A stretch of 64,000 bases of DNA, taken from the NCBI RefSeq assembly GCF_008831285.2, contig NC_045143.1:21952302-22016301 (forward strand), given 5' to 3'. Shown here one piece after another: positions 1-64,000 of the stretch (positions within the stretch are counted from its first letter, which is position 1; each line of letters starts with the position of its first letter). The notes beneath the pieces were generated by a model. The model was not told the DNA's origin. It did no database searches and saw only the letters and a list, made by a program, of their open reading frames with translations. The translations under genes and the position numbers were made by a program. Origin of the DNA: Nymphaea colorata (Eukaryota; Streptophyta; Magnoliopsida; Nymphaeales; Nymphaeaceae).

Positions 1-782
1 TAAAAATCTGCTGCTGATCTTTATGCAAAAGTACAAATTTAAGGGACTACCTATATGACTCTTCATCACAATCTACAGTGACTAGCTAAAGTGTTGCATG
101 TAGGTATGACTATTAAGTATACGTTATGCCTCTTAACAATGTTTCAAGACTAAAAATTAGAGGCGAAAAAATGAATCATTTCCTAACATTCTTCTAAAGT
201 CTAGAAATTGGACGTGAATTTCATGAAAAACCTCATAACATTCCTCTAGAGTCTACAAAGTAGAGATGGACTTCCTAACGTAGAGTTTAAAAATTGAAAG
301 CAAATACATGTTAACACTCCTTGGAATCTAGAAGCTAGATGTAAAATTATCACTAGAATACCAAATAATTGAATATCTCAAAAAATAGAAATTTTGTTAC
401 TATGAGTAAAATGCCTCTTTAAATTTCGGATTGTGGTATATGAAGGAAGAAATATATGACAACTAAGTACTAGTTGGGAAATGAATGCTAAAAGTGAGAT
501 AGCTGTTGAATATTGTTTGTCTATTGTTTTTTTTGCATGACTTATGTCTACTTTGTTACAGTATTACATTTTTGTACTTAGGACTATTTTCTATTGTGGA
601 CATCTCAATGGATTTCTAGGACTCAGAACTCATGTGTTCCCCCTTTTTAGTGAGATGAGATAGAGCACCAAGCTAGGCAACAGAGTAAACACATGTAGCT
701 CAGCCATTAAAGTTCCACAGTATATAGATATTAGATGCAAATTTTGGTCATTATTTTCTTTTGTTCCTACGTTGCCTATAGT
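1..782. other. Non-coding flank, probably the left part of a gypsy LTR split by the insertion at 783
   Basis: I see no gene here. The stretch is AT-rich and contains loose, degenerate repeats between about 150 and 340 built on a 'tctagaa/tctaca' core. It ends in ATAGT (778-782), the left target-site duplication of the large LTR element that starts at 783. The sequence resuming after the right duplication (15007) runs into the end of an LTR and a gypsy PBS at about 15202-15218. This stretch is therefore inferred to be the upstream part of that same gypsy LTR. A second LTR copy, which would prove it, is not in the window. Confidence 0.35.
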
Positions 783-1297
783 TGTTATCACCCCAAATTT
801 TTCCAAAAAAGAGGTGTATTTTATTTTCACTCAAATCTCAAATATTTCATCTGGATTTAATTCCTGAGCCTTAAGCCCGACCCTAGACCCAAAACTAACT
901 TCCATATCCTTATCTAAGTCCAATTCATGACTATGCGATCCAAAATAAATCTCCAGGCCCATGCCTGAGTCCAAACGCAAGATCCAACTTTAGACGTGAG
1001 ATTCAAATCCAAAATTTGTCTCTCAGATCCAAATTAAATCCAAAACCCAAGTTTAGATCCAAATCGAGAAATTCAAACCCAAATTCCAAAGCCGAGATCA
1101 TAACAACGAACGTGCAAGCACAAACCTTCCCTTTGTTTTATGTCTCGTCTCGCACCAAAATTATGTTTTTGAACTTAAACCATTCATTAAAATGAGTCAG
1201 CGACCAATTGAACCCAATCCAAATTTAAAGCGAGCCCAGAGTCACTCAAAACGGAGTCAAGCCCCCATTTGTAACAAAAACCATTTTATACACATTC
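783..1297 (+). repeat. 5' LTR, left segment
   Basis: Matches 12076-12605 of the 3' LTR in order, starting at the shared TGTTATCACCCC terminus. The match stops at 'cacattc' (1291-1297), where LINE sequence begins. Confidence 0.85.
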
Positions 1298-1541
1298 CGA
1301 TGAAAACCTGCTGAGGGTTATGCCCTCTTCCATTTTATTAGTCAAAAAATGCGATATTTACAGCAAAAATCAAATCCTTCTCAGGATGATTACATTACCA
1401 AAAATCTAGTAGACTGGGATCCCAGCCAACTTGTCTCATAACACATTCTTTATATTCCCTATCACCGGAGCATAAAAACAGCATACTGCAAACTTCAACT
1501 GATGGTTGTTTGTATGACAACTGCAATCTATTGAGATGACT

Positions 1542-4500
1542 CTACATGTGCAAAAGAGGCCTGGCCCTTTCTATAGTACCTTTGATGGCTTTGTCCAGAT
1601 CATCTTTCCAAACCTCATTGTTGGCTTGTATGACAATTATCCGCTCATTAGTATTAATCTTACCTAGACATTTGTTCAAAACCCAGAACACTCTCCCTTC
1701 TTTCGATGAATAGCGGACTCTGAAACTATATCCTCCATTGTAGCTTCTAATCAATCTTGCAATGTTGTGCAAGCCCTCTCCATGCTAACATGCAGTGTCA
1801 TTGTTGTAATCAACTCATTCTCAGAAGCTCCAATCTGCTGACATAATACCTTGGCGTAGCCAGATTTCCACTCTTTGATTATCCACTCTATTCTGGTTTA
1901 CTTTCTTGTATTGTTCTATACAAGATTCCCAAAATCTAGAGCGATAAGCACCAACTACTTGTTCCTGATCATGTTTCACCTTTTCCGCAACTGCCATAAG
2001 AACCAGATAGCCCCGTGTAAAGTTATTTTCCATATGCTCGCCCACAGTTTCCATCTAAATTTCCTTCTAAACCACCAAATGAGGCATTGTTTAATGGTGT
2101 GATCTCTAAGAATCTTCTGATTGAATTTAGCTGCAATGAATTTCCATAACATTTTCGATGCAGGGCAGCCAAAAAACAGGTGGCTTTCATCCTCCTCGTG
2201 TTTGTGGCACAAGACCCACCTTAATAATGCCAACTGCACTCCTAATTTTTTGAGTTTGGCATCAGTCATGGTTCTGCCTTGACACCCAATGTAAACCATC
2301 CAAATCATCCTTGGGAAACCATTTTTTACCCAAATGTATTGACGCTACTTTTCAGTTTCCTTATGCAGCCTAATAGCCTCCCAAATCCTTTTTCGAGTGA
2401 TGGGGAGAGTGTGTTGATTAGCCTAGACAAGTGCATCAACCTGGGTATCCACCATGGTCAATGTCGTGTATCAGGCCTCTATTTGTTCACTTTAGCACAC
2501 AGCTCCTCATTAGAACCAAGGATAATCTCTCTAACAGTGACTCTAGGATTGATTACCTGAAGGATAGGGTCATTTACATCAATCAACATTGCAAGGGGCC
2601 TACTTGCCCAGTTGTCAATCCAAAATTTGGCCCTATTGCCATCTTTAATTTTCCAACAGACTTGATCTTTGATTTACTTCCAAGATTTAACCATATCTTT
2701 CCAAAGAACAGAACTTTTAGTAAAAGAGATAAAATGCCACAAACCATGACCTTTGAGATATTTCTTTCTGACATGAACTGCCCAAATGTTATTGGTACTT
2801 AGTGCTCTACAAGCTAGGTAGGCAAGATTGCTATGTTAGTGTCCTTGATCCTTCTCATGTCGACTCCTCCTTTGCTCTTAAGTAAGCAAAGCTGATACCA
2901 TTTAATCAAATGAGCTTTGTTTATGTTATCACTTCTACCCCAAAGAAAGTTAGCACACAGGCTTTCTACTTTTTGGATAAATTTAAGGGGCAGTTGATAT
3001 ACCATGCCTGTATGAGATGGGATAGTAGACAATACATACTTGATTAGGCATAGTTTGCCTACATACGACAACAATTTTTACTTCCGACCCCCAATTTCTG
3101 TGTAATTTTAAGCAGTAGCCTAGAGCATTGATTTTCTGCATTCCGTTTGTTTTGAAGGGGAGTTGCCTACCTTGCCATTCTATAATTGGAGCAGCCTTGC
3201 TAAGCTCATTTGGGCTGGTGTTAATCCCGATAATAGTGCTTTTGGCTTTGTTTGCTTTGAGACCTGAGCAATTTTCCAATTCTTGAAGGATTCCCTTGAT
3301 TGTCTTTAAGGACTTCATGTAGTAGGCTGAGAACATGATCAAGTCATCAGCATAAAACAGTGAGTCAATGCCAGACCTGTCGTTACCTATTATGGGAAGT
3401 TTAACTTGCTTATTTTGAATGACATGCTTCAGGCTTCTCGTGAGCATTTTAGCAACAATGAGGATAGGTACGGAGACAGAGGATCTCCCTATCTTAATCC
3501 TCTTTGAGGGAGAAAGCAATTTCCCTCCTTGACATTAAGCACAACTATCATACTAACAGTTCTTACCAAAGTCATCACTTTTTGTATCCAGGGATCACAT
3601 CCCAACTCTTGCATGGCATTCTCCAAGAACTCCCATGACACCCTGTCATAGGCTCTTGCTGATGTCAATTTTCAGACACAGAGACTTGCTCTTCCTAGCT
3701 TCCATTGAGTGGATTAGTTCTTGACCTAGCAAAATGCTGTCTTGGATGCATCTCCCTGCTAAGAGTCATTTTGGTTAGCATCAACAATACAACATAATAT
3801 AGGTCTCATCCTTCTTACCATGATACGACTTAAGAATTTGGTGGTCCCATTGCAAAGCGAGATGGGCCTAAAATTTTCAATATTATGATCACCTGGAGTC
3901 TTTTGAATGACAGCAATATGCATTCTGTTGGCCTTGCGAACCAACTTACCATGGCCAAAAAAAATTTCTAATATAAGATTGAATGTCATCTTTAACAATG
4001 TCCCAATTATGAATGTAAAACTAGTTTTGGGAATCCATCGGAGCCAAGAGCAGAGTCAGGGTCTGCACCCTTGATCACCCAAATGATTTCCTCTTTAGAG
4101 ATGGGGGCTAGTAAGCTGACATTCTCTGCAGTTGTGAATATTTTCCCTTCACGCATCTTGTAAGACAACTGCCCTGTTTCATTGCCTCCGCTCAACAGGT
4201 TTGCTTAAGTGATCATGAAAGGCCTTGCGGATGTCTTCTACTCTTTGACTTTTTGTCCATCCCCTGTGATTGCACTAATTTTATTTCTGTGCCTTTTGCT
4301 TTTGACTGACTCTTGGAAAAAACTTGGTATTGGCATCTTCATCCTTGAGCCATTTAATTCTGCTTTTTTTGTCTCCAATAGTGCTCTTTCATAAGGAGAA
4401 GACGGTTTAGTTGCTCTCTATATTAGTTTCCTTTTGAATAGCCTTCAGCTCGCCATTCTCAACCTCAATTTGCAACCACAACATGGCATTTTTGTGCTCA

Positions 4501-5415
4501 TTGATCTCATTTTCAAAGCCTCTCCTAAACCTCTTCGCCCAAGAGGACACACTGGTTTGGACTAGCTCAAGTTTCTTTAAGATCCTGATCAAAGGATAGC
4601 CACGGTCAATCTCCTGCAAGCGGTCTTTAATGATGTTTTGACATTCTGTTTCTTTCATCCAAAAAGTATAAAATAAAAAAGGAAGGCCTGCCACAAGCCC
4701 CAATTCTGTGATTATAAGCATTGAGAATAATGGAATTGTGATCAGAGCAAGTGCAAGGAGAACCATGAGTTCATTTGCAGTTAAACATGATATCAACCCA
4801 AGAAGGAGTAACAAACAATGATCGATCTTACTCATTACATTTGCAGGGCCCATACGATTGTTAGTCCATGTATACTTGATGTGTGGATTAGAAATTTCTG
4901 TTAAGTTGCAACTATTGACAAAATTCATGAAGGCCATACATGCTAACTGAGCAGGAGGGTTACCAGATTTCTCGACAGCACCACTTACACCATTGAAGCC
5001 TCCAAGGCAAACCAGAGGCTCCTATGAGGAAATGAAAATTTGCTGCAAGTCAAGTAATTGCCACTTTCTACGTCTGAAATCAGTATCTAGATAAATACTG
5101 ATTGCATAGAAATGTAGTATGTTCTTCCTATCCTTGAAATTGCATGATATCCATGCTCAAGACAATGAGACGTGAACTAGATCAATGACATTATGATTCC
5201 AAATAACTAAAATCCGAGCCCATCCATCGACATGAGATAAATTGGAGACAATACTATACTTTGGAAGCATAAGCTGCAGCTTTCTAACACCATCAGAGAT
5301 AATTTAGGGTCAATAATGAAAGAAATTTTAGGGTCATTCTTGCAAGGGTGAATTGAAGTTCCTGATTTCACTCCCTACCTACCAGTTCCCTTATGTTCCA
5401 GCTGCACACTTTCAT
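1542..5415 (-). pseudogene. LINE ORF2 (endonuclease, reverse transcriptase, zf-RVT), broken
   Basis: ORF2 supplies the nicking endonuclease and reverse transcriptase for target-primed insertion. It begins at the ATG at 5415 (minus strand) with 'MKVCSWNIRELVG', the usual opening of plant LINE endonucleases. The C-terminal endonuclease part lies at 4407-4937 ('IKYTWTNNR', then 'SKIDHCLL'). RT pieces follow: 'ISKEEIIWVIKGADPDSALG' (4007-4195), 'NFRPISLCN' (3759-3998) and the catalytic 'FYADDL' box (3343-3357). Then come the RT thumb-like segment 'SKGGVDMRRIKDTNIA' (2814-3074) and a zf-RVT domain with 'HLFFGC' (1976-2308). The catalytic YADD is intact, but several frameshifts and stops separate the pieces, so no functional protein can be made. 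Confidence 0.88.
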
Positions 5416-7121
5416 GATCGTTGGGTTTGACCACCCTAGCAGGCAAAATTTCTTTGCCCTCCCCTTCACCATGTTGAATTCCATCACAGTTTGTCTGGCC
5501 ATCTCTCTTGGGTGCACCTCCTCCAGGGTCTATCGCCATGGCCTGGTTTGTGCCAATATCTACAAGTTTGGGCATCGCCTCTTGAAGGGCGACGTTGACA
5601 GCCATAGGCATCTATGCAACTATTGCCAAGTTGCCCTCATTCTGCTCTTCTTCTTGAGCTCTCCTTTTAGGGACAATGTTATCTGCATTGTTTAGAATTC
5701 GCTTGTGAGTACCTCCAAGCCGCCTTTTCCTCGATTTTTGGTCTGTGTAGCAAAGGAAAATACTGCTTTTTGATTCATCTCAAGGTCTACTTGAGCCTTG
5801 ATCCAAAGTTGGTGGGGTGACAATCGTGTCCTTAGTTTTGGGTTCTATCTAGTTTTTTGGACTGTCAGCATGGGTCCCAAGTTGAAAATTTCCCTCCTCT
5901 CGAAATGCTCTCGGTGTGAGGGGAGAGCTGTGGTGAGTTTCAACCAGAGCCTGATGATGTGCATGTGCTGTCTTAGGAATTGCAAGGGATGAAGCATTTG
6001 ATGCGTCTCTCAAAGGAGACACATCAGATGGAGCTTCAATAACCTCTGATTCAAGGATATTGAATTTGTTTCCATTTTCTTTGTTGTTGGGCATTGTCAT
6101 TTGGTATCTTTTGCCTTGCCTTTTGACCACTTTAACTGTGGACCAGCCTTCTTTTTCACAATCATGTTGGTTATTTACTTCCTTTTTGGATACACATGCT
6201 ACCATGTTGTGGGTGGTTGAGCTACACATTGATCAAACTTCACCCTCTCCTCATATTCCATGGCTTGCATTACCCTCTTTCCATCTTCAAAAGCGAGGGG
6301 GATTTCCAGCGTTGGAACAAACCCTAGTGGAACTTCCACTAGGATTCGGGCAAATTGTGTTTATCCATATGTTTAGTAGAGTGATCCATACCTACCAGTC
6401 ATGCATCCATCACCATAGCAATGTCAGCAAAGGTTCTCTTGTACCACTTAAACAGAGGAAGGTTCAGCAGCCTAATCCATATGTGCACCTTGGATGATGC
6501 TGCTACTTGCATCTCCATTCCTGGAAACCATCTGTTCACCGTGAGAAAGCGACCTCCAACTTTCAGGTAGTTTTCCAAAAGTTCTTGTTTGGAGTTGGTT
6601 CTGATGAGGAAGTTCCCTTTTCTGACTGTTGTGAACTTCACTGAGGGAAGATGCATCCATTGACGCTTGAGCATCTCAATATGACAGGTTAATCAAGACG
6701 ACCCCTTCCTAGCCTCCAACGAAAGTGGCAATGGCAGAAAAGTCAAAAGGGCAAGTCATAGCCTTATAGGCTGCATTTGATATAACAACGTCTTTCTACC
6801 TCCATGTCTTTGATTTCTAGGAAAGGGATGTCGCATACCTCTTTCTAGATTTCTCCAATGACAACTGATGTCCATGTTCTCGTCGCAGCTTGCTCTGCCT
6901 GGTTAAGAGTTTCTTTTGCTTGAACCACCTTACTGGCCCATTCTGGCAATGGGGGTTCCTCTGCTCATCATCGTCACTCTTTTCATGGCTGGCCTGCCCT
7001 TTACTCTTCAACTTTTGTGATGCTTCTGCCAAGAAGGAAAACCACCGCAGTGGCCATCGGCAGCATGAGCGAATGCCTTAACCGGCACATCAATATCTCG
7101 CACATCGCCTGCTGCCTCCAT
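5375..7121 (-). pseudogene. LINE ORF1 (gag-like, DUF4283-type), broken
   Basis: ORF1 of plant LINEs encodes an RNA-binding, gag-like protein. A plausible start codon lies at 7121 on the minus strand, and pieces continue in shifting frames to a stop at 5375. The piece at 6399-6674 has the plant ORF1 pattern: a basic stretch, 'FLTVNRWFPGME', then 'VHIWIRLLNLPLFKW', as in DUF4283 proteins. The piece at 5849-6229 is the hydrophilic C-terminal part with 'GWSTVKVVKRQGK'. The last piece (5375-5611) overlaps the start of ORF2 by about 40 bases. Multiple frame changes show decay. I did not see an intact CCHC knuckle. Family assignment is by pattern recognition and by position next to an unmistakable ORF2. 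Confidence 0.7.
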
Positions 7122-7274
7122 CCCCAAGTTTTTGAAGCATGTATTGTCCACCTCTTCACCCTCTGCTTAGATGGGGGAGGGGCCCTTTCTTAGTTAAAAC
7201 CGCCACTTGGGGGGTGGTTTTGGACCTGTTGGGTGGTCATTAGCCCTGCCCACACCCCAAAGGAGTATTTGCCG

Positions 7275-8564
7275 GGCTAATGGCCAATCCCATTTGGTCA
7301 AAACTTATTTTAAAAAAATAAAAATTATTCAAAATACTTAGAATTTGTATGAAATCTTGTTAATTTCAAAAAATTCAAATTTTGACTTCTGACTTCAAAA
7401 CTTTCTATAAATACCCCCACAATCCTCCCTCTTGGGCATGAGCTAACCCTTGGGGAACCTCTAGTGCTTTTTCACTTGAAGACTTAGAGTTTTATTTGGC
7501 TCTTTCTCTCATTTCATCTCTTTTTTTCTTCTTTTTCTTCTCCAAGTTCCAACTCTTCAAGGGAGCAAGAGAAGATACTAGAGGTATGTAGTCTTCATTT
7601 GTTTTCATTTCTAGTTTCCCTTTGCTACCTTCCTATGGCCGTGCAAGAAAGCTCTCATGATCTCCTATTTGGAGTTGAGAGCTACTCTCGAGTGCACCGA
7701 GAGTACGAGCAAGGCAAAATAAATTTTATTTCTTCATTTATTTCCAAAAATATACTTAATATATCACTTTATTCATCATTTGTGTTTGAGATGATGCTTA
7801 TGCGTGATGTATTAATTTTCTCTAATCAAATGAGAAATGTACGGTGAGAATGAGTATTTGGGTTGGGATTTCTTCGTTCTTATGATGATTTTTTAGGTTG
7901 GGATTTGTCCAGCCCAGGAAAGCCATTCATGAATATGTACATGTTAAAATGCATATTCGTGTCATTCTCACGTTTAGTTTCTTTTCTTAATCACCCAATT
8001 AAGGACCCAATGAGTGCTTTATTACGTTGCTTGTTTTTCTAACATACCCAAATGGTGGAAGAAATATATTTTCTTGTAACAAACGAAATAATAATGCTTT
8101 TATGTCTAAATATAAAAATATTTGGAATCTTGTTTTTCAAGAGATTTTAAAAAACAAGAACCCTCTGTAATGAGGCCTTGGAAACTTAGCCTAGGCTCTT
8201 GTATGAGTTCAAATTCCTCTCCGGCCTACATAGAAAAATTGAAGTCAGACATTTTTAAGTCATTTCTTGATTTGTACTCTAATGAAGACATATATGTATA
8301 TACATGTTATATACGTATACGTGCACTTGACTATCTCATTTTGACCTTCTCTTTTTATGATTTAACACATTCTTTTACAAATTCTCGTACACGTACATAT
8401 GAATATATACACATGTATTCCTCTATCTCTCTCTCTCTCTCTAGAGTCTCCTTTTCTCTAAAATTCTCTTTTTCTCTAAAATTCGTCTCTTTCTCTCTTT
8501 TCCCAAAATCTTCTTCTCCCTCTCCATTTGAGTTAATACTTTTTTTTCACAAGCTTTCATATGC

Positions 8565-8602
<38 letters not shown>

Positions 8603-9510
8603 TTAAATATGTATATGTATATGTACCTTTCTCTATGTTTTTTTAAAAAATCTTCTATTTTGTGATTAAAAATTTCTTTATCTCTCTCTTTTTCCCTATT
8701 ACTCTCATATTAAAGTATTTCATCTTTTCCATTCTTTCAAATATTTTTCTCTTATGATTTAAGGTTTTAATTTTTTATTTGTCGGCTTCACCAATATCAA
8801 AAATCAAGTAATGACCCAATATTGGAATCATGCTTAATGGTCTACAACCTCATTCCATTTTCAAAAACTTTTCTCATTTTATAAAAATACTTACGACAAT
8901 TTTATAAATAAAAATGAGAAACTTAGATGTATGTGATGGTAGGAATGCTTTTATTTGAATGTTATGGTAGAAATGAATGATTTTGTTCTAATAACATAAG
9001 ATCAAAACATTCAACATCCAATTCACTTAACATTATGAATAATCACAAGCACATCTTTAAAAGAACTTAAAAAAGATGAGATGGAATTTTAACTATGTAG
9101 TAACTAAATTAGAGCAAAATCTCAAACCAACTTAAAGTCATAAGAGAACACTAAAGAGACTTCAAAAAGTGATCTCAAAGGTATCCAAATGATATTTGTA
9201 AAGATTTTTAAATTCAAAATTTCTCAAATCAAAATGTTTTACATTATCAAATGATTCTTCAAAACTTTCTCAAATCTTGAAACATTGAATCTTCAACATT
9301 TTCTCAACATTTAGAATGAAAAGATGTTTAAGCCAAAATGAATTGCATCAAGGATAAGCATAGCCCTTGGATTGATTATCCCAATAAAGGCACCGGGAAC
9401 GATCAATCCTCGTACTGACGGGTGAGTCCCTTTCTCTCTCATTTAAAATAAAACCTCATTTTTCTAGAGCACTCCAAAAACCAACTAAAAGATTTTTGGG
9501 GATGAAAACA
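7275..9510 (+). repeat. 5' LTR, right segment
   Basis: Collinear with 12797-15001 of the 3' LTR from 'ggctaatggccaatccc' to the terminal GGGGATGAAAACA at 9510. It includes a (TC)n tract at about 8426-8443 and a (TA)n tract at about 8571-8601. Both have counterparts in the other LTR (13931-13971 and about 14085-14116), so the microsatellites predate insertion and have changed length since. Confidence 0.87.
7406..7413 (+). promoter_or_regulatory. Candidate TATA box of the long LTR
   Basis: TATAAATA is followed by 'cccccacaatc' and, farther on, a CT-rich leader ('tttctctcatttcatctc'). The right LTR has lost part of this box (about 12930), reading only 'ctctataccccc'. It is a reasonable U3 promoter core, but no transcription evidence is available. 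Confidence 0.45.
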
Positions 9511-9512
9511 GA

Positions 9513-9530
9513 TGGCGACCATGATGGGAC
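9513..9530 (+). other. Primer-binding-site-like motif
   Basis: TGGCGACCATGATGGGAC starts two bases after the left LTR ends. TGGCG-type PBS motifs are common in plant gypsy elements. The exact tRNA was not determined. The bases also form a short palindrome with the following CCCATCAT. Confidence 0.6.
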
Positions 9531-11639
9531 CCATCATCGTTTGGCTATAATTATCATTGATGCATTTCCACTAACTTGAAGATCTCACATATTGTCCCCT
9601 TTGTTGGCCTTGACCCCATCGGCATTTCATTATATTGTTTCGTGATTGTATTTGTTGTCTTGCATTTAAGACTAATTGAGGATGATCAATCATGTTCACC
9701 TAGATCTAGATTGTCCTCAATTGAAGGCTTGATTCAAAACAATGATTGCTCTTCCACTTGTTTTAATAATCATATTAGGAAACATTGTATTAGAGACAAC
9801 CGATTTTGCATGTTTACTCTTATTTTAAAAAACTTACGATACCTATTTGTCTTGATCATCATGTTGTCGGGCTTGGTCTTAGGCGGTAGCACATGACTAA
9901 GCCTTACAATTGGACCACACCTTGGGCTGGAAAGCCCCCCATTAGTACATGAGTGGTAACTTATAGTATATTGATGGGTGACCAAGAAGAAATGAAAAAC
10001 CCAGCTCTTAGTTGCCTAATGGAGGAGTCTATGCTCGTACTAAACCTTTTGGCTAAGGTATATTGGCATATCTTATGTGGAATAATCATAATTGATCAAA
10101 CCAAACTCAATTAGGGTCCTATGTTCATTTTCCAAATATATGTACAATAAATGTGACTTTAAAAAGTGCTTGATGCTTATCATCGTATGATGAATGCATA
10201 CACTCTTTGATCAATTGAATAACTTTACATTCTATCTTCCTCATTTAAATCGATGTCTTCTTTGATCATTTATACATAGTTTTCAACATGACCACATCAT
10301 AAATTCATGCTTTAACCCAACTGCCTAAGTGACATTGATTTTTCAAATTCTATCATTCGGCAAGTCCATTTTTTTTAGAATTGCTTCAAAATTTACATTT
10401 TATCAGACCTTGTCATTCCCTCATTTATTCATTTGTTTAACATTCTATTATTAAACATGATAGTCATCTATTGGGTCCATTACCAACTTTGCTTGACTCA
10501 GGTTATGCATTCTTTTCCTTCATTTATATTTACCCAAACAATTGTTTAGGTTCAATACACATAGTGTGTCTTTCTTCTCATTTTACTACTTCCATGATTT
10601 TATTGGGTCATCATTTATTCCAAGTGGATTACTAATCTTTGCTTTACTCCAATATATTCTATTTTCAATTATCAGACATTTGATTTTGACTTATTCATTC
10701 ATCTCTATTAAAGTCTATATCTTCCTGAATCAAACCTCATATATTTATACTCTCCTTGAGATTTAATCATTTCAAAATTAAAATTCTTCACAAGTAATAG
10801 ATTGCTCATAATTTTCTCTGTTTTCCTATATTATCAACTTGATATCTTGCCATGAGAATTACTATTTACCGATCACATTCTTACAACAAATTTCTTTTCT
10901 ACAAGCATTGTCCCAATAGCTTGTTATTAAAATCAAATCGGAAATTCTTTTATATCTAAGCTCATGCACATGATATTACCTTTCACCCTCATTTTCCTAT
11001 TAGCGAAAAATATATCAATTTTCTTTATATAATTTTGCCCATACCTTCTTTTTGTTGGAGCATTTTCCATTATTGTCATTGCCTCAGTGCTAACCCAAGA
11101 CATTAACCATCTATCTTTTACCCAGTTCATCAGCACATTCTGTCTTGAATCAGATCCCATCTCTTATCAGTCATGGCAATCGCTAACACTAGGGCTTTTT
11201 TTTTTAATTATGAATATTTTGAGGCATTTCTAAATTGCTTTTGGGACATATTTTTTCTTTCACAATCATTCTTGTCTATCAAAAAAAGGGTTATATCCCA
11301 ATCAAATCAACTCAGTGCTAAGGTAAAGATTTGATCAAGCGCAATCCGGCCGCTAGGTTCAGGGCATTCTAAAGCCAGCTCAACCATGTCACTAGACATA
11401 GGAACCTTATGGAGCAAGCACGACTTGGCCGTTTGGCCAAGGGCTTTTCAAAGCAAGCTCAACTCAAGCGCTAGTTGGGAAAACTTTACTAAACAAGTTC
11501 AAAATCCAACCTTCGGTGAAAACAAAAATTTCACCTTAAGGCACTCGAGGTGATAGGAAGTCTTCATGTCACAACCAATGTAGGACCAATAGGGTCTCAT
11601 CCCCAGCTTCAACAAAGGTATTTGAGGTGATGAGGGTTC

Positions 11640-11965
11640 TTTCCTAGCATTGCCACTTGTTATCGAGCAACCCACTCAGGAAAGGGATAAAATTTGAAAT
11701 TATGGACAAAAAAGAGCAACCTATGCAGGTAAGGGGGTAAACCTGCAATGCAAGCCAAAGCAATCCCCACAGGTAAGGGGTTAAATTTACAATACAAGCA
11801 AAGGCAACCCATTCAGAGGGATTAAACCTGAATTCAATTTCGGCAAACCCGCGCAAGTAGGAGGTTAAACCTGCAATAGCTCAAATAACACACACAGGTA
11901 AGAGGTTAAACCTGCAATACAAGCCAAAGCAACCCATTCAGGTAAAGGGTTAAACCTCAAATGCA
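11640..11965 (+). repeat. Degenerate minisatellite near the 3' end of the LARD interior
   Basis: About six imperfect units of roughly 50-60 bp are built on 'caggtaaggggttaaacctg' followed by 'caatacaagccaaagcaac'. Unit length varies and some units are truncated. The array ends about 100 bp before the polypurine tract. Confidence 0.75.
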
Positions 11966-12061
11966 GTTCCGACATTTTAATCTTTGTAGTCAAAATTTTC
12001 ATTAATCAAAATTTGGGGTGCTTATCTTTGCCACTAAGCACAGCAAATGCCAACTCAGTAA

Positions 12062-12073
12062 CAAAGAGGGGCA
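12062..12073 (+). other. Polypurine tract
   Basis: A purine run (CAAAGAGGGGCA) sits immediately before the right LTR start (TGTTATC at 12076), the position needed for plus-strand priming. Confidence 0.7.
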
Positions 12074-12075
12074 TC

Positions 12076-13927
12076 TGTTATCACCCCAAATTTTTTCAAA
12101 AAGGGGTCTATTTCATTTTCACTCAAATCTCAATTATTTTATCTGCATTTCATTCCTGGGCCTTAAGACCGACCCTAGATCCAAAACAAACTTCCATATC
12201 CTTACCTAAGACCAATTCATGCCTATTTGATCCAAAATGAATCTCCAGACCCATGTTTGAGTCCAAACGCAAGATCCAACTTTGGACATGAGATTCAAAT
12301 ATAAAATTCGTCTCCTGGATCCAAATTAGATTCAAAACCCAAGTTTAGATCCAAATCGAGAAATTCAAACTCAAATTCCAAAGCCGAGATTAAAACAACA
12401 AAATTTGACGCTATCAAGCGCCGCAGGTGCGCGCACAAACCTTCCTTTTGTTTTATGTCTCGTCCTCGCACCAAAATTACGTTTTTGAGCTTAAACCACT
12501 CATTAAAACGTGTCAGCGACCAATTGAACCTAATCCATATTTAAAATGAGCCAGGAGCCACTCAAAACGGAGTCAACCCCCATTTGTAACAAAATATACA
12601 CATTCAAAAAATTGGTTTTATGCCTTCTTATTAGAATATCTTTTTTTTATTATTTATTCTATTTAAATTTATTTCATTTTTTAAAAAAATGGTCCTCGCT
12701 GCATGCATCAAGCGACACACCAGTGCCTGATGCGCTGTTGTGCAACAGTGCCTGGTGCATTGAGACACCAGGCCAGGGTGCACAGGCCCCCCTTTCGGCT
12801 AATGGCCAATCCCAATTAGTCAAAGCCTATTTTAAAAAAAAATTAAATTATTCAAACATATTTGGAATTCACATGAAAATCTTGTTAAATTTCAAAAAAT
12901 TCAAATTTTGAGTTTTGACTCCAAATCTCTATACCCCCACAATCATGTCTCTTAGGCATGGCTAACCCTTGGGAAACCTCCAGTGCTTCTTCACTTGAAG
13001 ACTTATAGTTTTATTTGGCTCTTTCTCTCATTTTCTCTCTTCTTTTCTTGTTTTTCTTCTCCAAGCTCCAACTCTTCAAGGGAGCATGAGAAGATATTAG
13101 AGGTATGTAGTCCTCATTTTGTTTTCATTTTTAGTTTCCCTTTGCTACCTCCCCATGGCCGTGCAAGAAAGCTCTATTGATATCATATCCAGAGTTGAGA
13201 GCTACTTTTGAGTGCACCGAGAGTATGAACAAGACGAAATAAATTTCATTTATTTACAAAAATAGACTTGATATATTGCTTTATTCGTCATTTATGTTTG
13301 AGATGATGCTCATGCATGATGTATTAATTTTCCCTAATTAATGAGAAAATGCACAGCGAGAATGAGTGTTTGGGTTGAGATTTCTTCATTCTTATGATGA
13401 TTTTTGAGGTTGGGATTTGTCCAACCCAAGAAAGCCCTTCACGAATATGTTCATGTTAAAATACATCTTCATATCATTATCACGTCTAGTGTCATTCTCA
13501 CGTTTAGTTTCTTTTCTTAATCACCCGATGAATGTTGTATTATGTTGCTTGATTTTCTTTCATATGCAATGATGGAAGAAATATATTCACTTGTAACAAA
13601 CGAAACAATAATGCTTTTGTGTTCACATATAAAAAAATTTGGAATCATGTTTTCTAAAAAATTTTCAAAAGCAAGAACTCTCTTCAATGAGGCCTTGAAG
13701 ACTTAACCTAGGCTCTTGCATGAGTCCAAGTTCCTCTTCAGCCTACATAAAAAAATTGAAGTCGAACATTTTGAAGTCATTTCTTGATTTTAACTTTCAT
13801 GAAGACATATACGTATATACATGTTATATACATATACATGCACTTAACTATTTCTCTTTGTCCTTCTCTTTTTATGATCTAACACATTTTTTTTACAAAT
13901 TCTCATACACATAAATATGAATATATG

Positions 13928-13976
<49 letters not shown>

Positions 13977-14082
13977 CTTTTCACTAAAAGTCCCTTTTTC
14001 TCTAAAATCTCTCTTTCTCTCTTTTTCTAAAATCTTCTTCTCCCTCTCCATTTGAGTTAATACTTTCTTTTCACAAGCTTTC

Positions 14083-14124
<42 letters not shown>

Positions 14125-15001
14125 TCTTTTTTAAAAAAAAAAATCTTCTATTTTGCCATTTTAAAATCTTTCTCTCTCTTTTTCCTTGTACTCTCATATT
14201 AATGTCTTTCATCTTTTCCATTCTTTCAAATATTTTTCTCCCATGATTTGAAGTTTTAATTTCTTATTTGCCGGCTTCACCAAGTAATGATTCAATATTG
14301 CAATCATGCTTGATGGTCTACAACCCCATATCATTTTCAAAAACTTTTCATTTTTTATAAAATACTTATGACAATTTTATAAATAAAAATGAGAAACTTT
14401 GATGTATATGATGGTAGGAATGCTTTTAGATGAATGTCCTGGTAGAAATGAATTATTTCCTTCTAATCATGTAGGATCAATACATTCATACATTCACATT
14501 CACTTAACGTCACGAATGATCACAATCACATCTCTCAAAGAACTTAAGCAAGACGAGATGGAGTTCTAACTACGTAGGAACCAAATTAAAGCAAATCTCA
14601 AACCTACTTAAAGTCTTAAGGAAACACTAAAGTGGCTTCAAAAAGTGATCTTTGAAAGTTTCCAAATGATATTTGTAAATATTTCTAAATTCAAAATGTC
14701 TCAAATCAAAATGTTTTATATTCTCAAATGATTCTTTAAAACTTTCTCAAAAGCTTGAAACATCAAATTCTTTGACATTTTTTCAAAGATTACACCACAT
14801 TTAGAATGAAAAAGATGTTTAAGCCAAAATGAAATGCATCAAGGATAAGCATAGCCCTTCGATTGATTACTCCGATAAAGGCATCGGGAACGGTCAATCC
14901 TCGTACCAACGGGCGAGTCCCTTTCTCTTTCATTTAAAATAAAACCTCATTTTTTTGGAGCACTTCAAAAACTAGCCAAAAGATTTTTGGGGATGCAAAC
15001 A
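12076..15001 (+). repeat. 3' LTR of the LARD-like element (2926 bp)
   Basis: Complete LTR with TG...CA ends, preceded by a purine tract and followed by the right ATAGT duplication (15002-15006). It contains a (CT)20 tract at 13931-13971 and an (AT)n tract at about 14085-14116. A GC-richer block at 12606-12796 is missing from the left LTR. Short open frames inside it show no protein family signal. Confidence 0.9.
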
Positions 15002-15324
15002 ATAGTGGAACATGTAATTTCTTTTTGTAGAGAAGTAATAGGTTGTACAACTCATTTTGTTAGTGAAGTCAAGGTACTGTTAAATTTTAAATTTGTCTAT
15101 TCTATGTTACCATAGGAATTTAAAATGTTATGTTTTTAGTTAGATTGTGAAATACGTACTGTTAGTTAGGTTTCTCTTTATTCCTTAACTCGAGGTGTAA
15201 CAATTTGGCATCAGAGTGTGGTTTAGGATTTAATTGTCATGCATGCATTTAGGATTAGTTGTTTTGGTGTAGAACTCATTACGATGGCTAATTTTGTAGT
15301 TGCCTCATTGTTAGAGTCGAGGTC

Positions 15325-16290
15325 ATGGATGCGGGGGGTGAGGCCCCATGGAGTATCTCTTTAGTAGACATGACTAAAAACCCTTAGAGGACACCTCTTG
15401 CAGATGCAGGAGGCATAATGCAACTATATCTTAAGCAGGCTTGACAAATAGGCACCCAAACCTTCTCAATCACTACTGACCCACTTGAAGCGAAAAACTA
15501 GTCGAATGAGATGGATATAATTTTTAATTTCCTAGGCAGTACTAATGAGGAGAAACTACGTTGCTCCATGTTTTTATTGCGAGGTCCAGCTTATGCATGG
15601 TGGAAGACTATTCATGGGAGATACACATATCATTGTGCTTTCACTTGGGATGACTTTTGTAGGGAATTCATAACAAAGTACTACCCACTAATGTATATAG
15701 AAAGTATAGCGAAAAAAAAAATTATCAACTTAAATAGTGCAACATGATTGCAGATGAATATGCACAAATTTTTATAACTTTCCTAAATTTTCTCAATGAT
15801 ATTAATATGGTCGAGATAGAGAAATGTTGAAAATTTGAACAAAGGCTGAATTGGAAAATCTAGCAAAAAATTGTTGGCAACAAGGTGCCAAGAGTTCCCT
15901 CAACTCATGGGGGCAGCAAGACAAACAAAGATGGGACTCAACAGGAGTCATGAAGCTTTCAAGCTTCAAAAACTAACCTTGGACCTATATGTAGAAGTGG
16001 AGCAAGTAGGCCACAGTGGTCTCAAGGGCCATATCAGCATTGGTCAGGAGTGACATCTAGAGGTAGCAGTTATACAACAACCAGATTGAGGATTTCACCC
16101 TATAATGTGGGTAGATGTCATAGCTATGTTGTTTCTAGTGAAGGATTGTTTGTGGGGATGTCTGGATTTGTAGCACCATGTGACACTTGTAGATGTTGAC
16201 ACTTAGGAGCATATCAGAAAGCTTTTTTGGAGTGTTACGAGTGTGGCAAATTGGGACACGTCAAAAGAAATTGGGAGGCAAAACAAAGAT
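15325..16290 (+). pseudogene. Gypsy gag with damaged zinc knuckle
   Basis: This is structural gag of a gypsy element. It starts at the ATG at 15325 and has several in-frame stops. The core segment 15511-15747 contains 'EEKLRCSMFLLRGPAYAWWK', followed by 'FTWDDFCREFITKYYP', the classic plant gypsy gag pattern. The continuation near 15750 resembles 'ADEYAQIF'. The nucleocapsid knuckle at 16233-16274 reads 'CYECGKLGHVKRNW', so the final Cys of CX2CX4HX4C is Trp. Truncated frames and the lost Cys mean it is non-functional. Confidence 0.8.
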
Positions 16291-16469
16291 CTCATCTTCT
16301 CGCACCTCAGGTGTAGCTGCTTTGAGTTATAGCAGGCCTATAGGTCTGAAATCAGCTAGTTGAGGATGTGCCAGCTCATCACATATTAGAACTCGAGGTA
16401 GAGGCCAAGACTTCGCCATGTGAGTCTAAGAGGCCCGGAGCTGCCCCAAATGTTATTTGGAGTAAATGT

Positions 16470-17830
16470 TTTCTTTTTTATATAGAGGTATGTATCCTCA
16501 TAGATTCATGGTCAAATTATTTTTTTGTGTCCCTTAGAGTTGCAGCTCATTTAATTCAAAAAACCAGTGCCATGCATCCGCTTTGAGTAGTCACCTCTTC
16601 CTTCAGGAATGTGGTGGTAGTTAGGAAGGCTTGTCTTACATGCATTATTTCTTGGGGACTGTCAAATTTGTGAAAATTTGGTACCCATTTAAATTCAAGA
16701 ATTTTTAATGTTTTATTGGGCATGGACTACTTAGCCAAGTGTTGGGCTTTAGTTGACTACAGTAAGAGGGAATCCACTTTTTTGTCTTTTAGATGACAGA
16801 GTGACAGTAATCCAAGGTGGACATAGAACTCAACCCACCTCTATAATTTCTTGCCACTTAGCATAGAAAATGTTAAGCAAAAGGTATGAAGATTTCTTAG
16901 CATCAATGATTAATGCATTAGTTTTAGAAAAGGTGGTCAACGGTGTTTCTGTGGTCTGTAAGTTTTACGATGTGTCCCCATAAGAATTACAGGATTGATA
17001 CCCGATTGCGAAGTTGACTTTGAAATTTCAATTGCAAAAGTTGGCAGAGAAGAAATTTATTTAGCCGGTATATCGCCATGAGGTGCACCTGTATTATTCA
17101 TGAAAAAGAGGTATGGTGGTCTAAGATTATGTATTCACTATAGGCAATTGAATAAGGTGACTATGCACAACAAGTACCATTTACCCCACATTGATGATCT
17201 TTACAACCAACTTAAGGGTGCAAGTGTATCTTCAAAAATTGATTTGAGGTCTACACATCATCAATTGATAATTCAAGATGTAGATGTGTCAAAAATTGTG
17301 CTATCTACCCATTATGGACATTTTCAATTCCTACTCATGCCATTTAGGCTAAAGAATGCTCTAGTAGCTTCCGTGGACTTGATGAATAAGGTCTTTAAAC
17401 CCTATTCAGATCAGTTTATTATAGTCTTCATCGATGACATTTTGATTTATTCAAAAGAAAGGATATGATGGACATCTTAGAAAGGCTTTGTCTATATTAA
17501 AAGGGAACAAATTGTATGTCAAGTTTAGTAAATGCAAATTCACAAAGTAACTTTCATGGTTAATGTGGTTTCTAGCAAAGGTATCAGTGTAGATTCAACC
17601 AGGATTGAGGCAGTTGTAAATTAGGAGTTACCAAGCGCCCCCACAGATATTCGTAGTTTGTTAGAATTGGTTGGGTATGATAGAATATTCATTAAAAAAA
17701 TTTCTTTCATAGTCTAACCAATGACCTGTTTGACTAGAAAACATACTAAATTCAAATAGGATGTAGCTTGTGAGGAGAGTTTTTAAGAACTAAAGAGAAA
17801 ACTCACAACAGCCAACACATTACCTACATG
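16470..17830 (+). pseudogene. Gypsy protease-RT remnant
   Basis: A protease-like 'LIDSWSNYFFVS' (about 16491-16530) stands where gypsy proteases have a D-S/T-G-A active site, so the glycine position is changed. 'GMDYLAK' follows at about 16720. The best-preserved part is RT at 17100-17468, with '[14 protein letters not shown]', '[13 protein letters not shown]', '[10 protein letters not shown]' and the catalytic '[10 protein letters not shown]'. Downstream pieces to about 17830 resemble the RT/RNase H connection ('ISVDSTRIEAVV', 'LVGYDRIFIKKIS'). Stops and frameshifts break the reading frame repeatedly. RNase H core and integrase are absent. Confidence 0.82.
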
Positions 17831-19326
17831 CACAACTAAATACACTTTCCTCAACGCAAGCTCGGTGTGCTTAAGGAAAGTATGGAAAATTTATCTTATA
17901 GTAACAGAAATAAACAGAGCATTAGAGAATTATCTATGTGTATTGCTTTATCCAATGTGAGAGGCAACTTGCATTAGAAAAGTATATTTTCAAAAAAACA
18001 CTTCTTAGGCACTTTACAAACACAGGTTTCCGTGTGTTAGGGAATCTTTCCAAACACATTAGATAATGTGTTAGAAAGAACCCTAATGGTCAAACACATT
18101 TTCCTCATGCATTAGGGAAACCAACCTGCCAAATTCATATACCTCCCACATTTCCTTCTTTTGTTTTTCCTTTCTCCTTCCTACACTGCGATGATCATAT
18201 CTTCTCATGCCAGTCAAGTTGCTGCCTTTTCTACTTGATCATCGGAGGAAGATCGAAGCGAAATGGTCTCTAAGAAGGCAAAGGAGTTGGCATTGTCACA
18301 GATTTCCTTCTTTTTTTTCCCCTCCCTCCTTCCTCTGTTGCGATGATCAATTCTTCTCACAACGGTCGAAATTTGTGAGTTAGAAAGACCCCTAATGTTG
18401 TTACCTTTTCTCCTTGATTGCCAAGGGAAGCTTGAAGTGGAATGGATTTTTAAGAAGGCAAAGGAGTTAGCATTCCTTTGATCATCTTCTCTAGCACTAG
18501 GAAGCTCTATGATTTTTCTAGCTCCAGGTGAGTCACTCCAGTATCCCACTTTTCCCCATTTCTTTGCATATGTCCTTATGTGAGTTCTATTATCCTCTTT
18601 CATATTTGTTTTCCACTAGATGACTCGTAGGAGGTTGGAAGAAGAGCAGGTACCCTTTTATTCTATTAATTTTTTAGGTATTTATACAACTTATTGATTC
18701 TTAACAAGAGAGAAAACATCAGCTAAGTGATCAATCTATTGCTATGATTTATGTTGGTTGCCTCTTGTTTCTGTCTACAAGTCATCAAGTGGATGCTAAT
18801 CTAGGTCTCAAATTGGTGGCAGTAATTTGTGAATAACCAGCTTTTTTCTGTGTACATATAAGTCTAGTGCTTTCTTCTGCTTTCCCCGACGGTTCAGACT
18901 TCTTGAATCCTTGAGATGAAAGGTGTGTAGACCTCTTTAGCTCTGCTGTTGGTGTTCTATCCCATTCATCTTTAACTGATAGACCGACATTTCTGTTGTT
19001 GGTCGTTTCAATGTTGAGCATGTGAAAGTGTAATATGATTAAAAGGATTTGCATTTTCTCTTCCCTACCTTTTATGTATGAAGACATATCGATCAAATTC
19101 ATGCTTTCCTTTAGCTCTTCCTTCTCTTTTCCTTCTTGCTCGCACCACTGAAGCTTAAAGGCTCTTTCATGCATACATTAATATGAAAACTACATGCCTA
19201 TAACATGAGGATTGAACCAAGAGACATTTTCCTTTTGGCTTTCTAGTTATTGAATCCAATTCAATGCAGAGAAGGCAAGATCATTATTGAACATCAACTA
19301 CTGTACTAATTTTTTCTTTTAATTTA
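17831..19326. other. Unassigned intergenic stretch
   Basis: Non-coding sequence with no recognised protein or RNA gene. It includes an imperfect local duplication (listed separately at 18151-18474). Frames on the minus strand at 18214-18603 and 18785-19174 have no family signal. Confidence 0.5.
18151..18474. repeat. Imperfect tandem duplication (~145-170 bp units)
   Basis: 18151-18294 and 18303-18474 share, in order, 'tttccttcttt', 'ctccttcct', 'gcgatgatca', 'ccttttct.cttgat' and 'taagaaggcaaaggagtt'. The second unit carries about 28 extra bases. Confidence 0.75.
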
Positions 19327-19845
19327 TGAATAGAACTCTTATTGAAAAAGTGAGATGCATGCTATTTGAGGCACAATTGCCTAATTCTTTTTGGGGTAAA
19401 GCTTTATACACTGCTGCACATATAGTTAATTTGTCTGTTCATGTTTCTTTGAATGGTGATGTACTAATTAGACTTCAGTCTAACAAGAATGTGTCATATG
19501 ATCACTTCAATTGGCGGTGCAGTGTCATGACAGTTTGGACTTCAAAAGTGTGTGACACTTTATACTACAGAGGCAAAGTTTATTGCAGTGATAGAGGCGA
19601 GTAAAGAATTATTATGGATGAAAACTATGTTTTGTTTTGTGATAGTCATAGTGTGATGCATCTTGGCAAGAGTTCTACCTTTTATGCAATATCGTCATTG
19701 GATACATAATGTGTTAGAAGCAAAACAACTTGAGCTTGAAAAAATTCAAACAAACGACCGTGGTGATATGATGACTAAAACAATGCTTCGTTCAAAGCTT
19801 GAAGTGTATTGTTCCATCGTCGATTTGACAAGATCCTCCACATAG
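19327..19845 (+). pseudogene. Tnt1-like copia fragment: integrase joined to RNase H
   Basis: Copia polyproteins run gag-protease-integrase-RT-RNase H. Here 19327-19510 encodes the integrase C-terminal part ('MNRTLIEKVRCMLFEAQLPN', then 'SFWGKALYTAAHIVNL'). At about 19513 this is joined directly to RNase H sequence: in a shifted frame, 'TTEAKFIAVIEASKELLWMK', then 'LELEKIQTNDRGDMMTK' near 19740. The whole RT domain is therefore missing. The 5' half of the element is also absent. RNase H pieces contain stops. A purine tract and LTR follow directly, so the 3' end is genuine. Confidence 0.82.
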
Positions 19846-19863
19846 TCAATGAACATAGTCAGT

Positions 19864-20563
19864 GAGGGGGAGAAGTGTTGGGCTGGATCACCTCCATGTG
19901 GAGGATCAAGGGCCAAGCCAAAAAGAAAAAGGAAAGCACCCGTGCTTGACAAAAATGAAAGGAGCGACTTTGATAAATTTGGTGGACTAAAACTGAAATT
20001 TTTCAAAAAGAAGGCTGAAAGATATGGACGCCCGATTCTTTTTTTGTACGGGTAGGGCTTTCGGGTATTACTCTTCTTCTTTGTGAGTTGTTCTTGCGGA
20101 GAGAGAAAGAAAGACAGGGAGAGTTATTGGTCTCCATCTATTCTTTCTTAAAACCATTAGAGAGATTTTAACAAGCTAGAAAGAAAAATTGTGGAGAAAG
20201 ATTCTATTACTTCTTGGATTTTTTTTTTCATTCTTTTTCTCTTTAATTATTGAAGATTAGTGCAAGAGAAAGAGGGTTTTTGTTGTGGGAAGGTCATCAT
20301 TCTCAATTAGGTGATCTTCTTCTTCCTCCTCTTCATTTGCATCATTGCTTCTCTATTTGATGATTTTTAGGCTTTTGAAGTGTAGACATCATATAATTCC
20401 TTCTTGTAGTCATTTTTATATTACATAGTGGATTTGTTGTTGGGTTGCTCCTAACCTCATGATTTTTACCTCTCATTTTGAGAGAATTTTCCATGTTAAA
20501 ATTGGTGTCCTTCTCTTATCTTGCTTGAGATTATCTTTTCGTTGTTTATTTCATTATTATGCA
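19864..20563 (+). repeat. PPT and 3' LTR of the Tnt1-like copia fragment
   Basis: The purine tract GAGGGGGAGAAG is followed by TGTTGGGCTGG (19876), a typical copia LTR start. The right end is placed at 'attatgca' (20563), after a U5-like 'gattatcttttcgttgttta'. That end is approximate because no partner LTR is present. Confidence 0.6.
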
Positions 20564-21789
20564 TCGAAATATATATATTTATGAGATCCCTTGGATGAGA
20601 TGGGTTTTATTTTAGGAGCTCAGGTGGAAGAATATTTTTCTTTGCTTGTGCACAAGATAGAAGTGCTTATCCATCAACTGTCCGTTTTTCCCACAACAGG
20701 CATGAACAGCTACGACACCGGATGAGGTGGGAAATAGAGTACTAAGAGTAGTGCTGTTTGGCTCACTAGGACGCACTGGAGACAAACAGAAGTAGAAACA
20801 ATCTGCTGGCAAGGGGGTGGATTGAGGAGGCAGTTGAAGAAGCATCGGGCGGTAGAGCAGGGGATGAAGAAGATGAAAAAAGGGGGAAACCCCCCAGGTA
20901 TGATGAACAGATGTTGGCACAGGAGTAGCAGGGAGGGTGGTAATCAACTGGAAATGGTGGCTGGTCAATGGAAAATGACGACGGACTCCACTGGGAGTAA
21001 GGAAGGCCGCGACCTCGGAATAGTTAAGTGTGGGACGTGAAGTGTTGATCAAAGGGTATTATGCAGCAATTATGCTGCTATTATTGAGGGAGATACCTTA
21101 GGTAGGGAGAAGAATGTGAGAAGATGAAGAGGAAACGAAGGGGAAGGAAGGTTGCGGTGGTGCAATCCCACGGAGAACGAGGAAGAAGAACAACCACCAA
21201 GGGGAAGATGCAGACTGAGGAAAAAAGAGAAAATGGGGGCGAGAATGGTTGGAGAGCGAAAGAAACATGGAATGGAGAGAAGGAAAATCATGGTGAGAGA
21301 GATGGAGAGATATGGAAAGAGAGAAAAATGAATTAAAATGAAGAAATAATGGTGCAAAGTGGGAAATTTTTAAGAAAACCCCGAGTGTTAGTTGATTTGA
21401 AAAATGGTTTTTAAATTCGGCTTGTAAATTCTTTGATGTTACCCATTTTAAGACCTTGAAATTGATTGAAAATCTTTGAATTTGGCTAAAAATAAAAAAT
21501 TTTGGTGTTCACAAGTGAATGAATGATAAAACCCAATTAAGTGAAGTTTTCAAAAATTTTCATAGATCTTCAACAGTTATACATGAGAATCTCCAAAGAT
21601 AATCCACATGTCCTCGGTAGGTATTCACACGATGAAGTTTTGCAACGATTAACAAAATGGCTTATTTTACAACAGCAAGCAACAGAGTAACTAAAATTAA
21701 AAAACTAACTAAAATTAAAAAAACTAACTACTATAATACAAGAATGATCCAATGATAATTTTGCTCTATTGAAGTCATCCCATCCTTGT
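20564..21789. other. Unassigned stretch with purine-rich block
   Basis: No gene was recognised. 20810-21340 is strongly purine-rich on the plus strand (runs such as 'gaggaaacgaaggggaagg'), which creates open frames on both strands that I do not regard as coding. 21360-21780 is AT-rich with no feature I can name. Confidence 0.5.
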
Positions 21790-22436
21790 CCCACTCTGGC
21801 ACGATGCATCCTAATGGAGACTTGACAATGAAGCTCCTTCAGTCGTGAACAACTTCCCCATGCCTATGCTTTGCCCTTGGGATTTTGCATTGGCTTCCCA
21901 GGCAAACTGCCTTCCATACTCCTAGCCAACGCTTCAGCTAATTGTCTCATTTTAGTTTCCAATTTTGAAATGGACTGTGGAAACTCAACACCTTATCATA
22001 CTTCTGCTATGATGCTACATTAGATTTCTTCATTTCATCCATCACTTGCAAAGCCAATCATCCACTGATGGTCTCTAAAGTGGTGCTACACGGTAAGATG
22101 ACGAAGTATGGAGTTAAGATGGACCACTAAAATTTTGGGTTGCGTGCAGTTGTTTAGAAAAGCTACAAGATGGTCCTATGGTGGCTTGGTGGGAAATTTT
22201 TCATGAGTTATTTGGATGATTTCTCCAACCTCAATTGTAGGCCTGACCATAGGGATAATGTGGCTTTAGAGAAACCTTGAGCAGCTTGAACATGCTCTGC
22301 TACAACCTCAGGGAATTGGGAGGTTGAAGAACAATTTGCAGCAAGGTGTATTGGATTGGCACAAATAGAACACACACTACCAGATTGATAAGGTGAAACT
22401 ACTAGGAATTGATCTAATTTCTCTAACAACTAGTCC
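21790..22436 (-). pseudogene. Gypsy gag, C-terminal part, minus strand (split by copia)
   Basis: Read on the minus strand, this is the downstream part of a Ty3/gypsy (Athila-like) gag. The zinc knuckle at 22331-22372 reads 'CSICANPIHLAANC', an intact CX2CX4HX4C. Farther on (about 21880-21970) 'MRQLAEALARSMEGSLPGKP' and 'NPKG' match the usual Athila gag tail. The N-terminal half lies at 28435-29110, on the other side of the copia element, in the same orientation and order. Stops are present, so it is a relic. Confidence 0.75.
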
Positions 22437-23122
22437 TATTAAAGAAGAACCTTCAAATTTTTCCACACCAGTTAACGTCTCCAATCTGGCCAACGATAGT
22501 TATGGCAAGCAACATTCAAGCGTCTCCAATCCTTCCAAAATGGCTAATGATAATCCCGGAAAATCAAACAACAATGGAAACATCTTGAATACAATTGGAA
22601 CGCCCAAATCCAATGATGACAGCAAAAGAAAAATGCCCAAATCCAACGACAGCAAAGGAAAGATCTTGAACAGCAAAGAAGGGAATGAAGAGATTGATGA
22701 CAGCAAGAGAAAAACGCCCAAATCCAACGACAGCAAGGGAAAGATCTTGAACAACAAAGAAGAGAATGGAAAGATTGATTCCAACGATGACAGCAAGGGA
22801 AAAATGCCCAAATCCAACTCAAATGATGAGAGGACATGCGCCATCCATAAACATCAAAATCCAGCACGAGGTCTTTAACCTGAAACGGTGGAGGAAGAAA
22901 AGGAAAGAAACAAAATTATGCCTTAATTAATTTCCCCAACGTTCATAGCAGTTACAAATTGCTGTATAAATTGTAAATGATACCCATCTATCGATGTTTG
23001 AAGAAAAATAGCAAGAGGAGCTACTTTTTCACCGTGGATGTAGGTTCTTTCGAACCGAACCACGTAACTCTGTTTTTTCCTTCCTTTCTCCTTTCTCTTT
23101 ATGCTCCCCTTTTTCTTCTTTT
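22437..23122 (+). repeat. 5' LTR of the copia element
   Basis: 686 bp. It contains an internal array of 'aaatccaacgacagcaa'-type units (22600-22822), a TATA-like 'tgtataaattg' at about 22963-22973, and the 'gaaccgaaccacgta' block typical of copia U5 regions. The frame open through the array is a Ser/Asn/Lys repeat with no family signal. Confidence 0.92.
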
Positions 23123-23134
23123 TGGTATCAGAGC
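23123..23134 (+). other. Copia PBS (tRNA-iMet type)
   Basis: TGGTATCAGAGC, the standard complement of the plant initiator methionine tRNA 3' end, directly after the LTR. Confidence 0.92.
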
Positions 23135-23493
23135 ATCAAGGTTAACAGCCATGAAGAACAAACAGCGACCACCACTGGAGATCACCATCTGCTCACGTTG
23201 AAACAGGGTAACACCATCATTTTTCGCCCTTCAGTTTTTCTTTCGGCGTTGTCTGCACGAGCGATCTCCCACTGAGATATTTTACTCCTTCTATCTCCCA
23301 TCTGTTGCGAATTCAACGGTCCCTGACTCGACCAGATTCGAGATCGAATTAGGCTGAAATCGGTTGAGTACTGGTCACCGCTCCTGCTGCAACTTTCTGT
23401 TTGTGTTACCATCAACGTCTGCAAAAACAGAGTTCAGATGCTAGAAGTTGAGTGGCTTTCCTCTGTCGGTGATCAAGATTTTGGTTTGTGGCC

Positions 23494-26400
23494 ATGGCTC
23501 CTTCCTCATCAGTAGCATCATCTCCCAACACGCTCTATCCCTACCCACTGAATCTAAACGTGTCTAATTTTGTTTCCCTGAACCTGACGCACGACAATTT
23601 TTTGTTATGGAAAATGCAAATCCTGGCTCTCATTGAAAGTCAGGACATGGAGGGTTTTCTGACTGGCTTAACCCCTGCTCCACCAAGTCATATTGTCGTC
23701 CCTACTGACTCGCAACAGTTGATCTCCAATCCCAAGTTTGAATCATGGCATCAATCCGATCGCCTTATAAAAGGATGGATTACCGCTACGTTGTTTGAAA
23801 ACGTCTAAACCTTCTCTTCTCAAGAGATTTGGTCTATTCTTGTTGACGCTTTTGCCCAGGAATCCCAAGAACGGGGATTTCATCTTACTCACATGCTTAC
23901 GACATGTAAAAAGGGTAACGATGCCCTTGAAGTTTATGTCGCTAAGTTCAAAGCAATATGTGATGATTTGGCTGCCATAGGAAAGCCGGTTGGAGACAAA
24001 GAAAAAGCCTTTTGGCTTCTCCAGGGGCTGGGTAAAGGCTACGAGCCTTTTGTTATGGCTATGCTCAAGCCACCAGTTCCTTCTTACAAAGAATTGGTCT
24101 CTTTGCTGCAAAGTTTGGAAGTGAGAACAAATTTCTCAATTCTGATACCTCGCCCCAAGTTGCCTTCTATACTCAACGTGAAGGCCAAAACAGATCTCGG
24201 GGTACCTACCATTCCTCATGAGGGCGAGGACGACACAACAGAGGAGGACGTGGAGGGGGATACAACTTTAATCCCTCTCATGGAGGAGGTTACAATTCAA
24301 ACCCCTCTCGAACAGGCTACAACACAAATCCTCCTCAACTGCCAAAATTTTGATGGGGCAGCGACCTCTTCAAATTCATCCAAAGATATCATATGTCAAA
24401 TTTGCAACAAGAAAAATCACTTTGCCATGAAGTGTTACAATCAGTTTAATCATTCCTTCCAAGCAGAAAATACTACTCAAGCCCTTGCAGCTCTCACTAT
24501 TAATGACTCGCAAGATTCCGACTGGCTGGTTGATACTGGAGCAACAACACATATGACAGGAGACGCAGGTAAACTTAAAAACATTTCTCCTTATTATGGT
24601 TCTGATACAGTTATTGTTGGGAACGGGCAGCGTATCCCAATCACACACATCGGACAAGCTGATATTTTCCCAAATCTTTCTCTTAAGGATGTTCTTTATG
24701 TTCTGCGCCTCACTAAAGACCTGATTTCTGTTAGTAAATTGACTAACAATTTTCCATATGACTTTGAATTTACCTCTGATCGATGAATCCTAAAGGACAG
24801 GAGCACGGGTAGGATAATGGCAACCGGGACTGAGCAAGGTGGTCTCTATACAGTGAACAACAACAGCGATCATAAAGCTTTCTTTTCATCACGATTTCGG
24901 AGGGCAACAGAAGAGTCCTGGCATGCACGTTTGGGACATCCTCAATCTAGTGTTCTCTCTTTCCTGAAAAGCCAAAAGTATATTGATGTTTTACCTAATA
25001 GTTCTCTTTCGATTTGTGCTAGTTGTCAAATGGGAAAATCTTGCAAACTGCCTTTTATTGAAAAAGATGACATTATTTCTTTGCCACTGGAAAAGATTCA
25101 TAGTGATCTATGGGGGCCGGCACCCGTTCTTTCTCGAGAACAATATCGGTTTTACGCTACATTTGTTGATGACAATAGTCGTTTTACTTGGTTTTACCCA
25201 CTAAGACACAAATCTGACTTTTTTGAAGCCTTTGTTCATTTTCACAAAATGGTTGAATGTCAGTTTAACAGGAAGATCAAAATTTTTCAAAGTGATGGAG
25301 GCGGCGAATATACTAGCTCTCGCTTCATATCATACCTCGACAACCTAGGGATTAAACGGCAATATTCCTTCCCCAAGACGCCTGAGCAAAATGGCAGAGC
25401 GGAGCGCAAACATCACTCTATCAATGAATTGGGTCTAACATTGCTTTTTCACTCCAATTCACCAAAGCGGTTTTGGACTGACGCCTTCTCAGCTGTCGTT
25501 TTTCTGATAAACACGCTTCTCACCTCAACTTTGTGTATGAAGTCACCTTTCTCCATATTGTTTAAAAGGGTTCCTGATTATTCCAGCATGCGTATTTTTG
25601 ACAGCAGGTGCTTCCCTTATTTGAGAGGATATGCGAAGAACAAGTTTGACCCTAAATTTGTTCCATGTGTTTTTGTTGGATATAGTACACTTCATAAATG
25701 TTACAAATGCTTCGAACCAAACTCTAGACGTCTATACATATCAAGGCATGTTGTTTTTTATGAAAATTTGTTTCCCTTCAACAATCCGTCTTCTTTATAC
25801 AAAGACGACATTATGGACAGTGACTTTACATCTTTTGTTGATATGGAGACTTCAAGTGATGGAACCATGCCAACTTCAGATCACCTTGAATCTGGTTTCG
25901 GCCCAACACCAGATCCACGTCTGAATGTCTACGATGATATTCAAAACATGCCACATGCTAGATCTCTCGATACAAATGATGATTCAGCTGAGACGACACC
26001 AACCGCTCCACCAAGCTTGCATAGTTCAAATACTACAAGCATCACCAGTTCTCCATCAAACTCTATGAGAACCTAGACTATAGTAACCAGATCTATGACT
26101 CGATCAATGTCTCCGGGTAGCCGAACGATGACAACTAGAGTAATGGCGGGCATTCATAAACCTATCCCAAGTATGCCAACATTCATGTCACTTATTCTAG
26201 CATTCCCGAAGAGCCTAAAAGAGTACAACAAGCTCTAAAACATGATGGGTGGAGAGCAGCTATGGAAGAAGAAATGACTGTGTTAAGATCTAACAATACA
26301 TGGGATTTAGTTCCAAGAAAACCCCACATGAACGTTGTTGGATCTAAATGGGTTTTTAAATCTAAACTCAAACCCGAAGGGAGTCTTGATCGGCTAATGG

Positions 26401-27735
26401 CACGCCTGGTTGCCTGGGGTTTTACTCAAGTTGAAGGAATAGATTATCAAGAGACTTTCTCTCTTGTCCTTTGACCAACTACTATACGGCTTGTACTTTC
26501 TATTGCCACTATCTTCAATTGGAGCATCAAACAATTAGACATTAAAAATGCATTCTACATGGATCACTTCATGAAACAGTCTATGTCTCAACCACTAGGG
26601 TTTGAAGGTCCTGTCCTACCAGATCATGTTTGTCATCTTCAAAAGGCACTTTATGGACTCAAACAAGCGTCTAGAGCATGGTTTCAATGGTTAAGTGATT
26701 TTCTTTTCACTTATATCTTTCGGAGCTGCTATTCAGACCCATCCATGTTCATATTTCAAGAGGATAACCATTGCCTTATCCTTTTAATATATGTTGATCA
26801 TATGATTCTTACAGGCAGCTCCTCCAGCCTCATTCAGAAGTTCATATCTAAACTTAAAAAGGAGTTTCCAGTCAAAGACATGGGGCAGCTGAGCTATTTT
26901 CTTGGGATCGAAGTTTTATATACCAGCACTGGTCTTTTTCTTAATCAAGCGAAGTATGCTCATGACATTTTAGAACGACCTAAGATGCTGGATTGTAAAC
27001 CGATGAATACTCCTATGGCTACAAAACTAGATCTCCCAGACACTTCCCCTTTTTCAGATCCAACTCTCTATCGCACTATAGTTGGCACATTAAAGTACCT
27101 AACCATCACTAGACCAGAAATATCTTTCTCGGTGAATTTTATCAGCCAATTTATGCAAAGTCCAACACAAGCTCAGTTCAAAATTGCCAAACATATCCTC
27201 TGATACATCAAAGGGACTATCGATTATGGCTTCAAATTCTCTCTCAAAGCACTTTAAATTTGTATGCCTTCTCTGATGCTGATTGGGCTGGATGTCAACT
27301 CACCAAAAGATCAACGACGGGGTATTGCACTTATTTAGGAGCAAATTGCATTTCATGTAGTGCCAAGAAACAATCCACTGTTGCATGATCTAGTGCTGAT
27401 GCAGAATATCGCTTCATGGCCTCTATCGCTGCCGAATTGACATGACTCCTACAGATTCTTCGAGATATTGGCATAAAAATCACTACAACGCCTATTTTAC
27501 ATTGTGACAACATCAGCGCTATTTATCTAGCAAAGAATCCTATTTTTCACATTCGATCGAAGCACATTCAAATTGATTATCATTATGTGCGAGAGATGGC
27601 CATTTCTGGACGACTGATCACTAGGTTCATCAACTCTCAACACCAAATTGCTGACATATTCACAAAATCCTTGGGGAAAGTTCAATTTTTTGGACTTCGT
27701 GACAAACTCAACGTCATCAGCCGGTTTCGTTTGAG
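23494..27735 (+). pseudogene. Copia gag-pol polyprotein, multiply disabled
   Basis: Domains appear in copia order. Gag: 23494 onward ('LTHDNFLLWKMQILALIES'), with a TAA at 23806 and continuing in frame. CCHC knuckle: 24394-24435, intact 'CQICNKKNHFAMKC'. Protease: 'DWLVDTGATTHMT'. A TGA lies at 24784. GAG-pre-integrase: 'WHARLGHPQSS'. Integrase core: 'SDLWGPAP', 'QSDGGGEYTS' and 'PEQNGRAERKH' give D, D and E. A TAG lies at 26074 and a frameshift at about 26165. RT: 'SKWVFKSKLKPEGSLDRL', a TGA at 26472, 'KALYGLKQASRAWFQWL', and the catalytic box 'YVDHM' instead of YVDDM (His codon 26799-26801). A TGA at 27201 and a shift near 27245 follow. RNase H: 'FSDADWAGC', TGAs at 27386 and 27443, then 'SKHIQIDYHYVRE'. 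It cannot encode active enzymes. Confidence 0.93.
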
Positions 27736-27741
27736 GGGGCA
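27731..27741 (+). other. Copia polypurine tract
   Basis: TTGAGGGGGCA immediately before the right LTR start at 27742. Confidence 0.85.
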
Positions 27742-28429
27742 TATTAAAGAAGAACCTTCAAATTCTTCCACACCGTTTAACGTCTCCAATCTGGCCAACG
27801 ACAGTTATGGCAAGCAACATTCAAGCATCTCCAATCCTTCCAAAATGGCTAACGATAATCCTGGAAAATCAAACAGCAATGGAAACATCTTGACTACAAT
27901 TGGAACGCCCAAATCCAATGATGGCAGCAAAAGAAAAATGCCCAAATCCAACGACAGCAAATGAAAGATCTTGAACAGCAAAGAAGAGAATGAAGAGATT
28001 GATGACAGCAAGGGAAAAACGCCCAAATCCAACGACAGCAAGGGAAAGATCTTGAACAACAAAGAAGAGAATGGAAAGATTGATTCCAACGATGATAGCA
28101 AGGGAAAAACGCCCAAATGCAACTCAAATGATGAGAGGACATGTGCCATCCATAAACGTCAAAATCCAGCACGAGGTCTTTAACCTGAAATGGTGGGAGA
28201 AAGAAAAAGGAAAGAAACAAAATTATGCCCTAATTAATTTCCCCAACGTTTATAGCAGTTACAAATTGCTGTATAAATTGTAAATGATACCCATGTATCG
28301 ATGTGTGAAGAAAAATAGCAAGAGGAGCTACTTTTTCACCGTGGACGAAGGTTCTTTCGAACCGAACCACGTAACTCTGTTTTTTCCTTCCTTTCTCCTT
28401 TCTCTTTATGCTCCCCTTTTTCTTCTTTA
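27742..28429 (+). repeat. 3' LTR of the copia element
   Basis: 688 bp, same structure as the left copy, including the internal unit array (27905-28126). One unit carries a change (aaagg to aaatg) that closes the open frame present in the left LTR. It is followed by the AGTCC duplication. Confidence 0.92.
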
Positions 28430-28434
28430 AGTCC

Positions 28435-29110
28435 AACTTTGAGCTAGTCAAATCTGCGACTCACCTCCAATGCACCTTCTTTTTTTCAAGTTCCAAGTGA
28501 GCTCTTCTCGATGCGTACAACATAGATTGAAGAAGCATGGTGCAATGGATTTTCTGCCTAAGTATCAAAGAGCTGCCAAACCTCTTCCCCATTCTTTAAC
28601 ATGAAGGTGCCCCAAAACGACGAATCAACCATCTATGTAAATTTATTAGGCAACCCTTTCACAGAAACTTTGAACAATTTGACATCAAAATCATCAGCCT
28701 AATTATTTCCTTCATTCTTTAAGTTCCCATGTTTCTTGAAATTGTTCGCCATCCAATGCGGAGAATGTACTGATAGTTTTCTTTTATTGATTTGTTTTTC
28801 CAATGGGAAATTACTTAAGAACTTGTGCTATAACTACTGCCATGTCTCGATGCAAGCGTGGATCTAACGATTTCAGCCAATATTGCACATTATCCTCAAA
28901 TGGAAAAGTAAATAAGGTCATCCTAAGGGCTTCCTCTCTTATATGTGTAATCTAACTGTATTCCATATAACTGTATTCGATATATATCTCGAAGAAATCA
29001 TCAAGACGCCGATATGGGTCCTCATGTGACAAGCCATCAAAATGATGGTAGCATTTGGATCGGGTGAGGCTTGATCTCAAAAGTAGGTGCTTGGATCTGG
29101 GGTCTCCTAA
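28435..29110 (-). pseudogene. Gypsy gag, N-terminal part, minus strand
   Basis: The minus-strand translation gives 'FDGLSHEDPYRRLDDFFEI' (about 29000-29050), then 'REEALRMTLFTFPFEDNVQY' and 'WLKSLDP' (about 28880-28950). This is the recognisable Athila-type gag core (G-x-EDP-x-HL...F; LFPFSL...A-x-WL). At least two stops interrupt it. It continues across the copia insertion into 22436-21790. Confidence 0.78.
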
Positions 29111-32100
29111 TAGTTGAGGTCTGGTTATATTGTGTGGGCATGAAGTACTCTTTTAGGGGTATGGTTTGGGGTTGTGTGTAGGAGTCTCAACTCCATTATT
29201 TCCTTTGTTCTCAACAGCTCCACCATTTTGTCTTTGCTCTGCCATAGTATTTTGATTTCTTCTTTTTCTCAATATCCTTTCTAGCTCTGGTTCAAACAGG
29301 TGGAGATGCGGTTGTAACTATCTCCGACCTTGCATCCACAAAGTAAGACCTAGTGTATGACCCACAATTGTTGTGTGAGTCTTCAACAACCCACAAGTCA
29401 ACCCACTTACAAGGACAAAATGAGAAAAGAAAGTGTCATTTTCCCATTTTGTCCTCAATAAGGGGCAATGTCATTAATTTATAGGGAACTGACCTCCAAA
29501 TTGAATTGTTGTTATCAATTTAGCCACTTGGGGGTAGCTAATATTACTTAAACTCATTGGTGGGAGGCAGTGGTCCTGAGGGGGTAGGCGCAATGGTTTG
29601 GGGTGGGGCTGGTAGGTGGTCAGCCTTCATTTCAAGTGTTAGGGTCGTCAACCTCCTACTGCAAAAGAGGGCTTATCGATGCACAAGTTAAAGCACAATG
29701 GCGTAGCACCCCGAAGCACAAAAACATTCCTTGTATCCTTAGGGGACAAGGGAGTGGATGGAATATTCGGCTCTTTGCTGGATTGTGCCCCTTCCACCCC
29801 CTTCTCCTCTCACCTGAAAAAGCTTGGAAGGCAGTGTGGCTAGTAAACTGTTCATGCAGCTGGCAACTTGCCTTGTATGGGGATATCGATATGCTTCTAA
29901 TTTGGAATGTTCTTTCTACATTTGCAAAATATAATTTTCACATGTAGCTGCCAACTAACTCGAAGGCTTTGTGATTGTGGAATCATTTGCGGACATTCAA
30001 AACAACATTCATGTCATCAAAAGTGAGGCGGGATTGTGTTATCTTCTATAAGTAAATTTACCAAAGCACTGCACCTAAAGATTTGGCAATGATAAAATTA
30101 ACGACACCTAATTAACTTTTTGGTATTGTTAAAAAATCGTGCCTATATTTTTCACCCTTAATCAAAAATAGTTTTCCATGGAAAATTATTTCTGATGGAC
30201 ATCAATTAAACCTTTACAGTTTGTGAGGTATCAGGTTTATTAGATAAAATGACTAAATGCCCTCAATGTGAACAAAATTTCAATTGACGTTGACCTCCTT
30301 GGTTTTACATATTAGCGTTAATACATGATTAATTATGCCAAATTAGTTAGTTTTTTATTAGTATCAGAATCGGTTAGCTGAATGCCTTTTTTCATTTATG
30401 AAAGGAAATTATCCAGGTGGAACCTTAGTCTATTGATCTCAAAGATAATTATAAATCATGTGTTATTTTCAGAGGGCATAATCATAAGTTTGCAGTAATA
30501 GGTTTATTAGTAGACTTTAGAAAATTAAACTTACACTTGAGCTTCTTTATTACCACAGAAAACTTAGGTGTGCCTCGATATTGCTAAATCTTAATTTAGG
30601 TGTTTTTTAATTCATATAATTCCTTTTATTTTTGTACTATCTCTCTTTTTGTGGGATGAACAGGAAGAATATTTCATTTTACTGAGAGCTGAAGCCTCCA
30701 CCCTTACCCCCATCTATCCAGCGTCCAGGCATACTTTCGCTGCCTATTAGTATCCCCTCTTTTTCTTTTTACAGCACATTAAGTTGATGTCTCGAGACCT
30801 GCCTACCAACTCCACCCATCGACAGCACCAGCCCCATCCGAGATCAAAGTATGCCTCTCCTAAATGCTGCTCATCTTGCACCAGTGGTTGCCTTAATTGC
30901 TAACGACAGGATCTGTGAGAAGGACAAGGAGGCCGATGTGAGGATCGTGACAGTTTAATGAATCACCGCATTTCGAGTGCGTTGTCTGCTTTCGGTGGCG
31001 ATCTATGCCATTGTGATCTCCATGACCTGTTGCTCTAATAGCTGCTTCAATTTCTAGCTTCTTCAGCTTCTAGATAATTAATTACCATCTTACCCGATAC
31101 CACCATTTCGTATTTTGGGCTCAAATCATGGCATTTGGCAGTGTTGCATTACTCATTCTTGCTCCCAATTGGGCTTGTCGTAATCTAGAAAATCAAAATA
31201 GATCAGCAAACGGGATCCTGAAAATTCTCTTGAAAATCTGTATATGCAAGCTGCTCATGAAGTTTTTGCTGGTTTTACTTTAATGGGATTCTTTCCACAC
31301 GAGCCCAACGTGTTTGTCTTTGAAATAAGAAGTTAAGGGGCTACTAATTACAATTTAATTAAGCAGGGTTGTAAACTTTGTATTATTTGTGAAAATGATG
31401 TAAAATATTTTATGGTTATTTGAAGGAAAAATTAGAGCAAATCACCGGTGAGTAGCGCCAGTAATTTTTGTAGGCACTGGAGTGATGAAACGGAAAGATG
31501 AATAGTGAGCCAAAGCCAAAAAAAAGAAAAAGAAAAGGGGCCGCTGACAACGTTGAGCCTTGTGTCATCAGTCAGTGTAGTACTAGGAAACTGCGGTTAA
31601 AGAATACAGGCACACCAATGGCCCGGCCGGGTATCCGGTTCGGAAATTTGGGTTTCATGCCCAAGTTTAGGCACAATGCAGTTTTTTGGTAAGTAAAAGG
31701 AGTATTTCATATTAATATTAATATGCATGTTCAGTTAAGAATATAGGCGCATCAGGAGACCCCACTTTTTTTTTTTGGGTAAGTTATACATCTATCTTAC
31801 CCTATGTCCAAGAAAAAAAGCCAAAACTTTCACCCAACTCCTCATCCTCTTTACATGCCAAAGCCGAAGAGAATGGTAGTAGTGAATTAGTGTTTCATTG
31901 TTTCCACATATTCTTTCTTGTAAACATTGTGTATTGCTTTGAAATATGTTCCGACATTTGTTCTTCAGTTAACACAATTAATTATTAAAAGACTGGATGT
32001 TAAGTTAATTCCCTATAGACGTCTAGATTCAGTCTGAATGTGTGGGAAACCTTACGGTTGTAAAGGATCAATATTTCAATAATTTGACATTAATGTTTAC

Positions 32101-33533
32101 CTACCCCTAGCTTTGAATTGAATTAAAAAAATAAGAAAGTAAAAGACAAAGAAAGTAAGGGGAAGAAACAACGAAGCAGTTCATCACCCCAGTTTTCACA
32201 TGGTCTTTGAAATTTTCAACACGATTTCCAGCAACTTGGTAAAAAATTAATAGATGGGTCCTTTGGGCCGGTATCTCAAATCATAACAATTGGTTACCTT
32301 TTGACACTAGCAATGTCATATATTCAAGCTCCCCACCATCCCGAGCTTTTAAATTTCCTTCTTGTTGAAAATTTCGTACTTGAACGCTCATAATAATCAT
32401 GGTTCATCAAGGAGATGAATCCGGACGGCATGGTTGGCTTAAAAGGTCAAGCTGGTTATGTGCAGGTCCTGTACATAAAAAATTGTGTATGAAAATATAT
32501 ATACAAAGGAAAGCAACCGCACAAAGACAACAAAACAAGATTAAAAGCCTAAAAAAGACAAATTTTTTTAGAAATTCTCAAAATGCACCAGCTCTTCCAT
32601 GTCGGTCTAAAAATTTTTTTGCTACGCTATGCCGAAGTTTCACCACCTTAGAATTGGGATCAGTTTCAGCCGTCGGCTCACACATGGTTTAGAAATTACT
32701 CAAAGAACTAATCAACTGTCATATGGAATCCAAAGCTTTACAAAAATGTTATTTTAAATGTACGAGAAAACATGATCTGAGTGTCTTTTCTGATCAATAA
32801 CCTACAGAATGAATCACGTTTATGTGATCAAATGTTTAACAAAGCAACTAAAAGATTGACGTTAATCAGTCTCATGCATTATATATCTATTATCGAAGAC
32901 TAGCCGGCCGATTTATTAATGTTCAATCCTACCTACAAGAAAATTCATATAAGCAGTTAGAAAGATAAGAAATATGCAGTTTGGTCTTTAATTTAATCAA
33001 ATCTCAACTGATTAGATTCCCGATCGAGCAGGGAACTACATATATCTTTTAACTAGCATAATTTTTTATGTTTTAAATGTACCAAATTTGACCACAAATT
33101 GCATAGTTAGGTTTGAGATTTACTTAATTTTATAACACTTGATTTAAATTAGGCATGCAGATCGGACTTATCTTCCTTTTTATATGAGTAGATATAAAAA
33201 TTTAACAACTTGATGTAACACAAGAGCCGATCAATAGTGACTGTCATAATTGTAAGAGGAGACACAACCTAAAAGAGTGCCAACTCAAGCTGTCGGATGT
33301 AATGTTCTTTTATATGTGGCTTGACTATAAACTACCCATTTGTCCACAGAGGGAAATGGCGCAATTGATGTGTAAGGACAAAAGCTACGCAGGATATGTG
33401 ATAATCATATTCACATAGTGAAGGTGGTAATGTATATACATCTTTCATCGTAGTTTTTGGGAACTAAAGAACATCCAACAATATTACACTCGCTTCGATG
33501 TGCGACATTAATTAATATTACATAAAAGATGAA
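29111..33533. other. Unassigned intergenic DNA
   Basis: No gene, RNA or complete mobile element was recognised over about 4.4 kb. Base composition is AT-rich with scattered GC-richer patches (29580-29900, 30670-31060). Open frames are short and lack family signal. Confidence 0.5.
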
Positions 33534-33803
33534 GGGGGTGTTTGGATGATATCCCAAAAAATCAGGTTTTGATCCTGCTTTTGCCTTCAAAACTGGGTTT
33601 TTAGATTGTTTGGGTGTTATCAAAACTGGGATTGAATAAAACCCAAGTTTGACAAAACTTAAAAAACTTAATTTTTATAAAACCAAGTTTTTACAAACAA
33701 AACTAGGTTAGATGACGGTGTCAAGGTGTCAAAATAAGATTTCAAAAAAAGAGAAACTAAAAGTTATAAAAGCCATTCAAGCCCAAACAACTTAAACAGT
33801 CCC
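33534..33803. mobile_element. Candidate MITE-like element
   Basis: The 270-bp block starts GGGGGTGTTTGGATG and ends AACTTAAACAGTCCC. The ends are imperfect inverted repeats sharing GGG--TGTTT. The interior holds inverted pieces around 'aaaactgggttt' and 'aaaaccaagttt'. No clear target duplication was found. Confidence 0.4.
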
Positions 33804-34790
33804 AACTTCTTTAGAAGAAAACCCCAACTGAGTCTCGACCAACTTTACCAGAACAGCGCTATGGGGAAAGCTCAGTTTGTGGGGCGTGGAATTGGAAATT
33901 AACTTGGTAGGAGTCTTATAACGCCGCTTCTTATCACCTACACATTCATCTTAAAACTATTCGTAGACCTGGTTTTTTGGTCATTCAAGTATATTTTTAA
34001 TTGCTAACGATAATGTCATCATCTTGATTTATTGCCTACCTGCTCCTTGCCTTTAGAATAGTTACGTACGACCAATAAAGTGGGGATGTGTTAGCATTTA
34101 ATTAATACAACTTGACTGATCACCTCGTTTCCATTAATAGTGACGTAGTTTTTCTTTTGGCAGCAAGCCTTGATCGTTCATTACCGAGAAGACGGTCGTG
34201 ATGAAGAATAGATCATGGGACATTAATTGAACTAGTTAAGAAAATCATTTGATTAAAGAGAATAACTTTTCTTAGTTTTTTTATCTTAAAGTGCATATTT
34301 TCTTACGGCTCGCCGACACCAGCCCACCAAAAGTGTTTTATGAGAGAAATTCAAAAGTACATTGCTATAACTTCAAAATTATATAGAGCTCCCACATCAG
34401 AGTTGGGAAATCCTAGCTCCTCCACTAATTTACTAGTTAATGATTCTTCTATTTTGGATGTGAAGTCATTTTTTTTTTTCCAAAACCAGAAAAAAAAAAA
34501 ATTAGTTCCCCATGACTGACTTCATTGATTATAAGGCACGTAGGTCATACCAGTAGCGAAGCTAACATGGGACTGGTGTGGGCAGCTGCCCACCCCAGTT
34601 TGTGTAAACCTTTATAAAAATTTTATTGTATCTAAGCACCCAATTCATTGCAATAATAACATGAATTAGTGCCTCTTAGCTAAAATTTTCCGACTATTTC
34701 CACTTATTCATGCCCTGTACACTCCCTCCCCCGGCCAACTAATTCTGGCACAAGCTTCACTGAATTTTTAGAAACAAATGTAAAGTGTCA
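33804..34790. other. Unassigned intergenic DNA upstream of the lectin receptor kinase
   Basis: AT-rich sequence without recognised genes. A short 'gtgggcagctgcccacccc' palindromic patch at about 34576-34600 is reminiscent of decayed transposon ends in plants but cannot be assigned. Confidence 0.4.
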
Positions 34791-35277
34791 AGTTCTTGAC
34801 CAAGAATAAGCATCAACTTTACATTTCTTTTATTATTCATATCTCTTTTTGTTTGCTGTCCAACTTATATATCTTCTACAAAATGATGAAAACCATGTTT
34901 TTACGTGGACATGAAGGTTAACATTACTAACTCTTTAAACCTTGATAGAGGGCATTATTAATGTCCAATGCCACAGCATTATTTCTTAAATATGCGAATT
35001 AAAGAAGGACCAAAGTTAAAAAAAGAAGCCCACAAAAAAGGCATGGCGATTAACCCGTTGAGAAAGTTGAATTGCTGGGGTCTTCCATTTCCCCCCACTT
35101 GCAGAGGAAGCAACAGTATTGTTTCTTCGTCCACTTGACTTCTCCTCCGCCACCGAACCTTACCGAGTTCCATGGCCGAAGGCCGAAGCCCTTCTTTAAT
35201 ACTTTTTCCTCATTCCCAACGTTGTTCGCAGGTCGACATTAAAGAAGAGAGAGACAAAGAGATAGTCGTCTGCCTCG
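34791..35277 (+). promoter_or_regulatory. Promoter and 5' leader of the lectin receptor kinase
   Basis: Upstream of the start codon. Two W-box-type cores are visible: TTGACC at 34796-34801 and TTGACT at 35135-35140. WRKY factors binding such sites commonly control defence-related receptor kinases, but short motifs occur by chance. The part from about 35190 ('ctttaatactttt', then 'gacattaaa.aagagagagac') is conserved upstream of the paralogue at 53371-53430, which suggests a shared promoter edge and leader. No convincing TATA box was identified. Confidence 0.4.
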
Positions 35278-37266
35278 ATGAACCTTCTCCACCTCCTGCT
35301 GCTGATTCTGGTCCTTGCCGAAAATGCAGTTTCAGCCTCTGACAGATTCATTTTCAATGGCTTCCAGCTAAAGGAACTCACCATGGATGGATCTGCAACT
35401 GTTACCTCCGAGGGCTCACTGTGCCTAAACGTCGACACCAACAGTTCGATGCCAAGTCATGCCTTCTACCCTTCACGGTTCCAAGTCAGAAACGAATCGT
35501 TTTCTTCTGCTTCTGCTGCTGATGACGATGCTAGTGGCGAGGTTCTTTCGTTCAGCACCCTTTTTGCCTTCGTCATCAATTCGACGGGCTCAACAGCAGG
35601 GGACGGGGGATTCGCCTTCGCCCTCTCTCCTACCCCCGCCATACTCGGCAGCACGGATTACCTTGGCCTCTTCAACAGCTCGAACGTCGACATTAGTTCC
35701 ACCAACCACATCTTTGCCGTTCATTTTGGAGCAGCGGCTGTAAATTCATCCTCCGTTGCCACCGCCGGAAACCTCGTCCGAATCCACATAAACAGCTCGT
35801 CTTTCCTTTCGTCTACTTCTCCTGGTTCTTACTTTGCTGTCGCTTGGATAGACTACCGAAGCGATCTCCAGCAACTGAACGTCAGCGTATCCCCCCTTGC
35901 ATATCATAACAAACCCGAGAAACCCCTTCTCTCTACCACCTTGAATCTCTCCTCTGTATTCAAGGATTTCATGTACGTCGGTTTCTCTTCTGGAGGGGCC
36001 GGAAACGCTTATGGTCGCCAATGCATCCTTGGCTGGAGCTTCAGGATCAATGGAGAAGCCCAATCCCTTGAAATATTCCAACGCCAGCGGTCATCGAAGC
36101 GGCATATAAAAATCATGGCCTGCTCCATCGCCACTGCAGCAGTCCTAGTGTCCGTGGTGTCCGCTGCCTGTTACATGTTTTGCAAGAGGAGGAAGAAGAA
36201 CGAATCAAACGAAATGGAAGGTTGGGAATTGGAGCAACCGCGGAACTTCCCTTACAAGCTACTCTCTAAAGCCACCCATAGATTCAGCAAGTCGGAGCTG
36301 CTGGGCAAAGGTGGTTTCGGCAAGGTGTACAAAGGCGTTCTGCCGGGAACTTCCATGGAGATTGCAGTGAAGAGAGTTTCCGACGACGGAAAGCAGGGGC
36401 TGAGGGAGTTCATGGCGGAGGTGTCGAGCTTGGGGAGATTGAGACACAGGAACCTTGTCCAGTTGCAGGGGTGGTGCAGGAGAAAAGACGAGCTGCTTCT
36501 CGTGTATGATTACATGCCCAACGGGAGTCTCGATAGCTTCCTGTTCAATGATCGCAAGGCCAAGGACTTGGGGTGGGAAGAGAGGTTCAAGATCCTCAAG
36601 GGGATCGCCAATGGGCTGCTGTATCTTCACGAGGGGTGGGAGCAGGTGGTGGTGCACAGGGACGTCAAGGCCAGCAACGTCCTTCTGGACGCTGAGATGA
36701 ACGGCAGGTTGGGTGATTTCGGGCTTGCGAGGTTCTACGAGCACGGCGACAACCCGCAGACGACGCGCGTGGTCGGCACGCTCGGCTACATCGCTCCGGA
36801 GATGTCCCGGTCGGGGAAGGCAACGGCCAGCGCCGATGTGTACTCTTACGGCGCGCTGCTTCTGGAGGTGGCCTCAGGGAAGAAGCCCTACGAGATGCTG
36901 GCGGCAGATCGGGAAGGAGAGATGTTGCTGGTAGAGTGGGTGCTCAAGAATTGGCAGAGAGGCCAGATCTTGAGCGCCATGGACGCGAGGCTCGAGGGCG
37001 GCTTTGTGAGGGAAGAAGCCGAGTTGGTGCTCAAGCTCGGAGTGTTGTGCTCACAGGCGGTGGCTGAAAGGAGACCCACCATGCGTCAAGTGGTTCAGTA
37101 CCTTGATGGGGATGCGTCCCTCCCCAAGGAGGTCAGCCTAAACGCCATGGCCTTGCATGATGATCTTGGATTCGATCAACTCGTGCTGTCTTATCCTGAA
37201 TCGGGGGTACTCTCCTATGACTCGAATAATACTTCCGAGCATTGGGTACCTATGTATGAGATCTGA
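35278..37266 (+). CDS. L-type lectin receptor-like kinase, intronless
   Basis: A plasma-membrane receptor kinase of the plant LecRK family, normally sensing extracellular ligands through a legume-lectin-like ectodomain and signalling through a Ser/Thr kinase. The 662-residue length and single exon are usual. Signal peptide is about residues 1-21. The lectin-like domain is about 23-263 ('FIFNGFQ', 'GDGGFAFALSP', 'YVGFSSG', 'ILGWSF'). A TM helix at about 278-300 is followed by basic 'CKRRKK'. The kinase is about 339-610, with the glycine loop 'GKGGFGKVY' (343-351), Lys365, 'HRDVK' (460-464), 'DFG' (480-482) and 'APE' (506-508), all intact; it is an RD kinase. The ectodomain is odd: where family members have V-E-F-D-T, this has 'VHFGA' (His149, Gly151), and 'NHVGIDIN' reads 'NLVRIHIN', so classic metal and sugar binding is probably lost. 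A truncated paralogue lies at 53500. The start is supported by the signal peptide. Confidence 0.95.
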   Translation: MNLLHLLLLILVLAENAVSASDRFIFNGFQLKELTMDGSATVTSEGSLCLNVDTNSSMPSHAFYPSRFQVRNESFSSASAADDDASGEVLSFSTLFAFVINSTGSTAGDGGFAFALSPTPAILGSTDYLGLFNSSNVDISSTNHIFAVHFGAAAVNSSSVATAGNLVRIHINSSSFLSSTSPGSYFAVAWIDYRSDLQQLNVSVSPLAYHNKPEKPLLSTTLNLSSVFKDFMYVGFSSGGAGNAYGRQCILGWSFRINGEAQSLEIFQRQRSSKRHIKIMACSIATAAVLVSVVSAACYMFCKRRKKNESNEMEGWELEQPRNFPYKLLSKATHRFSKSELLGKGGFGKVYKGVLPGTSMEIAVKRVSDDGKQGLREFMAEVSSLGRLRHRNLVQLQGWCRRKDELLLVYDYMPNGSLDSFLFNDRKAKDLGWEERFKILKGIANGLLYLHEGWEQVVVHRDVKASNVLLDAEMNGRLGDFGLARFYEHGDNPQTTRVVGTLGYIAPEMSRSGKATASADVYSYGALLLEVASGKKPYEMLAADREGEMLLVEWVLKNWQRGQILSAMDARLEGGFVREEAELVLKLGVLCSQAVAERRPTMRQVVQYLDGDASLPKEVSLNAMALHDDLGFDQLVLSYPESGVLSYDSNNTSEHWVPMYEI

Positions 37267-39556
37267 TGGGGATCGACCGTCATTTTAACTTGTGCTCATA
37301 TTACAGTCCAGATTAAATTGCTGCATGCCGTGTTATCACATATAATTTTGTTTATTTTTTTGATGTATACAGGATTAAAGGTAGTCAGCAGATTCACTTT
37401 TGTTAATTTGAGTATATGGATTTAGATTCTTTCAATTCGACGCTTTGCCTGGAGGCTTATTGATGGGTTTGGAAGTTGTGTAGTGCTGCAGCCTCGCAGC
37501 TAGTTTGGATGTAAAGGAATGGCACAAGATGGAGGGACTGAGGGACTGATTCATTACTTGTGCAATTTTAAATCCTTCCACAATGTGATTACAGGTTGTA
37601 AGCTCATGACATGGGTTATTTTTGAAGGAAAGAAATGACATTTTTTATTTATTGAAATGTTTTTTTATTGTGCACTGACTCTCTCTCTCTCAACCTAGTT
37701 GATTATGAGGTCCTATGGGTAGAAATGTATAATAAGAAACCTGATCTCAGCCAGCTAGAGTTCAGTGCGAGTCACATATTGCTCGGCTCAACTTGAGTCA
37801 AGCTTTATGAGGCGAGCTTGATTCTGTTTTTCTTTATTCAAAATGAAGACCACAAGAAAGGTATTAGAATTAGTCAAGAGTTATCAACATACTATTGAAG
37901 ATTAAGGAACACATGAGTTGAGATGAGTTTTTAAATGAGTCCAGCATGTGTAACTTAGGTTTTAAGCGGAAGTCGAGCTTAGTTTGAGTCGAGCATGAGT
38001 TGGTTCGGACTTGTTATACATCGGTGTTGCCCCATGGGTTCTCAAGGAGGTTTCACTGGTGTCCCGATGATGTGTTATTATTTTGAGGCGTCCCTTAAAA
38101 AACTCTGCAATTAATGCAGTGCAGGAGAGTCCAACTAGAATCAATTCTCAAAAGAGTTATAAGATAGAAAGTGAACACGGGATAATGGGCCATACGTATG
38201 ACAGCATAGATTCGGAAAAATTACATTGAGATTTAAGGACTTCTGCTCCTGAATTTTGAAAATATAATGTTCATTTAAATTCTTGAACTGGAGTTGGGCT
38301 TCCACTTTCAATCTGCGTGGACAACACCAACAAAGTTCAGACAACAGAAAACTTGATGAAGAGCATCCATAGACGTTCCTCCTGCGAACTATGTGACAAA
38401 GAACAAACAACATTTGATGTCTCTATCGGCAAAAACAAGCGCGGAGCATCATAAATTACGGAGACAGTACAGTACACCCAACATATGTTTACCCTTTAGA
38501 AAAAATTACAACATGACACCTAACATTTAATCAAATTACAAATCTCTGCTCAATTTTAAAAAAACTTAATCAATAGGCATTCAAACTGTTTATAGAGATT
38601 CCAAAATAACTGCATGCTGCTGAAAAAAACTATTAATTTGTCATGCGAAATTATCAAAATAATATATGTCCAAAGCTGAAACGTACATATATGTATTTAT
38701 TGGGCATTAAATGTTGAATGTTCACTTGTGATAAATTTGCCCAAAAAAAATTAAACGTTTCCGTATATTGTTTCCTTTTCCTTAACTAGTATATCTTAAG
38801 GGCTCGTTTGCTGGTCCTTGATTTTATGTAGATGAACAATCCAAATTATTCAAAAATTTGAATTTGGTTCCGGATCCATCAAACAAAGGATGGATTTTTT
38901 GTTCATTGCATCTCATTCTGGCAATATGTTTCCAGAATGCCCGTCCGAAGGGTGGGACGAAAATCTCAGCATTGAAAATTGGCCGTTAAGAGCATCGAGA
39001 AGGAGATCCATTGGTTGTTTCCGTCAACAGATTCTCATTCCATCAAATAGGAGAAAGGATTACCTGGAATGAAAATCCCATTCCATATTACACGATGGGA
39101 AAATGGAATGTGGGAGAAAAGTTCCCATCAAGCCACCGATTCCTATAATCCGAAGTTTATGGGAACTTCATTCCAGTTCCAAAATTCCAAGGACTAAACT
39201 ATACCCAAAAGAATTTCCTTCACCTGCTTGCTAGCAATTAAAATTACAATGCTAAACCACTTTGAAAAATTATATAAGTAGCAATTAAATCTGTCATTTG
39301 ACGACTAGTAGGTAGCCGTTTATGCTTTACGTCGTAATGCTTTTGTCATCGATGTGAGGTAATGCTAGCTCAATTAGAACAAGCGGCTGGGATTCGATAT
39401 AAAATAATGGCATCAACTACTGAACATATGGGCACACATCTGAGCAGAACAACACATCAAAATTTCTTTATCTTTTTTTATCAAATCCCGTTCTTCCTGA
39501 TCAGGGAGGGCCAGCAGGGGCATTGGCCCCACCTTCAGTTTTTTATAAAAATCAAA

Positions 39557-39558
<2 letters not shown>

Positions 39559-39599
<41 letters not shown>

Positions 39600-39602
39600 G
39601 TA
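39559..39602. repeat. (TA)n-(TGTA)n microsatellite
   Basis: About 14 TA units followed by four TGTA units. It is absent from the corresponding position of duplication copy B. Confidence 0.9.
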
Positions 39603-41747
39603 TTAAAATTTTTAGTTTCACCTATATACAAAATTTGAAAATTTATATTTTGGTTCTTGTTAAAATTTTAAAACTAAAGTTCGACCCCCTGCAACGAAAA
39701 ATTCAATACTCCACTCTTGTTCCCTATATATGCCTGCAACACCTTTAGGGCCCTTCTCTTTTTATAACCAGATTTCGCAGCTGATCACCCACCACCGGAA
39801 CAATAACTACTCCCAATTCCTAGTATCCTAATGGGTAGTGCTTAATAGCTAGCGCAAGTTGACTGACCAGTTGAAATTAATGTTTACTAAATCTTGAATC
39901 AGACTTTCTCTTTGAATTGTTCAATAGGCCTCTTCTTCTAGAATCCCCAAAAGCAATGCTCCAGCTTGCAATGTGCCCCACTGAACATTTCTGTGACATT
40001 GTCAGAATCCACTAGGCTGCTGTCACACACTGTTGGCTGTTAGTGGAGATGTCAATGGATCATAGATATGATTTTGTTTACTTTTTTGGATATTCGCATG
40101 TTTGTATTTGAATTTGGATTTAAATACAAATGGAAAAAAAAAAAAAGTCATAATCTGAATTAGAATACGAAATCGGATTTCATGATCTGAAATCCACTTA
40201 GCAGCTACCGGCTACTTTTATGGAGTCTTTGACATGCTGGCCCCTTACACCCTCGGACTTTATTTTCCCTTCATCCAGTTCAAATGTATGCTAATTAAGT
40301 GCTTCCATCCAATCCAATGTTTTATTTATAATCGTTGCTACAAATATTGGATTCTAATACGCATATGATCAGGTCTCATATCAATGTAAAAATTATATGG
40401 TTGTTCACATCGTTTTACATGTGATGTAAACCATTATGTTTCCGTTTTGAAACTTTATTATTTAAGAATTTACTTATAGATAAATTAAAATTAGTGCTCT
40501 GTTGAAATTGATCCATGAATCGAATCGGTGAAGCTGCCAATTTTCTGGATTCAGTCAAATGGATTGTTAATAGCCTAAAATTAGTTGTTATTATTATTAT
40601 TATTAGAGAAAAAATGAAAAACTATACTAAAACATATGAAAAACGTATCCGCATATGATCAGGAATGGGCCTTCTCATGACATATCATCGCAAGTATATG
40701 AACCGATCAAACACCGGTAAGTAGGAAACTATTGCGATGCTTCCTCTACAAGTGGAGAAGTCAACGTTGGTATTGTTATGAGAGAAAAAATGAAAAACCA
40801 TATTAAAACAAAAAGTATTTTAAATATTGGGAAAATAGTTACTTTTAAGTCGGGCGATCGATTTTATTCGAATCATCCGATTGAAGTCAATTTTGATAAC
40901 ACTAATATAATATCCATTCATCCGTTCTGATTGAAGTAGAAACATGAGTTTCAGAAGAACATGAAATGAAGGTGTATGGCACAAGGGTGTCTTAGAATCG
41001 TCGGCGATGTCTCAAGACTCAAATGGTAATTAACTGTTTGGGACATCTTATCTCAATCGCTCACCCCGATTCACCTTATATGGTAATTACTATGGTGTTA
41101 GTTTCCTATCTGAACTTCCCTTTTCTCCACATGTATAATGTTTAATGAAAACAAGGGTTGATTTGTGATCAACAAGTTGAAATTTTACACCTGAGGTACA
41201 CATCTCTCTTTGCCTAATCTGTGGTACAGAACCTGTTATAGAACTAAGAGTCATGCGTACTCAACTAACACTTTTTATCTCCAGAATCTTCAATATTTTT
41301 TACATTAATGCTCATTGCCGTTCTAGAATGTTTTCACATATTGAGCCTCCTGTTCATTCAATACATTACCAGCACTTCGATTTATTCACATGCTTAAAAA
41401 CTTTAATTTGTTCAATTCTTCTCTATGCTACTCCATTAGTAAAGGATTTCCAAGTCATTTGCTGGAAAAGCTGGAAAGCTCATGCTTTTGACAGAGGGGT
41501 TGTGCTTTGGGCATGACCTTTACTTCTCAATTACAAGACGTATTGTTATGGATCAAATCAATAGTTGAACAATATGGAGAAAATATATCAAAAGAGCAAT
41601 TGACATAGCACGTGTGGAAAATTAAATAGTGGCAAGGCTAATGTTCTTCACTCTGTAGTTCTGCTATTGGGATTAGCTACATTGTCGTTATCTTAAGGGC
41701 CCGTTTGATTGCCCAGAAAAATTTGGTGGAGGGGTTGAAATATGTAC

Positions 41748-41900
41748 GGGCGGGTGAAATTTCACCTGCCCGACGCAAAAACCATCAAACGGGGTGAAAT
41801 TTCACCCCGTTTACGATAAAGTGAGTAGGTGAAATTTCACCCGCTCAAAAGTCTGAGCTCACAGCTCGGACTTTCGAGCGGGTGAAATTTCACCCGCTCG
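41748..41900. repeat. Four copies of a 14-bp perfect palindrome in longer inverted repeats
   Basis: GGTGAAATTTCACC occurs at 41753-41766, 41793-41806, 41828-41841 and 41881-41894. Two copies extend to perfect 26-bp palindromes (41787-41812, outer arms AAACGG/CCGTTT; 41875-41900, outer arms CGAGCG/CGCTCG). The other two extend to 24 bp with one mismatch. A half copy follows near 41919. Confidence 0.95.
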
Positions 41901-42230
41901 ACATTTTCCTTCTGAAGGCATTTCACCCGCGCGTCTTCCTCCGCAGTCGACGATCTCCCTCACATTGGAGAATAGCTGCCTGCTCACCGTCACCGCTCTG
42001 CCATCGCCGCTCTCACCGCCGCCGCTCCGCCGTCGCCACCCTCACCGTCGCCGCTCTGCCGTCGCTGCTCAACCCTCGCCGCTCCCCTCGGGTTTCGTCT
42101 ACTTCCCCTCCTTCATCGCTGCCGCTTCCCTCATGTTCCGTTTTAACACTGACTGGTTTTGTCAATGGATCAATTCATGGGTTCGTCTTCTCTCTTGGAG
42201 ATGTGAGTGTCAAGACTCTTGAGTAGTTAA
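41901..42230 (+). other. GC-rich, CCG/CTC-repeat block inside the Pack-type element
   Basis: The block has repeats of 'ctctgccgtcgc' and 'caccgtcgccgct', and is open in more than one frame because of composition. It resembles the 5' leader or first-exon sequence of a plant gene and may be captured DNA, but no protein family can be named. It is followed by 'actgactggttttgtcaatg' and ends at about 42225. Confidence 0.45.
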
Positions 42231-42385
42231 TGGATGTTCAGTCCAACTCGGAAACTTCCCCAGAATCTGCTTCGTTTTGGACAGAGGCTGATGGCGATGA
42301 GTTTTTGTTTTTGGGGATCTTCGTTTTCTGGATCAATTAGCAGGAATTTTGTGTAATTCAGTAACTTAATTATTTTGGAAGAAAT

Positions 42386-42508
42386 ATGGCGATTGGAGAT
42401 GAATTGGGTGCTTCCAAGAAGAAATTGAAGAATGGTAACATTGATGTGCCTATCTTCAATGCTGAGAATTTGCAGAACAATATGAAAACTATCTATTACA
42501 GGTTCTTT
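42386..42508 (+). pseudogene. EMC6: Captured exon resembling ER membrane protein complex subunit 6
   Basis: From an ATG at 42386 the frame gives a short polar N-terminus, then 'FNAENLQNNMKTIYY'. It ends at an AG|GT splice-donor-like junction at about 42510. As I recall the family, plant EMC6 proteins begin with a variable polar tail, then a near-identical 'FNAENLQ.NMK.IYYSR', then two membrane helices. The match therefore covers only the first exon, and the helices are missing. EMC6 is part of the complex inserting tail-anchored and multipass proteins in the ER. Here the exon is inside a transposon with no downstream coding exon visible, so it is a captured fragment. Assignment rests on one motif, hence the moderate score. 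Confidence 0.6.
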
Positions 42509-42689
42509 TTTGAATCCCTGCGATTCTGGATGTCCTGTTTTTTTCCTTGAAGCGTGCATATTTGTTTAGATCAATTCATCAATTAGTTTCATAATATGTA
42601 GTCAGATCTGGTGTTTTCACGACGTCGTTCACAGATTTGGAGCTGAAAAATGAGAGTCAAGTTGAATGCATTTCGACCCAGGCTAATTC

Positions 42690-42895
42690 GGTTTTTCCCT
42701 TCTTGGCACAGAGGATCTCCTCCGAATGCAATGTCTGCACTTTGTGAAGCCACAGGAGCAGATAAAGCAGGTCATCAAGATCAATGACTACCAGAAGAGT
42801 CGGTTCGTTAACTGGTAGTTTCGTCCATGTTCAACACTGCTGCTGGTAAAAAAATTGCGGTTCTCGGCTTTGCATTCAAGAAAGACACAGAGAGA
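42690..42895 (+). pseudogene. UGD: Captured fragments of UDP-glucose 6-dehydrogenase
   Basis: UDP-glucose dehydrogenase oxidises UDP-glucose to UDP-glucuronate for cell-wall sugars. Three pieces of its central and C-terminal region are present, in order but in changing frames. They are 'FLAQRISS' and 'NAMSALCEATGAD' (about 42702-42762), then 'KQVIKINDYQKSRFVN' (about 42764-42812), then 'KKIAVLGFAFKKDT' (about 42848-42890). In the real enzyme, tens of residues, including the catalytic 'GFGGSCF' region, separate the first two pieces; here they are fused, so an internal deletion has occurred. A stop (Trp-TAG) follows 'SRFVN'. Plant UGD genes usually lack coding introns, so gene and cDNA origins cannot be told apart. 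Confidence 0.82.
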
Positions 42896-43040
42896 CATCA
42901 GTTCCTGGGTTAGTGACAGTGCACTGGACGAAAAGCTTGTTGGTGAATTACTTAATTTCCTTAATTTCCTGGGTTAGTGACAGTGCACTGGACGAAAAGC
43001 TTGTTGGTTTGTTGGGACCAGAGAGACATCAGTTCTTCGG
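42890..43040. repeat. Short duplicated module in the Pack-type element
   Basis: 'gtgacagtgcactggacgaa' followed by 'aagcttgttggt' occurs at 42914-42946 and again at 42976-43008. 'agagagacatcagttc' occurs at 42890-42905 and 43019-43034. The pattern is that of local template switching or slippage. Confidence 0.85.
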
Positions 43041-43818
43041 CGTCCTGAAAAATTGCCTTTTGCTTCTAGAGAGTGGACAATCTTCTGCTGATTCTGATGT
43101 TCTTTAGCACTTGAATGTATACAGTGAAGTAAAGGCAATTTTTTCTCTCTGATGTTCAACAGGTTTCAAGTAAACTGCAATTTGATTGACCTTCGTAAAC
43201 AGAAATTTGATTGACCTTCCTGTAAACTGCAGTACCAATTTCATATTATGTTAGTGTTTGCTGTATTCTCTGCTTTCATGTTGTTGCACCTTAGGTAGCC
43301 AACTAGTAACGGTTGCCTGTTAGCAAATAGCTGCGTTTTGAGTAATGGTGTGCTTTGGTTTAATACATTTTTGTCACGTGAAAATCTTCACATCAGAAAC
43401 AAAAAACTTTGTCATGGCAGTGCCTCTCTTCATATGATTCATTGGCATATAGATATGGTAAAATGCTTTATGGATCACATTTAGCTGTTACTTTTGCAAT
43501 TATATTTGGTTTGGCTAATGTTATATCATGTGAAGGATTTTGCAAGTTACTGCTTGTTGAACTGAATTAAAGCGCTGGAAGTTGAAAGTCACTTTTTTGC
43601 ACTCAACTGGGTTTTCATGCTTGATTGCAACCTCAATTCGTTGGTAAATAAATAGGCCATTCCATTGGTTGTGTGTCTAGAATTTGGTTTTAGATGACCA
43701 AAAAAATAGACCATGCTTGTCTGCACGGGTTATATAAACAAAGAGGAAATTGAGGAGGAGAAGGAAAAGAAAAACAACTACTACTAACAGTTTTAAAAAA
43801 AAATCTCTCAAATTTTGT

Positions 43819-43984
43819 ACCTTGTGCATCAAACAGGGTTAATTTTACCACGTTAAATTCTACCCTGTCATCAAACAGGGCCTCAGATTGGAAGAGGGAG
43901 AAATTTCATCATGTAAATTTTTTCAGAAAAATTTACCATGATAAATTTACCACGTTAAATTCTTCCTGTGCATCAAACGGGCCC
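43819..43984. repeat. Repeated terminus-like modules at the right end of the TIR element
   Basis: 'catcaaacaggg' occurs near 43828 and 43869, and 'catcaaacgggccc' at the end. 'ttaccacgttaaattct' precedes the second and third copies. The end therefore looks duplicated, possibly by serial nested insertion or internal slippage. Confidence 0.75.
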
Positions 43985-43987
43985 TAA

Positions 43988-44045
43988 GGTATTTTTAGAG
44001 TTTTTGCTTTTATTTAGTTTTCATTCATTTTTGAAAGAAACATAG

Positions 44046-44083
<38 letters not shown>

Positions 44084-47000
44084 CTGATAAACTTATGTCG
44101 AGACTCAATGGGGCAGACTCCTTGGATTGGCAGCATGACCCATGTGACCTTTTTTTTTTTGAAATGTTCATTACTGCTACCAATCAGTAACTCTCAATGT
44201 TCATGCCTCAAGTGGCGTTATCTGCACCAAAGATTATGTGTTCGTGGGCTTCAAAATTTCTATTATCTACAAGCCTTATGTTACTGCCAACAAAGTTTCT
44301 GCTCTCTAGGGAACTATATGAATTCCAGAATCATGATTTTTTCAGATGAAAGAGGTTCCCAATAGGATTATTTTTGCTATCATGCTGGTTTTATCTTAGG
44401 GAAAAGCATTCATCAGTATTTCCCATTAGTTCATGAAGTGGTTCATTCAACAACTTTGAGGAGAGAAACTAGTGTTACATGAAGTTTGACAAGATTTCAA
44501 TAGTATTTCTAATGATTACTATGGAATGCTACTGTTGGTCGGCAAGGAGATCCTTTCAGCAATGGGCATGGTCCTTGTCAGGACGATCCTTTTTGTTTTA
44601 GTTGTTACCGAAGTTTTTAAAAGATGATTTCAAGCAGCTATTAAGAAATATTAAATTGAATTTTCAAGCTTAGACGAAAGAGTTGTATACCTGATTCTTT
44701 GTAGGTATTGAAAAATTGGTCCATGTAAGTACCAGATAGAGTGCTTGGCTATCAAAAGGCTTACCTGCTGATAAGCATGGAAACAAATGCGTGCCAATTG
44801 GGACCCTTAATCAAGTCATAGCGCCTCCATCTATTGTTTGGGCAATCCTATATTGTGAAGGTATGCAGGGATAAACTTGATGCATTCATTAAAAAACTTT
44901 ACTGTGGAAAAAACCAAATACTCTTTCTCTCTCTCCCTCTCCCTCCTCTTTTGATATCTTTAATGTAAGCATTTCTCTTATGACCCAAAGTCCACTTCTG
45001 TTACAGGTCGTCTGCTGATAGAGACCAGACTTACTCTCTCTCTCTCTCTCTCTCCCTCTTCTTTTAATATCTTTAATGTAAGCATTTCTATTATAGCCCA
45101 AAGCCCACTTCTGTTACAGGTCGTCTGCTGATAGAGACTAGACTCTACAAGGACGAAGCTTGAAAAAGTTCATTCTGTTATAAGTGGACCTTCTCTCTAG
45201 ATTCGTCTCTTCCTTGGAAGTTATTGCCCTTGACAAATCTTGTTGTTTCTGATAAGATCTTTGACATTCACACTTTTGTTTCTTTGATGATTATTTTCTT
45301 GTTCGGTTGCTTTTCAGTTATTTTCTTTTGTTTAGTTAGTATTGAAGTCTCTCAGTTTGCTACCAATTTGTATACATGCATGTGTGCTATCTCCTTGTCA
45401 TACACAAGTTCTTTGTTATTCTGACCATGCGTACTCCTCGTGCATGTCTTCTTTTTGTACTATTACTGGTCTTGTGTTTTCATCTTTGTTACATATTTTT
45501 AGGTAAAAATCACCAAAAGTTTAGTTAATATCTTTTATGGTTCATTCTGTAATTAAAATTTCTTTTTAAAAATTCACATGAGATGTTACAAGAAAATTTC
45601 TCTTTTCCCTTCTTTTGTAATCCCTTGAGGTGATACTTTACATAAAGGGAAATAGTTCATATCCGAAGCTATGGTACCCAAAATCTGGTCTTAAAAGCAG
45701 TAAAAGGAATTTAAATTAAAATTCCTTTCATGGGCCCATTTGCAATGGTTTTACTTATTTGGTAAAGTGACAGTTTTCTTAAATAAATGCTTTTTCCTTT
45801 CTGACTTCTGTTTCCTGCATTCAATGCAGGGAATGGCCAATGGAAATAGTGGGTGATTGATTACTTGTCCACTAATCAGACCTTTATATTAAATCTACCA
45901 ACTAGAGCTCTCTCCATAAGTTCATTTGTAGGCCAATGCCAGTGCCCTAAGTGTATCAATTATGAGATTAACCCATTGAAGTAAATGCCAAATTCATTTC
46001 ATAAAACAAAAAAAAAAATTTGTTTGATCATAAGGAATGACTTGTGAAAAGATGGAGGCATGTCCTCAAAATTGTATGTCATTTTGGAAAAATCTAGTGT
46101 TAAATATCAAAGTGACGCATGTGGTGCCTCTAGATGGAGAGAAGATACAAAACAAGAAAATCAAAACAGAGCTCGGCTGTCAAGAATGTGTGCCACCTTT
46201 CATTAATACCAAGGCTACAGATAATGTATTTTTCTTCAACAATCGCTTTAGAAATAAGATGACATGAAGGATGAATTAAAGATGGTCTACTAAGACATTA
46301 TGCTGATTCGTTTGAATGGAGATCTTTTGATGAATTGCATCCATTTTTTGTATTAGATAGTCGCAATATCAGACTGAATTTGGCAAGTGATGGTTTCAAC
46401 TCATTTTGTATTTGAATACATCATACAATATATGACCTGTCATCAATATTATATATAGTTTCTACCATGGATTTGTATGAAGCAACCATACATGAATTTG
46501 TTTTTGTTAATTTCTAAGCCAATTTCTCTAGGAGTAAAGATTGACATTTATTTCCAGCCGTTATTTGATGAACTAAAATTGTTGTGAGAATTTGGTGTAG
46601 ATACTTATGATGCAAGCAAAAACTAGTTTTTCCAGCTGCATGCATCTTTATTATGAACAACAAATGATTTTCTTACTTATGAAGAATTTTCCTATTGCCA
46701 AAGTAGATTATTTTCTTAATTGTGGATTATCACATGTCCTTGTCATGTCTGGACTTGTCTCTGTAAAATTCAAGTTCTCTGCAACAGAAATAAATGTTGT
46801 AAGACATAGCACAATAAGAAGCCTAGCCAAGCTAGGGATCTATATATTAACGTACCTAATACCATATAATTTCAATTAACCCTAAAATATTACGAATTAT
46901 ATTATACATTATCAAGTAAAGATCACCTGATTCTAATTGGCCTTTTCTTTCAGTCACTGTGACATTCTTGACTGCCCTTAGTTCCTCTGCAAAAGAACAA

Positions 47001-47797
47001 CTATTGTGAGATCAAAGTCACAATGCAGAGATATAAATAGTTTTATAACTGTGGTCTATGTCTAAACGAGGAGAGATTTTAAACATTCGATTGACATAAT
47101 TAGGTAAAACATAAGAAGACTAAAATAAAAGTGACAAAATGTAAAAAGGATGAAGAACCTATTTCTGCGAGAAATGGAGAAGTCGCACTAACATAAATAG
47201 CTAGAAATGTCAAAGCATAACAAGGAAATGTTTTACCTAGAATGTCCAATTGAAAAGGCCTTCCCTGATGAGCAAGTATAACACCCACCATCAAAATCAA
47301 TATAAGGAGAGCAATATAAGGCCCCTAGAATTCCAAAAGCACCAGTCACAATAGATAGCCTGAAACCGAGAAGGAGAAATTGAAAAATATTAAAGTATGT
47401 TTTCCGCCATTTAAAATGAATGATAAAGAATGTTTTACCATGTTAAAAACTACATAAAGACTTACAGACATAAAAAAAATATGTATTTGTTGATTTATCA
47501 GTTTTTGGAATGTAGATCACATGTCTATGCAAAGCAGTAAAAAGACACTCTTGAATGGAGGTCATAATTCAGGCATCATCGGGTTAGATGTTCGAACTGC
47601 ATGCAGGATAGGCCATCAATGACAGGAAAGTATATTCTAATTGCGAAGGCAAATGTGTAGCATATTGAGCAATATATTCCAAAACAATTGTGGGAAGATG
47701 AATAGAACCCAATGTAGCAAAAAGTTGAATTTTAGACAGAATGAAATGTATATTATCAAGTACTGCCAAGAAAACAAAAAACAGATTCAAGTGATAG

Positions 47798-47801
<4 letters not shown>
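43988..47801. other. Unassigned intergenic DNA with simple repeats
   Basis: About 3.8 kb without a gene I can support. It contains a (TA)n tract (44049-44081) and a local tandem duplication (44921-45147). A splice-bounded open stretch at 47237-47359 on the minus strand is discussed among the rejected items. Confidence 0.5.
44921..45147. repeat. Tandem duplication, two ~113-bp units
   Basis: 44921-45033 and 45034-45147 each have a CT-rich start, then 'atctttaatgtaagcatttc', then 'cacttctgttacaggtcgtc' and 'tgctgatagaga'. Few differences separate them, so the duplication is recent. Confidence 0.88.

Positions 47802-47880
<79 letters not shown>
47802..47880. repeat. Compound (CT)n(AT)n microsatellite
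   Basis: About 18 CT units followed directly by 21 AT units. Confidence 0.95.
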
Positions 47881-47883
<3 letters not shown>

Positions 47884-47984
47884 GAGAAAGAGATAAAGAG
47901 AGAGAGAACCAAGTACCTTCAAACCTCAGAGGTCCAAATCCCACCATCAGATAATATGTGATTTACTTACGTGATGAATCAGAG

Positions 47985-48483
47985 AGTCGAAGGTCCTGCT
48001 CTGCTGGATTGTGGGCCAGGGGAGGGAGGGAGCCAGCGAGAGAGAGGGTTGTGGCTTGTGGGCCAGAGAGGAAGGGAGCAAAAGAAATGGTTGTGGCTTG
48101 TGGGCCAGGCCGCCGGAGAGAGGGGAGGGTAGGGCAGAGAGGGAGTGAGCGAGAGAGAAAGGGGCGAAACACTTGTGGGCCAAAGAGGAGGGGGGCCAGC
48201 GAGAGAGAAAGGGGAGGGTAGGGTAGTGCAGAGAGGGAATAAGCGAGAGTGAGTGGTCCAGAGAGGAGGGGAGCGAGAGAGAGAGGGGAGGGTAGGGCAA
48301 AGAGGGAGTGAGCGAGAGAGAAAGGGACGAAAGAGGGAAAAAGGGTCGGGCGGGCCCAGAGAAGGAGGGAGCGAGCGACAGAGTGTTGTGAAAGCGGGTC
48401 GGGCCAAGATGATCCGTGGGTGGAATCAAACTAAAAAAAATTGAGTTTATCAATATAAATTTTTTTTTTTTTTTTTTTTTTTT
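47985..48483. repeat. GA-rich low-complexity block ending in a 24-base T run
   Basis: Degenerate units built on 'gtgggccagagagg', 'gggagcgagagagag' and 'aggggagggtagggcagaga' recur at irregular spacing from 47985 to about 48390. A GGCCCG-type patch, then T24 at 48460-48483, follow. Open frames across it (several over 80 codons on both strands) reflect composition only. Confidence 0.75.
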
Positions 48484-49525
48484 GGCACCCACCCCCTCCC
48501 TCCGCCCCTGACGTAGAATATGAGGACGAGGAGTGTTGAAGGAGCTAGAACCTGTCACACGAATAGTCTTTTTATTTCTAAGACCGTAATTACCACTTTT
48601 TTTTGTTGTCTTATTAGTTTAAAACTCAAAAACATAAAAGATTAAATGTTAATTGACTGACTGAAATAAGATTTTTCTTGATCTTGGAAATGATTAAAAG
48701 ATTCTCAAGAATAAGTTTTTATCGTTCATTTGCTATAATAGTCTTTCCAATGAGTAATATATAATTTTTCTCCATTTCCAACCATTATTTTATTTGTCCC
48801 CTAATATTTTGATAGAGAATTTATATTACTTGTGTTAGATGTTACATGAGTAGAAGCACTAGTGTTGGGAAACCATTGTTGATCCTAACTACCAGTTGTT
48901 TTCTGACAGCTAATGCTTGTGGGACATGTTGCGACTGAAATGCTTGATTAAACCTGTGCCGGCAATTGAGAGCATTATGGTTCTTGTTGTTGTATATTTG
49001 GCATATAGTGCCCTTTTCCTGAGCTGATGGTTCTGATTACCATCTTTATTTTTGTTGTCTAGTTTCATGAACCATCTTAACTAGCTTGCACAAAGCCACA
49101 TCCTTTGGAATTAAAGTTTTGATTTTTGTCTTCTTTGTTCCTTTGATTTATTTGGTGGTGACTAATAAAAGCAAATTGGGTTCTAAGGGAATTTCCTTCT
49201 TTTGGAGAACTGATGCTGGGGTTAGCCCCTGAATTTATTAACAAACAATGAGGAGAGTATATACAACAAAAAATGGGATCAGAGCGATCTTAAACTTTAC
49301 AAAATATCCTCATACGGCCTCTAATGAGGAGGAGGCTGATGTCAAACTTTGCTGGCAATGGTTTGTCCACCCTCTTAAGCAAATGAAGCACCTCAGGTGC
49401 TGGGTCATCTCTAATAAAAACCAGCTCGTTTTGCACTCGACTAACGGAGTCACCCAAAATCTGCTGTACAGAATCGTTTCTCAAGCACTTGCAGCAGCGG
49501 CTAATGAAACTTCCGTTGTTACAAA
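48484..49525. other. Unassigned stretch
   Basis: AT-rich intergenic sequence. Open frames on both strands at 49248-49583 overlap each other and lack family signal. They may be the decayed continuation of the copia gag region to the right. Confidence 0.4.
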
Positions 49526-50250
49526 TTACTTTAATGATGCCTCCAAGCCTATCGATATCTTGCATTGCTCGTAGGCAATGCAAGAGGAGGCTTCCTTCAT
49601 CAGTAGCTCTACTTCCATCACTCCAGCAAGAGATGCCAAAAATAAATATGTCCTCATAGTTTCATGATTTTGAAGAAGTGCGACTACCTCAAGATATGAG
49701 GGTGTTATTGGTTTCAACATGGTTGTCAGTATGGTTGTTCGGAAGGATTCATAATCTCTTTCGAGACCAGTGAGAAGCCAAAAAACTTTAGTCTCGTCTG
49801 CAACAGACTTTCCAATGGCAGCGAGCCCATCAATTTTTTTTTTTTCAATTTTTTTTTAAAACAATGAATGAGTTTTCTTTCTTATGCATTTGAAATTTTT
49901 GCATAAGAAACATTTCTCGTTCCTTAGACTTATCAGCAAAATGCAGAGTTAATGTGGTCCACACCTCCATGGTGGTCTTTTGTCCAATGACAATACCCAA
50001 GATCTCCTCAACAAGAGTTCTAGTGATCCATCTTCTATGTAGTCGATCTGACTTCCGCCAGGCGAGATAGTCAGGATTAAGTTGTGTGACTGCATAGGTG
50101 ATGACTGATATTCTCCATCTAGAAAACCAGTCATGGCTCTCAATTAGCCCCTTCATCTGCATTTGCCATAGCAGAAAATTATTTTGATTGAGCTTGATTG
50201 GCACGAAGTTAGCTACATTCATTCAGATTATACAGGTAAGGATATTTGTT
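49526..50250 (-). pseudogene. Copia gag fragment, minus strand
   Basis: On the minus strand, 50222-49845 encodes 'PIKLNQNNFLLWQMQMKGLI' followed by 'KSDRLHRRWITRTLVEEILG', the N-terminal gag pattern of plant copia elements and similar to the gag of the element at 23494. A second piece (49720-49526) gives 'MLKPITPSYLEVVALLQNHE', matching the next part of gag ('MLKPPVPSYKELVSLLQSLE' in the other element). No protease, integrase or RT was found farther left, so only the 5' end of the element remains. Confidence 0.78.
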
Positions 50251-50302
50251 TGGAGCAGATGCTGAGCTTTGAGAAGGATTGTTCTGCGCCATGTGGTTAT
50301 CC

Positions 50303-50770
50303 GGCTGTGATCCCATGAACAAAAAAGAGATTCAAGAAAATGAACACATGGTATAACGTGGTTCGGTGTAAACTCACACCTAAGTCCACGGAAAGGACAA
50401 CTACTGTTCTTGATTACGATAGGCCTGGACCTCCCTTTTATTTGTAATAGAATTACAAGCACCATCAAAATCATTTCCTGAATTACAGAGATTGTTTTGA
50501 TCTTTATAAGAGGAAACAATATTTAATTTACAATTATTATTTCCTTAATTGATGTGCCTCCCTGTTTGACAACTGCATCTTTATTTGTTGTGTTGTCGAT
50601 AATCTTAGTAACTGCTTGGCCGGCTGTTGTTTGTTTATTACTACCGCCATTATCTTGGCCAGATGGTGCTTCCTTATGAATACCACCATTATCGCATTTA
50701 CCATCATTACCACCGGTATTGTCTTTAGGGTCGGAGGATCTCCACGATGAGTAGGGTTGACCAAGGTAAT
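50303..50770 (-). repeat. Diverged PBS and 5' LTR of the minus-strand copia fragment
   Basis: On the minus strand, a diverged GGGATCACAGCCGG at about 50303-50318 stands where GGTATCAGAGCC is expected, between the gag and LTR-like DNA. The LTR-like part contains 'ccgtggacttaggtgtgagt' and 'accgaaccacgtta', the usual U5 block of plant copia LTRs, and a TATA-like 'cttataaag'. An Asn/Gly-rich repeat-like frame follows at 50540-50764. The outer end is not resolved. Confidence 0.6.
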
Positions 50771-51289
50771 GGAGGAGTGCTAGGGAGATCAGGCGTGTAA
50801 AAAGTGTGTGCTTTTTAAGGGTTTGGCTAGACTTAGGAACGGTTCCCTAATTGGTCCTATATTACACTTTTGTCCTAGTGAAATAACACTTTGAGAAGCA
50901 AGCCAAGACGTCTCTTTTTTTCTGTAATGCTTTAGTGATCCACAAGTTGAAAAAAAACTTGCCACGTCTTATATTTTGTTTTTTTTTTTTGAACACTTCT
51001 TACAGAAGGAAGCAGCATTGAAAAGTTTGCAAACAGAAAAGAGGGATTCGCTCTCAAAAGAAAAAAACAAGGAACAAAATTCAAGGCTGGCGGAATAGGG
51101 TTGAATGTTTGTGTTGCTCAACTGACCCGAGACTTGCTTTTAGACTACCGGTTGTGCCAAACCAATCAATTGCAATGATGTCAATATGTGCTGGCGAACA
51201 TTCACTTTGACGGTAGCCAGGTTAAAAGAAGTCGCTGAGGCCTCCTTTTTCTTTTTCCATGTGTACAGGGCGCTAGTGAGTGGAACCGT
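50771..51289. other. Unassigned stretch
   Basis: No feature recognised. Contains short T and A runs and no coding signal. Confidence 0.4.
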
Positions 51290-51810
51290 TCCTCCCGGGC
51301 CGGGCTCAGGCCCGATAGGGCGGCCCGGCCCGACTCCCGCCCTCGGGTGGTCGGGTGGCCTCCGGCGCTCGCTCCCCTCCCTCTATCTTCCCGTCTCTCT
51401 CTCCCCCTTCTCCATCTCCCTCTCTGCTCCCTCTCCCTCTCTGCCTCCGTCCCCCCGCTCGCTCCCCTCCCTCTCCGCTCCCCCTCTCCCTCTCTGCTCC
51501 CTCTCCCTCTCCGCCTCCGTCCCCGGCTCGCTCCCCTCCCTCTCCGCTCCCCCTCTCCCTCTCCCTTCCTATCTCCATCTCTGCTCCCTCTCCCTCTCCG
51601 CCTCCGTCCCCTGCTCGCTCCCCCTCCCTTCCATCTCCCTATCCCTCTCCTCTCTGGTTCCCTCTCCCTGTCTGCTCCTCCCTGTCCACTCCCCCTCTCT
51701 TGCTCTCCCTTCCTGTCTCGTCTCCCTCTTCGCGGCGGGCCGGGCCTGAGGGCTGGGGCCGGGCCCGGGCTTCAGGCCCGATGAGCCGACCCGGCCCGAC
51801 CCGGCCAGAT
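51290..51810 (+). repeat. CT-rich minisatellite framed by GGCCCG-rich direct repeats
   Basis: About four units of roughly 60-70 bp ('gctcgctcccctccctctcc', 'gctccctctccctctccgcc', 'tccgtcccc') span about 51366-51640, with diverged CT-rich sequence to 51725. Related GC-rich blocks containing 'caggcccgat' and 'cccggcccgac' lie on each side, in the same orientation, at 51299-51340 and 51765-51805. Pro/Ser-rich open frames are a by-product. Confidence 0.85.
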
Positions 51811-53369
51811 GCCCACCCGCCATGGTGGATCGTTATTTTTTTTTTCCTAATGGGGGACTCTTTCCCCAAAATACTGAAATGAAAAACAGGCATCTATTTG
51901 GGAAGCTGTAATAAAAAAATAAATTAAATAATTACTAACGTATTCTTGAGTTGGTAAAAGGCACTAGTGGAGTTAAAAATTTTTTTGACAGGAGCACTTA
52001 TTCAAAATATTTAATTTTTTCTCACACCAGCCACCATGTGGCTAAGACAGAGTTGGTAATGATCTTTTTCTAAGGATTTTGTAAAGAGGCCTTTAGTAAC
52101 ACTTTTTTATAATGCACCAGATGAGTTACTGAAAACCTTTACAAAAACAAACAATGCATTAACAATTATTTTATTTTTTTGTATTGCGATGAAGTGTGAT
52201 TGCATGACTGACCATGCTTTGGTGTGCACACTCTCAAGTCAGCTGACGGAGAGACTCCAATTTTTTGTTGGAATGTCAATCGCATACCTTTAGTTGTCGG
52301 TCGAAACACGTCGTTCAGCATAGGTGAAGTGTGATTTTGTGCATCATTGAGGCCAATGAAGTGTGATCCCGAATGCAACACTGTTTTCCGATGCTTTTTC
52401 CTTTGAGATGCAACAGACTATCATTTTTTGGTATAAAAGTGTTAGTTTTTTTTCAGGTATAATACGGGGAAGTTGTTTTTTTTTTTTTCTAAAAAACTAT
52501 CAACAAATTTTAACAAAGTTAAAAAAAAACTGTAAATAAGATGTAAAAACAAAATTCTTAAAAGCATGAAAGAAGAGAAAAAAGTACAAAAAAGGAAAAA
52601 CATGAAACAAATAAAAAATGCAAAAGAAAGGGGGAATAAAACTTGAATAGAATGTGTGTTGTTTATTTTGACGTTTTTGCTTGAAACGTGTTTTGTCATG
52701 TCTTAGATGCTAACTCGTTTTTAACATTTTTTCACATTCTTTTCAAATATCATGGTGAATGGTTCCTTGTAGGTGCAATATACAACTCAAACAGTGTACA
52801 TGACGCTTAAACAGGTGGCCTTATTTGTGCTCATGAGTCGAAAAAAGTGTGAAAGAAAGCAACTGACAGCACAGCCTCGCACACCAAAACCTTACTGTTG
52901 GATGTTTTGGAAAAATGTTAAAAGAGGGATTGCATGCCCAAGTCCAACTGAAGCTGATGAAGTGTGGTTGTAGTTTCTCAAGACGGCAGATGGAATGGAG
53001 GAACTCTAATTGTTTGCTCCAATGTAAAAGAAGAGGTGTCTATAACAAGTAGGAAATTGAAGTCGTCCCCTTTTAGTGCAGACACAGAAAACATGTAGTT
53101 TTGGATAATGGAAGACGGCTTCAGAATTTTTGTAATGGGATATCATTTTCCTGTGTGACAGATACCTCTTTTAAGTTTGAAGCTGATTTGGTACCTGGGT
53201 CAACATTAGTGCATAACGTCTTAGGTAGAACCTGATTGGAAAGGTAGTGGACAGTATTTTAAGGCATAAGTAAATTGGTTAAGGCATAAGTCAATTGGTT
53301 GGCCGCGAATCTAGATTCCATTATCTAATTCCGAAAATTAAGTCACCATGTGCTTTGCATATAACCAGG
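51811..53369. other. Unassigned intergenic DNA upstream of the kinase paralogue
   Basis: AT-rich with several T and A runs. 'gatgaagtgtg' occurs near 52190 and 52958, hinting at an old repeat. No gene recognised. Confidence 0.4.
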
Positions 53370-53584
53370 CTTTAATACTTTTGCTTCCTTCCCATTGTTC
53401 CCAATTCGACATTAAACAAGAGAGAGACACCAGAGAAGCCGAATCCCTTAAAACTCTCACGTCTGCGGCCGCCCAAAGGCCTCCTCCATCACCACTGCAA
53501 TGGCCGCAGCCCTATTATCGACGTTGGCCGCTACTTATTACAAGTTTTGCAAGAGGAGGAAGAAGAACGATACGAACGAAATAG
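53348..53584 (+). promoter_or_regulatory. Possible upstream ORF overlapping the kinase start
   Basis: A 78-codon frame begins at 53348 and runs past the kinase ATG at 53500 in another frame. Its middle part ('EAESLK') is in the ancestral frame of the full-length gene (compare 'EAQSLE', residues 260-265). If the transcript starts upstream of 53348, this frame would reduce translation of the kinase. The transcription start is unknown. Confidence 0.35.
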
Positions 53585-56500
53585 AAAGTTGGGAGTTGGA
53601 GCAACCACAGAAATTCCCTTACAAGGTGCTCTCTAAAGCCACTCATGGATTCCAGTCGGAGCTGGTGGGTAAAGGTGGTTTCGGCAAGGTGTACAAAGGC
53701 GTCCTGCCAGGAACTTCCATGGAAGTCGCAGTGAAGAGAGTCTCCGACAACGGAAAGCAGGGGCTGAGGGAGTTCATGGCGGAGGTGTCGAGCTTGGGGA
53801 GATTGAGACACAGGAACCTTGTCCAATTGCTGGGGTGGTGCAGGAGAAAAGACGAGCTGCTTCTCGTGTATGATTACATGCCCAACGGGAGTCTCGATAG
53901 TTACCTGTTCAATGACCGGAAGGCCAAGGAGTTGGGTTGGCCAGAGAGGTTCAAGATCCTCAAGGGGATCGCCAACGGGCTGCTGTATCTTCACGAGGGG
54001 TGGGAGCAGGTGGTGGTGCACAGGGACGTCAAGGCCAGCAACGTCCTCCTGGACGCCGAGATGAATGGCAGGTTGGGCGATTTCGGGCTTGCGAGATTCT
54101 ACGAGCACGGCGACGACCCGCAAACGACGCACGTGGTCGGCACGATCGGCTACATCGCTCCGGAGATGTACCGGGCGGGGAAGGCGTCGGCCAGCGGCGA
54201 CGTGTACTCTTACGGCGCGCTGCTGCTGGAGGTGGCTTCGGGGCATAAGCCTCACAAGATTCTGGCCTCCGAGAGGGATGGAGAGATGTTGCTGTTCGAG
54301 TGGGTGCTCAAGAATTGGCAGAGCGGCCATATCTTGGCGGCCATGGACGCTAGGCTCGATGGCGGCTTTGTGAGGGAAGAAGCGGAGTTGGTGCTCAAGC
54401 TCGGAGTGTTGTGCTCACAGGCGGTGGCTGATAGGAGACCCACCATGCGTAAAGTGGTTCAGTACCTTGATAGGGATGCGTCCATCCCCAAGGAGGTGAG
54501 CCTGACCACCATGGCCTTGCAAGATTATCTTGGATTCGATCAGCTCGAGCTGTCTTACCCTGAATCGGGAATACGGTCCTACGATTCGAATACTTCCGAG
54601 TGTGTGGTGCCAATGTATGAGATCTGATGGGGATCGATCATCGCATTAATTTGCCTGATAACATGGTCCAGGTTACATTGCTGCATGCCGTATTATGGTA
54701 TATAGTTTTTTGTTCTTCTTCTTTTTTTTATGCATACTGGATTGGAGGTAGAAGGCAGACTCACTTCTGTTAGTTTGAGTATGTGGATTTCGCTTCTTTC
54801 AAGTTGACACTTGGCTGGAGGCTTATTGCTCGGTTTCGTAGCTGTGTAGCGCTGCGGCCTTGCTGGAGGGTTGGATGTAAAGGAATGGCACAAGATGGAA
54901 GGACTGATACATAGCTTGTGACTACAGGTTGTGATCTCATGACGAAGGGTAATGCTTGAAGGAAAAGAATGAACTTTTTCTATTGAAAAGATTTCTTGGT
55001 TGTGTTCTCTCTCTCTCAATCTAGTTGATCATGAGGTCATATTGAGTTATACCAGCTTGAGCTTGTTTGAGTAACGTATTGCTGGGCTCGAACTCGACTC
55101 TAGTTTTATGAGGTGAGTTCGAGCTCTACTCACTAAACCAAGTCCATACTCGACCTTGACACATTAAATAGGGATGCCAATATATCCAATTTCAATCTGA
55201 TATCCAATCGATCCAAATCCAAAAAAATCGAATATGGACAAAAAATTAATATCCAATTACGAAATCGGATCAGATTCTGATTTAATAAATGGCATCCAAT
55301 CGGATTCGAATCGGTTCATCTTTAGACAAATATTCAATATCTTATGCTATTAAATTTTGAAAATTGGCAAAATTTGGGTCAAAATTCGGATTCAGATTCA
55401 AATATAAATATAAAAATCAGATTCGGATTGTAAAATCAAATTTCATATTCAGAATATGACTTTTCTTTATTTGAATTTAAATATGAATATGTGAATATCT
55501 GAAAAGGTGGATATGTTGACATCCCAAACAGTAAAGCTTACATCAATTGTTTTATATATTTTTTTCTTTAAAAGAAAATGAAAACCACCAAAAAGGCATT
55601 AGAATTCGTAAAAAAAAGTTTCCAACAAATCTGGAAGCTAGTTGATTTTAAACGAGTTGAGTTCATGTAATCATAACTCGAGTTTTAATTCAATCTCCAG
55701 CTCAGCTCGTTTATTAAACAAGTCTAGCTCAAGACGAACTTACACAAGGAAGTTCAAATTAAGGTTTAGTTGGTTTGACTCATTGTAATTGTGAGTACCT
55801 AGCTACTTATGAGTGTGCACGTTCCATGGATTCTCAATAAGTCTTCACCGGTGTGCCGATGATGTGTAGTTATTTTATGAGGCGTCTCCTAAAATATGCA
55901 ACTAATGCACTGCGCAGCAAAGTCCTACTAGAATCAATTCACAAATGGCTATAAGATAGAAGTGAACATACATAATAATGGGCCATACATAAGATAGCAC
56001 AGATACGGAAAAAGCACGTTGAGATAAGAAAATTGGGACTCACGCTCGTGAATTTTGAAAATAACATGTTCATACTATTTGTGCTTTATGTCGTAATGCT
56101 TTCGTAATCAATGCGAGGTAATGCTAGTTTAATTAAAACAAGCGGCTGTGATGTGTTATAAAATAATGACATCAACTATCGAATCTCTGACTATCCCTCC
56201 GTATTTTTCAGAAATGGAACAGAACTGATCACTAACGAACCTCTGCACATCAAAACTACTTCCAATTCCTAATGGGTAGTGCATTATAGCTAGCCAAGTT
56301 GACTGACCAAGTTGAAATTAATGTCTACTAAATTCATGAATGAGAGGCTTTTTTTTTTTTAATTGATCAATGGGCCTCTTCTTCTAGAATCCCCAAAATC
56401 AATGCTCCAGGATGCAATGTGCCAAATTGAAAATTTCTGTCAGAACCCACTTAGCAGCTCTTGCAACAGCTGGCTGCTGGTAGGCATGCCAAACGGATTG

Positions 56501-57080
56501 AATCAAATTTTAATCGAATATACTGTCAGCTACATCCTTTTTTTTTTTTTTGGATATTCAAATGTTGGGGTTTGAATTCAAATACAAATGTGAAAGAAGA
56601 AAAGTAATGTCTAAATCCAAGGATGAAATCTGATTTCACAATCCAAATTTGATGTCTCAGATTTTTATATTCACATCTGAATCCCAATTTTGAACTAAAT
56701 CTGGACAATTTTCAAAATTTAAGGCATTGGGTATAGGATATTTGTTTAAAACTTAATACAATACAAATCGAATCTATATATGACTGGATATTTATGGATA
56801 TCTGCATCCAAATTCATTATTATTATTATTATTAGAGAAAAAATGAAAAACTATATAAAAAAAAAAGTAAAAGCGCTAGTGAATGGTGAATGGAGCCATC
56901 TATTCGAATCAGCCGATTCAATTTCGACAACACTCATTTAACATCAATCCATTCTGATTGCTCGAAGCAACGCAAGAACATGAGTTTCAAATGAATGTGA
57001 AATAAAGGTGTATGGCACATGGGCGTGCTTGAATGGTCGGGCACGATGTCTCAAATCGTAATTAATTTTTGGGACGTCAC
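53370..57080. repeat. Segmental duplication, copy B
   Basis: Collinear with copy A: leader, kinase, 3' flank (54628-54950), 55826-55925, 56078-56185, 56243-56420, 56818-56850 and 56917-57080. It is shorter than copy A, with the lectin region missing. Between 55150 and 55560, and again at 56520-56820, 'atccaatcggatt'/'gaatatg'-rich sequence is present. 54628-57080 holds no other gene. Confidence 0.85.
53500..54627 (+). CDS. Lectin-less L-type LecRK paralogue (kinase only)
   Basis: 375 codons, about 86% identical by my count to residues 301-662 of the gene at 35278. All kinase signatures are present: 'GKGGFGKVY', Lys79, 'HRDVK' (174-178), 'DFG' (194-196) and 'APE'. Signal peptide and lectin domain are missing: the leader (to about 53430) is joined directly to sequence matching 36053, near the end of the lectin domain. 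The linker is also 19 bases shorter, which shifts the frame. The first usable ATG therefore falls inside the ancestral membrane helix, leaving about 16 hydrophobic residues before 'CKRRKK'; an in-frame stop at 53449 excludes an earlier start. The product would be an RLCK-like kinase with a weak or absent anchor. The intact frame after at least 50 replacements suggests it may be functional, but an expressed pseudogene is possible. Confidence 0.85.
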
Positions 57081-59129
57081 ACAATTCGCTTTAAGTGGAG
57101 TGTGACAGGACAGAGTGTCTCGAACAACCTCCCTCATGCCTTTCTTGCCTTGGCCTTTCTCATGACATATCATCGCATGGATATGAACCGATCAAACACC
57201 AGTAGGTAGGGCTTGCGTATAAACGCGGTTCACCTTCTAAACAATTACTATAAAGTGAACCCCTTCCTGAAAATGAGTTTATTCAAAAAAAAAAAAAAAA
57301 AAAAAAAACTAAATTTGCTCGTGCATTTGACAGTTTAGAGGGCAAGGGAAGAGTCTTTTCTTAATAAAATTGCAAGCTTGGATGGTCAAGGAAGCATCTT
57401 CATATGACTTGATTAGCCGTGAAATGTACGCGTGGTTCTGTCTCTCCACAAGAATATGCATATAATAATGAATTCATGTGACTACTTAATTAGAGTACTA
57501 AATCAATAACATTCTTTAAACCCAACTTGAATATTTAATTTGAAACAAAGCCATAAGCCCTAGCCTTTGATACCCAGCTGCCAAGTTTCTTCAGGCAAAG
57601 CCATTAATGTGAACGAGGGTGGAGGTAGGTGTGGACAACCTTTGAGCAATTGCCTATACTGAGCCACAAAAAATTGTTATTTTTATATTGATGTTTCGAT
57701 ACAATTTCTCTCATTTACATATTGATGCATTTTAAACATTTAAAATTTATTACTCGTGCCCCTTCAAAAATTTCTGGCTCGACCCCTGAATGTGAGTGCA
57801 ATTCTTTTGAGGCCAATGCTATTAGAATTATTGACTGATTACTTATAACTGTTAAAGATAATTAGAGATAGCCTATTCTTGGAATGGAAAAAATTGAGTG
57901 GAAAAATGCCACATGCTGAATCGAAGAAAACGTAATCAAAGGATCTTTGATTATTTTAGATACCAAATCCATGGATCTGATATACCATGCTTTTGTTAAT
58001 GTGACAAAAGATCCATAGAAAAATCCATGATTTATCAAACTAAGAATCTAACATCTGACCTAATATCTACACTTAAGATCCTTATTTTAAGTACTTCTTC
58101 GCATTGAAAAAAAAAAGTCAGATTTAAGATCAGAGAAGGGAAGGTCTGATCTTGAATCTACTGTCTTTTAAATCCCGAGGATCTCAAAAATGAGGCAGTC
58201 AAACTGTCCCTCAACGAATTTGGAAGGGAGAAGAAATTCTCAATAGATATATCCATAAAATTAGTCAATCAACCTGCATTTTCTTCAACAAATACACAAT
58301 CATCAATAATCCGCCTTGATCACTACATGTTCTTCAATTGACGGTGAAGCTATGAAGCTGGTAATTATACGCACCAACCCCTCACACAAGCAAAATGACC
58401 AGACTGCTCCTAGTCTGCCAAGACATTCATTTCTTAAATGAAAATGGCAAAAACCCAAAATCCCTTGGATACACATGCGTTGCGCGTAGTGCATGGGCTG
58501 GTACACATGCAACGCTAATCCAGTGAAGCTGACAGTTTGATATTGGTAAACTTTTCAGATCCAGACTAATTTATAGAGAATTAAGTAAACTAACTTTGGC
58601 CTATTTACAGCAAAATGCCTAGCAAAGTTCAAACATTCCATTCAACTGTTTAGCTAGCTGGATAGCTAGGTTATGAAGAAAAACCAGAAACAGTCTTTTA
58701 ACTTTGTTCCGTTTTTCTTTGTTTTTTTTGTCCGTACAAAAAGTTTTCCTCTCCTATTAACTAGGGACATTTTTATCGTTACTTGTATTGACGTAGGAAA
58801 ATTTCGTGCACTGTGGGGGCGTACATAACCCACTTGAGTGGCTTTAGTGCTCTGCCCTTCACCACTCATTCATGCCAGCTACTCTCGGACCTTTGCTAAC
58901 GCGCGACTAGCAATAAAGTTGCAGGAGACTTTTTAAGATGATTGTCTAATCAAAATACTATTCATGGAGAAGGCCCAAGGTTTTCTAAATGCTTTTCTTT
59001 ATAAATCTTCCGTATTGAAACAAGCCACTAATAATCTGATGTTGTCCATTACAGATTAGATCAGGGTAGAACTGCTGCCACCGGATATCAGAAGGAGATA
59101 TTTTCATGCCAAGCCGTAAACAAGGAAAA
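57081..59129. other. Unassigned intergenic DNA
   Basis: Contains a run of about 28 A at 57281-57308 and a piece at 57158-57212 matching 40670-40730 of copy A out of order. A patch at 57640-57790 ends 'ctggctcgacccctg', as in decayed plant transposon ends. No gene recognised. Confidence 0.45.
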
Positions 59130-60082
59130 CAAAAGATAATTAGATGGAAACTTAAGAACCAAACTAATGGGAAAAGAAAAAGAAGACTTGGAAATTAAGG
59201 GGGAAAAACGTGGAACTCATATTGATTCAGATCGGGACCGACTATTGCAATTCATAATCTGCCTGTTTATATGTGAGAAAAATAAAAATGTGAACACAGT
59301 TTTTTTTTCCAAAATTCTAAAATTAGTTTTTCTTTAACACATATATGTAAATTTGTCTAATGTAAAAAAAAAAATTAATATTCTTCTTAATCAAGTAAAT
59401 TAACTAAGAAAGAAAAATTCTTCCTCATATGGATCTTGTGGATCCATATTGTGGGTGCTCATTCAGCTCCTACGTCATTCTTTCCAAGTTAGAAAAAGGA
59501 CTTGTCTAGCACAAGTTTAGGACTTTTTATTTGTTCAAATTGCACTCAACTAAAGATTCAATTTACTTAAGAGATTCAAACATTCCATGTGAAAGATTGA
59601 ATCTGAAAAGGATTTGTACGGGTGAAATTGTGTGCCACTAGAGGTAACGGTCACATTCTCCACCTATATAAGCATCACTGCAAATAGCATAAAAAAAATG
59701 AGCTATCATGGTGCTTTTGTCATCAATGGTATGAAGTTCTAAGTAAGTGGTAATTGTCACCAATTAATATAAAGCTATGTTATAGAGTCTATGATAGCCG
59801 TAGCTTTCTATAAAGGGTGTTTGATAGCTTCATATTTGAAATCCTTATAATTTGAGAAACGTGGATTTGTGGTCAAACCCCCCTTGTAACAACCCAAAAA
59901 TCTAGTCCAGTATTGAAGATTATGAGAGATCTTGAAGGGCTTATAAGAAAATTGTTAAGAAGTTAATTGTCCTAGTTCTTAGCTTTTGTCGAGCTAAAAC
60001 TGAAACTGCTAGGAGGAAGATTGGGATCTGTCGGACCAGCAGTCTGAGCCCAAGCGTGGATTAGATTGTTATAGTGGTACCA
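59130..60082 (+). repeat. Direct repeat, copy 1 (with 60825-60935)
   Basis: Matches 60938-61880 throughout, from 'taagaaccaaactaatggga' to the TRIM-like LTR at its end. The companion block 60825-60935 matches 61886-62020, which places the two units in tandem. Confidence 0.88.
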
Positions 60083-60334
60083 AAGCACCATTCAACACTC
60101 AGACTAGGCTACCACACGTGCGGACGGGTGTGCATTAAGGAGGTAGACTGTGACACCCCAAAAGTTTAGTCTCGTATTAGATATTGTAAGAGATCTTCAA
60201 GGGCTTATAAAAGAGGTTATTAAAGTAGTTGGTTGTTATTGTCTTTAGTCTTTTTGTGGTTGAAACCAAAACTATTAGGGGGTAGGTTGGCATCCACCTG
60301 ATGCCTAAGCTTGGAAGAGGGTTGGGTCATTACA
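59885..60334 (+). mobile_element. TRIM-like miniature LTR element, plus orientation
   Basis: Two LTR-like units (59885-60073, starting TGTAACAACCC; 60149-60334, starting TGTGACACCCC and ending TTACA) flank an internal segment of about 75 bp. That segment starts with a PBS-like TGGTACCAAAGC and ends with the purine-rich 'aaggaggtagac'. LTRs of about 190 bp, a Met-type PBS, a PPT and no coding space are the definition of TRIM elements. The second LTR is itself followed by TGGTATCAAAGC, suggesting a tandem LTR-internal-LTR-internal chain. Confidence 0.72.
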
Positions 60335-60357
60335 GTGGTATCAAAGCACGGTTCAAC

Positions 60358-60749
60358 ACTCAGACCTCTAGCAGGTTTGGCTCTAGCCTAAAAAAAACTA
60401 GGAATCATGACAACTAACTACTTAACAACCTCTCCTATAAACTGTTGAAGAACTCTCATAATTTCAATATGGGACTAGTTACAATCTACCCCCTTAAGGC
60501 ACATGTGTTAATGTATGTGGGACCCAGGACTGAATGTTGAACCATGCTCTGATACCACTATAATGATCTGACCCACTCTCAGGCTTAGGCCTTTGGTTTG
60601 GTGGATCTCAACCTGCCCCCTAGCAGTTTTGGTTCTAGCCTTAAAAATGCTACAAACAAGGACAACCAACTACTTTAACAATCCCTTTTATAAGTCCTTA
60701 AAGATCTCTCATAATTTTCAATACGAGACTAAACTTTTGGTGTCTTACA
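60358..60749 (-). mobile_element. TRIM-like element, minus orientation, truncated
   Basis: Same family reversed. LTR at 60749-60559, PBS TGGTATCAGAGC (60557-60546), and a 75-bp interior ending in a purine tract (complement of 60484-60499, TTAAGGGGGTAGAT). The second LTR starts TGTAAC at 60483 and is cut off at about 60358, against the plus-strand copy. Internal length equals that of the plus copy. Confidence 0.72.
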
Positions 60750-60937
60750 CCCCCCACCTTTGTGAACTTAAATCCGACCTTTTCTCAATGCAAAGAAATG
60801 AAATAAGGATCTTAAGTGTGAAACAATCACCCCCTAATGGTTATCATATTTAAGCTGGATATTAAAATGTATAGATATTAAAAATGTTCAAGAAGATGCA
60901 GATTAGTTTATACTATTTGGATGCCATTAAGGAGGAT

Positions 60938-61880
60938 AATTAAACAGAAATTTAAGAACCAAACTAATGGGAAAAAAAAAAGAAGACTTGGAAATTAAGG
61001 GGAAAAAGTGTGGAACTCATATTGATTCAGATCGGGACTGACTATTGCAATTCATAATAGGCATGTTTATATATCAAAAAAATAAAAATGTGAACATATT
61101 TTTTTTTTCAAAATTCTAAAAATAGTTTTTTTTAAACACATATATGTAAATTTGTCTAATGTAAAAAATTTAACTTAATAATCTTCACAATCAAATGAAT
61201 TAACAAAAGATGGAAACATCTTCCTAATATGTATCTTGTGGATCCATATTGTGGGGGCTCATTCAGCTCGTACGTCAGTCTTTCCAAGTTGCAAAAAGGA
61301 GCGGCCTAGCACAAGTATAGCACCTTTTCTTTTGTTCAAATTTCACTTAACTAAAGATGCCATTTACTTGAGGGATTAAAACATTCCTTGTGGACGATTG
61401 AATCTGAAAAGGACTTGTACAGGTGAAAGTGTTCGCCACTGGAGGTAACAGTCACATTCTCCACATATATAAGCACCATTGCAAATAGCACCAAAAAATG
61501 AGCTGTGATGGTGCTTTTGTCATTGGTATGAAGTTCTAAGTAAGTGGTAATTGTCACCAATTAATGTAAACCTATGTTATAGAGTTTATGATAGCCGTAG
61601 CTTTCTATACGGGGTTGTTTGATAACCTCATATTTGGAATCCTTTGGAGTTGAGAACGGTTGATTTAATTTCAAACCCCCTTGTAACGACCCAAAAATCT
61701 AGGCCAATATTGAAGACTATGAGAGATTTTCAATGGCTTATAAGACAGTTGTTAAGTAGTTAATTGTCCTAGTTTTTAGCCTTTGTCAAGCTAGAACCGA
61801 AACTGCTAGGAGGAAGATTAGGATCCGTCAGACCTAGGGTTTGAGCCCCAGAGTGGGTAAGATTGTTATAGTGGTATCAA
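60938..61880 (+). repeat. Direct repeat, copy 2, ending in a TRIM-like LTR
   Basis: Second copy of 59130-60082. Its last part (61682-61870, starting TGTAACGACCC) is a single TRIM-type LTR followed by TGGTATCAAAC. The ~740-bp TRIM cluster found after copy 1 (60083-60824) is missing here. Confidence 0.87.
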
Positions 61881-61885
61881 ACAAA

Positions 61886-62079
61886 CAGCCCCTAATGGTG
61901 ATCATACTTAAGCTGGATATTAAGATGTAGAGATATTAGAAATATTCAAGAAGATGTAGAGATATTAGAAATATTCAAGAAGATGTAGATTAATTTACCC
62001 TGTTTGGATGCCATTAAAGAAGTCCCATTAAATCAAAATTCCTCAAGAAACTATGTAAAAAGAAAAGGTTGCTACCAAG
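61886..62079. repeat. Continuation of direct repeat 2 with a 28-bp duplication
   Basis: Matches 60825-60935. Near 61926-61985 'gatgtagagatattagaaat' plus 'attcaaga' occurs twice in tandem, where the first copy has it once. Nothing else is recognised to 62079. Confidence 0.75.
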
Positions 62080-64000
62080 GTCTTTGTTATTCAGTAAGTT
62101 AGTGAGATGCTCTAACACTACAGTTTGACTAAATCTCAAGGGCTATGGGCTTTGATCATTCCTTGTATCATGCAAAACATTAAGATTGATCATGCAATGT
62201 TAAATCTTTCTACCAGTGCCAACATTCTTCTAGGTGTTTCACTAAGACACAGTTAGTCTAATAGAACTTAGCAGGCCCTATGACACTTCAACTGGTTGAT
62301 TGTTTGTTCAATAAAAACACAATAGAGTAGTCATGAAGATATGATAGTAAAGGTGGATGAGTTTTATTTTCCAACCCAATCTCTAATCCAAGATATGGAT
62401 GGGTGGATGTGCAATGATAGACCATGACCATCGTAGGCAAACCATTCTTAGCAACGACAAATGTGTGCATTCACAGCTAGATCAGAGCCATAGATCTATC
62501 ATTTGACAACAAAAATGTACGATTGAATGTTTTAAATGCAGTAATGGGCCTAATAGGTGATCAGGCATGTTTCAAGATGTTTTTGATCAAGGATATCCTT
62601 GAGAAGACATTGATAGAGTTCATGACATCCGATGCAGCATCAATATGTAGATGAAATGAAGATATCTTACCCTAGTTGGTGGATAGACCTACACCTTTCC
62701 CCATGAATTGGCACTGGAGCTTGAGCTTAAACCTTTTCTTAGTGCATTGACATGTGCATTGAGAAGACATTGATAGAGTTCATGACATCCGATGCAGCAT
62801 CAATATGTAGATGAAATGAAGATATCTTACCCTAGTTGGTGGATAGACATACACCTTTCCCCATGAATTGGCACTGGAGCTTGAGCTTAAACCTTTTCTT
62901 AGTGCATTGAAATGTGCATTCAGGAAGCTTGCTTCTCATTATATCATCAAATCTCTTTACGGAGCAAGAGACAGACTTTTGGAGATGCGTAGAGGATCTC
63001 AGCTGGATTCATCCCTCTTTGTATGCACCAGATTCACAAAGAAGGATCATAAGTTTGTGAGTGACATGCAGTGAAGGATGAAGTGCAACATCGAGAAAGT
63101 TAAAGAAGGAGGCCATCACATATATTGGATTGTGATAATCTATCTTGTATGTTTCAGATAGCTAGTAGTTAAGACTTGTTCAAGTCCTTAATAAAGTCAA
63201 GGCATGTTTTTGTTTATGAACAAGCAAGGAGTTGAGATTCTGATGTGTACCACCACAGGTTAGAGGGGTTTACATCAATTATAGGATGTTGAATTTAGTA
63301 ATAAAAATTGATTACTTTCCACCTTTTTTATTGATAAGATCCCTAAGAAAGTAGCTGAATTGAGTTATTTTTATTGCTTAAATAGTTATTCTGGCTTATC
63401 TAAGTGGCAATTCATCCTTATGACAAAGAAAAGACTATATTTACTTGTCCTTTTGTCACCTTTTGGTATTCAAGTGTATGATATTTGGCTTTTGTATTAC
63501 TCTAATAACCTTTGTGTGATCTATGATGTCAGTCTTCACTAGCATGTTAGCTGATGTCATGTATGCATTTATGAATGATTCTTCAGTTTATGGATTTTGA
63601 TTTGTTCGATTATCTTTGGAACCTATCATGTACTGCTTTCTATAGGTGTAAAGAGACATCTTGTGCATAAAAAATAATGTTTGTCCACATTGCATCTAAG
63701 TGTTTCATAGAAGCTGATTGTGAGAAAGTGGAAACAATTTTGCAATTGTCTCTACCACCTATTATTAAGCAAGTGTGGTTATTTCTAGGTCATGTAGGCT
63801 TTTATTAATAGTTCATTTAGCATTTTAGCAAGATTATGAAGGAAGCCCTTCATTTTTTTATGAATCCAATCTCCAAAGTGACTGAATCATTGAAGAGTGC
63901 CCTCACTTCTGCTTCCATATTTCATTCACCATGCTGGTCACTATCATTTTAAATCTTGTGTGACACATCCAATTATCCAATATGTGCCATTCTGGTGTAA
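62080..64000 (+). pseudogene. Athila-like gypsy protease-RT-RNase H remnant, running off the right edge
   Basis: Decayed gypsy pol on the plus strand. Protease region: 'NLSTSANILLG' (about 62190), 'VDEFYFP', 'TIVGKPFLATTNV' (about 62430-62470), the last matching the conserved L-G-R-P-F-L-A-T. After a spacer, RT begins with 'LELELKPFLSALKCAF' (62871 on), then 'INYRMLNLVIKIDYFPP' (about 63273-63325), 'LLSPFGIQVYD' and 'VMYAFMNDSSVYG' (about 63556-63594). The catalytic box there is FMND where the family has FMDD. 'GHVGFY' (about 63790), 'FSKIMKEALHFF' and 'CDTSNYPICAIL' mark the RT/RNase H boundary and RNase H start. Frames change repeatedly and stops are frequent. The rest lies outside the window. 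Confidence 0.82.
62601..62920. repeat. Near-identical 160-bp tandem duplication
   Basis: 62601-62760 and 62761-62920 are the same sequence with about two substitutions ('agacct/agacat', 'gacatg/aaatg'). The unit covers the gypsy protease-RT spacer and the first codons of the RT region. Confidence 0.97.

Follow-up and report, generated by a model that had tools for sequence, protein, structure and literature searches.

Structure of the element and its target site

The window, i. e. the whole stretch of 64,000 nucleotides of Nymphaea colorata DNA analyzed here, contains at positions 41697-43984 an element of 2,288 bp with terminal inverted repeats (TIRs) and TAA on either side. Its left end is the exact 13-bp sequence GGGCCCGTTTGAT (41697-41709, forward strand), its right end an exact 13-bp copy of the same sequence on the reverse strand (43972-43984). 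The target-site duplication (TSD) TAA lies at 41694-41696 and 43985-43987. Both duplicates are read from the sequence; a related empty site, C2:20949630-20949841, contains one TAA and matches the joined flanks over their full 221 bp at 85%. An earlier note on this DNA had described an element bounded by matching ends and TAA duplications and had proposed looking for an empty site; the boundaries hold to the base, and a related site of this kind is present on C2. A tandem lectin-kinase duplication was considered as an empty site inside the window; its similarity ends short of the flank of the element.

Exact 13-bp inverted pairs at most 10 kb apart were searched for in the window, with low-complexity pairs left out. 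The GGGCCCGTTTGAT pair was the sole one with matching TTA/TAA flanks, and an inverted pair with such flanks occurred in one of 100 Markov-1 resampled windows. Inside the left end lies an array of GGGTGAAATTTCACCC-type palindromes (41739-41912), which form stable single-strand hairpins and are also found at the left ends of other members. It is followed by a GC-rich stretch (41913-42135, forward strand), parts of which are common to the relatives L030, L032 and L024. The right subterminal region (43823-43984, reverse strand) is conserved in other members and carries inner copies of the end motif at 43828 and 43870. Together with 41784, three such inner end-like motifs are present in the window, compared with an expectation of 0.10.

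Host DNA inside the element

The first captured gene is EMC6, with its donor on C3. A piece from upstream of the ATG (42136-42378, forward strand) matches the donor locus L045 at 375-616 with 95%, and the first coding exon with the start of the intron (42370-42570, forward strand) matches L045 at 691-898 with 90%. The ATG is at 42386, the exon ends at 42501 and the splice donor GT starts at 42502. The captured 39-residue piece matches the first coding exon of the gene on C3, in which Pfam identifies the following exon as EMC6 (C3:5661278-5661478). Searched by itself, the 39-residue piece hit no EMC6 entry in Pfam or the PDB, and human EMC6 had no significant match in the window, as is expected if the captured exon is the N-terminal one alone. 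The proposed EMC6-like first exon with a splice donor could thus be traced to its gene.

The second gene is UGD (UDP-glucose dehydrogenase). An intact 480-codon gene on C8 is the closest source, with 90-97% identity; the next best coding matches, on C7, reach 74-81%. Three stretches of the element, all on the forward strand, derive from it: a piece located in the donor about 1.2 kb upstream of the UGD ATG (42565-42696, 90%), codons about 221-243 with a small frameshifting indel (42698-42764, 97%) and codons about 297-342 (42765-42901, 96%). Between 42764 and 42765, 158 bp of the donor are absent, which are present in the relative L010. The UGD coding sequence consists of three collinear pieces in shifted frames, each matching the C8 gene, in agreement with the earlier description of internally deleted fragments. 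A gap of about 200 bp between EMC6 and UGD had also been described. This applies to the UGD coding sequence, which starts at 42698, but not to UGD-derived DNA, which begins at about 42565 and adjoins the EMC6 intron piece. The junction that joins UGD donor position 459 to 2316 skips 1.86 kb of the donor and is identical in the window type, in L010 and in the copy at C2:6.38M.

Further cargo follows. A third source (42888-43107, forward strand) has genome matches at a locus on C3:2.389 Mb and C8:23.424 Mb and no match to Pfam and PDB families. Within it, a 43-bp block occurs at 42902-42944 and 42966-43008. In five copies of the element the exact motif is found one, two or three times, and L036 and L034 hold variants of it that were missed by the exact search. 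Since the number of blocks differs between copies, part of this array is a later tandem duplication, and a scar arising purely at capture is ruled out. A fourth source (43125-43413, forward strand) matches C1:34751540-34751804 with 86%, and 43447-43800 consists of dispersed repeats with matches at many genomic sites. Thus the two unrelated genes reported earlier, EMC6 and UGD, are both real and their donors are both present in the same genome, but the number of sources is at least four. Of the 66 open pieces with at least 25 aa, 20 were scanned against Pfam without a transposase match, as the earlier note had it.

Copies and relatives in the genome

The family search covered the host genome (407.8 Mb). 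The left end, extended to 17 bp, has 36 exact occurrences including that of the window, and none in the reversed control. The whole chimera is present in seven copies, again including the window's, which are 96-98% alike and separated by short internal branches. Five of the seven have an exact 3-bp TSD (TAA, TTA, TCA, TAA and TAA); in the other two, L034 and L015, the right end is degraded and a TSD is missing. The flanks (120-150 bp) of eight copies showed no mutual similarity at E 0.01. This argues against segmental duplication, one of three outcomes that the earlier note had named as refuting its reading; the further copies and the related empty site decide the other two in its favor as well.

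Among the 35 other loci with the 17-bp end, 22 close within 5 kb with an inverted end (at most three mismatches) that is accompanied by a matching 3-bp TSD. The permuted mean was 9.8 and the maximum in 2000 permutations 18. The TSD is TTA or TAA in 18 of these 22 relatives and another 3-bp sequence in four. The remaining 13 loci gave no such combination of inverted end and TSD within 5 kb, five of them being without any candidate end.

Relatives with the same ends carry a longer UGD piece, or EMC6 joined to a piece of an LRR gene, indicating that the cargo changed in steps. The EMC6 piece stops at the same base (+/-1) in L010, where it continues into UGD, and in L013 and L014, where it continues into the LRR gene piece.

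Superfamily assignment

L024, which has the same left end as the window element and a TAA TSD, contains a broken DDE_Tnp_4 transposase (37.9 bits, curated cut-off 24.8). This supports the Harbinger-like superfamily that had been proposed from the TIR and the short TSD. A Myb/SANT second ORF was sought beside this transposase; the 60-residue open piece there had no Pfam match. The 3-bp TSD, mostly TTA/TAA and seen as TAA in the window and at the related empty site, is as in PIF/Harbinger. Maize PIF has an extended nine-base target preference. By eye, four of the nine positions of its consensus fit the flanks, three of these being TTA itself; such a preference is not evident here.

Other superfamilies do not agree with the ends and the target site. 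The TSD of Mutator elements is about 9 bp; the flanks GTTATCTTAA and TAAGGTATTT have only TAA in common at the site, and a Pack-MULE is therefore rejected. The ends start with GGGCCC and not with CACTA, and the 8-bp TSD required for hAT is not found. The end fits the GGGYCYGTTTG type of PIF/Harbinger TIRs, and its first 11 bases are the TIR of maize ZmPIFa (PMC6327408, Table 2) and of melon AndroPIF (PMC11161486). A comparison of the 36 exact-end loci with the listed DDE_Tnp_4 places (150 scored of 307 candidates) revealed no autonomous partner that is intact and has these ends.

Origin of the element

The element combines the features of Pack-TYPE transposons: its TIRs enclose fragments of host genes, the scanned pieces yielded no transposase match, and it exists in several copies. 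That it has moved in the past is evident from the TSDs, the related empty site and the unrelated flanks. We consider it very probable (about 0.95) that it is a non-autonomous Pack-PIF of the PIF/Harbinger superfamily, which acquired host DNA stepwise and afterwards increased in number by transposition. The ends and the subterminal repeats would be recognized in trans by a PIF/Harbinger transposase, and insertion would occur mostly at TTA/TAA. Host DNA may have entered via DNA repair with template switching; pieces of the same gene joined out of contiguity and short matches at some junctions suggest this route. The retained intron start points to a DNA copy and not to cDNA. Internal deletions would later have shortened the cargo.

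A different route of entry is offered by the tandem-insertion model, in which two neighboring MITE-like insertions are mobilized jointly with the DNA between them. It was proposed for Pack-CACTA, extended to other superfamilies and is favored in PMC8903248. The inner end-like motifs close to both ends of the window element, more numerous than expected, could be read in this sense. Yet the right-hand motifs are wrongly oriented for a lost left end, and no match to the family ends was found in 3.0 kb at the EMC6 source and 3.2 kb at the UGD source. Moreover, the skip of 1.86 kb within UGD and the location of the donors on different chromosomes mean that a single bracketing at one locus cannot yield this cargo. 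We therefore regard the model as unlikely here; repeated bracketing with deletions afterwards may be envisaged as a variant.

Could a functional EMC6-UGD chimera, as transcript or as peptide, or else a regulatory RNA arise from the element? It has retained the EMC6 ATG and the splice donor, and with an acceptor-like site at 42711/42712 an in-frame fusion of 63 residues is predicted. However, the UGD frames are broken, and the predicted fusion is kept in only three of the seven copies (the window's, L037 and that at C6:15.5M); three others are frameshifted and L015 lacks the searched acceptor. A conserved fusion product is thus rejected, a functional role of any of these kinds is very improbable, and the gene pieces are probably without protein function. 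That they are ordinary segmental duplicates or pseudogenes lying by chance between two unrelated MITEs is hardly credible: each end region does recur elsewhere with different interiors, but in all seven copies the ends and the interior go together as a unit, in unrelated flanks and in five cases with an exact TSD. The empty site and the boundaries common to the copies contradict this reading.

Returning to the Pack-PIF with stepwise acquisition, its order of events can be put to the test: EMC6 would have been captured first and UGD joined to it; an internal deletion would have followed, then further pieces would have been added, and finally the chimera would have spread to seven copies. A tentative extension, which we think somewhat less likely than its opposite, is that a Pack-PIF lineage goes back to a single capture of EMC6 and later swapped its second cargo. 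The end base of the EMC6 piece shared by L010, L013 and L014 looks as if the edge of the first piece had taken up new host DNA repeatedly. The elements also have bases in common that the EMC6 gene does not share; these may have arisen in the elements, as after one capture, or in the gene. If true, the EMC6-founded lineage would amount to an exon-shuffling machine working step by step, of which one genome still shows the stages.

Comparison with known systems

Pack-MULEs, with Mutator ends and a TSD of about 9 bp, differ from the window element with its 3-bp TSD and PIF-type ends. What they share with it is the capture of host gene fragments by TIR elements, as mentioned in PMC8903248 and PMC2528002. 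For the animal Pack-TIRs of PMC8277862, capture is put down to gap filling and template switching; many breakpoints show microhomology. They differ in their animal hosts and in that most are described as single copy, and the word Harbinger is absent from the main text of that paper. Grapevine Pifvine-3 (PMC2528002) is of PIF type and contains sequence identical to host exons and introns; it comprises long members with a captured 5' region, whereas no transposase was found in the window element.

Close counterparts are the Pack-PIFs of maize and rice (Gisby and Catoni 2022, PMC8903248). They likewise have PIF/Harbinger-type ends, a TTA/TAA TSD in most cases, host gene fragments and multiple copies. 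In maize cluster 18, two genes have contributed fragments (163 bp and 58 bp) to a subgroup of four elements. The earlier note had considered chimeric capture by a Harbinger-like element far less documented than Pack-MULEs; this contrast is weaker than claimed, since gene capture by PIF/Harbinger elements, including the two-gene maize example, has been published (PMC8903248, PMC2528002). Our limited literature search, which is not a proper negative, gave no Pack-TYPE paper on Nymphaea among the matches listed.

The kind of element is thus already known, and the window element is an unusually well documented case of it. Compared with the Pack-PIFs described in PMC8903248, it has a longer cargo from at least four sources, resides in another plant, and has its sources and graded cargo states visible in one genome. 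The sources, the longer relatives, the multi-copy chimera and the related empty site can all be read there side by side. With its host, gene capture by PIF/Harbinger elements is shown for a lineage that diverged early among the angiosperms, in addition to the grasses and grapevine treated in the cited papers.

Ends, copies and insertion site of the element

The element at 41697-43984 comprises 2,288 bp and has the exact 13-bp inverted repeat GGGCCCGTTTGAT at both termini, with TAA adjoining on either side; matching ends with TAA duplications had been described in the earlier note. No second exact inverted pair of this length (non-low-complexity, up to 10 kb apart) with matching TTA/TAA flanks was found in the window, and such a pair occurred in 1 of 100 Markov resampled windows. 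The left end contains palindromes of the GGGTGAAATTTCACCC type, whose folding is much more stable than that of shuffled controls (z -10.5). At the right end the end motif is repeated internally. As single-stranded DNA, 41697-41940 would form very stable hairpins, which could feed small RNAs if transcribed.

Several other repeats and genes were seen in the window. Tandem lectin receptor kinase copies lie at 35266-37266 (lectin and kinase domains) and 53452-54627 (kinase only in the listed frame; the alignment passes over the lectin part). A Ty1-copia element with gag, integrase and RT domains (22437-28428) is bounded by direct repeats at 22437-23121 and 27742-28428 (96% identity). The 2.2-kb direct repeats at 7275-9510 and 12797-15001 (83%) may be the terminal repeats of an ancient LTR element. 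A 950-bp direct repeat (59135-60084 and 60935-61881, 86%) has more inverted copies nearby, and tandem duplications occur at 62599-62923 (165 bp, 98%) and 44919-45144 (113 bp, 92%).

In the genome (407.8 Mb, 783 contigs; window at C6:21952302-22016301), the 17-bp left end occurred 36 times including the window, the reversed control not once. Other copies with these ends, for which the earlier note had proposed a search, therefore exist. From each of the 35 left ends outside the window 5.2 kb were fetched. At 22 of these loci an inverted end (up to 3 mismatches, within 5 kb) was accompanied by a matching 3-bp target-site duplication, or TSD (TTA 10, TAA 8, TCA 2, TGA 1, CAA 1), compared with a mean of 9.8 and a maximum of 18 when TSDs were permuted among loci (2000 trials). 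The remaining 13 had no closing end with TSD, 5 of them no candidate end at all.

Searching the genome with 41940-43800 gave 66 matches. The complete interior combination, or chimera, is present at seven places including the window; these copies are 96-98% identical, with very short internal branches. Five have an exact TSD: TAA in the window, at C6:15.5M and at C10:14.2M, TTA at C11:5.97M and TCA at C11:12.1M. The copies at C10:1.27M and C2:26.5M have a degraded right end and no TSD. Spread by segmental duplication, to be recognized by collinear flanks, is not indicated: the seven copies and L010, a relative sharing the ends, showed no flank similarity (120-150 bp each side, E 0.01).

When the two flanks of the window copy are joined, the resulting sequence matches C2:20949630-20949841 over all 221 bp without interruption (85%), with one TAA at the insertion point. 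Similarity extends 364 bp leftward (81%) and 296 bp rightward (78%); a second match, at C3:861185, covers the left flank only. This C2 locus represents a related empty site, a kind of evidence that the earlier note had proposed to seek in related accessions; the TAA was hence duplicated by the insertion.

Over its first 11 bases the end is identical to the terminal inverted repeat (TIR) of maize ZmPIFa (PMC6327408) and also to that of melon AndroPIF (PMC11161486). A broken DDE_Tnp_4 piece, scoring above cut-off, lies at 3287-3553 (minus strand) of L024, an element that shares the left end, closes with an inverted right end (2 mismatches) and has TAA as its TSD. Together these support the Harbinger-like assignment made earlier and suggest that the window element was moved in trans by a PIF/Harbinger transposase.

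Origin of the captured pieces

Window positions 42136-42378 and 42370-42570 match C3:5656774-5657297 at 95% and 90%. On the same strand, 4 kb downstream, the Pfam EMC6 model matches C3:5661278-5661478 (56.8 bits), an exon which resumes the protein where the captured exon ends, at SRTFLSIIGG. The captured piece thus consists of the first coding exon, as previously recognized, with splice donor and intron start, and this speaks for capture from DNA and not from cDNA. A second EMC6-like match, C6:17229995-17230132, has two internal stop codons and is probably a decayed gene copy.

The UGD (UDP-glucose dehydrogenase) donor on C8 has an intact 480-codon frame. Pieces 42565-42696, 42698-42764 and 42765-42901 correspond to donor positions 328-459 (90%), 2316-2384 (97%) and 2543-2679 (96%); the runner-up coding matches lie on C7 and reach 74-81%. 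Donor DNA is missing between pieces one and two (1,856 bp) and two and three (158 bp). Human UGDH (PDB) aligns to the three coding pieces at 56-72% identity in shifted frames, hence this is a broken fragment. The two source genes of the earlier note are confirmed, but they are not the only ones: a third source (42888-43107) is present at C3:2.389M and C8:23.424M and a fourth (43125-43413) at C1:34.75M. From 43447 onward, pieces match many genome places.

Since the EMC6 piece keeps its ATG and splice donor, splicing into an acceptor-like sequence within the UGD piece could yield a predicted 63-residue in-frame fusion. It is retained in three of the seven copies and frameshifted in three; in one the searched acceptor is absent. 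Frames and predicted fusion across the seven copies gave no sign of a protein function.

Relatives with different cargo

L010 (C1:8.30M, TAA TSD) has the EMC6 piece and a UGD 459|2316 junction identical to the window type, with UGD continuing to donor position 3097, i.e. the C-terminal half up to the stop. The copy at C2:6.38M has this junction too, retains the 158 bp and ends UGD at about 2677. As both keep more UGD, the window type is internally deleted relative to them; beyond UGD its pieces differ from theirs. Among further relatives, L040 carries upstream EMC6 pieces only. In L013 and L014 the EMC6 exon is fused to an LRR piece (LRR_1, 32.1 bits, above cut-off, in the Pfam run on L013; the L014 frame is near-identical). 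L013 also has an antisense stretch with weak resemblance to mTERF (20.5 bits, where the cut-off is 23.1). L017 (4.2 kb, TAA TSD) has PPR repeats at 2050-2508 (minus strand) and, given its end-like inner regions, is perhaps a composite element. With EMC6, UGD, LRR and PPR cargo among the relatives, gene capture recurs in this family.

The EMC6 piece stops at donor base 903 or 904 in L010, L013 and L014. Moreover, in 8 columns of an alignment (gaps tolerated in up to two of 11 copies), the 11 element copies agree mutually and differ from the EMC6 gene. Both observations fit one EMC6 capture followed by a change of the second cargo. However, for want of an outgroup the bases in these columns cannot be polarised, and overall identity is not discriminating, since L010 is 92.8% identical to the gene and 89.6-90.5% to L013/L014. 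The common end could possibly also be a break hotspot within a T-rich run.

Capture mechanism and comparison with known elements

Pieces of single genes are joined out of contiguity, a few matching bases were seen by eye at some junctions (no chance test), and the cargo sources sit on separate chromosomes. These features favour an uptake in which host DNA would be acquired during repair through template switching, a mechanism discussed for Pack-TIRs of animals (PMC8277862). Two insertions bracketing one locus in a single event, the model of PMC8903248, are less favoured, because such an event accounts neither for out-of-contiguity joins within one gene nor for sources on different chromosomes. 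Part of the scrambling is later than capture, as a 43-bp block varies among the chimera copies.

Two-gene capture by a Harbinger-like element had been considered far less documented than Pack-MULEs. This claim is weakened by the Pack-PIFs described in maize and rice in 2022, most with TTA/TAA TSDs; in one maize subgroup, each of the four members carries fragments derived from two genes (PMC8903248). Within the paper collection covered, that paper was the only one returned by a word search on Pack-PIF, Pack-Harbinger and Pack-Tourist. A 2008 paper reported PIF elements of grapevine that carry exons and introns of the host (PMC2528002). The window element therefore belongs to the known Pack-PIF type, for which the evidence here is unusually complete.
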